A stretch of 64,000 nucleotides of DNA from Halobacteriales archaeon YIM A00013 (GTDB taxonomy: Archaea; Halobacteriota; Halobacteria; Halobacteriales; Haloarculaceae). Both the position numbers and the translations under genes were made by a program. This document shows positions 1 to 64,000 of the stretch, piece by piece. Under the pieces are notes generated by a model. It was given only the letters and a program-made list of their open reading frames with translations. It was not told the origin of the DNA and did no database searches. The stretch covers positions 434,001 to 498,000 of the forward strand of contig JAKCFM010000001.1 in the NCBI GenBank assembly GCA_025041195.1, written 5' to 3'. Every line of letters begins with the position of its first letter. The stretch's first letter is position 1.

Positions 1-710
1 CGTGGGCTGTTGGTGTCGACGCGCTCTAGATCACGTGTTGCAGACACCTCTGCGTCGCCGGTTGCCTCCCCGTCGAGCATGATCGGGGAATGCTCGGCGA
101 TGAACTTCGTCTCCTTATCTTTGGGCGAGTACTGCAGCCCGGTTTCGTTGTCGTAGATCCCCAACTCCTCTGCGTATCGCTCAATCTCTGCATCACGGGG
201 CTTGTATCGATCCAGCCCCAGCAGCGTGCGTGCGTAATCAGCAACAAGCACAGAGAGTGCCTGTGCCGTTCCGCCGGCAGAGCGGATCGGGCCCGCGTAA
301 AACACCCGGACGAACTGCGAGCCATCGTCATTATCGAGCACCTCCACCCGATCGATCCCTTCGATCGGCGCGGCGACAACGCCCTCGGTCAACAGCGCAA
401 CGGCAGTCCGAACCGCCCCCTCGATCTTACCGGCCGTGGTTTCGTAGCTGCCGACAGTTCCGTCGGCAAAATCCTCTGCCAGCGCAAGCGCGGCCTCCTC
501 ACGGCTCATCGTTGCTTCGAGCTCGCGAACCCGATCCGCAACGCCCGGAATTCCAAGGATGTTCTCGACTCGGTCGGCCATGTCCTTTGCAACCGGAATC
601 TCGACCGATGTGGTCGGGTCACCACCTCGCTCGCGGGCGGCCTCAGCGGTCTCGAACGCGTCGTCGAGCTGCGATTCGATCTCCGCAAAGTACTGGTCGA
701 TGCCGGTCAC
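1..710 (-). CDS. polC: DNA polymerase D large subunit DP2, N-terminal part (runs off the left edge)
   Basis: Read on the minus strand from a GTG at 708-710, the frame stays open to the window edge and gives about 236 residues. The start reads MTGIDQYFAEIESQLDDAF, followed by conserved DP2 stretches VEIPVAKDMADRVE, AVALLTEGVVAAPIEGIDRV and YAGPIRSAGGTAQALSVLVA. These are the hallmark N-terminal blocks of the catalytic large subunit of archaeal family D polymerase, which replicates the chromosome together with the DP1 exonuclease subunit. The catalytic aspartates and the zinc-finger C-terminus lie outside the window. A second in-frame GTG at 717-719 would add three residues, and an in-frame stop lies a little further upstream. 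Haloarchaeal polC genes often carry inteins further on, which cannot be seen here. The identification is firm and the exact start less so. Confidence 0.93.
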   Translation of the reverse strand, partial: MTGIDQYFAEIESQLDDAFETAEAARERGGDPTTSVEIPVAKDMADRVENILGIPGVADRVRELEATMSREEAALALAEDFADGTVGSYETTAGKIEGAVRTAVALLTEGVVAAPIEGIDRVEVLDNDDGSQFVRVFYAGPIRSAGGTAQALSVLVADYARTLLGLDRYKPRDAEIERYAEELGIYDNETGLQYSPKDKETKFIAEHSPIMLDGEATGDAEVSATRDLERVDTNSP

Positions 711-888
711 AGCTCCCACAGCCCGCTCGGGGTATTCGACTCGCTGTCAGCTCCACGGCGGGGACGCCGGGAAACTCGCCACTGCTGGTCGGACTCGACG
801 CTCCAGTGATGCATGACTCTGACTCTGAGCGAGCACTGCAAAAAAGTTCCCGAACGGTCCAATTGAGTGAGCAGTCCGCACGCGTGTG

Positions 889-1098
889 TTATTGCCAGTC
901 AGCAAGCGCAAGCGCGTCACCAACTGGCATCGAAAGCCAGGCCCCATCGCGGCAGATGTCGGCAATGATGACATCGCCCGAGTCTTCTGCCATCATTACC
1001 TCGTGGTCGACGCACGACTTCGACGCCGGGGCCGTATTAGGCACCATAATCCCAGTTGGATCCTCATAAATATAAACGTAACGAAGACGTCGATCCAT
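889..1098 (-). CDS. Small conserved haloarchaeal protein (DUF7556-like)
   Basis: A 69-residue acidic protein lying upstream of polC on the same strand, 178 bp from the polymerase start. The C-terminal half, DVIIADICRDGAWLSMPV followed by GDALALADWQ, matches my memory of the short haloarchaeal family called DUF7556, whose members end in a similar Asp-Trp tail. It has no membrane segment, no cysteine cluster and no recognisable catalytic motif. A TATA-like element (GATATACGTACC on the minus strand, around 1112-1123) sits roughly 20-25 bp before the ATG, which suits a leaderless transcript. The function is unknown. The assignment rests on the C-terminal pattern and on codon use resembling real genes nearby. 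Confidence 0.7.
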   Translation of the reverse strand: MDRRLRYVYIYEDPTGIMVPNTAPASKSCVDHEVMMAEDSGDVIIADICRDGAWLSMPVGDALALADWQ

Positions 1099-1415
1099 GG
1101 TACATGTGTGGTACGTATATCAGCACTGAGATCCGTTGGGGATCCTCACGTGAGTGGATAGCAACGAACGCACAGTCGTCTCCTCCTGTGATATTGACGC
1201 CCTACTACCACCCAATTTCTGCATTTTAAATTGGACACATATGGTTTGTAATCTGAGTGATGATATTTGTATACAGTACACATGGACTGGCGTAAAATCG
1301 CAATACAGGGCTGGATTCGGCCGAACCTGTCGATTCGAATATTATCGAAAACAATATAGCATACCCCAATTACAACGGCAAATTTATCACCAAGGATCAT
1401 TGAGGTGGTGATGGA
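1099..1415. promoter_or_regulatory. AT-rich divergent intergenic region with a ribosome-binding site for the peptide-transporter operon
   Basis: 317 bp without a credible gene. It separates the minus-strand polC side from the plus-strand transporter operon. AT-rich tracts at about 1215-1260 and 1335-1385 could hold the promoter. GAGGTGGTGA at 1403-1412 lies just before the ATG at 1416 and is a good match to the archaeal anti-Shine-Dalgarno, so the first transporter gene is probably translated from a leadered mRNA, unlike many genes here. I see no tRNA or structured RNA in it. Confidence 0.55.
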
Positions 1416-3212
1416 ATGACAGACAATACCGGACTCTCGCGTCGGGGGTTCCTGAAGGCGACAGGTGGTGCGGCGGCGGCGGTGTCGGTCGCAGGCTGTA
1501 TCGGTAGCGACGACGGCGGTGACAGCGGTGATTCACAGACGCCACAGAAGGGTGGAACGCTGCAGCTGATCAACTCAACGATGAGCACGTTCGATCCGGT
1601 GGCGGCTGACGACACCGCATCTGGTCGGGTTATCCAGCAGCTTCACGACCCACTCGTGAACTACCCACACGGTGAGGTTGAAGTGCAGAACCTGCTGGCA
1701 AACTCGGTTGAGACCAACGAGGACAAGACGGTCTACACGTTCACGCTCAAAGAAGCAACGTTCCACAACGGCGATCCAGTGACCGCGAGCGACGTGGTCT
1801 ACTCGTTCGAGCGCGTTGCGGGCTCGCCGCACTCGGTCCGGAGCGATTTCATCCTCAGCTCGATCGGTGTCACCCACGACACTGACAGCGACGGCAACTA
1901 CCAGTCGGGCTCGCTCGGCGTCACTGCTGTCGATGAGAAAACCGTCGAGATGGAGATCGAGCAGCCGTTCCACGCGGTGCTCGAAGTGCTTGCATACAGC
2001 GCATTCGCGATCGTCCCCGAGGGGATTGTCGGCTCGCTCTCCGATGAGGGCTCGCCGGACAGTCCGTCCTCACAGTACGACGAGTTCGCGACGTCACAGC
2101 CTGTTGGTGCTGGACCGTTCCAGTTCGACCACTGGGAGCTCCAGACCGAAGCAGCTGTCAACCGGTTCGATGATTACCACGGCGAAGTGGCGAAAGTCGA
2201 CGATGTGCTCTGGCACGTCATCGAGGACGACTCGGCCGCCTTCAACAAGGCGATGGGTGGCGAAGCGGACATCTTCGCCATTCCGACGGCCAAATACGAG
2301 AAAAACAGCGTCTCCGAGGAGGAGACCGACGACAAAAACCGTGTCACCGGAACGTACGGTCCGGTGCGGGGCAAGACGCTCGATTATCTCAAATTCCCAG
2401 AGGTCGGCACGTACTACATTGCGTTCAACGAGCAGAACGTGATCAAGCCGGTTCGCCAGGCGGTTGCCTACGTCTTCAACCAGGAGAATTTCGTCGACAA
2501 CACGATGAAAGGTCGTGCGGATCCAGCATACCACCTCACGCCTGAGATCATCTATCCTGGTGGCACTGAGGCTGCAGAGCAACACGCCGAGCAGTATCCA
2601 TACAGCCCGGGAGAGAGCGACATTGAGTCGGCAAAGCAGGTGATGCAGGATGCCGGCTACGGTGAGAACAATCGCTACCAGCTCGAGTTCACTCATTACG
2701 AGTCGAACGTCTACGCGAAGCTGGCCCAACAGCTGCAACAGCAGCTCCAGGGGGCGTTCATTGATCTCTCGATCAACCAGTCCAACTTCCAGACGCTGCT
2801 CCAGCGCGGTGAGAACGGCAGAAACGAGCTCTACTCGCTCGGGTGGATTGCCGACTGGCCGCGTCCGGACAACTTCATGAAGCTGCTCTACCCGCCAAAC
2901 ACCGTCACGGGTGACCCCGCGTCGTACACGTATCTCGACTGGGGCCAGACGGACGAGTCGTCTGCAGCCGGTGCGGCAAGAACGGCGTTCGAGACGATCG
3001 AAAACAACCTCACGCCTACGCAGGAGTCCCAGGACACGCGGAACGCCGAGTACGTGAAGATGGAAGAGGCAAACTGGGAGGACGCAATGATCATCCCAAC
3101 CCATCACAACGTCGAAGAGCAGTTCAGTTTCCAGGATGTCCACATCCCTGATAAGTTCGGCGGAATGGGACGCTCTCGTAGCAAACACAATACGATCTGG
3201 AAAGAGCAGTAA
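1416..3212 (+). CDS. Peptide/oligopeptide ABC transporter substrate-binding lipoprotein (SBP family 5)
   Basis: A 598-residue solute-binding protein of the Dpp/Opp class. The N-terminus LSRRGFLKATGGAAAAVSVA followed by GC is a twin-arginine signal (R9-R10) ending in a lipobox with Cys28, so the protein should be exported folded and lipid-anchored on the outside of the membrane. A short Asp/Gly/Ser linker follows. The body has typical family-5 features, such as KGGTLQLINSTMSTFDPV near the start and FHNGDPVTASDVVYSFER around residues 110-130. It heads an operon with two permeases and two ATPases and therefore delivers ligand to them. Family members bind peptides but also nickel, sugars or other solutes, so peptide specificity is an inference. 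Confidence 0.93.
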   Translation: MTDNTGLSRRGFLKATGGAAAAVSVAGCIGSDDGGDSGDSQTPQKGGTLQLINSTMSTFDPVAADDTASGRVIQQLHDPLVNYPHGEVEVQNLLANSVETNEDKTVYTFTLKEATFHNGDPVTASDVVYSFERVAGSPHSVRSDFILSSIGVTHDTDSDGNYQSGSLGVTAVDEKTVEMEIEQPFHAVLEVLAYSAFAIVPEGIVGSLSDEGSPDSPSSQYDEFATSQPVGAGPFQFDHWELQTEAAVNRFDDYHGEVAKVDDVLWHVIEDDSAAFNKAMGGEADIFAIPTAKYEKNSVSEEETDDKNRVTGTYGPVRGKTLDYLKFPEVGTYYIAFNEQNVIKPVRQAVAYVFNQENFVDNTMKGRADPAYHLTPEIIYPGGTEAAEQHAEQYPYSPGESDIESAKQVMQDAGYGENNRYQLEFTHYESNVYAKLAQQLQQQLQGAFIDLSINQSNFQTLLQRGENGRNELYSLGWIADWPRPDNFMKLLYPPNTVTGDPASYTYLDWGQTDESSAAGAARTAFETIENNLTPTQESQDTRNAEYVKMEEANWEDAMIIPTHHNVEEQFSFQDVHIPDKFGGMGRSRSKHNTIWKEQ

Positions 3213-3348
3213 ACGCGGAATAGATCGTCTATAACCGCCATTTTTCAGTGCGTACGCAGGCGTCTAAGCGAAAGAAATAATTGCCACAAACAAAAATGCA
3301 GCAACGTATGTTACCCGTACACCAATGCGCACGGAGGGGTGAGCAGCC

Positions 3349-4392
3349 GTGAGTCGGTGGAACTACTTCCTCCGGCGATTGGTGCTTGCCGTCCCGGTGG
3401 TTTTCGTCGCAATGTCCGCAGTGTTTGTTATCTTGCGGGCAGGGCCACTGGATCCGGTCGCAGCGATTTTAGGACAGAGACAGAACCCAGTACTCGCCCA
3501 TCAGATTCGACTACAGCTCGGGATCATCCGTCCGGATGGCTCCCCCGTCCCGCTGTGGGAGCAGTATCTCGAATTCATGTGGGGACTTATTACGCTCGAA
3601 TTCGGTCAGTCGTGGGTGATTAGTCGTGGGACGCCGGTGATGGATCTCATCGTCGCCCGGGCACCGATTACGATCTGGCTGGGCTTTTGGTCAGTGATGA
3701 TCGCCCTACTCATCGGCATTCCGCTGGGCTTCTACGCAGGACTGAATCCAAACACCTCGTCGGATTATCTCGCCTCCTTTGGCGGGATCGTCTGGCGGGC
3801 AATGCCGAACTTCTGGCTGGCGATCATTCTCTCCAGCGTGCTCGTGAGTTCGCAGTTTTTCACCGAATCCCTGTTCGGTGTGGCCCTCTCCTGGCGAGAG
3901 TGGCTCTGGGACACCGGCGTGATTGGTGGGCCACCACTCGACAATCTGGCCGACCCAGAGCAGCTGTTCGCGGCGATCAAATGGATCATGCCGGCCGCGA
4001 TCGTCCTGGGCTCGTCCTCGATGGGCAACGAAATGCGAATCGGCCGGACGGCCGTCCTCGAAACGATCAACTCGAACTACATCGAAACCGCTCGGGCAAA
4101 AGGGCTCACGGGCCGGGTCATCGTCTGGAAACACGTCTTTCGTAACGCGTTGATCCCGCTCGTGCCGATCATTTCGGGTGAGGCGTTCTTGCTCGTCGGC
4201 GGGTCGGTGCTCGTCGAGCTCGTGTTCGGTATCAACGGCCTTGGCAAGCTCACGTTCGATGCGATCAGCTCCGCTGATCTCACGATGGCTGGTGGAATCC
4301 TGTTCATCTTCGCCGTGTTCTTACAAATCATGAACATCATCCAGGACTTTCTCTACACGCTAATCGATCCACGAATCGGGTACGAACAATAA
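3349..4392 (+). CDS. dppB: Peptide ABC transporter permease, DppB type
   Basis: A 347-residue inner permease subunit with about six membrane segments. It opens with a basic stretch and a hydrophobic helix (RRLVLAVPVVFVAMSAVFVI), as in DppB/OppB. The cytoplasmic coupling helix (EAA loop) is visible around residues 240-270 as IETARAKGLTGRVIVWKHVF, where the permease docks on the ATPases. The C-terminal YTLIDPRIGYE is the usual end of the DppB family. It starts 136 bp after the binding protein at a GTG and its stop overlaps the start of the next permease by one base. It forms the channel with DppC. Confidence 0.93.
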   Translation: MSRWNYFLRRLVLAVPVVFVAMSAVFVILRAGPLDPVAAILGQRQNPVLAHQIRLQLGIIRPDGSPVPLWEQYLEFMWGLITLEFGQSWVISRGTPVMDLIVARAPITIWLGFWSVMIALLIGIPLGFYAGLNPNTSSDYLASFGGIVWRAMPNFWLAIILSSVLVSSQFFTESLFGVALSWREWLWDTGVIGGPPLDNLADPEQLFAAIKWIMPAAIVLGSSSMGNEMRIGRTAVLETINSNYIETARAKGLTGRVIVWKHVFRNALIPLVPIISGEAFLLVGGSVLVELVFGINGLGKLTFDAISSADLTMAGGILFIFAVFLQIMNIIQDFLYTLIDPRIGYEQ

Positions 4393-5891
4393 TGAGCAAA
4401 ACAGTTACACAGACGAAGTCGCTTGGCGAGCGGATCCTTGCACAGCCCGGCCCGGCACTCGTGTGGGTGCTCGGCCTGCTGCTACTGTGTGCGCTTGAGA
4501 TGGGCGCGATTGCGGAGATGACAGTGGCGATCGTGGGTGGGCTCGCAAGTTCGTTCGCCGCCGTCGCAACTGCCGTGCTCGGTGGGCCCGTGATGCCTTC
4601 CATAGCAGGGACGATCGCCGGCGGGCTAGAGAGTGCCACAACCATTGCCGCCGGCTTGCCAGATCTGGTGAGCCGATCGGTGATTCCGAACCAGGGATAT
4701 CAGACGCCTGATGGCGTCTGGCACGGCACGTTCCTCGGTCTGGAGCCGAAATACGCCTGGTTGCTCAGGGTGGCACTCGTGTATGGCTACATCTTCGTGT
4801 TTCTCTGGTGGCTCTGGCGTGGCTACCGCGCGTACGTGGACCACTACCGGACGGCCGATTGGACACCTCGTGACGACATGGTCCGCCGGCTTCGCTCGCA
4901 CAGCTGGGGGAAGTTCGGGCTGGTCGTCGTGATCTGTTTCGTCGGGATGGCGATGTTCGCGCCAACGATCAGTCCGTCGACGGGCGAGCAGAACATGTAC
5001 AACATGAACGCCTACGACATCCAGTACTACAATTCCGACGCCGGATCTGTCGAGGAGATCTCCGTTCTCCAGGCGAACTTTCAGTCAGCTTCACAGGGGA
5101 GTGGCTCGCAGAACGTCGGCCTGTGGCAGTATGACGATTTCGACCGATTCCACCCGTTCGGAACGCTCACGTCACCCGGACAGGATCTGTTCACGTTCAT
5201 GGCCTACGGCGCCAGAATCTCGTTGCTGGTTGGCTCCGTTGCGATCGGGATTGCGCTTGCCCTCGCCGCTGGGCTCGGCATGATCACTGCCTACTACAAG
5301 GGGCTTGCCGATCTGACAGTGGTGTTCGTCAGCGATACCATTCAGTCGCTGCCGTCGCTACTGGTGTTGATGCTCGCATCGATGGTCTTCAGTCACCACT
5401 GGCTTGGGAAGATCTATAACGGTGGCCTCCTGCTAGCAGTTATGTTTGGTATCGTGTACTTCCCGAATATGTGGCGGTCTATCCGTGGTCCGGCGTTGCA
5501 AGTGGCTGAAGAGGAATGGGTCGATGCAGCAAAAAGCTACGGCCAGCGCTCAAGCACGACGATGCGGAAACACATGTTACCGTACATACTGGGCTATCTG
5601 CTGATCTACGGGTCGATGTCGATCGGTGGTGTCATCATTGGAACTGCCGGCCTGACGTTCCTTGGCTTTGGCATCAATCCGCCAATCCCCGAGTGGGGAC
5701 GGGCGATCAGCATGGGTCAGGCGTACGTGACGACGCCCGCGTGGCACATTTCGTTGCTGCCCGGGCTGTTGATTGTGGTCGTCGTGACGGGCTTTAACGC
5801 GCTCGGTGATGGCATCCGAGACGCAATGGACCCCGAAAGCGAAGGTGAAGATACCAGTGCCGGTGTCGGCGCCACCGGTGGAGGTGCGTAA
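4392..5891 (+). CDS. dppC: Peptide ABC transporter permease, DppC type, with long N-terminal extension
   Basis: 499 residues, against roughly 300 for bacterial DppC. The normal permease core occupies about residues 255-480, with the coupling helix AAKSYGQRSSTTMRKHMLPY near 377-396 and the typical end GINPPIPEWGRAIS, then GDGIRDAMDPE. The first 170 residues add two or three hydrophobic segments and a loop. A conserved-looking segment before the core (HSWGKFGLVVVICFVGMAMF) corresponds to the usual first helix. Between that helix and the core lies a polar outer segment of about 60 residues. The extra N-terminal membrane region resembles other haloarchaeal DppC proteins I remember. The C-terminus is acidic and glycine-rich. 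Translationally coupled to dppB. Confidence 0.92.
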   Translation: MSKTVTQTKSLGERILAQPGPALVWVLGLLLLCALEMGAIAEMTVAIVGGLASSFAAVATAVLGGPVMPSIAGTIAGGLESATTIAAGLPDLVSRSVIPNQGYQTPDGVWHGTFLGLEPKYAWLLRVALVYGYIFVFLWWLWRGYRAYVDHYRTADWTPRDDMVRRLRSHSWGKFGLVVVICFVGMAMFAPTISPSTGEQNMYNMNAYDIQYYNSDAGSVEEISVLQANFQSASQGSGSQNVGLWQYDDFDRFHPFGTLTSPGQDLFTFMAYGARISLLVGSVAIGIALALAAGLGMITAYYKGLADLTVVFVSDTIQSLPSLLVLMLASMVFSHHWLGKIYNGGLLLAVMFGIVYFPNMWRSIRGPALQVAEEEWVDAAKSYGQRSSTTMRKHMLPYILGYLLIYGSMSIGGVIIGTAGLTFLGFGINPPIPEWGRAISMGQAYVTTPAWHISLLPGLLIVVVVTGFNALGDGIRDAMDPESEGEDTSAGVGATGGGA

Positions 5892-5895
5892 AGGA

Positions 5896-7251
5896 ATGGC
5901 AACACCAGTATCACAGACGACGACGGAGTCACCACTGCTGTCGGTGAGGGACCTGCAGACCTCGTTTTTCACCGACAAAGAAACGATACGTGCGGTCGAT
6001 CGGATCAGCTTCGACATTCATCGGGGTGAGACCGTTGGGATCGTCGGCGAGTCCGGATCCGGAAAGAGCGTGACAGCACGCTCAATCATGGGCCTCGTCG
6101 ACTCCCCCGGTCGCATTGTCGGTGGGAGCGTGCAGTTCAGCGACGCGGATACGGTCGAACGGCTGGCCGAGGAGTATCCAGACCAGACGATCGATCTCGC
6201 CGATATTCGTGCGGAGCACGATCCAGCAACACTCATCGAACAGCTACAGTCCCGTGGAGCCGATCTCACACGACTGAACGGTCCGGAACTGGCCGATCGT
6301 GATCCAGTTGAGCTCGTCCGGGAAAAAGCAATCACAATGAGCGACCTCGTGGCCGGTGGCTACACCGACCAGCTCGGCATCACCGACGAGGACGAGTATA
6401 TCGTCCGCGAGGCAGACGGCGGGGGCTTTGTGGACATCACGGGCGCATCGGAGGCAGCCTATCGGAAGATCCGCGGTCGCGGCATCGCGATGATTTTCCA
6501 GGATCCGCTCACCTCACTGAACCCGGTGTACACGGTTGGAAATCAGATCAAAGAGGCAATTCGCCTCCACCAGGGATTACAGGGCGACGAAGCCCACCAG
6601 GAAGCGATTCGCCTTCTTGAGTCGGTCTCGATCCCGGATGCCCATCGACGCGTCGATGAGTATCCACACGAGTTCTCCGGTGGGATGCGCCAGCGAGCGG
6701 TGATCGCAATGGCGCTCGCGTGTAAACCACAGCTCCTGATCTGTGATGAGCCGACAACGGCGCTCGACGTGACGATCCAGGCACAGATCCTAGAGCTGCT
6801 GATGGAGATTCAGGAGGATCGCGATCTGGCGATCATGTTCATCACACACGACATGGGTGTGATTGCCGAGATCGCGGATCAGGTCAACGTGATGTACTCC
6901 GGCGAGCTGGTCGAGAAGGCGCCGGTTGAATCGGTCTTTGGCGCTCCGAAACATCCCTACACGCAGGGGTTACTGGAATCGATTCCGGGTCGTCACCCCG
7001 ACGAGGACCGCCTGCGGACGATCGAGGGCGACGTTCCGACACCGAACGAAGAACCAACGTACTGTCGGTTCGCCCCACGCTGTCCGAAGGCCTTTGACGC
7101 GTGTGATGTTGTCCATCCCGTCAACGTTGACGTAACCGATGATGAAGACGATACGCACACGGCGGCGTGTCTGTTGTATCCGGAGGAGCTCTCCGAGAAC
7201 GATGCGGTAAACCATCACCGCGAGCGCGGTGATGGAGGTGATGAACAATGA
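5896..7251 (+). CDS. dppD: Peptide ABC transporter ATPase, DppD type, with inserted domain
   Basis: 451 residues from the ATG at 5896, which follows the dppC stop by four bases and has AAAGGA in front of it. An upstream in-frame start inside dppC (5806) is unlikely. Walker A is GESGSGKS near residue 50, the Q-loop [11 protein letters not shown] near 200, the signature FSGGMRQR near 259 and Walker [13 protein letters not shown] near 280. The C-terminal oligopeptide-transporter segment holds [14 protein letters not shown] near 388. An acidic insertion of roughly 110 residues (about 75-185) lies between Walker A and the Q-loop, where bacterial homologues have only a short loop. It energises uptake together with DppF. 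Confidence 0.93.
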
Positions 7252-8885
7252 GTGAGCTGCTCGAAGAAGACTCGCCAACGAGGACAGATGACGGCCCGCT
7301 CGTCGAGGTCAACGGGCTGAAAACGTACTACGACACCGGTGGGCTATTCGGCTCGAATCCGGTGAAGGCTGTCGATGGCGTTGATTTTGCCATCGACCGT
7401 GGTGAGACGCTCGGGCTGGTCGGCGAATCCGGCAGCGGAAAGACTACGCTCGGCAGAACGCTTGTCCAGCTCGAATCGGCGACCGAGGGCGAGGTGCTGT
7501 TCGATGGTACCGACGTCACGACGCTTTCTGGCTCCGATCTCAAAAACTGGCGTCGTGAGGCCCAGATCGTCTTTCAGGACCCGGAATCGAGTCTGAATCA
7601 CCGGATGACGATCGGTGAGATCATCCGCGAACCGCTCGACGTTCACGGCTGGCCCAACTTTTCGGTTGCCGTCAACGATCCAGACGACCGATCCGTCTCG
7701 GTGTCAGGCGACGGTACGCGCGCTGAGCCGAACGACGCAGCTGACATCACGGTTGAGCTCGCCGGTGCAGCGCCGACGATAGCAGTTCGTGATGCGCTCG
7801 CGATGACCGCCGATTCGGTGGATGTCTCGGTTTCCGAGCAGTCATCGTCGGTCTCGGTCTCGGTCTCGGTCGCCGTCTCGAAGGACCAGCTTCGGCGCGC
7901 CCGCGTCAGAGAGCTGCTCGAAACCGTTGGCCTCCGTGAGGAACACTACTACCGATACCCACACCAGTTCTCGGGCGGACAGCGCCAGCGTGTCGGCATT
8001 GCCCGATCGCTTGCGCTTGAGCCGGAGTTCGTCGTGCTCGACGAGCCAGTGAGTGCGCTCGACGTCTCCGTGCAGGCAAAGATTCTCAACCTGCTTGACG
8101 ATCTCCAGTCCGAGTTCGGACTGACGTATCTGTTCATTGCACACGATCTCTCGGTGGTTCGCCACATCTGTGACCGGGTCGCCGTGATGTATCTCGGACA
8201 CATCATGGAGATCGGTGAGACTGAAGAGCTGTTCCAGAACCCTGAGAACCCGTACACCTACTCGCTGTTGTCAGCGATTCCGGAACCGGATCCGACGGCT
8301 GACCGCGAGCGGGTCACCCTCCGTGGAACGCCACCGAGTCCGCGTGATCCCCCGTCTGGCTGTCCGTTCAGCACGCGCTGTCCCGTGAAGATCAGGCCCA
8401 AGGAATTTCGGGATGTCGATGAGCACACCTGGGAGAGCGTCGAGACGCTCCGAGAGATTCTCCGCGAACGAGAGGATCGAGAAATGGGGGTCAGAGACCA
8501 CGCGAAAGCACTGCTGGGACTCGAAACCGGCTTTGAAGACTTCGTTGATGTGGCCGAAGAGGTGTTCACTCGCAATGGAAGTCTCGACGCCAAGGGCGTT
8601 GAAACTGCAGAGCGTACCGACGCTGCCCGCATCGATGGAGCGCTTGATGATGTCGATCCCGTCGCTCGTGAGCCGCTCAAAGAAGCGATCGAACTCGTGC
8701 TCGCCGACAAGGAGACACAAGCACACGAGCTCCTCATCGAAACGTTCGAATCTGACTGTGGCGAACAGTCGCCAGAACACCACACGGTGAGCGACTCCGG
8801 GAGAACGAGCTACTGTCACCGTCACCGAACGGAGTTCGATGACACGGCGGTCGCCTTCGACGACCTCCTGTCGAGCGCTGAGTGA
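7248..8885 (+). CDS. dppF: Peptide ABC transporter ATPase, DppF type, with two inserted segments
   Basis: 545 residues against about 330 in bacteria. It overlaps the dppD stop by four bases. Walker [10 protein letters not shown] lies near residue 60, the Q-loop [14 protein letters not shown] near 106, the signature [10 protein letters not shown] near 243 and Walker [12 protein letters not shown] near 262. An insertion of about 85 residues (roughly 133-220) lies between Q-loop and signature and ends in a Val-Ser repeat tract. A second insertion of about 130 residues splits the C-terminal Cys-containing segment, which starts at CPFSTRCP (near 372) and resumes at [10 protein letters not shown] near the end. 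The rest of the nucleotide-binding fold is intact, so it should be active as partner of DppD. Confidence 0.92.
7851..7880 (+). repeat. Hexanucleotide tract encoding a Val-Ser repeat in DppF
   Basis: Five consecutive 6-bp units, four of them GTCTCG and one GTCGCC, encode [10 protein letters not shown]. The tract lies in the inserted segment of the DppF-type ATPase just before the helical signature region. A change of unit number would keep the reading frame. Confidence 0.8.
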
Positions 8886-9283
8886 TGGCCACCGGATCTT
8901 CCGTTCGGTATCGCCAGCTCCTCGATCTGCTCGTTTACGACGCGGCGATCACGACGGTCGTGCTCGCCGTCGGGCTGCTCATCGGTCTCATCACCGGTGG
9001 CGGGCTGGTGACGGCGAAGTTTGCCCTGTTCGTCGGGGGCTTCGTGCTGCTTGCGATCGGCACGTTCAAACTCCGACCGCGACCGCCGTGGAAAGGCGAC
9101 TCTCGGATTCCATCAATGGACGAACAGCCGCTTCAGATCTGGCTGTACGACCACTGGCCGCTCGACGCACACGGCTGTCAGGCCCCCGATCGGCTGCCGA
9201 TCGGACTAAAAATCATGGGTGCGGGCTTGCTCGTGCTCCTGGTTTCGTTCGTCATGGAGTCCGTCTTTGGCGTCGTTCGGTGA
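8882..9283 (+). CDS. Small haloarchaeal membrane protein at the end of the transporter operon (DUF7555-like)
   Basis: About 133 residues. It starts at GTG 8882 or ATG 8885, overlapping the dppF stop, so it is translationally coupled to the transporter. Three hydrophobic segments are visible: [17 protein letters not shown], the next around [16 protein letters not shown], and a C-terminal one around [17 protein letters not shown]. Between the second and third is a polar loop with RPRPPW and the dipeptide HG. The size and this loop fit the haloarchaeal family I remember as DUF7555. Its position suggests a membrane accessory of the importer, but nothing shows a specific role. Confidence 0.75.
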
Positions 9284-9409
9284 CCGATTGCCCGAAACAT
9301 ATTAACTACTTTTTTCATACGTGTTATTTTTGATCAGTCAATGGACGAATACTCGCTTCTCGTTGCTGTAGAGAGTGAGGTTTAATGCCTGGGCGTCCCA
9401 GCTGTCAGT

Positions 9410-9934
9410 ATGACCGAATTCGGTGACAGTGAGGACCCATCCGACCGAATTGCGGCGTCCTCCGAGGAGGCCAAATCTGCCTGGCAAGCGACGATCGAGG
9501 ACATGAACGGCATGGCCGACGAGCTCGCTGAACAGGGGTGGACGACGACGGCAATCGCTGCCGAGGACACGGCTCCAAATCCACCAGACAGTGAGGATGC
9601 TGAACGGTTCGGATTCATTCACGTCATTCCGGACAACCGGGCCACGGAGTTCACCGCGGCGTTCGATCGCGGGCACGGTGCCGGCGGTGGTTTCCAGGAG
9701 TATGAGGTGTATCGTTCGGAAGCAGCCGATCGCGCCTTTCAGGTGACGGTGATGTACGATGAGCCGTCTGCGAACGTCATTTTACTCGCTGGCAACTACG
9801 ATCTCCGCAAAGCCGACGCGCTGGCGACCGCCGCGCGAAAGCGTGGCGAGATCTATACCCACGTACAGACGCTTGATCAGACCGTTCTGGGCAGTTTCAA
9901 ACACGAGAGCTGGGAGCACTTCTTCCCGGAGTGA
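9410..9934 (+). CDS. Conserved haloarchaeal cytosolic protein (DUF7529-like)
   Basis: 174 residues, acidic and soluble, with no signal peptide. A TATA-like TTTAATG at 9381-9387 lies about 26 bp before the ATG, so the mRNA is probably leaderless. The central part carries RFGFIHVIPDNRATEFTAAF and FQVTVMYDEPSANVILLAGN, an alternating pattern suggesting an alpha/beta fold. The C-terminus is SFKHESWEHFFPE. It resembles the haloarchaeal family I know as DUF7529, for which I know no function. The convergent neighbour ends eight bases downstream, so this is a single-gene unit. Confidence 0.75.
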   Translation: MTEFGDSEDPSDRIAASSEEAKSAWQATIEDMNGMADELAEQGWTTTAIAAEDTAPNPPDSEDAERFGFIHVIPDNRATEFTAAFDRGHGAGGGFQEYEVYRSEAADRAFQVTVMYDEPSANVILLAGNYDLRKADALATAARKRGEIYTHVQTLDQTVLGSFKHESWEHFFPE

Positions 9935-9941
9935 GGTGCAC

Positions 9942-10253
9942 TCACAGCGGTGCAATCGCGCGAAAGAACATGCACAGGCCAATTCCGGCCGGAAATCCGC
10001 TCAGCAACCGACGAGCGGTCGTGCTTTCGTACTCAAACAGTTGCTGCCGTGTGCCGTCGATGGCCATTGGAACGAGCAACAGCAGCCACCAAATAGCGAC
10101 TGAGGGAGCAATCCAGAGGAGTTCGAGCAAAACACCAGCTATCAGTCCGGCGTAGATCGCCAGACAGCGTGCACAGACCGGCGTGGTGTATCCCTTGATC
10201 GTAATCGCTCGATCAGGGCGCCCATGACAGAGCATCCAGCGCGCGCTCATCGT
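9942..10253 (-). CDS. DUF2085 family membrane protein
   Basis: About 103 residues from the ATG at 10253. That ATG overlaps the stop of the upstream gene as ATGA, which decides the start against a longer frame reaching 10379. The sequence has the DUF2085 pattern: a Cys-His pair near the start (MLCHGRPDR), then PVCARCLAIYAG with a CxxC motif, followed by hydrophobic helices. DUF2085 proteins are small multi-helix membrane proteins with conserved cysteines that may bind a metal. Their function is unknown. It is co-transcribed with the membrane protein upstream. Confidence 0.82.
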   Translation of the reverse strand, partial: TMSARWMLCHGRPDRAITIKGYTTPVCARCLAIYAGLIAGVLLELLWIAPSVAIWWLLLLVPMAIDGTRQQLFEYESTTARRLLSGFPAGIGLCMFFRAIAPL

Positions 10254-10777
10254 CTGACACCGGCGGTAGTGAGTGCTCGATCTATGGTGGCGATGGCGGC
10301 AGCTCCACAGAGGAGTTCGATTGACGGCTCTGCGGTAGTCGGGACCAGCCGGATCGTCTGCTGTGAATCGCATAGCCACTCATACACGGCGGTGAACGAC
10401 ACAAGAAGCAATGGACCGACGAGCAGCCACAGCAGAGCGGTTCGTGGTTGTCCGAACAGGGCGGTAATTCCGGCCGTCCAGAACGCACCGAAACAACAAC
10501 AGCCAACAAACGAGGAGGACCGTTCGTACTCGATATCAATCTGGCCGGTTCGCTTGAACTCAAGCTCCGTATTTTCACCAGTGTTTGTGGTGAGCTGTAC
10601 GCTGTGGTCGGTAATCGAAACTCTGGGAGTGACCCCATCAGCGGGCGACGACGGCTGTGGGCTGTCGGTTGTGAACACAGACTGTGCGGTAACCGATTGG
10701 ATGGCTGATTCAACTCTCCCTGGAGTACCAGCAGTCGGTGGAGGGCACATAATTGGTACTGGTGTCTTGTTTACCAA
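10247..10777 (-). CDS. Membrane protein of unknown function
   Basis: 176 residues. The N-terminal 85 are polar, Ser/Thr/Pro-rich and lack a signal peptide. Then come RTGQIDIEYERSSSFVGCCC and two or three hydrophobic segments (about 95-150), followed by a short helix-rich tail. The codons CGATGA at its end provide the start of the DUF2085 gene, so the two are translationally coupled. I do not recognise the family. A cysteine triplet (GCCCFG) at the start of the first membrane helix is unusual for a haloarchaeal protein. The start could lie at an internal ATG near 10747. Confidence 0.65.
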   Translation of the reverse strand: MVNKTPVPIMCPPPTAGTPGRVESAIQSVTAQSVFTTDSPQPSSPADGVTPRVSITDHSVQLTTNTGENTELEFKRTGQIDIEYERSSSFVGCCCFGAFWTAGITALFGQPRTALLWLLVGPLLLVSFTAVYEWLCDSQQTIRLVPTTAEPSIELLCGAAAIATIDRALTTAGVRR

Positions 10778-10877
10778 ATATTTTGGCGAGCGACGCGTCT
10801 TGCAGCAGAGTCCATTCTATGAGTACCGTCTGCACACATGTGTAAGGCCTTTGTAGTCCGACGGCGACGGGTTCGAT

Positions 10878-11726
10878 ATGGACGTTACAGATGCGATGAC
10901 ACCACGTGACGAGCTGGTTACGGTGTCGATTCCGGGGTCGCGAGATGGTGCCCTGGAACACCTACGTAGCCGGGAGTTTTCTTCCGTTGCGGTTGTCAAA
11001 ACGGAAGACGGGACCGAAACGTTTCGTGGGCTGATCTCGCGAGAGACGCTGATCGAGAATCCAAACGAAGACCAGCTCGCGTTGCTGGTTGAGGAAGGCC
11101 CAACCACGACCGCGGACACCTCACTCACCTCTCTGAGTGAGATGATGGCAGACACCGGTACACGTCGCGTGCCGGTTGTGAGCGACGGCGAGCTTCATGG
11201 TATCATCACAATCACGGACGTAATCGATGCGATCGCCGATGGGCGGGCGGACGGCGACCAGCCCGTCGAAGGGTTTGCCACACAGACAGTCAACGCAATC
11301 TACGCGGAAACGCCCCTGTCGGTTGCAGAACGTGAGCTTCGCTTTGCCGATCTGCCGTATGCGATCGTCATCGACGATGCGACCGAGATCGCCGGCATTC
11401 TCACCGATGCTGATCTGATCGCCGTCGCCGAGATCGTCGAAGGCGAAGACGACACTGGCGGCGCAATGGCGGGCGACGACGACGAATGGATGTGGGAAGG
11501 GATCAAAACCATTGGCAACCGGTATTATCCCACGCGAAACGTCGAGTTTCCGGACGGAACGGTTAGTGATTACATGAGCGATGAGCTCGTGACGGTTTCA
11601 CGCACACAGACGGCCCAGGAGACCGCCCAGCTGATGATGCGCCACGATATCGAACAGGTTCCGCTGGTCAGCGGTGGCGAGCTGATCGGCATCGTCCAAG
11701 ATATGAATCTGCTGGAGGCAGTATGA
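10878..11726 (+). CDS. CBS-domain protein
   Basis: 282 residues made of repeated CBS motifs and nothing else. One begins at MDVTDAMTPRDELVTVSIPG, a second covers TTTADTSLTSLSEMMADTGT then RRVPVVSDGELHGIITITD, a third is around residues 145-190, and a fourth runs from TVSDYMSDELVTVSRTQTAQ to VPLVSGGELIGIVQDMN at the end. CBS pairs bind adenosyl nucleotides and act as energy or ligand sensors. There is no fused enzyme domain, so this is a stand-alone sensor or regulator. Its stop overlaps the start of glycyl-tRNA synthetase (ATGA), so the two are made together. The acidic linker EIVEGEDDTGG separates the third and fourth motifs. Confidence 0.92.
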   Translation: MDVTDAMTPRDELVTVSIPGSRDGALEHLRSREFSSVAVVKTEDGTETFRGLISRETLIENPNEDQLALLVEEGPTTTADTSLTSLSEMMADTGTRRVPVVSDGELHGIITITDVIDAIADGRADGDQPVEGFATQTVNAIYAETPLSVAERELRFADLPYAIVIDDATEIAGILTDADLIAVAEIVEGEDDTGGAMAGDDDEWMWEGIKTIGNRYYPTRNVEFPDGTVSDYMSDELVTVSRTQTAQETAQLMMRHDIEQVPLVSGGELIGIVQDMNLLEAV

Positions 11727-13417
11727 GCGAGCCGCTCACTGAACTGGCCAAACGCCGTGGGTTTTACTTCCAGTCTAGCGGCGCCTACGGCGGGACCGCC
11801 GGATTTTACACCTACGGTCCCCAGGGCGCAGCACTCAAACGAAACGTGATTGACGCATGGCGCGAGCGATTCATCACCCAGGAAGGCCACATGGAGATCG
11901 ACGCGCCGACCGTCATGGGAGAGCCGGTGTTTGAGGCGTCTGGCCATCTCGACACGTTCGATGATATGATCATCGAATGCCCGGCCTGTGAGCGCAGTTT
12001 CCGCGCCGACCATCTCGTCGAAGACGAAACCCCGATTGAGGACGCAGAGGCGATGTCGTTCGAAGCAATCGAGGAGACGATCGCCGAGAACGAGCTCAGC
12101 TGTCCGTCCTGTGGGGAGTCGCTCGCAGACGTTGCGGTGTCAGCGTTCAATCTCATGTTCGAGACGAACATCGGGCCAGGGTCGTCCGCACCGGGCTATC
12201 TCCGTCCAGAGACCGCACAGGGGATCTTCGTGGAGTTTCCTCAGCTCAAGGAGTATGCGCGCAATCAGCTCCCGTTCGGTGTGGCCCAGGTCGGGCGAGC
12301 CTATCGCAATGAGATCAGTCCACGCCGGTCGATCGTCCGCGTCCGTGAGTTCACACAGGCAGAACTCGAGCTGTTCATCGATCCCGAGCGAGACACGCCA
12401 CCGATCGATCGAGTCCAAAACGTCACCGTGCCGTTGTATTCGGCCACCGCACAGGAGGGTGACGGCGACGTCGTCCGAATGACGATCGGCGAGGCTGTCG
12501 AAGATGAGCTCGTCGAGGAGTGGATCGCGTACTATCTCGCAATCGCCGCAGAATGGTACGAATCGGTCGGGATCGACATGGAGCGATTCCGGTACCGACA
12601 GCACCGACCCGACGAACTCTCGCATTATGCCTCCGATACGTGGGATGCAGAAGTGTCGGTCGATGGCAACTGGATCGAGCTCACCGGCTTTGCCTATCGT
12701 GGATCGTACGATCTGACGAAACACGACGACCACTCCAATGAGGAGTTCACCATCTTCCGCCAGTACGACGAGCCGGTTACCGTCGAGGAGCCATCCGTCG
12801 ATCCAGAGATGAGCGTGCTCGGGCCGGAGTACGGCTCTGAGGCCGGCAAAATCGCCGACGAGCTGGCGTCGCTGGCGGAGTCCGACCCCGACGCGTTCGA
12901 CGCAGAGTCCGTGACGGTCACCGTCGGTGGCGAATCGTACACGATCGACACCGACGTGACGAACTTCTCGCGAACGGCGACGAAAAACGGCGAACACATC
13001 ACGCCACACGTCGTCGAGCCGTCGTTCGGCGTCGATCGACTGCTGTACACGATCCTGGCGCACAACTACCGCGAGGACGAGGTCGAGGGCGAACGCCGTC
13101 GATCGTTGTCGCTGCCATCGTCAATCGCGCCAACGACGGTTGGTGTCTTCCCGTTGATGACCAAAGACGGTCTCGGCGATCGTGCCCGAGAGCTCGCACG
13201 CAAACTCCGCGTCGCGGGCTTTACCGTCACGTACGACGACTCCGGGCAGATCGGTCGGCGCTATCGACGCCAGGACGAAATCGGAACGCCGTTTTGTGTC
13301 ACTGTGGATCACGAATCGCTCGAAGACGATACGGTGACGGTTCGCGAGCGCGATACGATGGCCCAAGAACGCGTCCCCGTGGACGACCTCAAGGACTATC
13401 TCACAGACCGGACGTAG
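11723..13417 (+). CDS. glyS: Glycyl-tRNA synthetase (class II)
   Basis: 564 residues of the archaeal/eukaryotic dimeric glycyl-tRNA synthetase, which charges tRNA-Gly in the cytoplasm. The N-terminal FYFQSSGAYGGTAGFYTYGP is diagnostic. A zinc-binding insert has two CxxC pairs, CPACERSF near residue 87 and CPSCGESL near 130. Class II motif 2 is AYRNEISPRRSIVRVREFTQ around 195 and motif 3 EPSFGVDRLLY near 434. The C-terminal part is the anticodon-binding domain (from about SIAPTTVGVFPLM on). It overlaps the CBS gene by four bases and is followed immediately, with zero gap, by the dolichol-kinase-like gene. Confidence 0.97.
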   Translation: MSEPLTELAKRRGFYFQSSGAYGGTAGFYTYGPQGAALKRNVIDAWRERFITQEGHMEIDAPTVMGEPVFEASGHLDTFDDMIIECPACERSFRADHLVEDETPIEDAEAMSFEAIEETIAENELSCPSCGESLADVAVSAFNLMFETNIGPGSSAPGYLRPETAQGIFVEFPQLKEYARNQLPFGVAQVGRAYRNEISPRRSIVRVREFTQAELELFIDPERDTPPIDRVQNVTVPLYSATAQEGDGDVVRMTIGEAVEDELVEEWIAYYLAIAAEWYESVGIDMERFRYRQHRPDELSHYASDTWDAEVSVDGNWIELTGFAYRGSYDLTKHDDHSNEEFTIFRQYDEPVTVEEPSVDPEMSVLGPEYGSEAGKIADELASLAESDPDAFDAESVTVTVGGESYTIDTDVTNFSRTATKNGEHITPHVVEPSFGVDRLLYTILAHNYREDEVEGERRRSLSLPSSIAPTTVGVFPLMTKDGLGDRARELARKLRVAGFTVTYDDSGQIGRRYRRQDEIGTPFCVTVDHESLEDDTVTVRERDTMAQERVPVDDLKDYLTDRT

Positions 13418-13990
13418 ATGGATCCCGAGTTCGAGCGACGACTCGTTCACTGCTCCGGCGCGCTCGTGCCACTGGGCTATCTTCAGGGGGTGCTCAGCTG
13501 GCAGGCTGTGCAGCTGTTATTTGCTGGGTGTAGTCTCTGCGCGCTCGGTATCGAGTGGGCGCGGCTCTCCGACCGAGTCGACCTCGGGCCGTTTGCAGCC
13601 ATGTTGCGCGAGTACGAACACGATGGACCGGCTGGCTATTTGCTCTATTTTCTCGGTACGGTCGTCGTCGTGTGGACCGTTTCGCCAACGATCGCGGTCC
13701 CATCGCTGCTGGTGTTGATGGTCGCTGATCCCCTGATTGGCGTGGTGTGCTCCGGGGGAACGCCACCAAGCAAGCCACCGCACGTGCTGGCGGCGATGTT
13801 CGTGGTGAGCTGGCTGCTCGCAATTGCCTTTGTGGGCCCGGTGGCGGCGATCTGTGGCGCGATTGGGGCCACGATTGCAGACGGAAAGAAACCGGTCGTG
13901 TTCGGACACGTCATCGATGACAACCTCTCGATTCCGCCGCTCGTCGCGGTCGGTATTATTGTGGGTAACTGGACTGTCGGTGTTGTGTGA
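13418..13990 (+). CDS. Dolichol/phytol kinase-like membrane protein
   Basis: 190 residues, with about five or six membrane segments. It starts on the base after the glyS stop. The pattern resembles the CTP-dependent lipid kinase/cytidylyltransferase group (Sec59, phytol kinase). VADPLIGVVCSGGTPPSKP corresponds to the nucleotide-binding loop, and the end carries ADGKKPVVFGHVIDDNLSIP, close to the conserved Asp-Gly and Asp-Asn-Leu motifs of that group. Haloarchaea use dolichol phosphate as the lipid carrier for N-glycosylation, so phosphorylation of dolichol is a reasonable but unproven role. It belongs to the CBS-glyS transcript. Confidence 0.8.
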   Translation: MDPEFERRLVHCSGALVPLGYLQGVLSWQAVQLLFAGCSLCALGIEWARLSDRVDLGPFAAMLREYEHDGPAGYLLYFLGTVVVVWTVSPTIAVPSLLVLMVADPLIGVVCSGGTPPSKPPHVLAAMFVVSWLLAIAFVGPVAAICGAIGATIADGKKPVVFGHVIDDNLSIPPLVAVGIIVGNWTVGVV

Positions 13991-14014
13991 CCTGGCCGCG
14001 CCCGCCGGACGGGA

Positions 14015-14024
14015 ACGCTTAAGC
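14015..14024 (+). promoter_or_regulatory. TATA-like promoter element of hef
   Basis: ACGCTTAAGC lies about 28 bp before the hef ATG at 14049. That spacing would place transcription initiation at or close to the start codon, as in leaderless haloarchaeal genes. It supports ATG 14049 over the longer frame that opens at 13824 inside the preceding gene. Confidence 0.6.
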
Positions 14025-14048
14025 TGCCGTGCCGGGGTAGCTACCACA

Positions 14049-16412
14049 ATGGCGGCCGGAACGTCAGCGATCGATCTCGACCATCCACTGCTCACCCCAG
14101 CGCTACTAGAGCGACGCGAGTATCAGCTCTCGCTCGCAAACACGGCGCGCTCCGATCACACGCTCGTGAGTCTGGCGACCGGACTGGGGAAAACGACCGT
14201 GAGTCTGCTCGTGACGGCCCATCGACTGGGGGCAATCGAGGAACAGCCCTCGCGATCACTGTTGCTCGCACCAACCAAACCGCTGGTCGAACAGCACGCC
14301 GCGTTTTATCGCGAGGCGCTGACGATCGATGACGAACGGATCGTCGTCTTCACCGGTGGTGTGTCGCCCGACGACCGGGCCGAACTGTTCGAAGATGCCC
14401 GGGTTGTCGTCGCGACGCCTCAGGTGATCGAAAACGATCTCATAGCCAACCGAATCTCGCTTGAGACCGTCGTTCACTGCACGTTCGATGAGTGTCACCG
14501 AGCGACCGGCGACTACGCCTACAACTATATTGCAGAGCGCTATCACCAGGACGCCGTGCATCCGCTGGTGACGGCGATGAGCGCCTCGCCTGGCGGCACG
14601 AAAGAAGAAATTCTGACGGTCTGTGAGAATCTCGGCCTATCCGATGTGGCCGTTATGACCGAGGACGACGCCGACGTGAGCGAGCACACCTACGAAACGA
14701 CGATCGACTGGGAGAAGATCGAGCTTCCAGAAGCGATCATCACCATTCGGGATTCGCTCAATGACGTCATTCGTGACCGTCTTGAAGCGCTGCGTGAACT
14801 CGGCGTCACGAACGTTTCGAGCCCGGACTGCTCGCAGAAACAGCTCAACGCAATGCGTGGAAAGCTCCAGCGGCTGATCGACGCCGGCAACAGCGATGGC
14901 TACGAGGGAATGTCGCTCCACGCCGAGCTGATGAAGCTCCGTCGGGCGGTCGAACTTGTCGAAACACAGAGCGTCGAATCACTCCGGCGGTATTTCGAAC
15001 GCCAGCGCAACGCGGCCAAATCCTCCGGGGCGTCGAAAGCTGCCCAGCGATTCGTGAGCGATCCAGCCGTTCGTTCGGCGATGGACGCCGCCGAATCGTT
15101 TGATGATCTGCACCCGAAGTTCCGACGCGCCCGCATCTTGCTCGCCCAGACGCTGGGCATCGACGATGGCGAGCGCGTGATCGTGTTCACCGAGTCGCGC
15201 GACACCGCAGAAACGCTCACTTCGTTTTTCAACGATCATTTCAAAACCCGCAAGTTCGTTGGCCAGGCCGACACGGATGGCTCAGAGGGGATGACCCAGA
15301 CCGAACAGCGCGAAACCTTACAGGCGTTTCGCGAGGGCGAATTCGAGGTACTCGTTTCCACTTCGGTCGCTGAAGAGGGCCTCGACGTGCCGGAGGTGGA
15401 TCTGGTGTTGTTCTATGAGCCGGTTCCCAAGGGCATTCGCTCGATTCAGCGGAAAGGCCGAACCGGCCGTGGGCGCGAGGGCCACGTGGTGGTGCTGCTC
15501 GCCGAGGACACCCGCGATGAGGCCTTTTTCTGGATCTCTCGCCGGGAAGAAAAACGCATGCAGTCCGAGCTGGAATCGCTCAAGGAAGTGGCCGGTGCGG
15601 TTCGATCAGAGCTCTCCCAGACGATCGCAACTGACCCGTCAGACGGGCAGTCGACACAGCCCCAGTCCGGCCAGACCGCGCTCGATGCGTTCGAGCAACC
15701 AGCGGAGCCAGCCACTGAAGCGCCGGTTACGGATGATCCACCAACCCCCAGCGACGACGACGGTGTCGAAATCGTCATCGATCAGCGAGAGCTCGACGCG
15801 ACGATCGCCAGATCGCTCTCGACGCGCGATCAGCTCACCACCCGGCTCGAAACGCTCGATGTGGGTGATTACATCTGCTCGGATCGGGTCGTCGTCGAAC
15901 GGAAATCGGTCAGTGACTTTCTGGATACGATCGTCGAAGGTGACCGATCGATGTTCGAGCAGGTCAGCGCGGCAACCCGGAGCTATCAGCGCCCGATCGT
16001 CGTGGTGGAAGGCGCACAAGACGCGCTCTTCGAAGGGCGAAACATCCATCCGAACGCCATTCGGGGCGCACTGTCCTCGCTCGCGATCGATTTCGGCGCA
16101 AGCGTGCTGTTTACGCCAGACGAAGACGGCACCACTGAGCTGCTGGCCACGATCGCCAAGCGCGAGCAGCTCGACGATGACCGAACCGTGAGTGTTCACG
16201 GCGACAAGCACAGCAAAACCGTGGCCGAACAACAGGAGTACGTCGTGAGTGCGATCGCAGAGGTCGGCCCCGTCACCGCCCAGGCGCTCTTGAGCGAGTT
16301 TGGCACCGTCGAGAACGTGATGACCGCCACTGAAGACGATCTCCAGACCGTCTCTGGGGTCGGTGAGGTTACCGCGGCCAGAATTCGAGACGTTCTCACT
16401 GCCGAATACTGA
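14049..16412 (+). CDS. hef: Hef helicase-nuclease (XPF/FANCM family)
   Basis: 787 residues. The N-terminal superfamily 2 helicase has Walker A TGLGKTT near residue 44, a Walker B written DECH (FDECHRATGDYAY, near 147), and a C-terminal helicase half with STSVAEEGLDVPEVDLVLFY and RKGRTGRGREGHV. After an acidic/Pro linker comes the ERCC4 nuclease, with VVVERKSVSDF near 616 holding the ERKxxxD metal motif. Two helix-hairpin-helix repeats at the end include LLSEFGTVENVM and VSGVGEVTAARI. Hef processes stalled forks and branched DNA. In Haloferax volcanii it becomes essential when Holliday-junction cleavage by Hjc is absent. Both halves look intact. Confidence 0.96.
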   Translation: MAAGTSAIDLDHPLLTPALLERREYQLSLANTARSDHTLVSLATGLGKTTVSLLVTAHRLGAIEEQPSRSLLLAPTKPLVEQHAAFYREALTIDDERIVVFTGGVSPDDRAELFEDARVVVATPQVIENDLIANRISLETVVHCTFDECHRATGDYAYNYIAERYHQDAVHPLVTAMSASPGGTKEEILTVCENLGLSDVAVMTEDDADVSEHTYETTIDWEKIELPEAIITIRDSLNDVIRDRLEALRELGVTNVSSPDCSQKQLNAMRGKLQRLIDAGNSDGYEGMSLHAELMKLRRAVELVETQSVESLRRYFERQRNAAKSSGASKAAQRFVSDPAVRSAMDAAESFDDLHPKFRRARILLAQTLGIDDGERVIVFTESRDTAETLTSFFNDHFKTRKFVGQADTDGSEGMTQTEQRETLQAFREGEFEVLVSTSVAEEGLDVPEVDLVLFYEPVPKGIRSIQRKGRTGRGREGHVVVLLAEDTRDEAFFWISRREEKRMQSELESLKEVAGAVRSELSQTIATDPSDGQSTQPQSGQTALDAFEQPAEPATEAPVTDDPPTPSDDDGVEIVIDQRELDATIARSLSTRDQLTTRLETLDVGDYICSDRVVVERKSVSDFLDTIVEGDRSMFEQVSAATRSYQRPIVVVEGAQDALFEGRNIHPNAIRGALSSLAIDFGASVLFTPDEDGTTELLATIAKREQLDDDRTVSVHGDKHSKTVAEQQEYVVSAIAEVGPVTAQALLSEFGTVENVMTATEDDLQTVSGVGEVTAARIRDVLTAEY

Positions 16413-16462
16413 ACATATCAGCACCGAATATTTATTACGGTAATTAACCAGTGTACAGCTGT

Positions 16463-16930
16463 ATGAGTCAGAGTAACGCGATCAGTCGATCGGAGTTTCT
16501 GGTCTGGAACGACACCTCCATACGCAAACGCGCGATTATAGCGGGCGCAATCATCGGAGCGTTGGTGAACCTGAGCGCAATGGTCGTTCCGCTGTTCACG
16601 ACGATTGGCGGCGGAATTATCGCGGGAATTGTGGCAGGCTACTGGATCGGTGGACTGCGCGGATGGATCCACGGGCTACTCGCGGGCGTTGGAGCGGGTC
16701 TCGTTGGCGGCTGGGTGGTTGCGCTCATGGGAGCACTCCTCGGCATGTACATCGCGCCACCGCTGCTTGTCTTGCAACTGGCTGGCCTCCAGTCGCCCGT
16801 CTTCTCTGCGTTTGGCGGGTCGGTGTTCCTGGGGCTGGTGGTCGGACTGTTCATCATCTTCGATGGGATCATTGGGGGCCTTCTTGGCGCCGCCGTGCGG
16901 TCGGGTGTCGATGCAGTGCTCGGTCGATAG
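16463..16930 (+). CDS. Glycine-rich multi-pass membrane protein (DUF5518-like)
   Basis: 155 residues from the ATG at 16463, with a TATA-like element (GAATATTTATT, about 16423-16433) in front. A 25-residue polar N-terminus is followed by four hydrophobic segments rich in GxxxG packing motifs, such as IIAGIVAGYWIGGLRGWIHG and LLGAAVRSGVDAVLGR at the end. The layout recalls the haloarchaeal DUF5518 family, but the similarity may only be composition. No catalytic residues are visible. It is monocistronic, convergent with nothing, and about 110 bp ahead of another membrane-protein gene. Confidence 0.7.
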   Translation: MSQSNAISRSEFLVWNDTSIRKRAIIAGAIIGALVNLSAMVVPLFTTIGGGIIAGIVAGYWIGGLRGWIHGLLAGVGAGLVGGWVVALMGALLGMYIAPPLLVLQLAGLQSPVFSAFGGSVFLGLVVGLFIIFDGIIGGLLGAAVRSGVDAVLGR

Positions 16931-17040
16931 CTGATCGATTCCCGATTTGACGACTCTGACTCGATGATTTCGACGATGGTTTTCAACGACCCGATTATTC
17001 TCGCACGAGCTTTTTATCAGTGCAGCGATGGTGCCGTGGT

Positions 17041-17580
17041 ATGACACGATCGGTCCGTTCGAAGCTGTACGATCTGACTGGCATTGAAGGCGAAAACATC
17101 GAGGCGATCGTAATTGCATCGCTGTTCGGTGCGTTCCAGGCGATCATCGTCTTTCATTTCGGTGACGTGACGGGAATAAAAATGATTGGGGCATCGGTTG
17201 GCCACTGGGATACGATCACCGGCGGACTCATGGTAACTGTTTTCAGTCTCATCTTCGGTGGGATCTTCCTTGGTGTCATCGCTGGATCGGTCAACCCGTT
17301 CGTCACACGCGTGATTATGCTCTCGCGAAACTCAGCCGTGTTACAGAAGGTTCTCGTCCCACTGCTTACGCGATCTGCACTCGGCGTTACACTCGCGGGG
17401 ATCGGCCAGCTCTACGGGATTATCGTTGGGCTCGTTTTCCACGGCGTCATCTTGCAGCTGTGGCTCGAATCGATCGGAGCCCCCGCTCAGTTCCCGGCGT
17501 TCGGTCTTGCCTCGACGGTGGCCTGGATGGCCTACGGCGCGACGATGGGACTCGTCTACGGACTACTGATGGAACGGTAA
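17041..17580 (+). CDS. Multi-pass membrane protein of unknown function
   Basis: 179 residues, beginning at the ATG 17041. A TATA-like CTTTTTATC (17009-17017) lies about 25 bp upstream, which favours this start over one seven codons earlier. Four or five hydrophobic segments are visible, including SLIFGGIFLGVIAGSVNPFV and AGIGQLYGIIVGLVFHGVIL. The N-terminus TRSVRSKLYDLTGIEGENIE is charged and cytoplasmic by the positive-inside rule. I do not recognise the family. The end, GATMGLVYGLLMER, resembles proteins that carry six to eight helices, so it could be one half of a dimeric channel-like fold. Confidence 0.65.
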   Translation: MTRSVRSKLYDLTGIEGENIEAIVIASLFGAFQAIIVFHFGDVTGIKMIGASVGHWDTITGGLMVTVFSLIFGGIFLGVIAGSVNPFVTRVIMLSRNSAVLQKVLVPLLTRSALGVTLAGIGQLYGIIVGLVFHGVILQLWLESIGAPAQFPAFGLASTVAWMAYGATMGLVYGLLMER

Positions 17581-17698
17581 CGAAGGGTTCCATAACTGAT
17601 TTTGATCGTTCAATCGCTGTCATCTAATGAATAAAGGATATTCCTTCCTACCTGCCGTTTTCGGTCAATAGAGGCCGTCTCCCGAATTCCATGTTAAA
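17581..17698. other. Intergenic stretch before the RNA-like segment
   Basis: No gene seen. AT-rich at 17595-17645, then more balanced. TGTTAAATGC near 17692-17701 is a candidate TATA element that could drive the structured segment that follows. Together with the segments downstream it makes a 348-bp stretch without a protein gene. Confidence 0.4.
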
Positions 17699-17831
17699 TG
17701 CCCACGTATAGCCGGGTAAAAGTTCTCACAGAGTGACATAGAACTCTTGCCCGGGCCGACGCGTCCAGGGACGGACGGCGTCAGACCCTGCGTCTGGCCG
17801 GGAAGCCAGCTGAGAAATGTCGTCAACAGTG
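17699..17831 (+). ncRNA. Candidate structured RNA with two stem-loops and an ACA trinucleotide
   Basis: The region is GC-rich in an AT-rich gap and has no reading frame worth calling. The first stem-loop pairs CCGGG (17712-17716) with CCCGG (17750-17754), and AGTTCT (17721-17726) with AGAACT (17740-17745). An internal loop of four bases on each side separates the two helices. The second stem-loop pairs CAGAC (17782-17786) with GTCTG (17792-17796), flanked by GGC/GCC. An ACA stands at 17826-17828 near the proposed 3' end. A helix-internal loop-helix layout with ACA is what archaeal H/ACA guide RNAs look like. The pocket-to-ACA distances do not fit cleanly, so the class is open. It could also be a 5' element of the DUF6230 operon. 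Confidence 0.35.
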
Positions 17832-17875
17832 CCACCGAGTGAACAGACTCAATTACGATATGTTCATTTCGGCAG

Positions 17876-17884
17876 ATATATATG
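17876..17884 (+). promoter_or_regulatory. TATA-like element of the DUF6230 operon
   Basis: ATATATATG about 45-50 bp before the ATG at 17929. It lies 45 bp after the end of the candidate RNA. A start of transcription about 26 bp downstream would give a leader of roughly 25 nt. This favours ATG 17929 over the longer frame that begins at 17839 upstream of the element. Confidence 0.5.
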
Positions 17885-17928
17885 GTTTCCCGACATCGGC
17901 CACTTTGGCACGCACGACATTGTCAACC

Positions 17929-18573
17929 ATGTACGATAAACGCACGTTCGGTAAGGGAATGGGTGCATCGATCGCGGTACTCGCAGTGGTGGTGTTGGTG
18001 ATGCTGTCTACGACGGCATACGCCGTGCCACTCGCCGGTATCGGCGGATTCAACATTGCGGCCGATTCTCTGTCGGCCGATTCGGCGTACATCTACCCTG
18101 GTGCTGACGATACAAGCAATCAGGATGGCTACCCGATGGCGGTGATTGAGCAGGAAGGAGTGACGATTGAAGGAATGGAGCTCACCAAGACGTTCGATGT
18201 GAGTTCCGTTCCGACGCTGTCCGGAAACGCCCGCATTATGATGTCGGCAAGCGACACGGTGACTGCTGACCAGCAGATGGTCAAGGTGAGCTCGCTCTCG
18301 GCCGATACGGCGACGTTCAACCAGCAGGTCATCGACGAGTCGAACTCTCAGGATCCATCCCAGCAGTTCGGAATCTGGGCCGGTGATGCCTCGACAGAGC
18401 AGGGGAAGCTGACCGAAGGCCGCATCATCTCGCTAGAGAACGATGGCCCGGCACAGACGCTCGAAGGCGCTAACATTCAGGCGCACTACCTGGCGTCCAG
18501 CTCAATCAGCCTGCCTGGACTGAGCCTCGACGTTCAGTATGATTCGGACGGAGACGGAACCTACAACGAGTAG
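17929..18573 (+). CDS. DUF6230 family exported/membrane-anchored protein
   Basis: 214 residues from ATG 17929. The N-terminus YDKRTFGKGMGASIAVLAVV continues into VLVMLSTTAYA, a signal peptide or single anchor helix ending in an AxA-like site. The mature part starts LAGIGGFNIAADSLSADSAY and is predicted beta-rich, with repeated amphipathic strands such as EGVTIEGMELTKTFDVSS. The start pattern, a basic N-terminus, one helix and then a GIGGFxIxADxL motif, matches the DUF6230 family best known from Streptomyces and other actinobacteria. There it is annotated only as a membrane or cholesterol-esterase-like protein, with no proven activity. A DUF6114 gene follows 45 bp downstream, the same order as in actinobacteria. 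Confidence 0.82.
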   Translation: MYDKRTFGKGMGASIAVLAVVVLVMLSTTAYAVPLAGIGGFNIAADSLSADSAYIYPGADDTSNQDGYPMAVIEQEGVTIEGMELTKTFDVSSVPTLSGNARIMMSASDTVTADQQMVKVSSLSADTATFNQQVIDESNSQDPSQQFGIWAGDASTEQGKLTEGRIISLENDGPAQTLEGANIQAHYLASSSISLPGLSLDVQYDSDGDGTYNE

Positions 18574-18618
18574 ATCCTGACACCGTCTTCGTGAATTCTG
18601 CTAGGCATCCCAGCTATA

Positions 18619-19080
18619 ATGTCAAACTCAAATCATAATTCGAAGGAGAGCCGACGACAACGGTTCACCGACTGGCGACAGCGCCGTCCCGTACTCGGTG
18701 GGTTGTTGGTGATACTCGGGAGCGTCCCGATGTACTACGTGTCGATACTCATCGCCAAGGATGTCATCTTCCTTAAGGGAGGATCGTTCATCATCGCGGG
18801 GCTGGTCGTTGCCTCCGGGATCTTCCTGGCTGGGGTGTTCACACTGACACGACCCGAGTACACCACGATCCTCGGCTACGTTGGTCTCGTGTTGCTCGTT
18901 CCAGCACTCGTGTTCACGCTTGGCGGTCTCGTGATCGGTGCGTTGTTCGTCTTGCTCGGCGCGAACCTCTGTCTCGCGTGGGAATCAGAGGTTGTCGAAC
19001 AGCATTCACCCCGAGAGCTGCTCTCGAACGATGACGAATCGTCAGCTGAATCGGCGGGATTACTCGACCGGTGGCGATAA
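18619..19080 (+). CDS. DUF6114 family membrane protein
   Basis: 153 residues. After a basic N-terminus, FTDWRQRRPVLGGLLVILGS is the typical start of DUF6114 (a WRxxRPxxGGxL motif leading into the first helix). About four hydrophobic helices fill residues 28-125, including VGLVLLVPALVFTLGGLVIG. A short acidic C-terminal tail ends SAGLLDRWR. In actinobacteria, DUF6114 genes sit directly next to DUF6230 genes, which supports both calls and suggests that the two proteins act together at the membrane. The next gene begins three bases after the stop. Confidence 0.82.
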   Translation: MSNSNHNSKESRRQRFTDWRQRRPVLGGLLVILGSVPMYYVSILIAKDVIFLKGGSFIIAGLVVASGIFLAGVFTLTRPEYTTILGYVGLVLLVPALVFTLGGLVIGALFVLLGANLCLAWESEVVEQHSPRELLSNDDESSAESAGLLDRWR

Positions 19081-19083
19081 CAG

Positions 19084-20106
19084 ATGTCACTGAATATTCT
19101 TACTCGACTTCGCACGATCCGACCACGGACAGTCGCCGTTGGCGTTATCACGACGATGTTGGTGGTGAGCGCTGGCTTTGCGGTCGTCTCGTCCGGGCAG
19201 GAATCCCCGCCTGGTGCTGACGACCGAGTCACGTATACGATCACGACGGGCGGGATTTATCCGGACAGCAGTCTTCTGGGTGGCACTTCGGGACATATTT
19301 GTGCCGAAAAGCTCTCAGAAGATGTTAATCGAGTCAAAATCGATGATGCCAGGCTGGAAGATGTTGATATTTACGTCGGCCAGGAGGGCTCGATTCAGTC
19401 ACACATCCAGTTTGACTCGGCCGAGGTAAATCGGAATCTCGTGTTGTACACGAACGGCGAGAGCGCGCTCGTGGACACGCTTGCCGAGCTCGGCGACCTG
19501 GGTGGTGGTGAGCTCTGTCTTCCGGAGGGAATCCCGAATCCAATTCCGACGACACTGGAAGTGTACTGGCTTGGTGTGTACAATCTCAACCCAGAGAATC
19601 TACAGATCAGTTCCTCGGGAACGGTTCCGGATAACCTTCCCGACCCCACGCTCGATGACGTGTTGAACGAGACGAACACGACTGAAGACGATCTGGTCTA
19701 TGAGAACGGAACCACCAACGAGTCGACCAACGAAACGACGAACGAGACGGTGACGCCAACGCCTGTTGCGACAACGTCGGGATCCTCGACGCCACCGGCC
19801 ACCACACCGGGATCGTCACCAACACCGACAGCGCCACCGACTGAATCGTCAACGCAGACGTCTGCAACGACGGCAACCAGTTCGGAACCCCAGACCAACG
19901 CAGAAACTGCAGCCGGCACTCCAACGCCGACAACATCACCCACATCCGCACCGGCAACGCCTTCTGAACCATCCGCTGAGGTTCAACGAGTACAGTCGAC
20001 AGCGACGCCGACTCCGAGTCCCTCTGTGGAAACAGAAACAACGACACCGACGGACAGCGAGGACGAAGGGCTCCTCGAAGGGATCGTCTCGTCGCTCTTT
20101 GGCTGA
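19084..20106 (+). CDS. Cell-surface protein with Thr/Pro-rich stalk, third gene of the DUF6230/DUF6114 operon
   Basis: 340 residues. An N-terminal helix (VAVGVITTMLVVSAGFAVVS, about 16-35) serves as signal or anchor. A globular part of about 160 residues contains two cysteines (GHICAEKL and GGELCLPEG) and a pattern VNRVKIDDARLEDVDIYVGQ, predicted beta-rich. After that, residues 200-325 are an NET/NTT and Thr-Pro-Ser stalk, as in glycosylated haloarchaeal surface proteins. N-x-T sites cluster in NETNTTEDDL and NGTTNESTNETTN. The last residues EGLLEGIVSSLFG may form a short amphipathic helix. No PGF-CTERM motif is visible. The DUF6230-like cargo plus a stalk suggests a surface complex, but the role is unknown. 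Confidence 0.75.
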   Translation: MSLNILTRLRTIRPRTVAVGVITTMLVVSAGFAVVSSGQESPPGADDRVTYTITTGGIYPDSSLLGGTSGHICAEKLSEDVNRVKIDDARLEDVDIYVGQEGSIQSHIQFDSAEVNRNLVLYTNGESALVDTLAELGDLGGGELCLPEGIPNPIPTTLEVYWLGVYNLNPENLQISSSGTVPDNLPDPTLDDVLNETNTTEDDLVYENGTTNESTNETTNETVTPTPVATTSGSSTPPATTPGSSPTPTAPPTESSTQTSATTATSSEPQTNAETAAGTPTPTTSPTSAPATPSEPSAEVQRVQSTATPTPSPSVETETTTPTDSEDEGLLEGIVSSLFG

Positions 20107-20187
20107 GCACCCTCCGTCGCAGTGTCAGTTGTTCATTTTTTGCAAAACGAGTGCATTACCGAGCGTAACTGGTTAGCCCTCGGGAAA

Positions 20188-20223
20188 GTGTATGTGTGTT
20201 CAGTTGTATGCATAGACATACAC
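20188..20223. promoter_or_regulatory. Short inverted repeat upstream of the MoxR operon
   Basis: GTGTATGT (20188-20195) and ACATACAC (20216-20223) form an 8-bp perfect inverted repeat spaced by 20 bp, with a small palindrome TATGCATA between them. It ends seven bases before the moxR ATG at 20231. It could be an operator or a short leader hairpin. The size is close to what chance would give in an AT-rich gap. Confidence 0.3.
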
Positions 20224-20230
20224 ACGACCA

Positions 20231-21175
20231 ATGACGGACAATGTCACTGCTGAACCTGCAGATGGAGAACGGGCACAGGCAATCGCCCAGCGGATCGTTG
20301 ACAACGTCGAGACCGTCATCGTCGGTCACTCAGACACCATAGAGCAGATCGTCACGGCAGTTCTGGCCGGCGGAAACGTTCTTCTGGACGACGTTCCCGG
20401 GGTAGGAAAAACCATGCTCGCCAGATCACTCGCCCGATCGGTTGCTGGCTCGTTCAGACGCGTGCAGTTCACGCCGGATCTTCTTCCTGGTGATATCACT
20501 GGTGTGAACGTATTCAATCAGAAAACACGAGAGTTCGAGTTTCAGTCCGGACCGATTTTCGCGAACGTGGTGTTGGCCGACGAGATCAATCGAGCGCCGC
20601 CAAAGACACAGAGCGCCCTGCTCGAAGCGATGGAAGAACACCAGGTCACCGTTGACGGCGAAACCCACCCGGTCCCGGCCCCGTTTACGGTGATCGCCAC
20701 ACAGAACTCCGTTGCGGCGGATCAGACGTATTCGCTGCCGGTCGCAGAGATCGACCGGTTCATGAAACGACTGCAGCTCGGCTATCCAGGTGCGAGTGAG
20801 GAGGCCGAACTGCTCGACCGGATCGTTGGCGGCCATCCGATTGAGTCGCTCTCGCCGGTTGCGACGGTCGAAGAGATAAACGCAGCACAGCGTGTGGTGT
20901 CCACCGTCCGCGTCGAATCGTCAATACGAGAGTACGTCACGGCCATCGCGGAGTATACGCGTGAACACGCGAGACTCGGTGTGAGTCCGCGTGGTTCCAT
21001 TGCACTGGTTCGTGCCGCACAGGCACGCGCAACACTCGATGGGCGATCGTACGTCCGCCCATCCGACGTTCAGTCAGAAGCACTGGTCACGCTCGCACAC
21101 CGAATTCGGCCAACAGCAGAGACGGACTCCCAGGCGACTGTCATCAAACGCGCGCTTGACTCGGTTCAGGTATGA
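20231..21175 (+). CDS. MoxR-type AAA+ ATPase
   Basis: 314 residues. Walker A is PGVGKTM near residue 56, in the stretch DDVPGVGKTMLARSLARSVA. Walker B is VVLADEINRAPPKTQSALLE near 115-134, with the MoxR-specific NRAPPKTQ sequence. Sensor 1 is TVIATQN near 155. The C-terminal lid contains VSPRGSIALVRAAQARA. MoxR ATPases act as chaperones that remodel partner proteins, usually with DUF58 and von Willebrand factor A proteins. The next gene is a DUF58 protein that overlaps by four bases, as expected. No VWA-domain gene is present here. Confidence 0.94.
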   Translation: MTDNVTAEPADGERAQAIAQRIVDNVETVIVGHSDTIEQIVTAVLAGGNVLLDDVPGVGKTMLARSLARSVAGSFRRVQFTPDLLPGDITGVNVFNQKTREFEFQSGPIFANVVLADEINRAPPKTQSALLEAMEEHQVTVDGETHPVPAPFTVIATQNSVAADQTYSLPVAEIDRFMKRLQLGYPGASEEAELLDRIVGGHPIESLSPVATVEEINAAQRVVSTVRVESSIREYVTAIAEYTREHARLGVSPRGSIALVRAAQARATLDGRSYVRPSDVQSEALVTLAHRIRPTAETDSQATVIKRALDSVQV

Positions 21176-22170
21176 CTGTCACCCGCCGCGGCTGGGTTGT
21201 CATCTGCAGTGGCGTGCTCGCGATGGCAGCCGGAAGTATGCACGGTGCACGGGCACTCGATGCAATTGCCGTTCCTGCACTGGTGTGCTCCGTGCTCGCG
21301 TTCGGATGGGTGTACAGTCTCGACAGACCGACGGTTGAGCGTGTTGGTCCCGATCCTGGACCGGTGGGGACGGACCATGAGATGCAACTGCGTGTAACCA
21401 GCGGTGGTCTCGTTTCGATCCAGGAGGAGCTGTCAGGGACGGAACCGACCAGCGTTGACCAACCAATAGCGACGGAGACCTGGATTAGCTATCCGATCAC
21501 CTACGCCCAGCGCGGTCGACATTCGGTTGGCCCCCTGCATGTCACGGTGAGCGACCCGCTTGCGCTGTTCACTCGCACGTTTCGATACACGACAGGGGAT
21601 CCCATTCTCGTCTATCCACAGCTGTCGCCGGTCTCACCGCCGCCGTCGCTGTCAGCGCTCACAGCCACGTCCGGAGTGATCGAACGACAGGAGTTCGAGC
21701 GGCTCAGAGAGCACGTTCCCGGCGAGTCGTTGAGCTCGGTCGACTGGAAAACGAGTGCAAAACACGACGATCTGTTCGTTGTCGAGTACTCACACGCCGA
21801 CTCTGGTGGCGTTACGCTCGTTGCAGAAGGCGTCGGCAACAGACAGAATGTTGATGCGATGGCCCGGGCGGTTGCGAGTCTTGTGGCCCATCTACGCACG
21901 CAGGGCGTCTCGGTGACGGTGATCCTTCCGAATGGAACCGTTTCGACCGATCAGACGGCCTTTTTCCAGCGCCTGTTGGTCGCTCTGGCGACGGCCTCCC
22001 CCGGGCGAGTTTCCACGACCGCGCTGGAATCCGCGGATATCTCCGTGGTTGGCCGACGAACAACGGCGATGGTCACCATCGATGGCATGGAGTTTCCGTT
22101 TACGGCCTGTCTCGAACCAAATCGTGACAGCGCACACACGGTGGCCACTCCGGCGGTGGGACACTCATGA
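21172..22170 (+). CDS. DUF58 family protein
   Basis: 332 residues. Two N-terminal membrane helices (about 5-45) are followed by a surface region and the DUF58 signature near residue 180, HVPGESLSSVDWKTSAKHD, which corresponds to the usual PGDxxRxIDWKxxAR. A VWA-like fold follows (DSGGVTLVAEGVGNRQNVDA). It overlaps the MoxR stop and the transglutaminase start by four bases each. DUF58 proteins are the standard partners of MoxR. The trio is known in many bacteria and haloarchaea and is thought to act on envelope or assembly processes. Confidence 0.92.
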   Translation: MTVTRRGWVVICSGVLAMAAGSMHGARALDAIAVPALVCSVLAFGWVYSLDRPTVERVGPDPGPVGTDHEMQLRVTSGGLVSIQEELSGTEPTSVDQPIATETWISYPITYAQRGRHSVGPLHVTVSDPLALFTRTFRYTTGDPILVYPQLSPVSPPPSLSALTATSGVIERQEFERLREHVPGESLSSVDWKTSAKHDDLFVVEYSHADSGGVTLVAEGVGNRQNVDAMARAVASLVAHLRTQGVSVTVILPNGTVSTDQTAFFQRLLVALATASPGRVSTTALESADISVVGRRTTAMVTIDGMEFPFTACLEPNRDSAHTVATPAVGHS

Positions 22171-24341
22171 ACGACACCACTCGCCAGCAATGGCTGTGCC
22201 GTGCGCTTGTGGTGACTGGCCTTTCGATACTCGCGAGCAGCTATCTGCGAGTCTTGTACACGGCGGTCGATATCGACGGTGATCCACGGCTCTTTTTCGG
22301 TCTCGTGGCCGGCGCAGTTATTGCGGGCCTCATTGCGGGCCGGTTTGTTCCCATCAGTGGGGCAATCGTCAGTGGGGCGATCATTACGGCACTCGGCTCT
22401 ATGCTGTACATCTCTACGATACCGCCCGAGTACTCGCTCTCGTTGACGATCAGTGGACTCTGGGGAGACACCACGGCGTTACTCACCGGCATGTCGATCC
22501 TCAGAATCATCAACGCGGGAATGTGGGCCGTAGCCGTAGCCCCAATTCCGACGTTTCTGGTGTCGTATTTCGCCACGCGGCGCCAGTTTGGCTACAGCAC
22601 GCTCATTGGCTGTGGAACGGTTGCGTTCGTCGTTCTCACCGGCGATATCTCCGGAACGGACGCATTACTCGGTGTGCTCGGTGGCGTGTTCACCCTCGGC
22701 GTCGATGGCGTCGAACGCCGTGGGGCGCGAGTGATGAAAACGGATCGCGTGCTCGTTGTACTCGCGCTCGTGCTCGTGGTGACGGCCTCGATTAGCATCG
22801 TTCCTGGTGGGTCTGCACCGCTCGGGGCGGGCGGTTCGACCGGCTCTGGCGAAACCGTCGAGGCCTCGCTCACACGCTCGGACGATGAGCTGTCAGTTGG
22901 CGGCTCAATCAAACTCAGCCCAGACGTTCGATTCACTGTCGAGAGCGATCGCGAGTCATACTGGAGAATTGGGGCGTACGACCGATACACCGGTGATGGC
23001 TGGGTCAGAACGGCCGACACGCACGATCCGAACGATGAGCTCACCGGTCCAAAAAGCGGTGGCTCGAAATTCACCCAGACAGTTTCACCCCGAGCTACGC
23101 TGTCGGTGATGCCGGCCGCCTGGCGACCCATCAGCGTCAGTGGGCCCGCAGCGGACGCCACCTCATTCGGTGGGCTCAGGCCAGAGGGGCGGCTCCAGCC
23201 GGGCGACAACTACACCGTCGAGAGCATTGCGCCACGCCATTCGCCCAGAGAACTCCGGAACGCATCGGGGTCGTATCCCGACGATCTACGGGATCGATAC
23301 ACGCAACTCCCCGATAGCACGCCGGATGACGTCTCGCAGTACACTGAACAGCTCACTGCCAACGCAGAGACGCCGTACGATTCTGCCAGGGTCATTTCCA
23401 CGCATCTCAAGGAACATTGGAACTACTCGCTGTCCGTTCCCGAGCCCGACGGACAGGTGGCGTCGACCTTCCTGTTCGACCGCGAGGCCGGCTATTGCAC
23501 CTACTTTGCGACGACAATGGTGACGATGCTCCGATCGCAGGAGATTCCGGCCAGACTCGCCGTGGGCTATGCGCCCGGGCAGCGCGTTGGACAGAATGAG
23601 TGGGTCGTACGCGGGCTCGACGCTCATGCGTGGGTTGAGGTGTATTTCCAGGATGTTGGCTGGGTTCGATTTGATCCGACGCCAGCCGAGCCACGACAGC
23701 AAGCTGAGCAGGCTGCAATTGCGGCGGCACGCGAGGATGATGCCGCAAACGTGGACGTTTCGAGTTCTGATCCGAACGAGACCGACACACCCACACCAAC
23801 GCCGACCCCCGAGCCAACAGCGTCGACAGCAACTGAAGCAGCCGACCAATCAACTGCCACACCAGGTGATGAAACCACTCCCGAAACCGGTCCAGCGTCA
23901 GCGTATCGACCGGAAGCGTTCGCTAACGCCTCTGCTGCCGTGTCAGATGACGATGGTGGTTCGACAGTGGAACTCCCGCCGGCAAGCACCATTCTGTTCG
24001 GGATAACGATCGCTGGCGGGCTCCTGGCCCTCCTCAGGCGGTGGGGGGTGTTCAGCGGACTCCGTCGATTGGTCTGGCTGTGGAACCTCTCCCGGTCGGA
24101 TCCAAAAGCCGATGTTGCGGCCGTCTACGATCGGCTTGAGTATCTCTTGACGCGAGAACATCGGCCACGTGAGCCTGGAGAAACCAGACGCGAGTACGTC
24201 CGAGACGTGGGAACGCGTGAGGATCGACGACTGGTGGCAATCTACGAGCAGGTGATCTACGCGGGTGATCGCTCAGATTCACTTGTCAGTGAAGCAATCG
24301 AACTGTTCAAACGCCGGCGATGGACGCTCGTTCGGTGGTAA
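22167..24341 (+). CDS. Transglutaminase-like membrane protein (TgpA-type)
   Basis: 724 residues. About six membrane helices cover residues 1-215. A periplasm-facing region (about 225-420) leads to the transglutaminase core, with the catalytic Cys in AGYCTYFATTMVTML near 442, His in LDAHAWVEVYF near 485 and Asp in VRFDPTPAEP near 501. A Thr/Pro-rich linker (about 545-570) and a further helix (TILFGITIAGGLLALLRR) precede a C-terminal DUF4129-like cytosolic tail ending in a charged helix. The catalytic triad is complete. It is the third gene of a MoxR-DUF58-transglutaminase operon, the order seen in other genomes. Outer-surface cross-linking or proteolytic activity is an inference. Confidence 0.93.
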   Translation: MNDTTRQQWLCRALVVTGLSILASSYLRVLYTAVDIDGDPRLFFGLVAGAVIAGLIAGRFVPISGAIVSGAIITALGSMLYISTIPPEYSLSLTISGLWGDTTALLTGMSILRIINAGMWAVAVAPIPTFLVSYFATRRQFGYSTLIGCGTVAFVVLTGDISGTDALLGVLGGVFTLGVDGVERRGARVMKTDRVLVVLALVLVVTASISIVPGGSAPLGAGGSTGSGETVEASLTRSDDELSVGGSIKLSPDVRFTVESDRESYWRIGAYDRYTGDGWVRTADTHDPNDELTGPKSGGSKFTQTVSPRATLSVMPAAWRPISVSGPAADATSFGGLRPEGRLQPGDNYTVESIAPRHSPRELRNASGSYPDDLRDRYTQLPDSTPDDVSQYTEQLTANAETPYDSARVISTHLKEHWNYSLSVPEPDGQVASTFLFDREAGYCTYFATTMVTMLRSQEIPARLAVGYAPGQRVGQNEWVVRGLDAHAWVEVYFQDVGWVRFDPTPAEPRQQAEQAAIAAAREDDAANVDVSSSDPNETDTPTPTPTPEPTASTATEAADQSTATPGDETTPETGPASAYRPEAFANASAAVSDDDGGSTVELPPASTILFGITIAGGLLALLRRWGVFSGLRRLVWLWNLSRSDPKADVAAVYDRLEYLLTREHRPREPGETRREYVRDVGTREDRRLVAIYEQVIYAGDRSDSLVSEAIELFKRRRWTLVRW

Positions 24342-24387
24342 CAGCTTTCGATATTCCTGACTGTTGTGCGCTGAACGGTCGATAGTG

Positions 24388-24394
24388 TTTAATA
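24388..24394 (+). promoter_or_regulatory. TATA element of the aIF1 gene
   Basis: TTTAATA about 26-32 bp before the ATG at 24420. The spacing implies a leaderless transcript for this translation factor. Confidence 0.6.
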
Positions 24395-24395
24395 G

Positions 24396-24713
<318 letters not shown>

Positions 24714-24765
24714 CGAAGTAGTTCTCAGTCGTCGGTCAGTACACCGTGAGTAGCGACTGTGGTCG

Positions 24766-25107
24766 CTAGAACGGAGCGTTTTCAGAGTCAGCCGCTGCTC
24801 CGGTCAGTTCGTACTCCCAGCCACGGAGGCCGCCGTTCAGGCTCTCAACTGGGCCCTCGATTCCTTCGTATGAGCCAATCAGCCGGGCCGCTTTGATCGA
24901 TGATTTTCCCAGTGGACAGACCGTGACGATGTGATCCGTCCCCGCAAGCTCCTCGACCCGCTGGGGGAGCTCTGCGAACGGTAGATTTTTGCTGTCGGGA
25001 ATGTGCCCCTGTTCGAACGATCCTGGGTCTCTGATGTCGACGACTGCTACGTCGTCGCCGCTTTCGAGCGCTGTGTGTAACTCAGCAGCGCTGATCTCGC
25101 CGTCCAT
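24766..25107 (-). CDS. Single-domain rhodanese
   Basis: 113 residues, one rhodanese domain without signal peptide. AVVDIRDPGSFEQGHIPDSK is the N-terminal rhodanese block. The active-site loop VTVCPLGKSS puts the catalytic cysteine at residue 64, and GGLRGWEYEL is the end motif. The loop CPLGKS is a variant of the usual CxxGxR. The last position is Ser-Ser instead of Arg-Ser, so substrate preference may differ. Such small rhodaneses move sulfane sulfur for thiolation or detoxification. A TATA-like element at 25129-25135 supports the ATG at 25107. Confidence 0.92.
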   Translation of the reverse strand: MDGEISAAELHTALESGDDVAVVDIRDPGSFEQGHIPDSKNLPFAELPQRVEELAGTDHIVTVCPLGKSSIKAARLIGSYEGIEGPVESLNGGLRGWEYELTGAAADSENAPF

Positions 25108-25190
25108 ACTCGTTCAATGCTATGGATCGGGAAATATCGACCGTTCTCAGAAAGCCCATCCAGCAGAAGTCATTTTTTCTGTGAAAAGTG

Positions 25191-25388
25191 ATGACAGCTA
25201 TGGACGACGACTTCGTTCGAACGCGCATCAATCAGCTGTACATTCTGGGACTGATCTGTTCGAGTTCACTGTTTGGGCTGGTGTTCGGAAGCCACTACCA
25301 GGACCGAATCAATCTGACGATCATGTGTTTTTTCGCACTCGTCGTGGTCGTACCCTTCATCACGACCTACGTCGTTTCGGACGGCTGA
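25191..25388 (+). CDS. Small two-helix membrane protein
   Basis: About 65 residues. Possible starts are GTG 25188, ATG 25191 and ATG 25200. Two hydrophobic segments are visible (QLYILGLICSSSLFGLVFGS and LTIMCFFALVVVVPFITTYV), with a charged N-terminus DDDFVRTRIN. I recognise no family. Its start lies 83 bp from the divergent rhodanese and its end 24 bp from the convergent Nudix gene. Codon use looks normal for the genome, which is the main reason for keeping it. Confidence 0.55.
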   Translation: MTAMDDDFVRTRINQLYILGLICSSSLFGLVFGSHYQDRINLTIMCFFALVVVVPFITTYVVSDG

Positions 25389-25412
25389 GTGGCGTTGTCG
25401 GTGCTTTTGCAC

Positions 25413-26024
25413 TTAGAGCAGCCCCTCGTGGTCGGCGAGCAACAGCCCCTGGATCGTCGCCCCGTTTGATGGGCTTTCACGAGCGACGGCGAGCGCATCC
25501 GCAATCGGAATTTTTCGCACGGTGATAAACTCGTTCGGATCCAGCTCTCGCGAAGTGGATTCGAGATCGCTCGCGAAGACGTAGCCTCGCTGATGGGTCA
25601 GGAGCCCCGTTGCGATCCAGCTGTCCTCCAGAAATGTGGTTTCACCCGCAATGAGTCCCGTCTCTTCGCGAAGCTCACGTCTGGCTGCTGTTTCGTAGGC
25701 TGCAGGATCGATTGTGGCAGTCTCTGCGATCCCTCCCGGCGTGTTCGCTCTCTCGACTGGTTCCGTACTGTCGCTTGCGTCGACAATGCCAGCGGGGAGT
25801 TCGAGATCGAACTGGCCGATCGGTGGCCGGAACTGCTCAACCATCACCAGCTCATCGCGGTCGCGAGCGACGACGACGACGGCTGGCGCGAGCCGCGCCC
25901 AGTAGTAGCGCTTTTCGGAGCCATCGGGCTGTCTGTACCGATCATACCCGCCCGTGTACCAGCCCGTTTCATATTCGGTGACAGAGTCAAGCAACTCCCA
26001 CGCTTCAGCTGGCTCTTCAGTCAT
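25413..26024 (-). CDS. Nudix hydrolase (ADP-ribose pyrophosphatase-like)
   Basis: 203 residues from ATG 26024, which overlaps the upstream DUF5809 gene by eight bases. A longer in-frame reading to 26177 lies inside that gene and is rejected. The Nudix box is present but split. LPAGIVD is followed by an insertion of about 30 residues, after which the box resumes as ETAARRELREETGLI with the metal-binding Glu residues intact. The rest, including MVEQFRPPIGQFDLELPAGI, matches ADP-sugar pyrophosphatases. It probably cleaves ADP-ribose or a related NDP-sugar. Confidence 0.92.
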   Translation of the reverse strand: MTEEPAEAWELLDSVTEYETGWYTGGYDRYRQPDGSEKRYYWARLAPAVVVVARDRDELVMVEQFRPPIGQFDLELPAGIVDASDSTEPVERANTPGGIAETATIDPAAYETAARRELREETGLIAGETTFLEDSWIATGLLTHQRGYVFASDLESTSRELDPNEFITVRKIPIADALAVARESPSNGATIQGLLLADHEGLL

Positions 26025-26442
26025 CGCTCTGGATGACTGGCCGGTAGTACTTCCCGAATACGTGTCGACGCAGCGTTTCGATAGCCGCACGCTCTTTTTG
26101 TTGGTAGGTTGCGCCAACGACGACGGATTCGAATTCGACCGGGTGGAACACGACGTTGTCGACCGACTCGTTGCCAATCAGCTCGACCTCGTGGTCGTGC
26201 TCGTCACACCAGCGATCGAACTCCTCGGCAGTTCCAACCGTCACTTCGAGCAATGATCCGAACAGCGCCTCGTGCGCCGTAGAGATGACGTCGGTCGTCA
26301 CCCGCTCGTCGTACTCCGAGCGATCGAACGACATCGCCTTTGCCGTCGATCTGACGACGGTCTGGGCGGTACCACCAACTGCACCGTACCGTTCGCGCAC
26401 TGCGGGTTTGGTGGTTGGCGTGAGTATCCCATCAGAATGCAT
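26017..26442 (-). CDS. DUF5809-like haloarchaeal protein
   Basis: 141 residues, soluble and acidic. The N-terminus is MHSDGILTPTTKPAVRERYG and the conserved core YDERVTTDVISTAHEALFGS, then GTAEEFDRWCDEHDHEV. That pattern fits my memory of the haloarchaeal family DUF5809. It lies between a DUF5810-like gene and a Nudix gene, all on the minus strand, and overlaps the Nudix start by eight bases. No enzyme motif stands out. The fixed neighbourhood with the next gene hints at a shared process, still unknown. Confidence 0.78.
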   Translation of the reverse strand: MHSDGILTPTTKPAVRERYGAVGGTAQTVVRSTAKAMSFDRSEYDERVTTDVISTAHEALFGSLLEVTVGTAEEFDRWCDEHDHEVELIGNESVDNVVFHPVEFESVVVGATYQQKERAAIETLRRHVFGKYYRPVIQSDD

Positions 26443-26489
26443 ACCCGGTGCTTACGAGGCCGGATAAATAGCAGCCTCGGTGTTCGTCG

Positions 26490-26840
26490 TCAGGACTGCT
26501 CGTGCTCTCTGGTCAGGTTACGTGCTTTGTCGAGCACCGCCTGGGCCTGTGCGTCGAGCGCCTCACCGCCTGTGACCATCGAGGGATCGACCGCGTGGTC
26601 GTGGTCGTGATCATGAGTCGGTGTCGTATCCTCGAACAGCTGTGGAAATTCGGTTGTCGCGACCACATCCGAGAGTTCCGCTCCAAGCTCGTCTTCGCCC
26701 ATCGATCCCCACTCCGGTACCGTTTCCTCAAGATACGTCTCGTGGTCGTCGCCATGAACCATCGCACGAAACGCGAGATGATTGGCCAGATGCGACTCGT
26801 CCGCCTGCGGTATCGAACAGACCGGACACTCATAGCCCAT
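26490..26840 (-). CDS. DUF5810-like zinc-finger protein
   Basis: 116 residues from the ATG at 26840. A TATA-like element at about 26862-26873 lies 26 bp upstream, which rules out the longer frame to 26981. The protein opens with a single C2H2-like finger: GYECPVCSIPQADESHLANH then LAFRAMVHGDDH. The rest is acidic, with a His-Asp run (THDHDHDH) and a helical end DAQAQAVLDKARNLTREHEQ. The size and finger match the haloarchaeal DUF5810 family. Finger proteins of this size in haloarchaea may bind DNA or protein. It lies 47 bp upstream of the DUF5809-like gene. Confidence 0.78.
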   Translation of the reverse strand: MGYECPVCSIPQADESHLANHLAFRAMVHGDDHETYLEETVPEWGSMGEDELGAELSDVVATTEFPQLFEDTTPTHDHDHDHAVDPSMVTGGEALDAQAQAVLDKARNLTREHEQS

Positions 26841-27056
26841 ACCTGACAGTCGCAGGGGGGCGAAAATATCCCTTTCGCCGCGGGTATCGATTGAAACTGT
26901 GTCACGATGTACCGTCGATCGGGCAGATGTGTTAATATAGCATATATGGATTAATATTATATAGACTGAACCGCTAGTCACGGCAATGATTGCGAGTAGC
27001 CGTTCGATTGCATCACGTGGCCGAGAGCGCTTGACCAGCTGGGGGGATGTCTGACG

Positions 27057-28349
27057 ATGGCAACCGGAGCGTCCGTCCCGAAGGATTCCACCGAAGAGCC
27101 CACTGAGGAGTCAGCGCTCGAAACTGCCCGCCGGCAGCTCGACCAGGCGGCGACGCTGCTTGATATCGATCCGAACGTCGTCGAACGGCTAAAACATCCA
27201 CAGCGGGTCGAGCGGGTTTCGGTACCGCTCGAACGCGATGATGGTTCCGTTGAGGTGTTTACAGGGTATCGGGCCCAGCACGATTCGGTCCGTGGGCCGT
27301 TCAAGGGTGGGCTCCGATACCATCCTGACGTGAGCGAGGACGAATGTATCGGACTGGCAATGTGGATGACCTGGAAGTGCGCGGTGATGGATCTCCCGTT
27401 CGGCGGTGCGAAAGGCGGGGTCGTCGTCGATCCGAAGACGCTCTCGGACGAGGAAAAAGAGCGGCTTACCCGACGATTCACCCAGGAGCTTCGCGACGTA
27501 ATCGGGCCGATGGACGACATTCCGGCCCCAGATATGGGAACGGACGCCGAAACGATGGGCTGGATCATGGACGCCTACAGCATGCAAGAAGGCGAGACGA
27601 CGCCGGGCGTCGTCACCGGCAAGCCACCGGTGATCGGCGGTTCCTACGGTCGAGCTGAGGCACCTGGTCGGAGTGTTGCGATCATCACCCGTGAGGTCTG
27701 TGAGTACTACGATTACGACCTCTCGGAAACGACGGTTGCAGTCCAGGGCTTTGGTAGCGTCGGCGCGAACGCGGCCACGCTCCTCGATTCGTGGGGAGCA
27801 AACGTCGTCGCCGTGAGCGATGTTGATGGTGGCGTTTACGATCCCGAGGGACTCGACACCTCGGCGATCAAATCCCACGGCGAGCAGCCAACGGCGGTTG
27901 GTTCCGCTGAGGATGCAGAGCGGATCAGCAACGATGAGCTCTTGACGCTTGACGTTGACGTGCTCATTCCGGCAGCGATCGGCAACGTGCTCACCGAGGC
28001 CAACGCGCACGATGTTGATGCATCGATCATCGTCGAAGGCGCGAACGGTCCGACCACCTCAACAGCAGGCGCGATCTTTGAGCAGCGTGGCATTCCGGTG
28101 ATTCCAGACATTCTGGCCAACGCGGGCGGCGTGACCGTCTCGTACTTCGAGTGGCTCCAGGACATCAATCGGCAGGGCTGGACGCTCGAACGGGTTAACG
28201 AGGAGCTCGAATCACGAATGCTGACTGCCTGGGAAAACGTTCAGGAAGCCCACGAACTCGATGCGGACGTGTCGTGGCGGGATGCTACCTACGTGGTTGG
28301 ACTCCAGCGGATCGTCGAGGCCCACACCTACCGCGGACTCTGGCCTTAG
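27057..28349 (+). CDS. gdhA: Glutamate dehydrogenase
   Basis: 430 residues, the length of hexameric small-subunit GDH. The substrate site is [12 protein letters not shown] near 113-124, with the catalytic Lys, and a preceding block [16 protein letters not shown]. The dinucleotide-binding fingerprint is [10 protein letters not shown] near 234, and the C-terminal part has [15 protein letters not shown]. It interconverts glutamate and 2-oxoglutarate plus ammonia. NAD or NADP preference is not clear from sequence alone. The divergent promoter region holds AT-rich blocks at 26930-26966 and would leave a leader of about 70 nt or more. The stop overlaps by four bases the stop of the convergent permease gene. 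Confidence 0.96.
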
Positions 28350-29350
28350 AGCAGATCCGTTTTCTTGAACTGGTAGTAGCCAAATAGCGGCGTTATCACC
28401 ATCCAGGCGAGGAGGACGATCGCCGCGACGGTTGGTGTTTTTGCGATCGTCTCCGTATTCGAGATTATCTCCATTGACCCGTCTACCCAGACCCTGTCAC
28501 TTGGAAAGAATAAGAATGGATGTTCGCGCTGCATCGTTGCGAACAGCGATGTGAGCGTGATGTATGCGTTGAACGGATTCAACGCGGCAATCCAGTAGAA
28601 CCACTCCGGATGCGGTGGGTTGGTTTCCCAGACCAGCAGGAATCTGATCGCTGTCCAGCCAATCCGCAGCGTGGCCAGCGCTGTGACCACGATGGCGACA
28701 ACCTGGTAGATCGAGTTTCCGTACGTTGATGCGGTGAGACCCAGGCCAACGAACATCAGCGCGTACGGCACGGACACCGCAGCCAGGCCGGCCATGGCCA
28801 TGAATGAGCCTGACTGGTAGGTCAGCTCAACGATGATTCCTGCCAACAGCAGTCCCAGAACGAGCGGGATGACCACAACGAGCGATCGGCTGATGAATTT
28901 TCCGATGAATGCATCCGATCGGCTGTTTGGCAATCCCACCAGGAATCGAATGCTACCCGAATTTCGCTCGCCAATGATGGTTGCGTAGCTCGAAAGGAGC
29001 GCCACGACAGGAATAACCAGCGACAATACGCTTCCAATGCCCACCACAGCCGCGCCCATTGGTGGCCGCATTGAAAGTGGCCTACTGTACCCTAGTGCGA
29101 GACCAATCGCAATGGCGGTGAACAGTCCGGTTGTGATGGCAATCTGCTTCGGATCGCCGAGAAAGACGAGTGCGAGGAGAATTCCAACAGCAAGCAACCC
29201 GCCCACCAGTCCAACCACCGGGCCCGGATTCAGTCCAACCAGACCGATAATAACGACGGTGCTCAGTGCGGTGATTGCGGCCACCGCCGCGCCCGTTCGA
29301 GAGCGATAGACGCTGGTGAGATCCCGTCGGAGCACGTCCTCGACGGTCAT
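28346..29350 (-). CDS. ABC-2 type transporter permease
   Basis: 334 residues with about six membrane helices grouped as in ABC-2 exporters, including [20 protein letters not shown] near the N-terminus and [20 protein letters not shown] between helices, which marks the cytoplasmic coupling region. It begins at ATG 29350, overlapping the stop of the ATPase gene by four bases. The pair forms one exporter half-system. Haloarchaea have many copies of this pair, acting on unknown hydrophobic substrates, drugs or sodium. Its stop interlocks with the gdh stop in a 4-bp convergent overlap. Confidence 0.88.
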
Positions 29351-30258
29351 TGTGCAACCTCCGTCACTGCTGAGAACACGTCGTCGAGCTGTGAGTCGTT
29401 CGTGGTGAAATCAACGAGCTGGCCGCCTTCAGATGCGGTGTTGAGCACCCTGAGCTTCGTTTCGGCGTCGTCTCTGCATTTGATCCTGATGCGGTTGTTC
29501 TCGGTGCGCACGGACCTGACGCCCGCAAGCCCGCGAAGCAGTTCGAGGAGGTCATCGGTGATCCGTTCGAGCTGCAGTTCGAGTCGGGTTCGACCACCAA
29601 GTTTGGACTCCAGTTCGTCGATCGGGCCGACGGTTTCGAGCCGTCCCGATCTGAGAATGCCGATCCGATCGGCAACGGCCTCGACCTGCGAGAGGATGTG
29701 ACTCGAAAAGAACACCGTCGCTCCGCGGTCGGCCTGCGAGCGGACGATGTCGCGGAGCAGCCGCGCGCCGTTTGGGTCGAGTCCCGTCGTCGGCTCATCA
29801 AACACCAGCAGATCGGGCTCGCCAACGATGGCCATGGCGATGGCCAGCCGCTGGGCCATCCCCTTCGAAAACGTCCCCGCACGCCGATCAGCGGCGTCTC
29901 CCAATGCGACGCGATCCAAGAGCTCGTCTGGATTGTCGGCTGCGTCTTTCGTCGCGATCGCGTGTTCGACGTGTTCGCGCGCGGTCAGGCGCGGATAGAC
30001 GCCGTATCCCTCCAGTAGAAGCCCCGAGCGCTGACGGACCGACACGGAGTTTTCGTGGACATCCTCTCCGAACAGCCGAACCCCACCGCTCGTCGGACTC
30101 GTGAAATCCAGCATCACGTTGATCGTCGTCGTCTTTCCCGCACCATTGGGTCCGAGAAAGCCAAACACCTCTCCACGCTCAACCGACAGTGAAAGTTCAT
30201 CAACGGCCGTGACGGAGCCGTATCGCTTCGTCAGGTTGTTTATTCCGATCGCTGGCAT
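29347..30258 (-). CDS. ABC-2 type transporter ATPase
   Basis: 303 residues from ATG 30258. The longer frame to 30525 lies in the upstream gap and is not part of this protein. Walker A is GPNGAGKTTT near residue 40, then the Q-loop, the signature FSKGMAQR near 130-140 (a mild variant of LSGGQ) and Walker B LLVFDEPTTGLD near 155. The C-terminal 90 residues carry the usual regulatory segment of ABC-2 ATPases. It couples with the permease downstream, with a four-base overlap. Conservation is good, so it is presumably active. Confidence 0.93.
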   Translation of the reverse strand: MPAIGINNLTKRYGSVTAVDELSLSVERGEVFGFLGPNGAGKTTTINVMLDFTSPTSGGVRLFGEDVHENSVSVRQRSGLLLEGYGVYPRLTAREHVEHAIATKDAADNPDELLDRVALGDAADRRAGTFSKGMAQRLAIAMAIVGEPDLLVFDEPTTGLDPNGARLLRDIVRSQADRGATVFFSSHILSQVEAVADRIGILRSGRLETVGPIDELESKLGGRTRLELQLERITDDLLELLRGLAGVRSVRTENNRIRIKCRDDAETKLRVLNTASEGGQLVDFTTNDSQLDDVFSAVTEVAQ

Positions 30259-30636
30259 TGTCGCTAGATTGGAACTGCCATACCGTACGGCATAACTCTT
30301 CTGTCTGACAGGTACTGCTGGTGGTTCTGAACGAATGTGTACCGCTTGAGACAGGCAGTTCAGCCACCAACCAGCAACTGCAGGATCCGTGTTTCGTTGG
30401 GTGTTCAGATCGTTGTGAACCGATTCATCGCTATCAAGTTGCACCAAAATCACCAGTAATATCGTTTGGGTAGTGGACACCACATACCAGCGACCGAATC
30501 CGACGAGTGCGACGAACACACCCAACGGTGTGGCTGTGGTTCGAGCCGGTGATCCGTTGATAGCTGCTACGAAGACAGCATACAGTACGAACCAATCGGG
30601 AACTATTTTTTGAATAGCATGGTATGAATTGCATAC
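30259..30636. other. Intergenic stretch between ABC exporter and M48 protease, with a possible gene remnant on the minus strand
   Basis: 378 bp. On the minus strand, the frame that opens near 30610 and runs to about 30430 encodes a hydrophobic piece resembling a membrane protein end (DWFVLYAVFVAAINGSPA, then LGVFVALVGFGRWYVVS). It has no ATG or GTG start in frame and only a TTG at 30523-30525. It may be a remnant. The rest holds the promoters of the ATPase gene (minus) and of the protease gene (plus), with AT-rich DNA at 30598-30635. No RNA gene seen. Confidence 0.4.
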
Positions 30637-32076
30637 ATGACTGCATTGACAGCTGAACCTGTCTGGTATAAATCAATCCCAACCACCTGTCTCATCTTGG
30701 GACCCGTCTTCGTTGTACTCTGGGCAGTTTCTGGCTACATCGGATTTCTCTCGCCACAACCGCCTATCGTCGGTGGGTTCATCCTCACGATCATCCTGGG
30801 CTGTTTTCTCGACCGGACGGAACGCCGGGGGGTGGCACGCATGCTATCTGGCATAACCCTGATTTTCATGGGTGTGGCGGTCGTCTACGGGCTGCTCTTC
30901 GCGGAGTCGTTCTGGGTGTCAGTCTACGATGAAGTCGTGGCAATTGTGGATATTCTCAATTTTTTCGTCGGGATCGGCTGGATCACGGTTGGTGAACCGC
31001 TCGTAGAAAACGCTCAATTCGTCCTCGGACGGCCGGCACCGTTTGTTGGTGTGCTCGGCATCGTTTGTCTCTGTGCGTCCATTCTCATTGGCGCCGGCCT
31101 CCGAACTATCCGATCGATCTCGTTGCTACTATTGGGTGGGAAAATGGTCGTGTTGCTGGTGGTGTTGTTTTCACTGACCGTCATCATGGTCGTCGCGTTC
31201 TGGCACGTCGTCAATACGCCAGTGAGTCTGGTCTTCTATTTCGTTGCGTCGAACGCTCCCAACTACGTGATATCCACCCTGTTCGTCGGCCACCATCTGC
31301 TGGGCGAGTTCAATTGGATGCGTTCGTTTCCCGACCACGTAACGCCAGAGCAACGCTCCTGTGAGCAAAATTCAGTGGTTAAAGAGATCGTCGGGCGAAT
31401 CGCCACGCAGTACGACATCCCAGCGCCCACAGTCGCCAGTATTGACGGCCAGGAGCCGGTCGTGTACACGGTTGGCTACCGACCAACGACCACGACGCTG
31501 GTGATCTATTCATCCGTGCTTGACCGGCTCTCAAGACGAGAGTTGGAGGCTGTGATCGCTCACGAACTCGCGCACGTCGCTAACGGCGACGCGATGGTGA
31601 TGACGATTGCATCGCTTCCCATGTCGCTCGTTTCCCGACTCCATTCACAGGCCACGACGAATCCGTTTTTGTACCGTGACGGGTTTCTCGGGTGGATTGG
31701 CTCGAAACTGTGGAACGGGGGATTGGTCCTGTTTGGCGTGTATCTCAAAATTGTCGCTGAACTGATCACACTACTCAGCCGACCGTTCGTAACGGCCGTC
31801 ACTCGTGCCCGTGAGCGAGCAGCCGACCGGGCTGCAGTCGCCGTGCTGGGAACACCAGCGCCACTGGCGAGCGCACTCAGAACGCTCGATTCAACCCGGC
31901 CGGGGACGCTCTCAAGTGAGCTTCGCGACGTCTCGATGCTTGGAATCGTTCCACTCGATGGGAATCAACAAACGGCGGTCTTTCCGTCACATCCATCCGT
32001 TGCGGACCGGATTTCGGCGTTCGCTGACACAGACGAACTTCCTCCCGGACTCATGGAACCATCTCGCGAATCATGA
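30637..32076 (+). CDS. M48 family membrane metalloprotease (HtpX-like)
   Basis: 479 residues. The N-terminal 220 residues carry about six membrane helices, more than in bacterial HtpX. The zinc motif is AVIAHELAHVANGD near 305-318 (HExxH) and the third ligand lies in ARERAADRAAVAVLG near 390. Two further hydrophobic segments near 320-380 surround the catalytic part, as in HtpX. It should cleave misfolded membrane proteins at the cytosolic side. The end IPSH-like region (VFPSHPSVADRISAF) is the typical M48 C-terminal block. The stop overlaps the convergent rimI stop region by 26 bp. Confidence 0.9.
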   Translation: MTALTAEPVWYKSIPTTCLILGPVFVVLWAVSGYIGFLSPQPPIVGGFILTIILGCFLDRTERRGVARMLSGITLIFMGVAVVYGLLFAESFWVSVYDEVVAIVDILNFFVGIGWITVGEPLVENAQFVLGRPAPFVGVLGIVCLCASILIGAGLRTIRSISLLLLGGKMVVLLVVLFSLTVIMVVAFWHVVNTPVSLVFYFVASNAPNYVISTLFVGHHLLGEFNWMRSFPDHVTPEQRSCEQNSVVKEIVGRIATQYDIPAPTVASIDGQEPVVYTVGYRPTTTTLVIYSSVLDRLSRRELEAVIAHELAHVANGDAMVMTIASLPMSLVSRLHSQATTNPFLYRDGFLGWIGSKLWNGGLVLFGVYLKIVAELITLLSRPFVTAVTRARERAADRAAVAVLGTPAPLASALRTLDSTRPGTLSSELRDVSMLGIVPLDGNQQTAVFPSHPSVADRISAFADTDELPPGLMEPSRES

Positions 32077-32548
32077 TCAACGCATCCTCACCGTCGTGAT
32101 AGTAGCGAGGAATCGTCTGATGATAGACGAACCCGTGGGATCGATAGCAGTTGATGGCACTGGTGTTCGACCGTCGCACCTCAAGTTTGACGGTCGCTGC
32201 ACCGCGCAACCCGAGATCGGAGAGCGCTCGCTGAAGAATTGTCGACCCGATTCGTTCTCCCCGGTGGTCGGGATGGACGGCAAAATCCTTGATATGACCG
32301 ATTGCTTGGCCGTGATTCGGCGTTATATCGGCAACGATGTAGCCCACGATCGTTCCCGAACGCTCGCCGACGAGAAACGTAGGCTCACCAAGAAACTGCT
32401 CGAACGCCTCAAGGTTCCAGGGCTGTGCGAACGATGCCTGCTCGATCCGATACACCGAGAGCAGATCTGCGCGCACAGCCTGACGAACGGCGCAGTTGGT
32501 GTCGGGAACGATTGCGGTCACACCTGGTGGTAGGTGGGGTTCGCTCAT
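32051..32548 (-). CDS. rimI: Ribosomal-protein-S18-alanine N-acetyltransferase (RimI type)
   Basis: 165 residues, one GNAT fold. VRQAVRADLLSVYRIEQASF is the N-terminal GNAT block. The acetyl-CoA loop is FAVHPDHRGERIGSTILQRA near 90-110 (R-x-x-x-x-G/A), followed by VKLEVRRSNTSAINCYRSHG, which is strongly RimI-like. It would acetylate protein N-termini, in archaea a broad set of substrates. It lies 42 bp downstream of the aconitase gene on the same strand. Its 3' end overlaps that of the convergent protease gene by 26 bp. Confidence 0.9.
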   Translation of the reverse strand: MSEPHLPPGVTAIVPDTNCAVRQAVRADLLSVYRIEQASFAQPWNLEAFEQFLGEPTFLVGERSGTIVGYIVADITPNHGQAIGHIKDFAVHPDHRGERIGSTILQRALSDLGLRGAATVKLEVRRSNTSAINCYRSHGFVYHQTIPRYYHDGEDALIMIREMVP

Positions 32549-32590
32549 AGGTCTGCCGTCAGACGCGAAAAAACCGCAGTCGCAGTATCC

Positions 32591-34567
32591 TCAGTCGTCC
32601 GCCGGGGCCGCGCCGTCGGAGCCAAAGGAGTGCTGCTTGCGGGTGTGGGCTAGCTTGCCGCCGTCAGCAACGATCTCACGCTCGCGCTCTGAAGCGTTGA
32701 GCGCTGCAGTGAGCTCCCAATCGTCATTAATGCGGACGGTGAACGTCTCTTTGCCGTCACGCACGCCCTGCGCAACGTCGTCGACGATCTCGATCTGGTC
32801 GCCCTGTTCGATCCGCTCGTAATCCGCATCGTCGATTTCGAGCGGGAGCAGGCCGAAGTTGAACAGATTCGCCTTGTGAATCCGGGCGAAGCTCTGTGCA
32901 AGCACACCTTTCACACCGAGGAACATCGGACAGAGAGCTGCGTGCTCACGCGAGGAGCCCTGGCCGTAGTTCTCACCGGCAACGAGGAAGCCACCGTCGG
33001 AATCGAGCGCCCGTTGTGGGAACGACTCATCAACACGGGTCAGCGTGAAGTTGGCGTACTCGGGGATGTTCGACCGGAACTTCAGTGCCTCTGCGTTGGC
33101 AGGCGTGATGTGATCGGTCGTGATGTTGTCGCCCATCTTGAGGAGATTTTCGCCAACCAGGCGCTCGCCCATCTCGTCTTTCAGGGGAACATCTGCGATG
33201 TTCGGGCCCTTGACGAGCTCGTTGTCAACGGCTTCGTCTGGCGCGATGAGATCGGTCGTCGAGCCATCGTACTGCTCTGGCATCTCCAGTCCTGGTGGCT
33301 CAAGGTCGCCGAGCTCCTCTGCAAGATCGCGTGGATCAACGATTTCGCCCTTGATTGCGGCCGCAGTGGCCACCTCCGGCGAGCACAGATAGACCGAGTC
33401 GTCCTCAATACCCGACCGACCCTCGAAGTTGCGGTTGAAGGTACGCAGACTCACTGAATCGCTTGCTGGCACGTGACCAATGCCGATACAGGCACCACAG
33501 GTAGCCTCCGAGAAGTTCACACCAGCGGCCATCATTTCGGCGGTCCAGCCCTGTCGGGCGAGGATCTCCGAGGCCTGCTTCGAACCGGGTGCGACGATCA
33601 GGTCCGTCTTCATATCGACTTCACGGCCTTCGAGCATCTTCGCTGCCGGGAGGATGTCTTCGTAGGCACCGTTGGTACACGAGCCGATGATGACCTGCTC
33701 GACGGACTCGCCGGCGACCTCACGAACCGGCACGACGTTGTCCGGCATCGACGGCGTCGCAATGAGTGGCTCAAGATCCGAAAGATCGATGGTGAGCTCG
33801 TCGTCGTACTCGGCGTCCGCATCCGGGCCGATCTCGACGTGGTCGTCCTCGCGACCGAGGCGGCTGAGATACTCCTTCGTGTTATCGTCAGTCGGGAAGA
33901 TTGAGGAGGTTGCTCCGAGCTCCGTTCCCATGTTGGTGATCGTCGTCCGCTCCGGAACTGAGAGCGTTTCGACACCGGGGCCGGTGTACTCGAAGATCTT
34001 GTCCACACCGCCCTTCACGGAGAGCCGGCGCAGCATCTCAAGAATGACGTCCTTTGCGGTCGCCCAGTCCGGAAGCTCGCCCTCAAGTCGAACGTTGACG
34101 ATCTCCGGCACGTCGATGTAGTAGGCGCCACCGCCCATTGCGACCGTCACGTCAAGCCCGCCAGCACCGATCGCGAGCTCGCCGAGCCCACCAGGCGTCG
34201 GCGTGTGTGAGTCGCTGCCGAGCATCGTCTTGCCCGGTGCTGCAAAGTTTTCCTTGTGCACGTTGTGACAGATGCCGTTGCCCGGCCGTGAGAAGTGGGC
34301 ACCGTACGTTCCGGCCGCCGACCGAAGGAATCGGTGGTCGTCCGTGTTCTTAAAGTCGAACTGATAGGTCTGGTGATCACAGTACTGTGCAGCCAGTTCT
34401 GTTTGCACTTCGTCGAGCCCAAGCGCTTCGAACTGGAGCCAGACGAGCGTCCCCGTCGTGTCCTGTGTGAGCACTTGATCGATCTCGATGCCGATCTCCT
34501 CGCCCGTTTCGAGTTCCCCTTCGACGAGGTGATCGTCCAGAATTTTCTCAGTGAGCGTCTGTCCCAT
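32591..34567 (-). CDS. acn: Aconitate hydratase
   Basis: 658 residues from ATG 34567 (GQTLTEKILDDHLVEGELET). The start is supported by GGTATAAAC (TATA) at 34593-34601, about 28 bp upstream, which places transcription at the ATG. The frame upstream to 34606 is spurious. The Fe-S cluster ligands are seen as IGSCTNGAYEDI near 305 and CGACIGIGHVP near 370. The swivel domain near the C-terminus has SSREHAALCPMFLGVKGVLA. It isomerises citrate to isocitrate in the citric acid cycle. The single-chain archaeal type without the long N-terminal extension fits the length. Confidence 0.96.
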   Translation of the reverse strand: MGQTLTEKILDDHLVEGELETGEEIGIEIDQVLTQDTTGTLVWLQFEALGLDEVQTELAAQYCDHQTYQFDFKNTDDHRFLRSAAGTYGAHFSRPGNGICHNVHKENFAAPGKTMLGSDSHTPTPGGLGELAIGAGGLDVTVAMGGGAYYIDVPEIVNVRLEGELPDWATAKDVILEMLRRLSVKGGVDKIFEYTGPGVETLSVPERTTITNMGTELGATSSIFPTDDNTKEYLSRLGREDDHVEIGPDADAEYDDELTIDLSDLEPLIATPSMPDNVVPVREVAGESVEQVIIGSCTNGAYEDILPAAKMLEGREVDMKTDLIVAPGSKQASEILARQGWTAEMMAAGVNFSEATCGACIGIGHVPASDSVSLRTFNRNFEGRSGIEDDSVYLCSPEVATAAAIKGEIVDPRDLAEELGDLEPPGLEMPEQYDGSTTDLIAPDEAVDNELVKGPNIADVPLKDEMGERLVGENLLKMGDNITTDHITPANAEALKFRSNIPEYANFTLTRVDESFPQRALDSDGGFLVAGENYGQGSSREHAALCPMFLGVKGVLAQSFARIHKANLFNFGLLPLEIDDADYERIEQGDQIEIVDDVAQGVRDGKETFTVRINDDWELTAALNASEREREIVADGGKLAHTRKQHSFGSDGAAPADD

Positions 34568-34592
34568 ATCGTCTCTAGTTCCACAGCCCATC

Positions 34593-34601
34593 GGTATAAA
34601 C
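34593..34601 (-). promoter_or_regulatory. TATA element of the aconitase gene
   Basis: On the minus strand the element reads GTTTATACC and ends about 26 bp before the ATG at 34567, the normal distance for a leaderless haloarchaeal transcript. Confidence 0.65.
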
Positions 34602-34714
34602 TCCACGTGTTCGGCCCCTTTTGCGCTCTCCGTGGGGAAATTGGCCGTTCGAGGGCACGAGACATCAAAATATAATTAATTTACAATAATGTTAGTTTGA
34701 AATACGCTATCGGG

Positions 34715-35248
34715 TCAGTATGGCTCGTTTTTGAGCCCGAGGTGAAAGGCGACAACGTTGAGTCCGAGATGCAACAGCGGCGTGATGACGAGCACGATGA
34801 GAATCACTAGCGGGGAGAAGGTGTCGAAAAACCATCCTGGGGCGAGAATGGGGGTGCAGATGAGTGCGCCAACGACGAAGTCGAGTTGATCCAATCCAGG
34901 GACGGGACTGCCACGTTCGCGATTCAGTCGGCGTTTCACGAGCGAAGCGCCGATGTCACCACCCATTGCTCCGCCGGCCAGTCCGAGCAGGGCAAGCAAC
35001 GGAAACGTTGGAACGAGCCCGTCTATCGGTAGCACAACGGCGAGCAGGTTGAGCAGCACTCCCGTGAGAATTCCCGAGAGCGTTCCGCCGACCGTTCCCT
35101 GCCAGGTCTTGCCGTCACCGAGCAGTCGGCGGCCACCGACCGTGTGCCCCCCATCAATCGGGCGACCGCCGCCCACGACGACGGCGGCGTTGTTGGGAAC
35201 GTACGCCGGCAGCATCGCCCAGAGTGCGACGATAACTGATTCAAACAT
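34715..35248 (-). CDS. carS: CDP-archaeol synthase CarS
   Basis: 177 residues from ATG 35248, with about four or five membrane helices. Diagnostic stretches are LPAYVPNNAAVVVGGGRPID near the start, then LGDGKTWQGTVGGTLSGIL, the archaeal CarS signature. The end carries DFVVGALICTPILAPGWFF. CarS joins CTP and unsaturated archaetidic acid to form CDP-archaeol, the precursor of archaeal phospholipids. A TTCTTAAGGG element (35272-35281, minus strand) lies 26 bp upstream. The frame extending to 35536 is an artefact of the divergent lipoprotein gene. Confidence 0.96.
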   Translation of the reverse strand: MFESVIVALWAMLPAYVPNNAAVVVGGGRPIDGGHTVGGRRLLGDGKTWQGTVGGTLSGILTGVLLNLLAVVLPIDGLVPTFPLLALLGLAGGAMGGDIGASLVKRRLNRERGSPVPGLDQLDFVVGALICTPILAPGWFFDTFSPLVILIVLVITPLLHLGLNVVAFHLGLKNEPY

Positions 35249-35338
35249 ATCCACAGTGCAGAGGGGTACTCCCTTAAGAACACGCAATCGTTGCCCAGCG
35301 AACGAAATGGGTTTGGGGCCGCCGAAGTGAACTGCACT

Positions 35339-36097
35339 ATGACAGGGCCCTACACGCGTCGGTCGGTGGTATCGCTCGTGGGTGGGCTGCTCGTTTCGAC
35401 GGCTGGCTGTGTCGATGTACTGCAGCAGTCGGCCGACGAGACCACGACAATCGAGTTTACGGAATCGTCTCCCGTCCTCACCCGAACGGCATTCGAACGC
35501 GTAGTGTCTCGCCAGGCAGAGCGGTTTGGTTCTCACGGCGTCTGGGGATCGAGGGCACCAGCGTCGGCATGGCCGCTCGATGCGGAGTTCGTTGGTGGCT
35601 GGAGCCAGTCGTGGACGGTCACCACGGAAGAAAAGTCGAAAGATGGGCTCAGGATTCCGGGTGGGGCCGTCGCTGTTATGAGCAGGCCGCAGTCTTCGTC
35701 AGACTCCCCTGCTCGGCGACAGCTGTGGCTCTGGGCGTGTGGCGCCCCGGATCAGCTTCCTGACCGGATCGGCCAGGCCACGCTGTCCGTGTTGCGGCTG
35801 TCACTGTCGATCGATTCGGGGACGATTGATGGAATCAGCCCGCAGACGGCGGTTGGACCGGACGATGCACCGGTTACCGTCGGCGTTGGGGAATCACCGA
35901 GCATCGATCGACCGATACCAGCCGGGCAGATCGTCCCAAAACGTCCAGAATCGAACGATAGTCAATCCATCACGTTCGAGTGGGCTGGCGTTCATAGCGG
36001 CCCACTCTCCGTGTTCGGCGCGTGTGCGATCACGACCGATCACCCACTCTCCGGTACGCTAACGATCGAGGCGGCCGGGTCGGCGGGAACGGTGTGA
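35339..36097 (+). CDS. Secreted lipoprotein of unknown function
   Basis: 252 residues from ATG 35339. The N-terminus TGPYTRRSVVSLVGGLLVST then AGCVDVLQQ has a twin-arginine motif and a lipobox, so it is a lipid-anchored surface protein. The mature part has WPLDAEFVGGWSQSWTVTTE and PGGAVAVMSRPQS, a pattern slightly like the haloarchaeal DUF6517 family, but I would not assign it. No enzyme motif is visible. The stop abuts the convergent sulfatase stop without a gap (TGA then CTA). It is divergent from carS across 90 bp. Confidence 0.75.
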   Translation: MTGPYTRRSVVSLVGGLLVSTAGCVDVLQQSADETTTIEFTESSPVLTRTAFERVVSRQAERFGSHGVWGSRAPASAWPLDAEFVGGWSQSWTVTTEEKSKDGLRIPGGAVAVMSRPQSSSDSPARRQLWLWACGAPDQLPDRIGQATLSVLRLSLSIDSGTIDGISPQTAVGPDDAPVTVGVGESPSIDRPIPAGQIVPKRPESNDSQSITFEWAGVHSGPLSVFGACAITTDHPLSGTLTIEAAGSAGTV

Positions 36098-37615
36098 CTA
36101 CTCCTTGTAGCCGAGATACTCGAGGCGTGCGGTGGCCTCCTCGCTCATCTCCCCGAGGAGCTCATCGTCGTCTGCATCGACGGGCGAATCATCCCAGGTC
36201 GTCGCAATCTCCGATTCGAACGTTTCGAGGGCGGCTTCAAGCGCTTCGATCTCCTGATCGGACGCAGCAACCAGATCGGTCCGTTCGTCGGGGTCCGTAT
36301 CCAGCCGGTAGGCCTCGTCCGCAATCCGTTCGTTCCGAACGTACTTGCCGTTGGGTCGGCGGGCGCTCCGCATCCGTGAGTAGAATCGCGACGCTTTGGG
36401 GAGCGTGATGTCTGCAGCTTCGGCCTTTCCTTCCAGCTGGTTCAGCTCGATCACGGGTCGTGAGTATTCGACGAACGCCGTGTCGCCGCTGTCGATCAAC
36501 GACTCGTCGTCTCGATAGCTCGCCGAGAGCAACGATCGTGCTGGATTGAGGCCGACGGCGTCGGCGTCGCCTGGAGTCCCTGGGTCGACGCCAGCGTGCT
36601 CAAGCACGGTGTGATACAGATCTAACAGCTCGACCTGCGTCTCGTCGGTTCCCGCATCGATCTCCGGATGGTGGACCATAAGCGGGACGTTGATGATCGG
36701 ATCGTACAGTCCGAACTCGTGGCCGTAGAGGTCGTGCTCGCCGTGGAGTTCGCCATGATCTGCACAGACGACGATCATCGTCTCTTCGAACTCGTCGTTT
36801 GCTCGCAGCCAGTCGAACAGCCGCTGTAGTTGGTCGTCGATATGACGGATCTCTGCGTCGTACAGCCCACGTATTGCGTCCCATTCCGTCTCGTCGATCT
36901 CCCGTGCGCCAGCGTTGTACTCCTTTGAGTTCTGGCACACGTCGGTGGAATCCACACCTGGAGCGAACTGGTCGCGATACGCAGCGGGCGGGTGATACGG
37001 CAGATGGGCGTCCATCAGGTTGAGGAAGGTAAAATACGGCCCCTCAGCAGCATCGATGAACTCGATCGTCCGATCGATCACGGCCGGCGACTTCGAATCG
37101 GCGGTTTCGTTCGAGGCGAAATGCTCGTGGACGGTGTTTCCCGCTTTGACGAGCCAGTTGGCGATCGACCGGAGCGCTTTCCGATCGTTCATCTCCTTCC
37201 AGACGCGTGCGAGCGGCCCAGAGAGTACGTCGCTTGGCAGCGCCTCGAAGAAGTTGTCGTGGTCGTCAAATCCACGTGTCAGTTTTGTGTAGGGCGTAAT
37301 CCACGTGTTTGACGTGTAACAGGCCGTTTCGTAGCCGTTATTGCCGAGCGTTTCGGCGAGCGTCGTTCCCCCTTCGAGATACGGCCGTTCCTGGCTCGCG
37401 CCGTGTTCGCTAGGATACTGCCCGGTAAAAAGTGAAGTGTGCACCGGGAGCGTCCATGGCGCAGGAGCCACGGCCTGGTCGTACACGCGGGCTGTGTTCG
37501 CAAACTGCTCGAGTTCTGGCGTCGTCTCGCGGTCGTAGCCGTAGACAGAGAGATGGTCCTTGCGGACGGTGTCCATCACGATGACGATCACGTTCCGATC
37601 GGTTCGATCGCTCAT
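36098..37615 (-). CDS. Sulfatase-fold hydrolase, possibly a phosphodiesterase or phosphotransferase
   Basis: 505 residues from the ATG at 37615 (SDRTDRNVIVIVMDTVRKDH). A further ATG at 37675-37678 would add about 20 residues with a different character. The alkaline-phosphatase/sulfatase fold is clear: metal-binding MDTVRKDH, the nucleophile loop PAPWTLPVHTSLFTGQYPSE near 50-70, CADHGELHGEHDLYGHE near 285. In classical sulfatases the loop contains Cys or Ser in C/S-x-P-x-R. Here the aligned position is Thr and the Arg is His. So formylglycine-dependent sulfatase action is unlikely and a phosphate-ester activity more plausible. A long C-terminal acidic tail ends TARLEYLGYKE. Confidence 0.88.
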   Translation of the reverse strand: MSDRTDRNVIVIVMDTVRKDHLSVYGYDRETTPELEQFANTARVYDQAVAPAPWTLPVHTSLFTGQYPSEHGASQERPYLEGGTTLAETLGNNGYETACYTSNTWITPYTKLTRGFDDHDNFFEALPSDVLSGPLARVWKEMNDRKALRSIANWLVKAGNTVHEHFASNETADSKSPAVIDRTIEFIDAAEGPYFTFLNLMDAHLPYHPPAAYRDQFAPGVDSTDVCQNSKEYNAGAREIDETEWDAIRGLYDAEIRHIDDQLQRLFDWLRANDEFEETMIVVCADHGELHGEHDLYGHEFGLYDPIINVPLMVHHPEIDAGTDETQVELLDLYHTVLEHAGVDPGTPGDADAVGLNPARSLLSASYRDDESLIDSGDTAFVEYSRPVIELNQLEGKAEAADITLPKASRFYSRMRSARRPNGKYVRNERIADEAYRLDTDPDERTDLVAASDQEIEALEAALETFESEIATTWDDSPVDADDDELLGEMSEEATARLEYLGYKE

Positions 37616-37775
37616 CGATCCCCCCGCTGTAGAGACGAACCGCTCAGTAGCAGTGACATCGTTAGGTGTATCCATCAACCGTTGAAATGAAGGTGTTTCG
37701 TTTGCCCAGTCGACATCCCTGCGATATGTAAAGTGTTATATTGGACGCTTGATGTTGGTTCCAACAGCAACTGCG

Positions 37776-38285
37776 ATGTCTACACCAGCACTCACTGAAG
37801 TCGTCAGTGGACTCTTCAATCAGTACGGCTTACTCGCCCTGTTTGGAATTTTCTTGCTCGAAGGTGCGATGTTGCTCTATTTCGCGCCGAGCGAATCACT
37901 CGTCCCGGGAGCGATCGTGCTGCTGACGGAACAGACCGTGGCTGAGATCGCCGCTGTGATAGCGATTGCGACCGTTGGGGCAACGATCGGACAGACCGCG
38001 CTCTTCGTGCTAGTTGATCGCGAAGGGCGTGACAGGGTGGTCAACTCGCGCTGGTTTAGATTTTCAGAATCCAAACTCGAACGATTCGATCGCTGGTTCG
38101 ACCGCTGGGGACTGGTGGTTGTCGTCGTCTCGAACGCGCTCCCGTTCACGCGTGGGATGTGTACAATTCCCGCGGGCTTCTCGAAACTCTCGTCCGCCCG
38201 GTTTGCAGTGGCCTCCGCTATGGGCACGATCCTCTTCGAATCTGCCCTTGCTGCCCTTGCACTCGGCATTCTCGGGTTCCTTTAA
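37776..38285 (+). CDS. DedA/VTT-domain membrane protein
   Basis: 169 residues from ATG 37776. A TATA-like GTTATATT at 37734-37741 implies a transcription start near 37763, so the earlier in-frame ATG at 37752 is unlikely. The protein has the VTT/SNARE-associated fold: LEGAMLLYFAPSESLVPGAI near 30-50, then FDRWGLVVVVVSNALPFTRG, then CTIPAGFSKLSSARFAVAS. These match the conserved E, R and G residues of DedA proteins, which act as lipid scramblases/flippases for carriers such as polyprenyl phosphate. The next gene, 118 bp downstream, is an RND exporter, perhaps a functional link. Confidence 0.93.
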   Translation: MSTPALTEVVSGLFNQYGLLALFGIFLLEGAMLLYFAPSESLVPGAIVLLTEQTVAEIAAVIAIATVGATIGQTALFVLVDREGRDRVVNSRWFRFSESKLERFDRWFDRWGLVVVVVSNALPFTRGMCTIPAGFSKLSSARFAVASAMGTILFESALAALALGILGFL

Positions 38286-38341
38286 CGTGTCCTCCAGAGT
38301 GACGATTGGTGGGGAAGTTCGGCACACTTATCAGATAGCAG

Positions 38342-38363
38342 TGTTAGTAGGATAATACTAACA
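38342..38363. promoter_or_regulatory. Perfect 8-6-8 palindrome (candidate operator) before the RND exporter
   Basis: TGTTAGTA (38342-38349) and TACTAACA (38356-38363) are exact inverted repeats with the spacer GGATAA. The site overlaps the likely TATA region and lies 41 bp before the exporter ATG (38404). Such a symmetric site is the typical binding site of a dimeric repressor. The TrmB-type regulator encoded at the end of the exporter gene is the natural candidate to bind it. Confidence 0.65.
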
Positions 38364-38403
38364 GACCTGGCGATCGGTTCGCCAGCGACCTGAGTGGTGA
38401 TCT

Positions 38404-41400
38404 ATGGGTGTACTAGACCGTTTGTCACGTGGGATACCGAGGCATAGTCGTGCCGTCATTGTTGGCATGTTGTTGGTTTCAGTAGCGATGGGTGCAGGGA
38501 TGCCGATGGTGTCACAGAGTTCATCGCTGGATTCGTTTCAGAGCGGATCGAGCGATGCGGCACAGGCACAGACATATGTAGACGAGAATTTTTCGAGCAG
38601 TGATAGTAACACGACCGCGGTGCAGATAATCGTCACTGACGACAACGTGTTATCGAAGTCATCGTTGCTCGAACAAATTCGACTGCAGGAGTCGATACGT
38701 TCGAATGAGACGGTTGGGCCAACGCTGTCAAACGATTCGACGGTTGGGGTCGTTTCTGCCGTCGCTATGGCTGCCGATCGGATGGAACAGGCAGAATCGT
38801 TGCAAGCACGCGGTGAGAATCTCACAGAGCGTGGTGAGGCGCTCAAAGCACGCGGTGAGACGCTCCAGCAACGCGCAGCGTCGCTCAATGAGAGCAAGCA
38901 AGCACTCGAACAACGGGGTGCTGATCTCAAAGCGCGCGGCAGTGAGCTCGAACAACGCGGTGAGCGACTCAAAGAGCGGGCTTCCACGCTCAACGAGAGC
39001 AAGGCCCAGCTTGAATCGGACGCCGAGGCGCTCACAAAGCGCGCCGACGCATTGAACGAGAGCAAGGCCCAGCTCGAAGCGGACGCGCAGGCGCTCAAAG
39101 CACGCGCTGATGCATTGAACGAGAGCAAAGCACAGCTTGAAGCGGACGCGCAGGCGCTCGAAGAGCGTGCACAGCAGCTCAACGAGAGCAAAGCACAGCT
39201 CGAAGCAGATTCACAGGCGCTCGAAGAGCGCGCACAGCAACTGAATGAGACCGAACGAGCCCTCGAACAACGCCGTCAGGAACTCCAGCTCAGGGCAGAG
39301 GAGATCAATCACACGAAAGCGGCGCTTGAAGAGCGCAGGGCGGGGATCGAACAGCGAGAAGCCGAGCTCCAGACTGCAATCGAGTCGGGGAATCTCACTG
39401 ACGCCGAAATCGAACAACGCCGTCAGCAGCTCGCGGCTGACAAAGCCGAGCTGGCAAGCGATACCGCCGCACTCGGTAAGAAGGTTGTCGAGCTCAAAGC
39501 GGACCAGCAAGCACTGAAAGAAGACGCGAACGAACTCGAATCGGACGCTGCGGCGCTGGAGGCGGATAAACAGGCGCTCAACGAGCGCGGCGCCGCCCTC
39601 GAAGAAAAGGGCGAGACGCTGAAAGCCGACCAGCAGAAATTGCAAGAGCGCGGCGCCGCCCTCGAAGAAGAGGGGAAGGCACTGAAAGCTGACCAGCAGA
39701 AATTGGAAGCGCGTGGCTCCGCCCTCGAAGAGAAGGGGAATGCGCTGAAAGCTGACCAGCAGAAATTGGAAGAGCGTGGTGCTGCTCTCGAAGCAAAGGG
39801 TGAGGCACTGAAAGCAGACCAGCAGACACTCGAAGCGGACGCACAGGAACTCAAAGAAGCGCAAGCGAGCCTCGAAGCAGAATCACAGGAACTGAAAGAG
39901 CGTGGTGAAGCGCTGACGAACGACTCTGAGGCGTTGAAAGCAGACCAGCGCGCGCTTGAGAACGAGAGTGATCGACTGAAAGCAGACCAACGCGAGCTGC
40001 AGAATCAGTCCACATCGCTTTCGCTTGAGAAACAGCGCTCGATCATCGAGTCGTCCAACGAATCGGAGATTGAGACGGCCATCGAAGCGGTGCTCGGTGG
40101 AACGAATAGCTCCACGGATCGCTCCGGTGCGTTCGCGTTCATGCCGACATCGTACGAACCCGGTGACACGACCGCGAACGCAACGATGCTCATGGCCACC
40201 CAGAATGGCGAAGGTGGAATGGAAGGAACCGCATCGGATCGGTTGATTAACTCACAGAATGCGATTCAGGCGATCGCACACGAGCAGTTCGGAGCGGATG
40301 CTGCGCACGTGTTTGGCGCTGGAATCATCGCCGACGAAACGGAGCAGTCGATGACTGACAGCATGATCATCGTGGGTCCGCTTGCACTGCTGTTCGTGCT
40401 TGCAGTGTTGATTTTCGCCTACCGGGACCTCCTCGACATTCTGATCGGCCTGATCGGCATTGCTCTGGTGCTCATCTGGACGTTCGGCTTTATGGGCTGG
40501 GCGGACATCGAGTTCAACCAGCTGTTTATTGCCGTCCCAGTGTTGTTGATTGGCCTCTCGATCGACTATGCGATCCACGTGTTCATGCGCCATCGCGAAG
40601 AACGCGAACGGGTTCGCGGCGTTCGACGGTCGATGGGCAGCGCACTGAGCGGGATCGCCGTTGCTCTCGTGCTTGTCACGGCCACGGCGGTCATCGGATT
40701 CCTATCGAATCTAACGAGTTCGGTTCCACCGATCCGAGAGTTCGGTATCGTGAGCTCCGTCGGCATTACGGCCGCACTGCTCGTCTTCGGGCTGTTCGTC
40801 CCGGCGCTGAAATCCGAGCTCGATAGCTTCTTCGAGAATCGTGGAATCTCTCGGCAGAAACCTGCTGTCGGGACGGGCGGCGGCATCCTCAGCACCGTCC
40901 TTTCAGGTGGGGCGACGGCCGCGAGAAAAGCACCGTATCTGGTGGTGCTCATTGCGGTGTTGATAACCGCAGTCGGAGGCATTGGCGCGACGCAGGTTGA
41001 TACGAGCTTCAACCAGGAGGACTTCCTCGCCGAGGATCCATCCGGCGTCATTGCTGACCTTCCCGAGCCGTTCGCACCGAGCGAGTATCACGCCAAATCA
41101 TCGCTGGATTTCGTCAATGACCAGTTCCTGCGTGAGGACTCCGGTGTGACAATCCTGATACGCGGTGATATGACCGATCCACAGTCGCTTTCGGCTATCG
41201 ATCGGGCAGCCGAGAATGCGAGCGACCAGCCAGCAGCCGCGACGCTTTCAAACGGTGAGAGCGACATCCAGAGTCCGATCACGGTGATGCAGACCGTTGC
41301 AGCGGAGAACGAAACGTTCAACGAAACCTACGCCGCAGCGGACACCGACGGCGACGAAATTCCTGATCGAAACGTCGAGGCCGTCTACGACAGCCTCTAC

Positions 41401-42186
41401 GCGACGGCACCGGACCGGGCAGAAGCCGTGCTCCAGCGGACTGATGACGGCTATCAGGCGGCCGTCCTTTCGGTCACTGTCTCCGGCGACGCAAGTGGCC
41501 AGGCAATCACCGACCAGTTCCGTGGCGTGGCCGACGTGGTCGAATCGAACGATGATGACCTCTCGGCAACGGCTACCGGACAGCCGATCGTCTTCAACAT
41601 CGTCCAGGATCAGCTGATGGACACGGTGATCGAGAGTCTGCTGTTGACGCTCGGTGCCACATTCTTGTTCCTGATGTTGATCTATCGGTATCTCTATGGG
41701 AGCGCTACACTCGGGTTTGTGACGCTGTTGCCCGTGTTGTTCAGCGTGGCCTGGATTCTTGGAACGATGTATCTGCTCGGGATTTCGTTCAACGTGATCA
41801 CCGGGCTGATTACGAGCCTGACGATCGGGCTGGGCATTGCCTACTCGATCCATCTCTCCGAGCGGTACAGCCTCGAACTCGGACCAAACGTCTCGGCGTG
41901 GGATGCGCTCCGGACGGCCGTCACTGGCACCGGTGGCGCACTGCTCGGGAGCGCTGCGACCACCGTGGGTGGCTTTGGTGTGCTTGCCGTGGCGATTCTT
42001 CCACCACTGCGACAGTTCGGGATCATCACCGGGCTGACCATTGTCTACGCGTTCCTCGCGAGCGTGGTCGTGTTGCCAAGCCTGCTCGTGGTGTGGACAC
42101 GATTGTTCGGTCCGAGTGACGCGTTCGAAGTCAAATCACGAACCACCTTTGGGAGTGGCGACGAGGGTCCGATGATAGATGACTGA
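38404..42186 (+). CDS. RND/MMPL-type exporter with a giant coiled-coil insertion
   Basis: 1260 residues. An N-terminal helix (VIVGMLLVSVAMGAGMPMV) is followed by a 95-residue exported part (PN1). Then residues about 125-545 are an uninterrupted Leu/Ala/Glu/Gln/Lys-rich coiled coil. Two MMPL transmembrane blocks follow: one near 645-800 with IVGPLALLFVLAVLIFAYRD and LIGLSIDYAIHVFMRHREER, the other near 1075-1240 with LGATFLFLMLIYRYLYGSAT and GLGIAYSIHLSERYSL. A second exported loop lies between them. The core resembles haloarchaeal RND superfamily exporters of lipids or hydrophobes. The coiled coil could span the space to the S-layer. It is co-transcribed with the overlapping TrmB gene. Confidence 0.92.
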   Translation: MGVLDRLSRGIPRHSRAVIVGMLLVSVAMGAGMPMVSQSSSLDSFQSGSSDAAQAQTYVDENFSSSDSNTTAVQIIVTDDNVLSKSSLLEQIRLQESIRSNETVGPTLSNDSTVGVVSAVAMAADRMEQAESLQARGENLTERGEALKARGETLQQRAASLNESKQALEQRGADLKARGSELEQRGERLKERASTLNESKAQLESDAEALTKRADALNESKAQLEADAQALKARADALNESKAQLEADAQALEERAQQLNESKAQLEADSQALEERAQQLNETERALEQRRQELQLRAEEINHTKAALEERRAGIEQREAELQTAIESGNLTDAEIEQRRQQLAADKAELASDTAALGKKVVELKADQQALKEDANELESDAAALEADKQALNERGAALEEKGETLKADQQKLQERGAALEEEGKALKADQQKLEARGSALEEKGNALKADQQKLEERGAALEAKGEALKADQQTLEADAQELKEAQASLEAESQELKERGEALTNDSEALKADQRALENESDRLKADQRELQNQSTSLSLEKQRSIIESSNESEIETAIEAVLGGTNSSTDRSGAFAFMPTSYEPGDTTANATMLMATQNGEGGMEGTASDRLINSQNAIQAIAHEQFGADAAHVFGAGIIADETEQSMTDSMIIVGPLALLFVLAVLIFAYRDLLDILIGLIGIALVLIWTFGFMGWADIEFNQLFIAVPVLLIGLSIDYAIHVFMRHREERERVRGVRRSMGSALSGIAVALVLVTATAVIGFLSNLTSSVPPIREFGIVSSVGITAALLVFGLFVPALKSELDSFFENRGISRQKPAVGTGGGILSTVLSGGATAARKAPYLVVLIAVLITAVGGIGATQVDTSFNQEDFLAEDPSGVIADLPEPFAPSEYHAKSSLDFVNDQFLREDSGVTILIRGDMTDPQSLSAIDRAAENASDQPAAATLSNGESDIQSPITVMQTVAAENETFNETYAAADTDGDEIPDRNVEAVYDSLYATAPDRAEAVLQRTDDGYQAAVLSVTVSGDASGQAITDQFRGVADVVESNDDDLSATATGQPIVFNIVQDQLMDTVIESLLLTLGATFLFLMLIYRYLYGSATLGFVTLLPVLFSVAWILGTMYLLGISFNVITGLITSLTIGLGIAYSIHLSERYSLELGPNVSAWDALRTAVTGTGGALLGSAATTVGGFGVLAVAILPPLRQFGIITGLTIVYAFLASVVVLPSLLVVWTRLFGPSDAFEVKSRTTFGSGDEGPMIDD
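38989..39240 (+). repeat. Four 63-bp tandem units in the exporter coiled coil (first block)
   Basis: Units start at 38989, 39052, 39115 and 39178, exactly 63 bp apart. Each encodes a 21-residue cycle beginning LNESKAQLE, then a stretch such as ADAQALKARADA. 21 residues equal three heptads, so the repeat keeps the coiled-coil phase. DNA identity between units is high, especially units three and four, which points to recent duplication or recombination. Confidence 0.85.
39583..39834 (+). repeat. Four 63-bp tandem units in the exporter coiled coil (second block)
   Basis: Units start at 39583, 39646, 39709 and 39772, again 63 bp apart. Each encodes 21 residues of the type ERGAALEEKGETLKADQQKL. 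The amino-acid consensus differs from the first block, so the two arrays probably arose separately from a common heptad pattern. Confidence 0.85.
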
Positions 42187-42955
42187 ACTGCCGACGAAAG
42201 CAGAGGCAATCGCGTCGCTTCAGCAACTTGGCCTCTCGACGTACGAGGCTGCCGTGTTCGTGGCCCTACAGCGGTTACGAACCGGCACCGCAAGCGACAT
42301 CGACCGGATCACAGATGTTCCCAGATCGCAGGTGTACGGCGCGGCCGATCGACTGGCCGAACTCGGCGTGATCGACGTCCAGCAGTCGAATCCGATCCAG
42401 TATCGGGCGATCGAACTCGATACGGCGCGTGATCGCCTTCGGAGTCGCCTCGCAAATGAAGAACGAAACGCGTTCGAGTTTCTGCGATCGGTGCAGGGCG
42501 AACACGCAACGGACGCAGAGACGCAGGTTGACGTGTGGACGGTGACCGGTCGTGAGACGATTGACGATCGGATTGGCGTGCTGGCCGAAGGCGCGACTGA
42601 TAGAATCGTCTACGGCGCTCCTGATCCAGAATATGTGGTGCCCGTCATTGCGACCGCGCTCGAATCCGCGAGCAGCGACGTTTCAGTCACGGTTATCAGC
42701 GAATCACAGGCGGTCTGTGATATGTTCGAGGACACCGCCATCGAAACGTCACTCATCGATGAAGAGCTGTTGCTGCTCACCGAGGGCTATCACGGACGGT
42801 TACTCCTCGTCGATGAGGACACGGTACTGTTGAGCTCGTTCGAAACGGAAGGGTCAGAGGCGGCAATCTGGAGTGCCAGCACGACGTTCGGTGCGATCTT
42901 TGCAGGACTGCTCGACGACTGGATGGAGCAGTTTCTTTCGATAACTGAAGAGTAA
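42179..42955 (+). CDS. TrmB-family transcriptional regulator
   Basis: 258 residues. The N-terminal winged helix-turn-helix is plain: AIASLQQLGLSTYEAAVFVA, ITDVPRSQVYGAADRLAELG then VIDVQQSNPIQYRAIE, the standard TrmB DNA-binding domain. After a short helix (about 85-105) comes the effector part with VDVWTVTGRETIDDRIGVLA, similar to the TrmB C-terminal sensor fold. It overlaps the RND exporter stop by eight bases, so it is translated with it. That suggests local control of the exporter by this regulator, consistent with the palindrome at 38342-38363. The ligand is unknown. Confidence 0.93.
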   Translation: MTELPTKAEAIASLQQLGLSTYEAAVFVALQRLRTGTASDIDRITDVPRSQVYGAADRLAELGVIDVQQSNPIQYRAIELDTARDRLRSRLANEERNAFEFLRSVQGEHATDAETQVDVWTVTGRETIDDRIGVLAEGATDRIVYGAPDPEYVVPVIATALESASSDVSVTVISESQAVCDMFEDTAIETSLIDEELLLLTEGYHGRLLLVDEDTVLLSSFETEGSEAAIWSASTTFGAIFAGLLDDWMEQFLSITEE

Positions 42956-43030
42956 TTCCAGCACGCCGTTCTTCGGCAATCGACAGTCAGATGCAACTAC
43001 TTATAGGCTAATCGACGTTACTACGCTGAT

Positions 43031-43969
43031 ATGAGCAGCATCGATGCGGAGTCCGTCACCAAACGGTACGGATCCACACGCGGTATTGCTGACGTTTCGG
43101 TCCGCGTCGGGTCAGGTGAGGCCGTTGGCATTCTCGGCGACGAAAAAAGCGGCAAGACAACGCTCGTTCGCACGCTGATGGGTGTTCAGCGGCCGGATGC
43201 CGGCGCAATAACGATTGCAGGACACGATCTCAACGATCGCGCAGCACGAACCGAGATGAAACGCTCGGTGGGCTTTGTGCCCTCCTCGCCGTCGTTCGAT
43301 TCGTCGCAGACCGGTCGAGCTGTCCTGTCTCACCACGCCACGCTCAAAGAGGCCGACCGGAGCGGCCGCCTTCCAGTCAGACTCGACATATCGACAGTGC
43401 TCGACGATCCGATTCGAACGTACAACGCTCGGGATCGCCGATTTCTCGCCGTTGCACTGGCGTTTATGCACGATCCCTCGCTCGTGATTCTGGACGAACC
43501 GTTTGCAGACCTCGATAGAACCGCCCGCGGGGAGCTGCAGTCGTTTTTGAAACACGAACACGAGCAGGGGACGAGTCTGTTGCTCGCCACGTCACGATTG
43601 GACGTTGCTAGCCGTCTCTGTGACCGGGTTGGGGTGTTACGAAACGGCCATCTGGTCGATATTCGGCCGGGGGACTCACTCCCGGCGGATGGTGGCCGTC
43701 GCGTCAGATTCACCACTACTGCTGACATTGACAGCACCGATTTCACCCACGTCGAGCGGGTTTCAATCACCGAAACCGGATTGCCAACAGAAAATGATGG
43801 TCGGAAGACAGTTGAGCTGTTGTACACCGGCCCGGTATCGGAGCTCTGCGAGCGGCTCAGTTCGTTCCCCATTGAGGATCTGACGGTCGAGCAACCAACG
43901 CTTGGATCCGTGCTTGCGGAGTGGTATGGTGTTCGGCTCACGGCCAGTGGAGGTGAACAGTTTGCTTGA
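43031..43969 (+). CDS. ABC transporter ATPase with degenerate signature motif
   Basis: 312 residues. A TATA-like CTTATAGGC (43000-43008) lies 24-30 bp upstream, favouring a leaderless ATG at 43031. Walker A is GDEKSGKTT near 38-46 and Walker B LVILDEPFADLD near 153-165. The signature motif, expected as LSGGQ, reads YNARDRRFLAVALAF, so its Ser-Gly-Gly-Gln core is missing. The C-terminal part has a regulatory-type segment. Degenerate signatures occur in one half of asymmetric ABC ATPases, so it may pair with another ATPase, or hydrolyse slowly. The permease follows with a 17-bp overlap. Confidence 0.88.
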   Translation: MSSIDAESVTKRYGSTRGIADVSVRVGSGEAVGILGDEKSGKTTLVRTLMGVQRPDAGAITIAGHDLNDRAARTEMKRSVGFVPSSPSFDSSQTGRAVLSHHATLKEADRSGRLPVRLDISTVLDDPIRTYNARDRRFLAVALAFMHDPSLVILDEPFADLDRTARGELQSFLKHEHEQGTSLLLATSRLDVASRLCDRVGVLRNGHLVDIRPGDSLPADGGRRVRFTTTADIDSTDFTHVERVSITETGLPTENDGRKTVELLYTGPVSELCERLSSFPIEDLTVEQPTLGSVLAEWYGVRLTASGGEQFA

Positions 43970-44723
43970 ACTGACCCGCCAGTCACTGCGTTCGTGGGGG
44001 ACGGAACAGGCTGGCATTGCGCTTGGGTTTGGCGGCCTTCTGGCCGTTCTGTTCATGATCGGCACCGATCCGTCGCAGCTTCGCGGCGTGGCAGCCCCGC
44101 TCGGTGAACGACTCGCATCCAACACCACCCGGAGTGGACCGCTTCCGGTGTACGTTCCGGATCTGTATCAGTTTGGCTGGACAGCCGTTGTAGGCGTCTA
44201 TGTTGCCACTCGGGTGGCGTCAGCGACCGCACGAGATATTGGCGATGGAACCGTCGAGTTGCTGTTAACGGCACCAATCTCTCGAATGCGAGTGCTCAGG
44301 GCGCGGTTGTTCGCCATGGTGCTTGGATTCGTCGGTATGACCGTCTTCGTCGGGCTCGTGTTCGGCGGACTCAGTGCACTCACCGAAATCACAGTCGATC
44401 TGATGGTCGTCTGGATGATTCACGCACTCCCAATTCCGTTTTTCCTGTTGTGTGTCGTCCTCGGGCTGTTCATTGGGACGACCACGAATCGCGGCCGTCT
44501 CGCCGGAGCTGTGAGTGGGCTTCTCGTCCTCTGCGTGTTTGCGGTCGGACAGCTCTCGACTGGCTCGCCACTCAAACGTATCAGTCCGCTCCACTACTAC
44601 GATCCGGTGGCCATCCTGCACGGGACGTCCGTCACGCCCGAGCAGCTCGTCGTCCCGATCGCCGTTGCCGTGGTCGTCGCCGGACTCAGCCGACTTCGAT
44701 TCAACCGTCTCGATCTCTCCTGA
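43953..44723 (+). CDS. ABC transporter permease
   Basis: 256 residues from GTG 43953, preceded by the Shine-Dalgarno-like GGAGGTGA inside the ATPase gene. A longer frame from 43902 would begin within ATPase codons. About six hydrophobic segments are visible, for example GIALGFGGLLAVLFMIGTD, VVGVYVATRVASATARDIGD and LPIPFFLLCVVLGLFIG. IGDGTVELLLTAPISRMRVL is the cytoplasmic coupling loop and matches the ABC-2-type export permease pattern. It forms one exporter with the ATPase before it. Substrate unknown. Confidence 0.86.
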   Translation: MNSLLELTRQSLRSWGTEQAGIALGFGGLLAVLFMIGTDPSQLRGVAAPLGERLASNTTRSGPLPVYVPDLYQFGWTAVVGVYVATRVASATARDIGDGTVELLLTAPISRMRVLRARLFAMVLGFVGMTVFVGLVFGGLSALTEITVDLMVVWMIHALPIPFFLLCVVLGLFIGTTTNRGRLAGAVSGLLVLCVFAVGQLSTGSPLKRISPLHYYDPVAILHGTSVTPEQLVVPIAVAVVVAGLSRLRFNRLDLS

Positions 44724-44796
44724 GTGCTGGCAGAATTTTTTGGAAGTTGTCACGAAGGCGGCGTGTAACATTGATCAGTGCCGGTAAGCTGTGATT

Positions 44797-45846
44797 ATGG
44801 CCGAAGTGACGGTCCAGGGACGTGAGTCGTTGCAAGCGACGATTGATGACGCAGCGCCTGGATCCACTATCACAATTGGGGAGTCATACGAGGAATCAGC
44901 CGACAGTTGGCCTGTACGCGTGACCAAGTCGTTACTGTTGCAATCGAGCCAGGGGAATCCGATTACCATTCCCGAGAACAGTACTGCGGGGTTTGTTCTC
45001 GATCTGGGCGGTTCAAATCGACCGCCTGGAATCACCCTCTCGAATCTGTTCATCGATGCCAATAGCGCGGCCGTTGGCATCCGCGTCCAGAACGCCAGAT
45101 TCTGCCGTCTCGTGGGGTGTCTCGTAGAGCATGCCACAACGCATGGGTTCTCACTTGCCCTGCGGGATGCTGCGCCAAACAGCAACGTGCTGTTTTACTG
45201 TGAGGCCCACGACAACGCTGGGAACGGTTTTTTTCTCGATAACGTCGCCCATTCGACGAGTCTCGTCGGGTGTCGAGCGATCAGCAACGACGGCCGGGGC
45301 CTCTGGACGAAAAACACCTACGGATGTGGCTGGATCGGTGGTGGAATGGAGTTAAATGGCAAGGAAGCCGTCTTTGTTGACGGTAGTGAGGTGTTCAGTC
45401 TCTACAACGCGTACGTTGAGGGGAACGCAAAGCAGGCTGAATCGCAGGTGTCAGTGGAACGATCACAGACGGCGACGATTGCCGGTTCTTACATCAATGG
45501 GCTGCGCCAGGACACAACGTTCGGTGTTCGATTCGACACATCAAATAACTGCTCAATTCGTAACTGTGAGTATCGCGGGCTCGACAGTCTGGTGGCGAAT
45601 GTGGCCTCACGCAACACGGATCTCCACCGGAATAGCCACTTTGCCCTGGATGACACACCAATCATCACCACGGACACTGGAACCAAAACTCGCAATCGTG
45701 GTGTCATCGAGCCGACTGATCTCAGCCAGCTTGATGGCTCTCACACCGGTGAGCTTGCCATTAATAACGGAACGACTGGGCCGTTTGGACTGGCCGTGTG
45801 GAACGGATCAAGCTGGGTTTGTATGACGTCTGGTGAGTGTCTTTAG
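44797..45846 (+). CDS. Right-handed beta-helix protein without signal peptide
   Basis: 349 residues from ATG 44797 (GTG 44791 possible). There is no N-terminal signal or Tat motif, unlike most haloarchaeal beta-helix proteins. The start VTVQGRESLQATIDDAAPGS followed by TITIG is the classic pectate-lyase-like opening. Repeats such as NLFIDANSAAVGIRVQNARF and CEAHDNAGNGFFLDN form the helix coils up to about residue 290. The last 60 residues, ELAINNGTTGPFGLAVWNG then SSWVCMTSGECL, resemble the small C-terminal domain that ends some viral tail fibres and spikes. It stands alone, with a convergent beta-propeller gene at its end (4-bp overlap). Confidence 0.8.
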   Translation: MAEVTVQGRESLQATIDDAAPGSTITIGESYEESADSWPVRVTKSLLLQSSQGNPITIPENSTAGFVLDLGGSNRPPGITLSNLFIDANSAAVGIRVQNARFCRLVGCLVEHATTHGFSLALRDAAPNSNVLFYCEAHDNAGNGFFLDNVAHSTSLVGCRAISNDGRGLWTKNTYGCGWIGGGMELNGKEAVFVDGSEVFSLYNAYVEGNAKQAESQVSVERSQTATIAGSYINGLRQDTTFGVRFDTSNNCSIRNCEYRGLDSLVANVASRNTDLHRNSHFALDDTPIITTDTGTKTRNRGVIEPTDLSQLDGSHTGELAINNGTTGPFGLAVWNGSSWVCMTSGECL

Positions 45847-47099
45847 CCGGCTGTCCGGGTTTCAAAGGCGATCACTGATTCGCCGCCGAAACAGACGATA
45901 TCCCGTGCGATCGCTGGCGAGCCGGTAGCAAGCCCAGCAGGTGCGTGCCATCGAATCGTTCCATCCGCCGTATTGATGGCTTCTCTGTGAGTGTAGAGCG
46001 TCTCGTTAGTGACCGCAACTCCCGACCGTTGGGGCGAATTCCGTTCGAAACTGGCTCGCCAGCATTCGGCTCCATCACGAACTGTGAGAGCGGTGATGGT
46101 TGTGGATTGGTGCTGTTCAGTAGCGTACCCCACATACACCCTTGTTCCGTCGACTGCCATCGGTGTCAGTCCGCCAGCAAGCGCTCTGTTTGGTTCGTCT
46201 TCGAGTGTTACTTGCCACAGGAGGGTGCCGTCATCGAGATCGTAACATTCGACCATCAGACCAGCATCCGTGTGTCGAGTGCAAAACACCCGTCCCTTGG
46301 CAACCGATGGTGCCGTCGTCCCGATCGTTTTGAATGATGTAGGTGCTGACTGTGACCAGTGTACATCTCCGGTGGTGGGATCTACTGACTGGAGTGCGTC
46401 TCCGGCGATAACCACGCTTTCATCGTCAACGGCAACGCCGGCGGTAGTCTCGCGGGCAATACCAGCTGGTCCCGTCGATCGAGACCAGCGGATAGTTCCG
46501 GTTCGCGCGTCCAATGCATAGAGTTGGTCGTTTGTCCCGGCACCGAATCCGTAGCCAACTGCGTAGACGACCCCATTCGAGACGGTTGGTGGAGAAATTC
46601 CTGTCAGAGGGGTTGGCAGTGTAGCGGTCCATTCGGTCGTTCCCGATGCGGTGGTGTAGGCCCGGATAGTGGCTGCCCCGTCACTGGTGCGAGCGCCGAC
46701 GATAATGCGCCCGTCGCTGATTGCTGGTGCACTCACCTGAGTGTGATCATGCATAACTCGCCATTCGAGCGTGCCATCCGATCGCCGTCGTGCGTACAGC
46801 TCTGAGCCGTCGGTTGCATAGACCGATGATCTGTCAATTGCAATCGCGTCTGCTCGGGTAGAAGCCGGCGTTTGCCATCTGCGTCGCCCCGGTGCAACCG
46901 GGCCTGACAGGTCGACAAGTGCACCCGTGTTCGCTTCTGTTGCCCCGAACTGTGACCAGCCACACGGCTCGGTGCCATCGTCTGTCTCCGTGGCCGTCGC
47001 TGCCTGCACTGTGGGCGGCAAGCTCGAAAGCGAGCCACACACAGCAGCCGTTGCGGTGGTCTGGATGATCCCACGGCGTGTAAACGTTGCATCCCCCAT
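45843..47099 (-). CDS. Tat-exported PQQ-like beta-propeller protein
   Basis: 418 residues from ATG 47099. A TATA-like element near 47128-47137 supports that start over the GTG at 47114. The N-terminus TFTRRGIIQTTATAAVCGSL is a twin-arginine signal. Because the region before the mature part ends PPTVQA, release by signal peptidase I is more likely than lipid anchoring. The mature protein is made of repeated PQQ-type blades such as YALDARTGTIRWSRSTGPAG and GRVFCTRHTDAGLMVECYDL then DDGTLLWQV. Such propellers bind quinones or act as structural scaffolds. A PQQ-dependent dehydrogenase is not supported, because no catalytic Cys-Cys or calcium site is apparent. Confidence 0.88.
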   Translation of the reverse strand: MGDATFTRRGIIQTTATAAVCGSLSSLPPTVQAATATETDDGTEPCGWSQFGATEANTGALVDLSGPVAPGRRRWQTPASTRADAIAIDRSSVYATDGSELYARRRSDGTLEWRVMHDHTQVSAPAISDGRIIVGARTSDGAATIRAYTTASGTTEWTATLPTPLTGISPPTVSNGVVYAVGYGFGAGTNDQLYALDARTGTIRWSRSTGPAGIARETTAGVAVDDESVVIAGDALQSVDPTTGDVHWSQSAPTSFKTIGTTAPSVAKGRVFCTRHTDAGLMVECYDLDDGTLLWQVTLEDEPNRALAGGLTPMAVDGTRVYVGYATEQHQSTTITALTVRDGAECWRASFERNSPQRSGVAVTNETLYTHREAINTADGTIRWHAPAGLATGSPAIARDIVCFGGESVIAFETRTAG

Positions 47100-47231
47100 A
47101 CCGTGCGCATTCACTACTACTGCACATAATTATACAGTGTAAATACAGAATAGGCAATCATTTCTCGCACGCAGGTCAGTGTGTGATACTCTCACCCGAG
47201 AGTACAAATATATGGAGCAGTCAGTAGAGAC

Positions 47232-47774
47232 ATGGATCGACACGGACATGTTGGAATAAATCTGCTGGTGTTTACACCGGTTGCCTGTTATTTACTCATC
47301 GAAAACCAGCCCTTGCTCATTGCGATGGGATTCATTGGTCTGATGGCGATCGAACCCGTGGTAGATTTGGATACCTATCTCCCGGGGATGTCTCACGGTG
47401 GGACGAGTCATTCGTTGTTTGCGGTCGGTCTCGTGGGGGCGCTTTCTGCGGCAGCCGTCTACGTGTTCACGGGCTATGCGATAACCTCGCTGACGGAAGC
47501 AGCCTTTGGTCAGTCGATGTTACTGGGTGGAGCCGCTCAAGAGAGTCCGTTAAATCCGATGTACAATGCACGACATGCCTTCTTCATCGGGGCTGGTGCG
47601 GTGTGTTCTCATCTCCTGGGGGATCTTCTCAGCGAATCTGGAATTCGGCCATTAATGCCGCTTCTTAGCCGGAACGTCTCGTATCCGGTCATCCAGCTGA
47701 CTGGTTGGGGTCAGTATATTCTCTTTTTCGCTGGCGTCGTCTCGTTGACTGCAGGCATGCTCGTATTTTGGTAA
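47232..47774 (+). CDS. DUF457 membrane-bound metal-dependent hydrolase (YdjM-like)
   Basis: 180 residues with about five helices. The conserved residues of the family are present: HGHVGINLL near the N-terminus, DLDTYLPGMSHGGTSHSLFA near 50-70 and AVCSHLLGDLLSESGIRP near 120. These His and Asp residues are thought to form a metal site. Proteins of this class are found next to many stress genes. The biological substrate is not known. A TATA-like AATATATGG (47208-47216) precedes it. Its last 64 bp overlap the end of the convergent pilin-like gene. Confidence 0.88.
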   Translation: MDRHGHVGINLLVFTPVACYLLIENQPLLIAMGFIGLMAIEPVVDLDTYLPGMSHGGTSHSLFAVGLVGALSAAAVYVFTGYAITSLTEAAFGQSMLLGGAAQESPLNPMYNARHAFFIGAGAVCSHLLGDLLSESGIRPLMPLLSRNVSYPVIQLTGWGQYILFFAGVVSLTAGMLVFW

Positions 47775-48256
47775 CGGACCCAGACCACCGTGGGCCGTGG
47801 GATAACCATTGTTGTCACTCGAACCGTTCGGTCGATACCGGTGAGTTGGATGTCGATCCCAACAGCACGCAGTTGAACGGCCCCTCCGGAGTGGTTCCGG
47901 ACGACCAGCCCAGAACTGACCGAACAGTTCGAGTGACAGCGTCTGCTTGCCCATTGCTGTGTCGCCGATTCGTTCATCGAAACCCGGATGGCGGTTTCAC
48001 CCGTGGGTGTCGAGCGCTCTGCTAGCAGCGTCTCCAGTTGGGTTCTGAGACCAGCAGGGGTCGATGCTGAGATCGCTGTCGTGGCACTCTGGAGTTCCTG
48101 TGCCGTCGTTCGGATGCGATCACGATCTGTTGTGAGCTGTTGTGGCTCGCGTTCTGTAGCTGTCCGGTGCTCGATCATCGCCACACTCAGACAGGCGATC
48201 ACAATGACGATCGCACAGAGCAACACGAACTGTCCGCGATCAGTCACGCCATCCAC
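47711..48256 (-). CDS. Pilin-like protein 5 of the pilus operon
   Basis: 181 residues. The N-terminus MDGVTDRGQFVLLCAIVIVI then ACLSVAM is a class III signal, with a charged part, a cleavable RG dipeptide and one helix. This matches haloarchaeal pilus-associated proteins I remember as DUF7261-like. The body is Thr/Ser/Gln-rich with a conserved end VWVRYQNTSMPAVNETTPAK. It starts inside the stop region of the previous pilin-like gene (13-bp overlap). Its last 64 bp overlap the last codons of the convergent DUF457 gene. Confidence 0.7.
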   Translation of the reverse strand: MDGVTDRGQFVLLCAIVIVIACLSVAMIEHRTATEREPQQLTTDRDRIRTTAQELQSATTAISASTPAGLRTQLETLLAERSTPTGETAIRVSMNESATQQWASRRCHSNCSVSSGLVVRNHSGGAVQLRAVGIDIQLTGIDRTVRVTTMVIPRPTVVWVRYQNTSMPAVNETTPAKKRIY

Positions 48257-48600
48257 ACCTCGATTGTCCGGCTTCCGTGGGTCGTCCAGATAGCAATCTG
48301 AACACGAGCGCCGACCGTTCGGTTCGATCGCTCTGCTCGTCGCAACTCGATGGCGATCGGAATCGCGTCGTTTTCAGTAATCCGTTCAGTCGCGTTCGTC
48401 GGAGCCGCCATCAAATACGGCGACGTGAACAGCACACTGGTGTCACCAGCAAACTGGACCGACTGATGATCTTGTTCGTTCGACTGAAATTCGCTCCCAT
48501 CAATGAGCGCGATCGCTCCCACGATCACCATGACGGCGATTGCAAGCTCAATCAGGGGGAGTGCGAGCTGTCCCCGGTCGTCATCGGGGGGGCTACGCAT
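48244..48600 (-). CDS. Pilin-like protein 4 of the pilus operon
   Basis: 118 residues. DDDRGQLALPLIELAIAVMV followed by IVGAIALIDG is a signal/anchor helix of the class III kind, with the RG cleavage candidate at the start. The rest is polar and beta-rich, ending RVQIAIWTTHGSRTIEVWMA. It overlaps the preceding gene by eight bases and the next by 13 bases. The helix plus small exported domain is the design of a minor pilin. No sequence family beyond that is recognised. Confidence 0.68.
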   Translation of the reverse strand: MRSPPDDDRGQLALPLIELAIAVMVIVGAIALIDGSEFQSNEQDHQSVQFAGDTSVLFTSPYLMAAPTNATERITENDAIPIAIELRRAERSNRTVGARVQIAIWTTHGSRTIEVWMA

Positions 48601-49234
48601 CGACGGCCACCTCTAGCATCACTGGTCGCGTTTGAACACGTCGTTGGCTGATCGTAACGGATCCTGTGGCGTCAAGTCGGATGATCGAGTGATCGGTCAG
48701 TGGATGGGCAATCGCTATCGTCCGAGGGTGTGGCTCCGGAGTGGTGTACAGCTGTGTCTCGTTGATCCAAATTCGTCGAATCCGACCGGAAACCGTAATC
48801 CGATCCGTTCCGGGAGGAACGGGTGTTTGAGTCGTACTCTCAACAGTTTGTGTTTGTGTCTGCGCTTCGAGAACGAGTCGTCGAACGACTGCGCTATCAC
48901 CGTGATGGGGGTGTCCGTGGATCGGTGTTCCTCCCAGCGTGATCTGTGTTGACGGTGGGCACGCGGGTGGCGGTGAGAATGTATCGGCAGTAATCACGCC
49001 GTGATCGAACACGTTCGCATCGAGTGTCCAGTTTGCCTGCGGGTTTCCGAGCGCGTCTGCACAGGCGCTGGCATGCACTCGATCTGTCGAACTATCGCGG
49101 GGTGGACCACCATCGATTGCTATACTGACTGCACCAGTCAGCCCAAGCAAAATGATGATCGCCACCAACATCGACAGCAACGTTCCCAGTGCACGCGAAC
49201 CATCGCTGTCACGAAGTTGGTTACTCGGTTGCAT
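48593..49234 (-). CDS. Pilin-like protein 3 of the pilus operon
   Basis: 213 residues. The N-terminus has GSRALGTLLSMLVAIIILLG then LTGAVSIAIDGG, a single helix, after a 15-residue charged part (NQLRDSDGSRA). The exported part includes two cysteines (ASACADALG and PPACPPSTQI) and a beta-rich core with GTDRITVSGRIRRIWINETQ. It overlaps the genes on either side (14 and 8 bp). It is the largest soluble part among the small pilin-like proteins except the first, so it may be a minor pilin or a pilus-associated adhesin. Confidence 0.68.
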   Translation of the reverse strand: MQPSNQLRDSDGSRALGTLLSMLVAIIILLGLTGAVSIAIDGGPPRDSSTDRVHASACADALGNPQANWTLDANVFDHGVITADTFSPPPACPPSTQITLGGTPIHGHPHHGDSAVVRRLVLEAQTQTQTVESTTQTPVPPGTDRITVSGRIRRIWINETQLYTTPEPHPRTIAIAHPLTDHSIIRLDATGSVTISQRRVQTRPVMLEVAVDA

Positions 49235-49658
49235 TGATCTCTATTGCGATGCCATCGCGATTTCCAGCGATGTGAATCACGAGCGGACCGTCCCCATGCC
49301 ACGACCCCGTACTGCTGGTGATGAAATGTGGTAATTGGCGCTGTCGGTCGACAGCAAGCGAGGGGTGTGATAGCGCCACCGATCGGTTTGCTCCGTAAAT
49401 TCGATAGCGATCGCCCTGAATCGTCTCGGGAATGGAGAGAACGAACTCTGCTCGCACCTGTCCCATGGAGTGTGGGATATCACCCACGCGTCGTTCGATT
49501 CGGTCAAGGATGCGATCACTCTCTTCGATCGTTGCCGTCGATTCCGCGTTCGGAACGATATCACCGTACAACAACGCCGAGAGAATGCCTAGTACGCCAA
49601 GGAGAATAATAATCGCGAGCGCCTCACCGATGACGCTGGTCAGCCCGCGATTATTCAC
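49221..49658 (-). CDS. Pilin-like protein 2 of the pilus operon
   Basis: 145 residues. The N-terminus MNNRGLTSVIGEALAIIILL then GVLGILSAL is very close to the archaeal pilin signature, in which the prepilin peptidase cuts after RG and the helix begins LTSVIGEAL. After the helix follow a short linker and a beta-rich region (RVGDIPHSMGQVRAEFVLSI). It overlaps the first pilin-like gene by four bases and the third by 14. Among the five small genes it is the best candidate for a major pilin. Confidence 0.75.
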   Translation of the reverse strand: MNNRGLTSVIGEALAIIILLGVLGILSALLYGDIVPNAESTATIEESDRILDRIERRVGDIPHSMGQVRAEFVLSIPETIQGDRYRIYGANRSVALSHPSLAVDRQRQLPHFITSSTGSWHGDGPLVIHIAGNRDGIAIEINATE

Positions 49659-50359
49659 GACAGCACCTCCACGGTGATATGTCGAATCATGAGTATGGTT
49701 CGGCGCTCCTGTGTGAATGACACCGACACGCTGGGGATCCCATCACTATCGGGATCATTTCTGCTTGTGGCAAAGCCACGAGCGCGGAAGTGGCGCTCAA
49801 ATGGCCCCGGTGTTGCAGTTTCGATGCTGAGTGTCCCAGAAAGGTTCTCGTGGCTGTGGTGCGTGCTTGACTGCCGTCGGGTGAAAGAGTGCGTTCCTTG
49901 CAACCTGTCGAATCCGCTCGTGGTGATGGTTGTGAGCCGAATGAGACGCACTGACGCAGCTGTTGGTGAGAATATGCGCGGTGTCGATCGAAACCAGGCC
50001 GCACCAGGCTTGCCACTGATAACGGCGCCACAGAGTGTTGCAACGCGGTGGTTTCCGTTGGAGTAGCTGATCGCAGTCGTGTCGAACCGATAGTTCGCCC
50101 CGGTTGAACTGTTGATTGAGATCTCTCTGGATGCGGTGCTGAGCGTTCCAACGGATGTGGTGAGTGAAGGGTTCTCAGTCGATGATGGATCGTGTAATTG
50201 TTCGAGCGCAGAACCAACACGCTCATGCTCATTACGAGACTGTCCTGCATCGATCAGCGTTCCCACACTCATCGTGAGAACGCTCATCGAGATGAGCGTA
50301 ATCGCCAGCAACAGCGCAACCCCCACGACGTGTGATTGTCCACGTGATGTCGTTCTCAT
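49655..50359 (-). CDS. Pilin-like protein 1 of the pilus operon
   Basis: 234 residues. TSRGQSHVVGVALLLAITLI then SMSVLTMSVGTLI is a class III signal and helix. The body contains SGKPGAAWFRSTPRIFSPTA and ends with many Arg and Ser. I recall similar proteins in haloarchaeal pilus clusters as one of the DUF72xx families, but not which one. It overlaps the membrane-platform gene by four bases and the second pilin-like gene by four bases. It is longer than normal pilins, so it may be a minor pilin or a capping protein. Confidence 0.7.
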   Translation of the reverse strand: MRTTSRGQSHVVGVALLLAITLISMSVLTMSVGTLIDAGQSRNEHERVGSALEQLHDPSSTENPSLTTSVGTLSTASREISINSSTGANYRFDTTAISYSNGNHRVATLCGAVISGKPGAAWFRSTPRIFSPTAASVRLIRLTTITTSGFDRLQGTHSFTRRQSSTHHSHENLSGTLSIETATPGPFERHFRARGFATSRNDPDSDGIPSVSVSFTQERRTILMIRHITVEVLS

Positions 50360-52179
50360 CGAATCCCACCCACAGTAAACACGACGTACCCAATGGCAAG
50401 CAACAGCGACGCATGAAACAGAGATTCGTATCGATCACCGGTCGTCCCACCGGCAAACAGCCCACACGAGAGCATCGTCGACTGCGTGACGAGATAACAG
50501 AGTGATCGGCCGCGCTCGAAACTGAACGCCCCCGATTGGATTCCCGTTGCTCCGAACCCTCCAGACACCGATTCGATTGGTTCGAAGCTGGCAAACACCT
50601 CTGTCGAGATAATTGCCATAATGGCGACGATGAGTAGTCCTGTCGTCCAGCCGATGATGGTGTAGACGGCCATCGTGCTCTGCAGTGCTCGCTTTTCCTG
50701 ATACAGCCGTCCAACTTCGGTCTGGAGCGTTTCGAGCACCGTTTTCGGGGCGCTCCCGGCCCGAATCGCATCGCAGAGCAGGCCAATGCTCTGTGCGGCT
50801 AGCGCCGTACCCACATCGGCGACGAATCGATTGAGCGCAGCTGTCCGAACACCCACCGCGTTCGCCGGCGGGGTGATAAACTGCAATCGCATCGAAAGAC
50901 GGTCGATATCTTCCTGCAGCGGTCCGTGGTCGAGGTCAGTTCCAACCCGACTGACTGCCACAGAGAGCGGTGTTCCGAGTCTGACGTGTCCAGCGACAGC
51001 ATGAATAAATGCACCCAGTGTACGATCTTTCGCCGTGTCGAGTCGACGGCGACGAATGCTGATTACACCGATTGGAACGCCGGCACTGACGGTGGTGAGC
51101 ACGATCGCATCGAGTGGAGAGCCAGTATGGATCCAGAGCACCACGAGGATCAGGAGAGCAGGGAGAACTGCCACCATCGCAGCTGAGTTCGGGTTCCGGT
51201 GGGCTGTCTCCAGGATTGCTCGTGGGGTAGCGGGCCACGAATAGCTGGGTGGCTGAAGTCCGGGCGGCTGGAGCGATCTCACCAACCACGTCGCTCCACA
51301 GCCAACGGTGACGACACCACCTGCACAGGCGTAGCCAACGACGACGAGCACTGATTTCGAACCGATCGGTGTCCACACCGGTCTCGTCAGTGCGGGCGAC
51401 AGCATCGAGACGACGATCAACACTATCAGCAGCACCGCCGGCAACACCAGGAGGACGACAAACAACTCTGCAATCAACTCCATACTGTCGATGGTTCGTT
51501 GGCGCTGGCGCTCCTCTCGGAGCGTCTGCATTCGGGCTTCGACGGTGAGAAATGACCGGAGCGAGCGTTCACTTTGCCGAGCATGTTCGATATACTTCAG
51601 GAGAAATGGAGCGAGGCGATCGTGAGACGGCGTCTCCCGGGCAATTTCTCGCAGTCCATGATCGAAGCTTCCTGTAAGGCGCGCGTTCGTCACAACGCGT
51701 CGGAGTTCGTCGCCAGTTGCGCCGTGTGCGTCCACTGCAGCTGCCGCCCCAAATCGCCGTTCGTGTTCGCCAATGCCGTCGACCAGCACCCTGAGATATC
51801 TGACAGTAGCCGGAAGCGTCCGCGCAATCTGTCGGCGCCTCTGTTCACGTCGGTAACGGAGCCAGTATTGACCGGTGGCAAGCACCGATCCAGCGCCACA
51901 CAACCCACCAACGAGGCCACAGCCAACGACAATCATCGTGGCGTACGTTGCGGTTACTGGCCCAGTGATCTGAACGCCAACTCGTCGAAGCGCGATCGTT
52001 GCAATGAACAGTCCCGCCGCTCCAACGGTGATTCCGGCGATCCAGATACCCGTGATTATCGCCGTTCGATATCGCGCATACGATCCGTCGGGGGTGGCTT
52101 TCCGGTAGCGGTCTCGTGTGGGGATCAGCGATCGAAGTCGGCTGGCAAGCGCCGCCTGGGTGCGTTCACGCTGAGTCAC
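50356..52179 (-). CDS. Type IV pilus membrane platform protein (TadC/PilC type)
   Basis: 607 residues from the GTG at 52177-52179 (GTG 52188 is possible). That start lies inside the ATPase gene's last codons. The frame further upstream to 52506 is spurious. Two copies of the T2SF/TadC-type fold are present, with membrane segments around 45-75, 225-280, 330-365, 505-540 and 575-600. The pattern RTIDSMELIAELFVVLLVLP and a second repeat before MAVYTIIGWTTGLLIVAIMA support this. It is the inner membrane platform to which the ATPase binds for pilus assembly. All seven genes of this operon overlap. Confidence 0.88.
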   Translation of the reverse strand: MTQRERTQAALASRLRSLIPTRDRYRKATPDGSYARYRTAIITGIWIAGITVGAAGLFIATIALRRVGVQITGPVTATYATMIVVGCGLVGGLCGAGSVLATGQYWLRYRREQRRRQIARTLPATVRYLRVLVDGIGEHERRFGAAAAVDAHGATGDELRRVVTNARLTGSFDHGLREIARETPSHDRLAPFLLKYIEHARQSERSLRSFLTVEARMQTLREERQRQRTIDSMELIAELFVVLLVLPAVLLIVLIVVSMLSPALTRPVWTPIGSKSVLVVVGYACAGGVVTVGCGATWLVRSLQPPGLQPPSYSWPATPRAILETAHRNPNSAAMVAVLPALLILVVLWIHTGSPLDAIVLTTVSAGVPIGVISIRRRRLDTAKDRTLGAFIHAVAGHVRLGTPLSVAVSRVGTDLDHGPLQEDIDRLSMRLQFITPPANAVGVRTAALNRFVADVGTALAAQSIGLLCDAIRAGSAPKTVLETLQTEVGRLYQEKRALQSTMAVYTIIGWTTGLLIVAIMAIISTEVFASFEPIESVSGGFGATGIQSGAFSFERGRSLCYLVTQSTMLSCGLFAGGTTGDRYESLFHASLLLAIGYVVFTVGGIR

Positions 52180-54334
52180 AGGGCCCACCCCGTTCTGTAG
52201 AACTGTGTGGTTCGATCGATGCAACACCCGAGGCACCTTCTGCGAGCAGTTTCGTAACGCGACGACGTCTGTCACGATAGGAGGTTGCAATCGTCTCGAC
52301 AGCCGTGTTCGTGCGACCTCCAAGCGGCTCAAATAGCCGGTCGAACCCGGAATCGTCGGCCGGAATTGCAAACTCCCCGTTTGGTGACCGTTCGATGAGC
52401 GTTTCATAGCCAATCGTGGTTCCGTTTCGGGTGATGGTTGACTCGTCGTCGGTGGTGCTATATTGAAACGGCGTACAGACCGTTCCAACGAAGCGCTCTC
52501 CGGCAACGAACCGTGGAAACACGAGGAGATCGACGGCCGCTAACAGATGAATGCCCAGGTCCTGCTCCACGAATCGATTCGCCAAGCGCTCGACGGTCTG
52601 CGCGTGTGTTGTGCCGATGATTCCGTGACCGGTCGCAATGCTCTCACCAAACGTCGCGAAACTTTCTGGCGTGTTGATCTCCGCAATGATCTCTACATCG
52701 GGGTTCAGATAGTTGGCTTCGGTCATCAGCTCCGCCATCGAAACGTCCTTGCGGGGGTCGGCGTGTGTCCGAGTCCGTAACGATACGCCCGTTTCGTGAG
52801 GAAGGCGAACTTCACGCGATCCCTCGTCGATGCTAATTGGTCGATCCCGCTGGGGAATAAAGGGCAGATGAGCGTTCATCAACGTCGTCTTTCCGACGCC
52901 GGTTGGTCCACAAAAAAGAACCACACCGTGCAGTTCGAACACCAGCCACAGCAGGGCAACGAGTGAAACGGGTACGGAGCCGTTTTTGATCAGATCGACC
53001 GGTCCAAGCGGCTCTGGCCGCTGTTTTCGGATCGATATGTGTGGACCGCCCTCGGAGATCACTCCAAGCGCGAGCGCGCATCGAATCGTTTCCGTCGAAT
53101 CCCCTGGTGGCGTCAGATTTACCTTCGCAGATGGATTACTCGCCGTGAGTTCGATTCCATCGCTGCCTGCCAGTTGGACGACGAGATTTTCGAGTTCATG
53201 TTCGGTGTCGAACCGAATCGGTGTGGGAAGCCGGTATCCACCATCGCTTGCGATGACTTTCACCCGATCAGCCACCCGGTTCACCTCGATATCTTCGAGC
53301 CAGCCATCACAGATGGGGACCGTTAGCCGTTCGAAACCAAGCGTATCCCGAAGGAGATAGTACAACAGCCCTTGACGACGTGATTGATTGGCAGGCGTAT
53401 CACTGTCTACTTTTGCCCCCAACCCCAGCGATCTGAGCCGTTGCCAGGCCGAGCGCAGCGAGGATCGGTCGGTTGTCCCGACCAGTTCCGCAATCACCGT
53501 CTCTGCCAGTCGCCTGATCGTCGATTCGATCGTCGAGCCGTCGGGTGGTGTGGTGACAGACCGGTCAGTACCGTCGTGTGCCATCCACGCATCCGAACTC
53601 GCGCGCTCCCACAGCCGCTCTCGGGCCTCCGATAGCAACTCGTTATCTCCCGGCAGCAACGGCGGTTCACACGGCCGATAGAGACGACTGAATCCATCGG
53701 CTGCAGGCTCGGATAATTTCCCGATCACCACGGGAATTTCAAACTCCAGAAACGAAACGGTGTGTCGGCGAAGGCGTTCGTATCGGAGCCCGTCGATTGC
53801 CCGATCGGGCACGCTATCGAGTGAGAGGGTCGTGAAAATCTGCTCCCCGTCTGGTGTTGAAACCCATAGCTCGCCGTCAGAAACACCAACTCCACTGACG
53901 CGTGTGTCCATCGCGATTGGAGTTGCTGCGTCCAGACACCGTGATCGACTCCGGAGATAATAGCGAATGCGGCGACGAATCGACGGCCGACACGATCCAT
54001 CGTACGAGGCTGGTATCACCGACCGATAGGTGGCTGACAAATCGTTCTGTAATCGGTCGCGCACGCAATCTCTGGTCGGTGCCAGCGTTCGATGGGCAAC
54101 CGGCAGCGCTTCGAGAAACCGATCAACGATGGTACGACCGCGCGGGGTGAGGAGCGGCTCACGGACTGCGTAGGACAGCTGCGAATCCGAGCGCATGATC
54201 GTGACGACCGTCCGTCCAGTGACCGAATACTGTGAAACAACCGTCGGGGCGTACCATGCGGATGAATCCGCCGGCGATACCGGTGCTGGAACGACCGGAT
54301 GTCCGTCGATGGTCTCCATCTCCGCCTGCATCAA
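52166..54334 (-). CDS. Type IV pilus assembly ATPase (TadA/VirB11/PilB type)
   Basis: 722 residues, starting at ATG 54334 or 54319. The N-terminal 300 residues are the usual haloarchaeal leading domain. Walker A is CGPTGVGKTTLMNAHL near 475, the Asp box near 500 with ISIDEGSREVRLPHETGVSL, the Walker B region EIIAEINTPESFATFGESI near 550 and the His box GIIGTTHAQTVERLANR near 570. The motifs match the VirB11/TadA group but some positions differ from PilB of the main archaeal pili, so this is a divergent paralogue. It powers pilus assembly with the platform protein whose start it overlaps by 14 bp. Confidence 0.92.
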   Translation of the reverse strand: MMQAEMETIDGHPVVPAPVSPADSSAWYAPTVVSQYSVTGRTVVTIMRSDSQLSYAVREPLLTPRGRTIVDRFLEALPVAHRTLAPTRDCVRDRLQNDLSATYRSVIPASYDGSCRPSIRRRIRYYLRSRSRCLDAATPIAMDTRVSGVGVSDGELWVSTPDGEQIFTTLSLDSVPDRAIDGLRYERLRRHTVSFLEFEIPVVIGKLSEPAADGFSRLYRPCEPPLLPGDNELLSEARERLWERASSDAWMAHDGTDRSVTTPPDGSTIESTIRRLAETVIAELVGTTDRSSLRSAWQRLRSLGLGAKVDSDTPANQSRRQGLLYYLLRDTLGFERLTVPICDGWLEDIEVNRVADRVKVIASDGGYRLPTPIRFDTEHELENLVVQLAGSDGIELTASNPSAKVNLTPPGDSTETIRCALALGVISEGGPHISIRKQRPEPLGPVDLIKNGSVPVSLVALLWLVFELHGVVLFCGPTGVGKTTLMNAHLPFIPQRDRPISIDEGSREVRLPHETGVSLRTRTHADPRKDVSMAELMTEANYLNPDVEIIAEINTPESFATFGESIATGHGIIGTTHAQTVERLANRFVEQDLGIHLLAAVDLLVFPRFVAGERFVGTVCTPFQYSTTDDESTITRNGTTIGYETLIERSPNGEFAIPADDSGFDRLFEPLGGRTNTAVETIATSYRDRRRRVTKLLAEGASGVASIEPHSSTERGGPCDSA

Positions 54335-54528
54335 CGGCCGCTGGTCCGCTGTTCGTATTTAAACGTTCGCCCGGACGTGAGCCATTTTGAGAAAACGGTG
54401 ATAATCTCCTTTAGTACAGGTTTCCGAGTATGCAATAGGGATAGTACCCAGACCGAGCAAACAGACCCCAAGCCACGCCAACGCGGGAGTGCCCTGCTTC
54501 CGCGGGGAAACAAAACAGGGCGAGACCA

Positions 54529-55497
54529 ATGTCACAAACGTCGACCAACCGTCTTCGCCAGGACACAGAACGAGGCGAGCAGACCGAAACAGAGACACAG
54601 TCGGAACGATCGGTGTGTCCCGAATGTGGACACTCCGATGCGATAGAAGAGCAGGGAGAGCGATGTTGTATGAACTGTGGCCTTGTCCTAGAGGAGTCGT
54701 TACTGGATCGTGGTCCAGAATGGCGTGCGTTTGACAGCCAGGAGCGCGACCGCAAGTCACGCGTTGGCGCTCCGACCACGAACACGATGCACGATAAGGG
54801 CCTGACGACGGATATCGATTGGCGAAACAAGGACGCCTACGGGCAGTCGCTGTCGTCGAAAAAGCGCACCCAGATCAATCGACTCCGGAAGTGGCACGAC
54901 CGAATTCGGACGGCAGACAACGGCGAGCGGAACCTCCGGCTTGCACTGTCGGAGATCGATCGGATGGCCAGCGCCCTTGGCGTTCCAAAGTCGGTTCGAG
55001 AGGTAGCCTCAGTGATGTATCGTCGCGCGCTCGAAGAAGATCTCATTCGTGGCCGCTCAATCGAGGGCGTCGCCACGTCGACGTTGTATGCGGCCTGTCG
55101 CCAGGAGGATCTGCCACGGAGTCTCGATGAGGTGACCGAAGTGGCACGCATCGACCGCCGGGAGATCGCACGGACGTATCGGTATATCTCACAGAACCTC
55201 GGACTCGAACTCCGGCCGGCTGATCCCAAACAGTACGTCCCCCGGTTCTGTTCGGCGCTTGAGCTGTCCGATGAAACGCAGACAAAGGCGATTGAGATCA
55301 TCGATGTGACCGCAGAGGCCGGGCTGCTATCGGGAAAATCACCAACCGGATTTGCGGCCGCGGCGATCTACGCGGCCTCACTGTTTTGTAACGAGAAACG
55401 GACCCAACACGATGTGGCCGAGGTTGCGCAGGTAACTGAAGTGACGATACGGAACCGATACCAGGAACAGCTCGAAGAACTCGATATCGCGGCTTGA
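54529..55497 (+). CDS. tfb: Transcription initiation factor TFB
   Basis: 322 residues, the standard length for archaeal TFB. The N-terminal zinc ribbon is [20 protein letters not shown] followed by CGLVLEE, with all four ligands. The B-finger region reads [20 protein letters not shown]. Two cyclin repeats fill residues 120-320, for example [20 protein letters not shown] and [23 protein letters not shown] recruits RNA polymerase to TBP-bound promoters. Haloarchaea have several TFB copies with different promoter sets and which one this is cannot be told here. It lies divergent from the pilus operon, separated by 194 bp. Confidence 0.96.
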
Positions 55498-55540
55498 AAC
55501 ACCGATCCGCCGATTGCTGTTGTTATTCCCGGTCGACTGC

Positions 55541-55777
55541 TCAGTGGTTTCGGAGCGCTCGAATCCGAGTCCAACACTCACGATAGCCGAACAGATAGAC
55601 GCCAAGAATGAGCGCGATTGCACCCATGTACATCTCCCAGTAGGCGACTGTCTGGTGACCGGTCGCCAGGCTGTGGAGGCTCGTTCCTTCGATAAAAAGC
55701 CCGCCAGCGGTAAAGACAACCGCAGCCACGGCGAATCCGAGCAGTGTGAGCAGTTCGGTCGTCGTTTTCGATTCCAT
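55541..55777 (-). CDS. Small two-helix membrane protein (DUF8151-like)
   Basis: 78 residues with two hydrophobic segments, ELLTLLGFAVAAVVFTAGGL and AYWEMYMGAIALILGVYLFG, and a basic end RECWTRIRALRNH. The size and the second-helix pattern fit the haloarchaeal family I remember as DUF8151. It stands alone, convergent with tfb and divergent from another mini membrane protein. No function known. Confidence 0.68.
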   Translation of the reverse strand: MESKTTTELLTLLGFAVAAVVFTAGGLFIEGTSLHSLATGHQTVAYWEMYMGAIALILGVYLFGYRECWTRIRALRNH

Positions 55778-55868
55778 TGGGGGCTTCTATCGGATCGACC
55801 AGCATGTTCTTTTTGGTCTCGGTTCGGCGATCGATCAACTTACCTGGGTGGCTACCGGAAACACTGTC

Positions 55869-56096
55869 ATGACGCACAGTTCGACCGTCAATCACGAACT
55901 ACTCGTCAAGCTAGGATTCTCTGTCGGTGTTGGGTTGTTCGTCCTCGGCGCCGCAGGGCAGGGGCTGTTGCCAGCAATCACTGGGCCACTACCAGGCTGG
56001 GAACAGTCGTTGTTGCTCGGCGCCGAAGAAGTCGGGCTCGTTGTCGGCTTTTTCTCGCCATTTGTGTTTGGAATTTTGCTCCCGTTGATCGAGTAA
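55869..56096 (+). CDS. Small two-helix membrane protein (DUF7860-like)
   Basis: 75 residues from ATG 55869. The longer frame from 55746 is rejected because its first 41 residues lie over the divergent gene's start. LLVKLGFSVGVGLFVLGAAG and GLVVGFFSPFVFGILLPLIE are the two helices, and GPLPGWEQSLLLGAEE lies between them. The pattern of short helix, PLPxWE loop and PFVFGILLPL end fits the haloarchaeal family DUF7860 in my memory. It is convergent with the GntP-type gene seven bases away. Confidence 0.68.
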   Translation: MTHSSTVNHELLVKLGFSVGVGLFVLGAAGQGLLPAITGPLPGWEQSLLLGAEEVGLVVGFFSPFVFGILLPLIE

Positions 56097-56102
56097 CTCA
56101 GT

Positions 56103-57488
56103 TCACGAGAGCGGAACGACCGTCGAGAGTGCCAGCACCGATAGCAGTCCACTGACGGCGATGATCGTCGTGAGGGCGGTCCAGGTTTTCAACGTCTCAG
56201 CGCCTGTCAGCCCGCCAATCTCTTTGACGAGCCAGAATCCTGAGTCGTTGTACCAGGAGAAGATGTTTCCGCCTGCGCCGATCACCATCACGAGATACGC
56301 AGGATGGACGCTGAGCTGTCCAACAAGCGGCGCCATAATCCCGGCTGCTGTCAGCATCGCCGCGGTGGCGGATCCCTGCGCGATCCGGACGACTGCCGCA
56401 ATGAGCCAGGCAGTCACCAGCAGCCCGATACCGAGATCAGCGAGGCCTCCAGCGATATACCCGCCGATACCTGACGCGGCGAGCATCGCGCCGAAGGCAC
56501 CACCCATGGCGGTGATTGCGGCGATGTTTCCGCCGCTTTTCAGCGCTTCTGTCAGCTCATCTTCCCAGGTCGCTCGATCGAGATCCGACCATCGAAGATA
56601 CGTGAACGCTGCCACAACCGCGGCGATCGTCAGGGCGACGTTTTTGTCGCCAAGGAATGCGATGATGTCGGCGATTGTCGCCGGTGGTGAGAGCAGTCCC
56701 TCTACGATCGTTGCTGCAGCCACGAGGACGACTGCCAGCACGATTGGCAACACTGCCTCAAGCAGCCCGGGCAACGCCTCCAACTCACGGTTGGCTCGGC
56801 GTTCGAGCTCGTCAGTCGATGTGCCCATTGTTTCACGGAGCGGAATATCGAGACGATTGTTCAGCCAACGCCCATATACCAGCCCGCTGATAAACGCTGT
56901 CGGCAGCGCTACCCCAACGCCAATAGCCATCGTCATGCCGATCGAGGCACCCACCTCACTTGCGACGGCGAGCGGCCCCGGTGTTGGTGGAACGAACACG
57001 TGTGCCGTTGCGGCACCGGCTCCCACCACGACGATATACAGCGTGTAGTTTTTCCCAATGCGAGCGCGCATCGATCTGGCGAGCGGTGCAAGCAGATAGA
57101 ACACGCTGTCGAAAAACACCGGAATCGCGAGAATTGAACTGCTCGCCCAGAGCGCAACGTCGGCGTTGTCGTCCCCAAGCAATGAGAGGAACGACCGGAC
57201 AACCCTCTGGGCAGCGCCGCTCTCAAGCATCGATTTCCCGATGATTGCTGCCATCAGGATTGGGATGCCGATACCCTCCATACCCCCGCCAAAGGCAGCG
57301 GCCGTATCGGCTGCTGCATCCGCGAGGGAGTGCTCCGGTAGGAAGATGGCGTTGACAACGCCAACGCCAAAGGCAGCTATTGCGAGTCCAACGAACGCCG
57401 GCAGATCGAGGATCGCGATCAACAGTACCACCAGAATCAGTCCGACCGCGAACGTCACCAACGGACTGTGCGCTGCAATCACCTCCAT
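56103..57488 (-). CDS. GntP-family gluconate/sugar-acid:proton symporter
   Basis: 461 residues with about 12 to 14 membrane helices. Characteristic segments are FGGGMEGIGIPILMAAIIGK near 70, then SSILAIPVFFDSVFYLLAPL, FVPPTPGPLAVASEVGASIG near 155 and AQGSATAAMLTAAGIMAPLV near 370. Members import gluconate or related sugar acids, or other organic acids such as glycerate. Substrate preference cannot be read from the sequence. It is a single gene, with AT-rich DNA (57489-57515) upstream as promoter region. Confidence 0.92.
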   Translation of the reverse strand: MEVIAAHSPLVTFAVGLILVVLLIAILDLPAFVGLAIAAFGVGVVNAIFLPEHSLADAAADTAAAFGGGMEGIGIPILMAAIIGKSMLESGAAQRVVRSFLSLLGDDNADVALWASSSILAIPVFFDSVFYLLAPLARSMRARIGKNYTLYIVVVGAGAATAHVFVPPTPGPLAVASEVGASIGMTMAIGVGVALPTAFISGLVYGRWLNNRLDIPLRETMGTSTDELERRANRELEALPGLLEAVLPIVLAVVLVAAATIVEGLLSPPATIADIIAFLGDKNVALTIAAVVAAFTYLRWSDLDRATWEDELTEALKSGGNIAAITAMGGAFGAMLAASGIGGYIAGGLADLGIGLLVTAWLIAAVVRIAQGSATAAMLTAAGIMAPLVGQLSVHPAYLVMVIGAGGNIFSWYNDSGFWLVKEIGGLTGAETLKTWTALTTIIAVSGLLSVLALSTVVPLS

Positions 57489-57605
57489 ATATTAGGTATA
57501 TTTTGATAATTTATCACAAAAAGTCTGTCGTTCGTTGATAGTAACAACTATACCGTCCGCCTGAGTGATAGCAGCTCGCAAAACAGTCGCTTTGATCGTG
57601 AACAG

Positions 57606-58472
57606 TTAGTAGAACTCTCTGACGAGATCCATGGCGTCTTCGGGTGGCGAGGACGGAATCTCGGATAAGTTCTCGGTCAAACCGTGTGATTCGTTGTACG
57701 GAACACTCTCTTCATCCTTGTAGATCACGCCCTGGTACTCTTTGTCATTGTCAAGGATGACTTCGGTTGCCTGGTCGTAGTCTGTCGGATCGAAGTCGTC
57801 GTCTTCGCCGAGATCGACGAGCGAGTCGCGGAAGTAGTCGTACGTATCAACGTCGTTGAACGTCACGCACGGACTGTAGACGTTGACAAACCCAAAGCCG
57901 TCGTGTTCGACGGCCTGCTGGACGATCTCAGCGTGGCGTTGGGCATCTGAGGAGAAGGACTGGGCGATGAAAGAGCCACCGGCCGCCAGCGCGAGCGCAA
58001 GCGGGTTAACCGGCGACTGCTGTGGGCCGTCGGGTGAGGTCGAGGTTTCGAAATCCTCTCGACTGGTTGGTGAGAACTGTCCCTTCGTCAGTCCGTAGAT
58101 CCGGTTGTCCATGACGACGTACGTCATGTCCATATTCCGGCGAACGGCGTGGATGAAATGGCCCACACCGATCGAGTAGCCGTCGCCGTCACCGCCTGCG
58201 ACCATCACTTCCAGTTCGGGATTTGCGGCTTTCACGCCGACGCCGACCGGCAGCGCACGCCCGTGGACGCCGTGGAGCGCATACGAGCGCATATACGTGC
58301 CGATCTTCCCCGAACAGCCGATACCGGCGACAAGGAACGTGTTGTCGGGATCGTTGCCGGTTTCGGCGAGTGCTTTCATCATGCCGTTCATCGTCCCGAA
58401 GTCACCACAGCCGGGACACCAGGTCGGTTGTTTGTCGGATTTGAAGTCAGTAAAGCGAACGTCTGAGCTCAT
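57606..58472 (-). CDS. korB: 2-oxoacid:ferredoxin oxidoreductase beta subunit (KorB)
   Basis: 288 residues. The TPP-binding part has TWCPGCGDFGTMNGMMKALA, then GCSGKIGTYMRSYALHGVHG and MVAGGDGDGYSIGVGHF, the metal-thiamine motif GDGDxxxIG. Cysteines near 19, 22 and 53 and a further one near 200 would hold the [4Fe-4S] cluster. The subunit lengths here, 288 and 587 residues, match haloarchaeal 2-oxoglutarate:ferredoxin oxidoreductase better than the longer pyruvate enzyme, so 2-oxoglutarate is the likely substrate. The start overlaps the KorA stop by four bases. Confidence 0.93.
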   Translation of the reverse strand: MSSDVRFTDFKSDKQPTWCPGCGDFGTMNGMMKALAETGNDPDNTFLVAGIGCSGKIGTYMRSYALHGVHGRALPVGVGVKAANPELEVMVAGGDGDGYSIGVGHFIHAVRRNMDMTYVVMDNRIYGLTKGQFSPTSREDFETSTSPDGPQQSPVNPLALALAAGGSFIAQSFSSDAQRHAEIVQQAVEHDGFGFVNVYSPCVTFNDVDTYDYFRDSLVDLGEDDDFDPTDYDQATEVILDNDKEYQGVIYKDEESVPYNESHGLTENLSEIPSSPPEDAMDLVREFY

Positions 58473-60232
58473 GCTGTCACCTCCGTGCCCGTCGCGAGCA
58501 CATCTTTGATCTCGGTGGCGAGTTCGTCGGCCTTGAATCGAACGCCGTTGTACTTGTTAATGCGCTCGACACGCGTCAGGGTGTCGCGTTCGATGAGGTT
58601 GGCGAACTGACCATTGGCGTTACATTCAACCACGATAACGTTCTCGGCGGCCTCGATCTCCTCAGTGAGATCGGCACGCGGGAACATGTATGAACACGAG
58701 AGAAACCGAACAGCAATCCCTTCGTCATCGAGGAACGAGAGGGCTTCTCGGATTGCTCCCTCATTCGACCCCCACGAAAGGACGAGCGTGTCGGCGTCTG
58801 CGTCGCCGTACTCCGTGTACGTCCACGTTTCGCGATCTTGTGCGGTTTCGACCTTTCGATCCCGTTTGTGGACCTGTTCGAGTCGCACCTCGGTGTCTTC
58901 GGTTCGGCGGCCGAGTGCGTCGTGTTCGAGACCGGTCGTCATGTGTACACCGCCGCTCGTTCCGGGGAACGTCCGCGGGCTGATGCCGTCATCGGTTGCC
59001 AGGTGTGGCTGGAACTGCCCCTTCTCGTTCTGGTACGCTTCAATATCGTCGGCATCGACAACGTTGCCGCGCTCGATTTCGATCTCGTCCATCGCAAACT
59101 CCTCAGGGGCGAACGTCTGCTCAGTGACGGCGAGTGCGAGGTCGCTCGCCACGTAGACGGGAATTTGGTATTTCTCTGCCAGGTTGAACGCCTCGACGGT
59201 TTTGTGGAAACAGTCGGCCACCGTTGTTGGCGCGAGCACGAAGCGTGGGATCTCACCGTGGCCACCGTAGAGGAGCTGATTCAGGTCGCCTTGCTCCTGT
59301 TTGGTTGGCATCCCGGTCGATGGACCCGAGCGCATCACATCAACGATCACGAGCGGCGTTTCAGTAGTCGCAACGAGACCGAACGTCTCGGTCATCAGGT
59401 CGATTCCTGGCCCTGAGGTGGCGGTCATCGAGCGTGCACCAGCACGAGCAGCGCCCAATGCGATGTTGATCGCGGATAGCTCGTCTTCGGCCTGGATCAC
59501 GGTGCCGCCGTAGCGCTCGATGCGGCCGGTCAGATACTCCATCACGTTCGTCGCAGGCGTGATCGGGTAACCGGCGTAGAACCGACAGCCGGCGGCCAGC
59601 GCGCCCATGCCGATCGCCTCGTCGCCGTTCAGCAGCACGTAGTCGTTGTCGGTCGTCTCCAGCTTGAAGCCAAAGTCGTGGTCGTAGTTGTCTTCGACGT
59701 ATTTCTGGCCGAGTCTGGCAGCCTCTTTGTTGTTTTCGACGATCGAACTCCCCTTCGAGCCGAATCGCTTCTCCAGCGATTCGGCAAGGTTCTCGATGGG
59801 GAACTGGGCGACCTTACACGCCACACCGAGCGCCACAACGTTCGCCATGATCGCACCACCGGCGTCTTCGGCCAGGCTCTTCAACGGAACGTCGAGCCCG
59901 ATCATTCCGTCGGGGATCTCCAGATCCTGCATCGTCGTCCGCTCGCCGTCGTAGATGATGACGCTGCCCTCCTGGAGCTCGTCCATGTTCTCCTCGACCG
60001 TCCGTTGTGTCAACGCGATTAGGATGTCGAGGCGGTCAACGACACTTTCGACTTTCTCAACGGACGTTCGTACTTTGTACGCCGTGTATCCGCCACGAAT
60101 TCGTGAGGCGAAATCCTTGGAGGTGAACACGTGCCGGCCCGCCCGTGAGAGGGCCTGAGCGAAGATTTTCCCCGTCGAATCGATGCCATCGCCGGCTTCC
60201 CCGCCGATGGCCCAATTGAGATCTTCGTGCAT
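58469..60232 (-). CDS. korA: 2-oxoacid:ferredoxin oxidoreductase alpha subunit with fused gamma domain (KorA)
   Basis: 587 residues. The first 190 residues are the gamma domain (WAIGGEAGDGIDSTGKIFAQ then RIRGGYTAYKVRTSVE). After that the alpha domain begins LNGDEAIGMGALAAGCRFYA then GYPITPATNVMEYL, and continues with SGPGIDLMTETFGLVATTET and VDVMRSGPSTGMPTKQEQGD. This fusion is the haloarchaeal KorA/PorA arrangement. It oxidises a 2-oxoacid to the acyl-CoA with reduced ferredoxin. The electron acceptor gene is not nearby, but a ferredoxin-reductase-like flavoprotein is encoded divergently at 60635. Confidence 0.94.
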   Translation of the reverse strand: MHEDLNWAIGGEAGDGIDSTGKIFAQALSRAGRHVFTSKDFASRIRGGYTAYKVRTSVEKVESVVDRLDILIALTQRTVEENMDELQEGSVIIYDGERTTMQDLEIPDGMIGLDVPLKSLAEDAGGAIMANVVALGVACKVAQFPIENLAESLEKRFGSKGSSIVENNKEAARLGQKYVEDNYDHDFGFKLETTDNDYVLLNGDEAIGMGALAAGCRFYAGYPITPATNVMEYLTGRIERYGGTVIQAEDELSAINIALGAARAGARSMTATSGPGIDLMTETFGLVATTETPLVIVDVMRSGPSTGMPTKQEQGDLNQLLYGGHGEIPRFVLAPTTVADCFHKTVEAFNLAEKYQIPVYVASDLALAVTEQTFAPEEFAMDEIEIERGNVVDADDIEAYQNEKGQFQPHLATDDGISPRTFPGTSGGVHMTTGLEHDALGRRTEDTEVRLEQVHKRDRKVETAQDRETWTYTEYGDADADTLVLSWGSNEGAIREALSFLDDEGIAVRFLSCSYMFPRADLTEEIEAAENVIVVECNANGQFANLIERDTLTRVERINKYNGVRFKADELATEIKDVLATGTEVTA

Positions 60233-60634
60233 ACTGGTTCAAACGTACCTCTCGCCGGTGCAAAAGGCTTCTGAATGCTTAATATCCACAGTACTCAATG
60301 CAACAGAATGTTGTCATACTGTCCAAACGGTGGTTGCCCGATCGTATGGTCACGCTCTGTTCTCAACACCGCCGAATTCGAGTTTTTTAGCCACAGATGA
60401 TTGTTTCACTCATTATAATTATCGTCTTGGCACAATCATTCATATATTATTTTTGAGTATTATCTGCGGGCTGTGTCGCTTGTGGAAGCTGTGGCCGAAT
60501 GCACAGTATCCGTGTGGGTGGTGTTACTATACGAATTGGCGTATCCGAATCTGTGTCTTGGAATGGGGGTGTTCGAACCAGTGTCTTGGGACGCAGTGCG
60601 ATGGACCTACGAGCATGGGCCGACGAAGAGTGGT
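60233..60634. other. 402-bp divergent intergenic region with a short tandem repeat
   Basis: No credible gene. The left half is AT-rich (60395-60465) and probably holds promoters for korA (minus) and the flavoprotein gene (plus). The right half is more GC-rich and has an imperfect direct repeat of 20 bp at 60546-60565 and 60574-60593 (16 of 20 positions equal, 28 bp apart). The reading frame that opens at 60473 continues into the flavoprotein but has an odd Trp/Cys-rich composition, so I treat it as chance. Confidence 0.4.
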
Positions 60635-61288
60635 ATGGACGCCACGACAGTGACGGTATCATCAGTGGAGTCGGTTGGAACCGATGCGATCGCAATTGAC
60701 CTGACCACGCCAGCAGGATTCGAGGCCAATCCGGGTCAGTTCGTGAAGCTGACGGTGCCGGTTGACGGCGAACCAATCTCTCGGTTTTACACCATTTCCT
60801 CTCCAGCGATCGAGGAGACGTTCGAGATCACGCTGACGATCGATCCAACTGGTGAGCTGGGTCCGACGCTCGCCGAACTGTCGGTGGGAGATGAGATTGA
60901 CGTGGCGGGTCCGTTCGGCAACGCAGCGTATGCGGGTGAATCGGAGACGCTCGTCCTCGCGGGCGGGCCGGGTGTTGGTCCGGCGGTTGGAATCGCCGAA
61001 CGAACGGTCGATGATGGTGGCTCCGCGGCAATCGTCTATCTCGATGACGAGCCGATTCACGAACAGCGCCTGGGTGCGCTGTCGGATGCTGGTGTGTCGG
61101 TGTTCGTTGTCAGCGACGCATCCGCACTGGAGGATGCGATTAGTTCGGTTGCAGCCGAACACGATCCACAGGTGTTCGTGTACGGCTTTGCGCCGTTTCT
61201 CGATCTCGCGACTGACGGGTTGACTGGAGCCGGGCTCGACGCTGATGGTGCCAAAATGGAGAGCTTCGGCCCAGCGCCCGAGGAGTGA
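60635..61288 (+). CDS. Ferredoxin-reductase-like FAD oxidoreductase
   Basis: 217 residues from ATG 60635. The FAD-binding block is GEPISRFYTISSPAIEETFE (R-x-Y-S pattern) near 50, and the NAD-binding loop LVLAGGPGVGPAVGIAERTV near 108. The C-terminal part ends AKMESFGPAPEE, like other haloarchaeal stand-alone reductases of this size. There is no iron-sulfur domain, so it must transfer electrons to a separate partner. It is divergent from korAB, which makes ferredoxin from 2-oxoacid oxidation, so a shared electron carrier is plausible but unproven. Confidence 0.9.
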   Translation: MDATTVTVSSVESVGTDAIAIDLTTPAGFEANPGQFVKLTVPVDGEPISRFYTISSPAIEETFEITLTIDPTGELGPTLAELSVGDEIDVAGPFGNAAYAGESETLVLAGGPGVGPAVGIAERTVDDGGSAAIVYLDDEPIHEQRLGALSDAGVSVFVVSDASALEDAISSVAAEHDPQVFVYGFAPFLDLATDGLTGAGLDADGAKMESFGPAPEE

Positions 61289-61351
61289 TCCGGCGATCAA
61301 CTCAAGTAAATTGTCAATATAATTAATAGGTTGGGGGAATGAGCAGTGAGC

Positions 61352-61552
61352 ATGTGGCCCTTCACGAGCAGTGCCCGCCCGTCCCGCGGTGGGTTTGTGC
61401 CGACGAGCGAGCTCGATACAGGCGATGGGACGACAGTCGAGCGGGTGGTTGATGAGGAGGCTGGGGTGGTGGTGTACGCACTCTGTGGCGATGACGGCTC
61501 CGGTCTTGCGGCGGTGCCGATCGACGAGACGTTGCTTGGTGGCGAGCACTGA
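61352..61552 (+). CDS. Small conserved-looking protein
   Basis: 66 residues from ATG 61352 (a GTG two codons earlier is also possible). The sequence WPFTSSARPSRGGFVPTSEL ends VPIDETLLGGEH. It is acidic and has no membrane helix. Both the composition and the AT-rich gap upstream (about 61305-61330) suggest a real gene, but I cannot name a family. The convergent CoiA-like gene ends nine bases downstream. Confidence 0.5.
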   Translation: MWPFTSSARPSRGGFVPTSELDTGDGTTVERVVDEEAGVVVYALCGDDGSGLAAVPIDETLLGGEH

Positions 61553-61561
61553 CCGGCTCGG

Positions 61562-62221
61562 TCACTCGCTGTCGAGTTCGATGATGTCGTGGAAGAACGT
61601 CTTGAGGTGTTCGATCCGCGATTCTGTCCAGAAAAAGCCTCCAAAGACGTTTTCAACGTCATTGAGTCCCGACCATTTCGTCAGTTGGAACGTGAATCGT
61701 TCTGACGGTGGGGATTTCAGCGTCAACCATGCGGCGTTGGCCTGGTCTGGACTTGAGAGGCCGATGGTACCGATTGTTTGCCAGCCGTCAGTTTCGTCGT
61801 TGGCACTGGCGCGTTCGAACAGCCAGAACACGCGTTCGAGGGCTCTCGTGTCGGGCGTTCTCACACAGACTGTTTCTGAGGGCGCATCGTCCATCGTGTT
61901 GTGTAAGAGCAGACAGTGCGCGCCGGATGGGGCTTTTGCGTATCGCAGATACCGTTGGCGGCCATCGGTTGGCTTGCTCAACCACGCCGTTCGGATCGTT
62001 GCCCAGGAGTCCTCTGGATCCTCCGTTTGCTCACCATCAACAGCGAGCGTGCAGTGTGTGGTGTCCGTGTGTCGGAAATGGGGGTTGACGGTCGTGTTCA
62101 TGCGCTCGTGGCCTTTGATGAGCGTCAGTTCGGTCTGGCAGCTGACGCAGGCTATCTGATCGGCTGCGTCCGCTTCCGTGGCCATGACGAACTCGCCGTC
62201 GCGCAGTCCTAGCTGGACCAT
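61562..62221 (-). CDS. CoiA-like zinc-binding protein of unknown function
   Basis: 219 residues. The N-terminal part has IACVSCQTELTLIKGHERMN followed by NPHFRHTDTTHC, a CxxC...HFxH layout reminiscent of the CoiA competence-protein N-terminal zinc motif. The rest is alpha/beta with KSPPSERFTFQLTKWSGLND and acidic ends, and contains no nuclease motif that I recognise (CoiA proteins have a predicted nuclease core). It stands between a small gene and the CRISPR array. A link to the array is only positional. Confidence 0.65.
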   Translation of the reverse strand: MVQLGLRDGEFVMATEADAADQIACVSCQTELTLIKGHERMNTTVNPHFRHTDTTHCTLAVDGEQTEDPEDSWATIRTAWLSKPTDGRQRYLRYAKAPSGAHCLLLHNTMDDAPSETVCVRTPDTRALERVFWLFERASANDETDGWQTIGTIGLSSPDQANAAWLTLKSPPSERFTFQLTKWSGLNDVENVFGGFFWTESRIEHLKTFFHDIIELDSE

Positions 62222-62374
62222 CGGCTTGTATCTCCAGTGTGTCGCTTGTTCATGTGGTTGTAACTATAATTCGTTGTGCTATAGTATTAAATTTATTCCA
62301 ATTGTATTTGGGTATCGTTTTGTGAGACGTCCTACACCGAGGTTGGACGGGTCAGCGTCTCACCGCCGATCGAG

Positions 62375-62918
62375 CATCGATCCTACTAAGGTGGTTCTGT
62401 AACCAGAGATTGGGCCTCCCAATTGATTCGATAGAGGCTTCAATCCTACTAGGGTAGTTCTGTAACTCGATTTTCAGTCCTGCCGATCCAGCTGGCCCTG
62501 GCTTCAATCCTACTAGGGTAGTTCTGTAACAACAGCCGCTCGACGTCCTCATGGCGACCAAGCATGCTTCAATCCTACTAGGGTAGTTCTGTAACATGGC
62601 CATGCTCCACGCCGGTGAGCGTGTTGTTGCTTCAATCCTACTAGGGTAGTTCTGTAACTGGGACACTGATCTTATTCATTTCGTCGAGAGGTGCGGCTTC
62701 AATCCTACTAGGGTAGTTCTGTAACCGCACAGCGATAAAGGAGGGCCGGTGGACGCTGCGCTTCAATCCTACTAGGGTAGTTCTGTAACCAAAGATGCTC
62801 TCGTGGAAACGTTCGGCGTCATTGCTTCAATCCTACTAGGGTAGTTCTGTAACTTGTGACGAGCATTGCAAAACAAGGGATGGTGAAGCTTCAATCCTAC
62901 TAGGGTAGTTCTGTAACG
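62375..62918 (-). CRISPR. CRISPR array, nine repeats and eight spacers, type I-B-like
   Basis: Nine 30-bp repeats start at 62375, 62438, 62502, 62567, 62630, 62697, 62761, 62825 and 62889. On the minus strand the repeat begins GTTACAGAACTACC and ends ATTGAAGC, the 8-nt 5' handle known from haloarchaeal type I-B crRNAs, so transcription runs leftward. Eight spacers of 33-37 bp lie between. The leftmost repeat (62375-62404) has four mismatches to the consensus, as expected for the leader-distal end. The leader is to the right, next to cas3. No spacer matches another part of this window by eye. Confidence 0.96.
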
Positions 62919-63059
62919 GTTGCCAATTACGGGTATACAGGGACTATACTTAGCACTGACGGGGCAGTGTGACCACAGACCCCTAATAACCCCTGCACCC
63001 CCGGGGGGTCTGTGGTTTGTCGTCTAGAAACCACCTGCTAGCAATGACAATAGACGATT
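62919..63059 (-). promoter_or_regulatory. CRISPR leader and gap between array and cas3
   Basis: 141 bp between the first repeat and the cas3 stop. It should hold the promoter of the array and the integration-side leader elements. AT-rich DNA lies at 62925-62955. A strong hairpin-forming inverted repeat covers 62972-63016 and is listed separately. The remaining 40 bp next to cas3 show no clear promoter motif. No reading frame of note. Confidence 0.7.
62972..63016. terminator. GC-rich hairpin in the CRISPR leader region
   Basis: ACCACAGACCCC (62972-62983) is the exact inverse complement of GGGGTCTGTGGT (63005-63016), a 12-bp perfect stem. The 21-bp loop is C-rich. The position, 44 bp after the cas3 stop and 53 bp before the first repeat on the transcribed strand, is that of a terminator for the cas operon, or of a leader element for the array. 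No poly-T run follows on the minus strand, so the terminator role is uncertain. Confidence 0.5.

Positions 63060-64000
<941 letters not shown>

Follow-up and report, generated by a model that had tools for sequence, protein, structure and literature searches.

A haloarchaeal gene cluster built around a DUF6230–DUF6114 gene pair is proposed to encode a cell-envelope module that docks and presents surface or wall-active parts beside the membrane, and we put the probability of this reading at about one half. It is supported directly by gene order, homology, gene fusions, co-occurrence and the predicted fold class, from which we infer a physical complex, its topology, the docking role and a contact with lipids.

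Organization of the gene cluster

The cluster lies on the plus strand of the window, which is the whole analyzed stretch of 64,000 nucleotides. Its core consists of the genes for a DUF6230 protein (17929–18573), a DUF6114 protein (18619–19080) and a third protein, P3 (19084–20106), and their coordinates and spacing are exactly as given in the earlier note. The intergenic gaps are 45 bp and 3 bp, respectively, and judged by this spacing the region 17929–20106 is regarded as a single operon. A TATA-like element, GATATATATGG (17875–17885, plus strand), found by inspection of the sequence 54 bp upstream of the DUF6230 start codon, could act as its promoter. The proposed operon of three genes was thus retained, but the unit turned out to be larger, because gene X (17041–17580, plus strand, with an in-frame GTG at 17020), which encodes a hydrophobic membrane protein without a Pfam family, is located upstream, and a small DUF5518-like membrane protein (16463–16930, plus strand; PF17647, E 1.4e-6) is a probable accessory member.

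Three other regions of the window were also noted. Past the cluster (20231–24341) are genes for a MoxR ATPase, a DUF58 protein and a TgpA-like transglutaminase, and this order is kept in 5 of 5 genomes sampled from the window's genus. The minus strand carries a type IV pilus or Tad-like locus (47711–54334) with a T2SSE ATPase (52166–54334), T2SSF (50356–52506) and then small proteins with N-terminal hydrophobic helices. An MMPL/Patched-like RND transporter of 1228 amino acids is encoded at 38500–42186.

DUF6230 and DUF6114 proteins

A Pfam profile search matched both proteins of the pair above the curated cut-offs, so that the two family assignments of the earlier note were borne out. Residues 41–203 of the DUF6230 protein aligned with positions 5–139 of the 145 positions of PF19741 (33.3 bits versus a cut-off of 27.5, E 7.2e-8), a profile that is matched by 53 of 64 aligned DUF6230 members. 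The DUF6114 protein matched the full profile PF19609 (positions 1–106 of 106, 70.1 bits versus a cut-off of 27.9, E 2.9e-19), and the four helices ascribed to it correspond to four hydrophobic peaks in its hydropathy profile. The profiles of the DUF6230 protein and of P3 each show one helix, at the N-terminus. These features are in agreement with the envelope location that had been proposed for the cluster products.

AlphaFold2 predicted the DUF6230 protein to be a confident all-beta domain, presumably exterior, behind one helix (pLDDT 85.7, pTM 0.74, most blocks of the domain above 90). Foldseek searches with the model revealed no significant relative in the PDB or among viral structures, a sequence search against solved structures yielded no match, and the NCBIfam search yielded nothing useful. 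The fold may be undescribed. A comparison of the haloarchaeal and the actinobacterial DUF6230 profiles with hhalign gave a probability of 99.3% (E 1.5e-20, 161 columns), which shows that the archaeal and actinobacterial families are homologous and not mere look-alikes.

Distribution of the gene pair

DUF6114 was found in 47 of 391 Halobacteria genomes, belonging to 16 of 86 genera, whereas the DUF6230 tally of 24 of 391 is an undercount, because the Pfam profile misses even the window gene in a DNA-level genome search. About 50 regions were extracted, and their genes were called with a purpose-made simple codon-usage gene finder. In every haloarchaeal genome with loci examined, DUF6230 adjoins at least one DUF6114, except for two genomes with sub-threshold matches only. 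This adjacency and the recurrence of DUF6114 across Halobacteria indicate that the pair in the window is not a chance arrangement. The adjacency survey suggested by the earlier note found the pair in both domains of life, with 74 adjacent pairs in all, 41 from haloarchaea, where DUF6230 is directly upstream of DUF6114, and 33 from actinobacteria. The latter came from a genome scan and a phylum survey, which detected DUF6114 in 18 of 246 genomes; a cross-domain DUF6114 alignment proved too divergent for scanning genomes. Many pairs overlap or are only a few bases apart, and adjoining DUF6230 and DUF6114 genes are annotated on a Rhodococcus plasmid. In the window's genus, the order X, DUF6230, DUF6114, P3 is likewise found in 4 of 4 further genomes sampled, and several copies are carried by Halorientalis.

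Of 194 genomes, 13 contain strong homologues of X (E <1e-20), and all 13 also carry DUF6114. If the sample consists of genomes G000–G193, 21 of 194 contain DUF6114, and the probability of this co-occurrence by chance is 3e-15 when kinship is ignored. X adjoins DUF6230 in seven loci and is three genes away in an eighth, and three copies of X are fused N-terminally to DUF6114 in four Halorientalis proteins. X often lies at some distance from the pair, and weak partial matches to it are common across haloarchaea. In several genera, 13 loci in all, a relative of DUF5518 is encoded at position −2, +1 or +2 relative to the pair, and DUF5518 is probably part of the unit.

DUF6230 itself is found in larger assemblies. 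At the haloarchaeal locus L037 it is fused to five PKD domains. In family f11, about six DUF6230 genes stand in tandem and the array ends in one DUF6114 (L066, L067); apart from the arrays, proteins of about 3300 amino acids have DUF6230 at the N-terminus, which in L112 is followed by GEVED and CARDB domains. The f11 haloarchaea (L066, L067, L111, L112, L114) have small genomes, and the DUF6230 proteins of their arrays carry N-terminal extensions before the helix. A single haloarchaeal open reading frame (L060, 5733–8210) joins an N-terminal DUF6114 without a stop codon to an AMP-binding, acyl-CoA-synthetase-like enzyme; this one case may reflect an error of assembly or sequencing.

The third protein

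P3 had been described as a surface protein with a cysteine-containing domain and a Thr/Ser/Pro stalk, and hydropathy and composition agree with this architecture: in the exported P3, a signal or anchor helix is followed by a predicted beta-domain with two cysteines and a tail of 150 residues, 54% of which are T, S or P, with six N-glycosylation sequons at its base. P3 matched no Pfam or NCBIfam family. Both cysteines are invariant among 12 P3 homologues. The model of the beta-domain (19189–19644) is of moderate quality (pLDDT 72), and Foldseek found no significant relative of it in the PDB. The domain is present in 13 of 194 Halobacteria, immediately downstream of DUF6114 in 13 of 13 cases, and it is fused to DUF6114 once (genome G352, locus L048).

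At about half of the actinobacterial loci, among them loci of Streptomyces, Nocardiopsis and Corynebacterium, the gene after DUF6114 encodes an exported protein that combines a low-complexity stretch with a beta-rich domain, and in four loci (L077, L156, L157, L165) this protein is fused to DUF6114. The idea that the stalked protein is a host-specific surface part had to be abandoned, because the corresponding position in actinobacteria also holds an exported protein with a stalk, and fusions to DUF6114 occur in both domains of life. Two domains proved DUF6230-like in profile-profile comparisons: the third domain of actinobacteria (90%, E 1.8e-6) and a domain joined to DUF6114 in a set of proteins mainly from Halorientalis (94%, E 1e-7). 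P3 was also considered as a divergent DUF6230. Its scores beat column shuffles in most runs, but its probabilities against DUF6230 and against the actinobacterial third domain were low, and its scores stayed below the reversed-profile control. For this reason, we claim the same slot and a similar architecture for P3, not homology.

Probable transfer between archaea and actinobacteria

In a tree of the concatenated pair, the core actinobacteria are separated from the haloarchaea with 100% support. Four actinobacterial pairs (L168–L171), whose genomes measure about 3 Mb, fall with the haloarchaea with 100% support and are nested among them with 77% support. The AU test (p 0.388) neither confirms nor rejects a monophyletic haloarchaeal group. 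At least one transfer between the domains of life is likely from this topology. A unit common to archaea and actinobacteria, perhaps spread by transfer, had been suggested, and the homologous DUF6230 proteins and the 74 pairs are in line with it. The L168–L171 lineage differs from the haloarchaea in having a divergent TetR-type regulator beside its pair, and in L169 (1506–4040) and L171 (1221–3647) an extra protein encoded nearby combines a DUF6230-like domain with an SLT transglycosylase and an M23 peptidase in one chain. This fusion is the clearest enzymatic cargo found. A viral origin of the unit was rejected, as no DUF6114 relative was found in viral contigs with a single-sequence query and no DUF6230 was found in phages.

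The Streptomyces locus and the cholesterol esterase label

Of six Streptomyces-type loci that were compared, five (L153, L159, L161, L164, L172) have the gene order thioredoxin-TPR, DUF6230, DUF6114, third gene, pyruvate kinase, acetate kinase, with the two kinases identified by their N-terminal sequences. The S. coelicolor genes SCO5419 and SCO5423 are trxA4 (PMC9952706) and pyk2 (PMC7494193), respectively. Because these genes flank the matching order, SCO5420 is DUF6230 by synteny. It is named cholesterol esterase, and it is upregulated about 37-fold on Tween 40 (PMC7494193), and thus the earlier statement that the two families have no known activity was incomplete. In S. pratensis, a "cholesterol esterase" and two hypothetical neighbours are among the unusually divergent core genes (PMC4239341); matched by name only, this would be consistent with an exposed trio.

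The SCO5420–SCO5422 type of locus shares with the haloarchaeal cluster the gene order, homologous DUF6230 and DUF6114 proteins, and a third protein in which a beta-rich domain is accompanied by a low-complexity stretch. In contrast, the stalk precedes the domain in Streptomyces and follows it in haloarchaea, the actinobacterial DUF6230 proteins have two invariant cysteines that the haloarchaeal ones lack, a thioredoxin-TPR gene takes the place of X, and P3 does not match the bacterial third domain above the reversed-profile control.

Xiang et al. (2007) reportedly described a "novel family of cholesterol esterases" in actinomycetes, the name that SCO5420 bears; the connection to DUF6230 is by annotation and synteny only, and no hydrolase signature was found in DUF6230 here. 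Among 64 DUF6230 members, no serine or histidine is conserved family-wide (best Ser 44%, best His 28%), the window protein lacks a GXSXG motif, and its model is all-beta; an alpha/beta-hydrolase cholesterol esterase was rejected on these grounds. To our knowledge, cholesterol and fatty-acid esters are not usual substrates of haloarchaea. Both points make it improbable that DUF6230 is a secreted lipid-ester hydrolase with DUF6114 and the third protein as its membrane and surface partners in the use of apolar esters, although the annotation and Tween 40 induction of SCO5420 would fit such a role, as would the culture supernatants of S. scabiei on suberin, which are rich in proteins named cholesterol esterase and linked to DUF6230 by name only (PMC5158115).

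Discussion

What the loci share is a four-helix protein in the membrane, one or two exterior beta-domains with a single anchor each, and outer attachments that vary, and this set is most simply read as an envelope scaffold or mount. The envelope module is supported by the 74 pairs, the fusions of X, P3 and the third domain to DUF6114, the invariable position of P3 beside DUF6114, and the restriction of strong X homologues to DUF6114 genomes, as well as by the fusions of DUF6230 to PKD, GEVED/CARDB and SLT/M23 domains, the all-beta models behind one helix and the lack of conserved catalytic Ser or His residues. DUF6114, together with X in this lineage, would form the membrane platform. DUF6230 and P3 would each place an all-beta domain on the outer membrane face through the single N-terminal helix, and the potentially glycosylated stalk of P3 would extend away from the membrane. 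When the relatives are compared, the slot for the beta-domain may represent a modular mount with varied outer ends, which are PKD repeats in some and GEVED/CARDB arrays, Thr-rich stalks or a transglycosylase with an M23 peptidase in others. The module would perhaps also bind apolar ligands.

Slightly less probable than the hydrolase is a role of the beta-domains as lipid carriers, loaded at DUF6114 (and X), that would shuttle apolar lipids between the membrane and the outer layer. The induction of SCO5420 on a detergent-like ester (PMC7494193) would suit such carriers, and paired beta-domains with a multi-helix membrane partner recall lipid transfer systems, in plan only. LolA-like and YceI folds are among the very weak Foldseek matches, but these are non-significant (E about 1). 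Furthermore, the unit has no ATPase or energy source, and the stalk and hydrolase fusions would be left unexplained. Least probable of all are merely co-transcribed envelope genes without a joint function, for although DUF6114 occurs without DUF6230 (L039, L055) and DUF6230 without a nearby DUF6114 (L115–L117), the fusions in both domains of life, the strict adjacency of P3 and the nearly overlapping genes in many loci argue against this.

The occurrence of single partners and the frequent distance of X from the pair also speak against the envelope module, as does the failure of the P3 domain to match DUF6230 above the reversed-profile control, and a metabolic role would account for the response of SCO5420 to Tween at least equally well. 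A membrane-anchored envelope scaffold, possibly lipid-binding, is the most likely function that we infer. The domain families, the operon, the cross-domain unit, a likely transfer and the envelope location have thus stood since the earlier note, whereas the host-specific stalk, the size of the unit and the absence of a known activity have not. Rather tentatively, the cluster could represent an undescribed envelope apparatus of haloarchaea and actinobacteria, with DUF6114 as its membrane hub and interchangeable DUF6230-type beta-domains on which a stalk, an adhesin array or a wall hydrolase is mounted; it would have crossed between archaea and bacteria at least once.

With this reading, two orphan Pfam families, one of them misleadingly labelled cholesterol esterase, would become a defined multi-gene envelope unit across the archaea–bacteria divide. 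The fusions and the synteny point to testable partners in the genetically tractable Streptomyces coelicolor, namely SCO5420–SCO5422.
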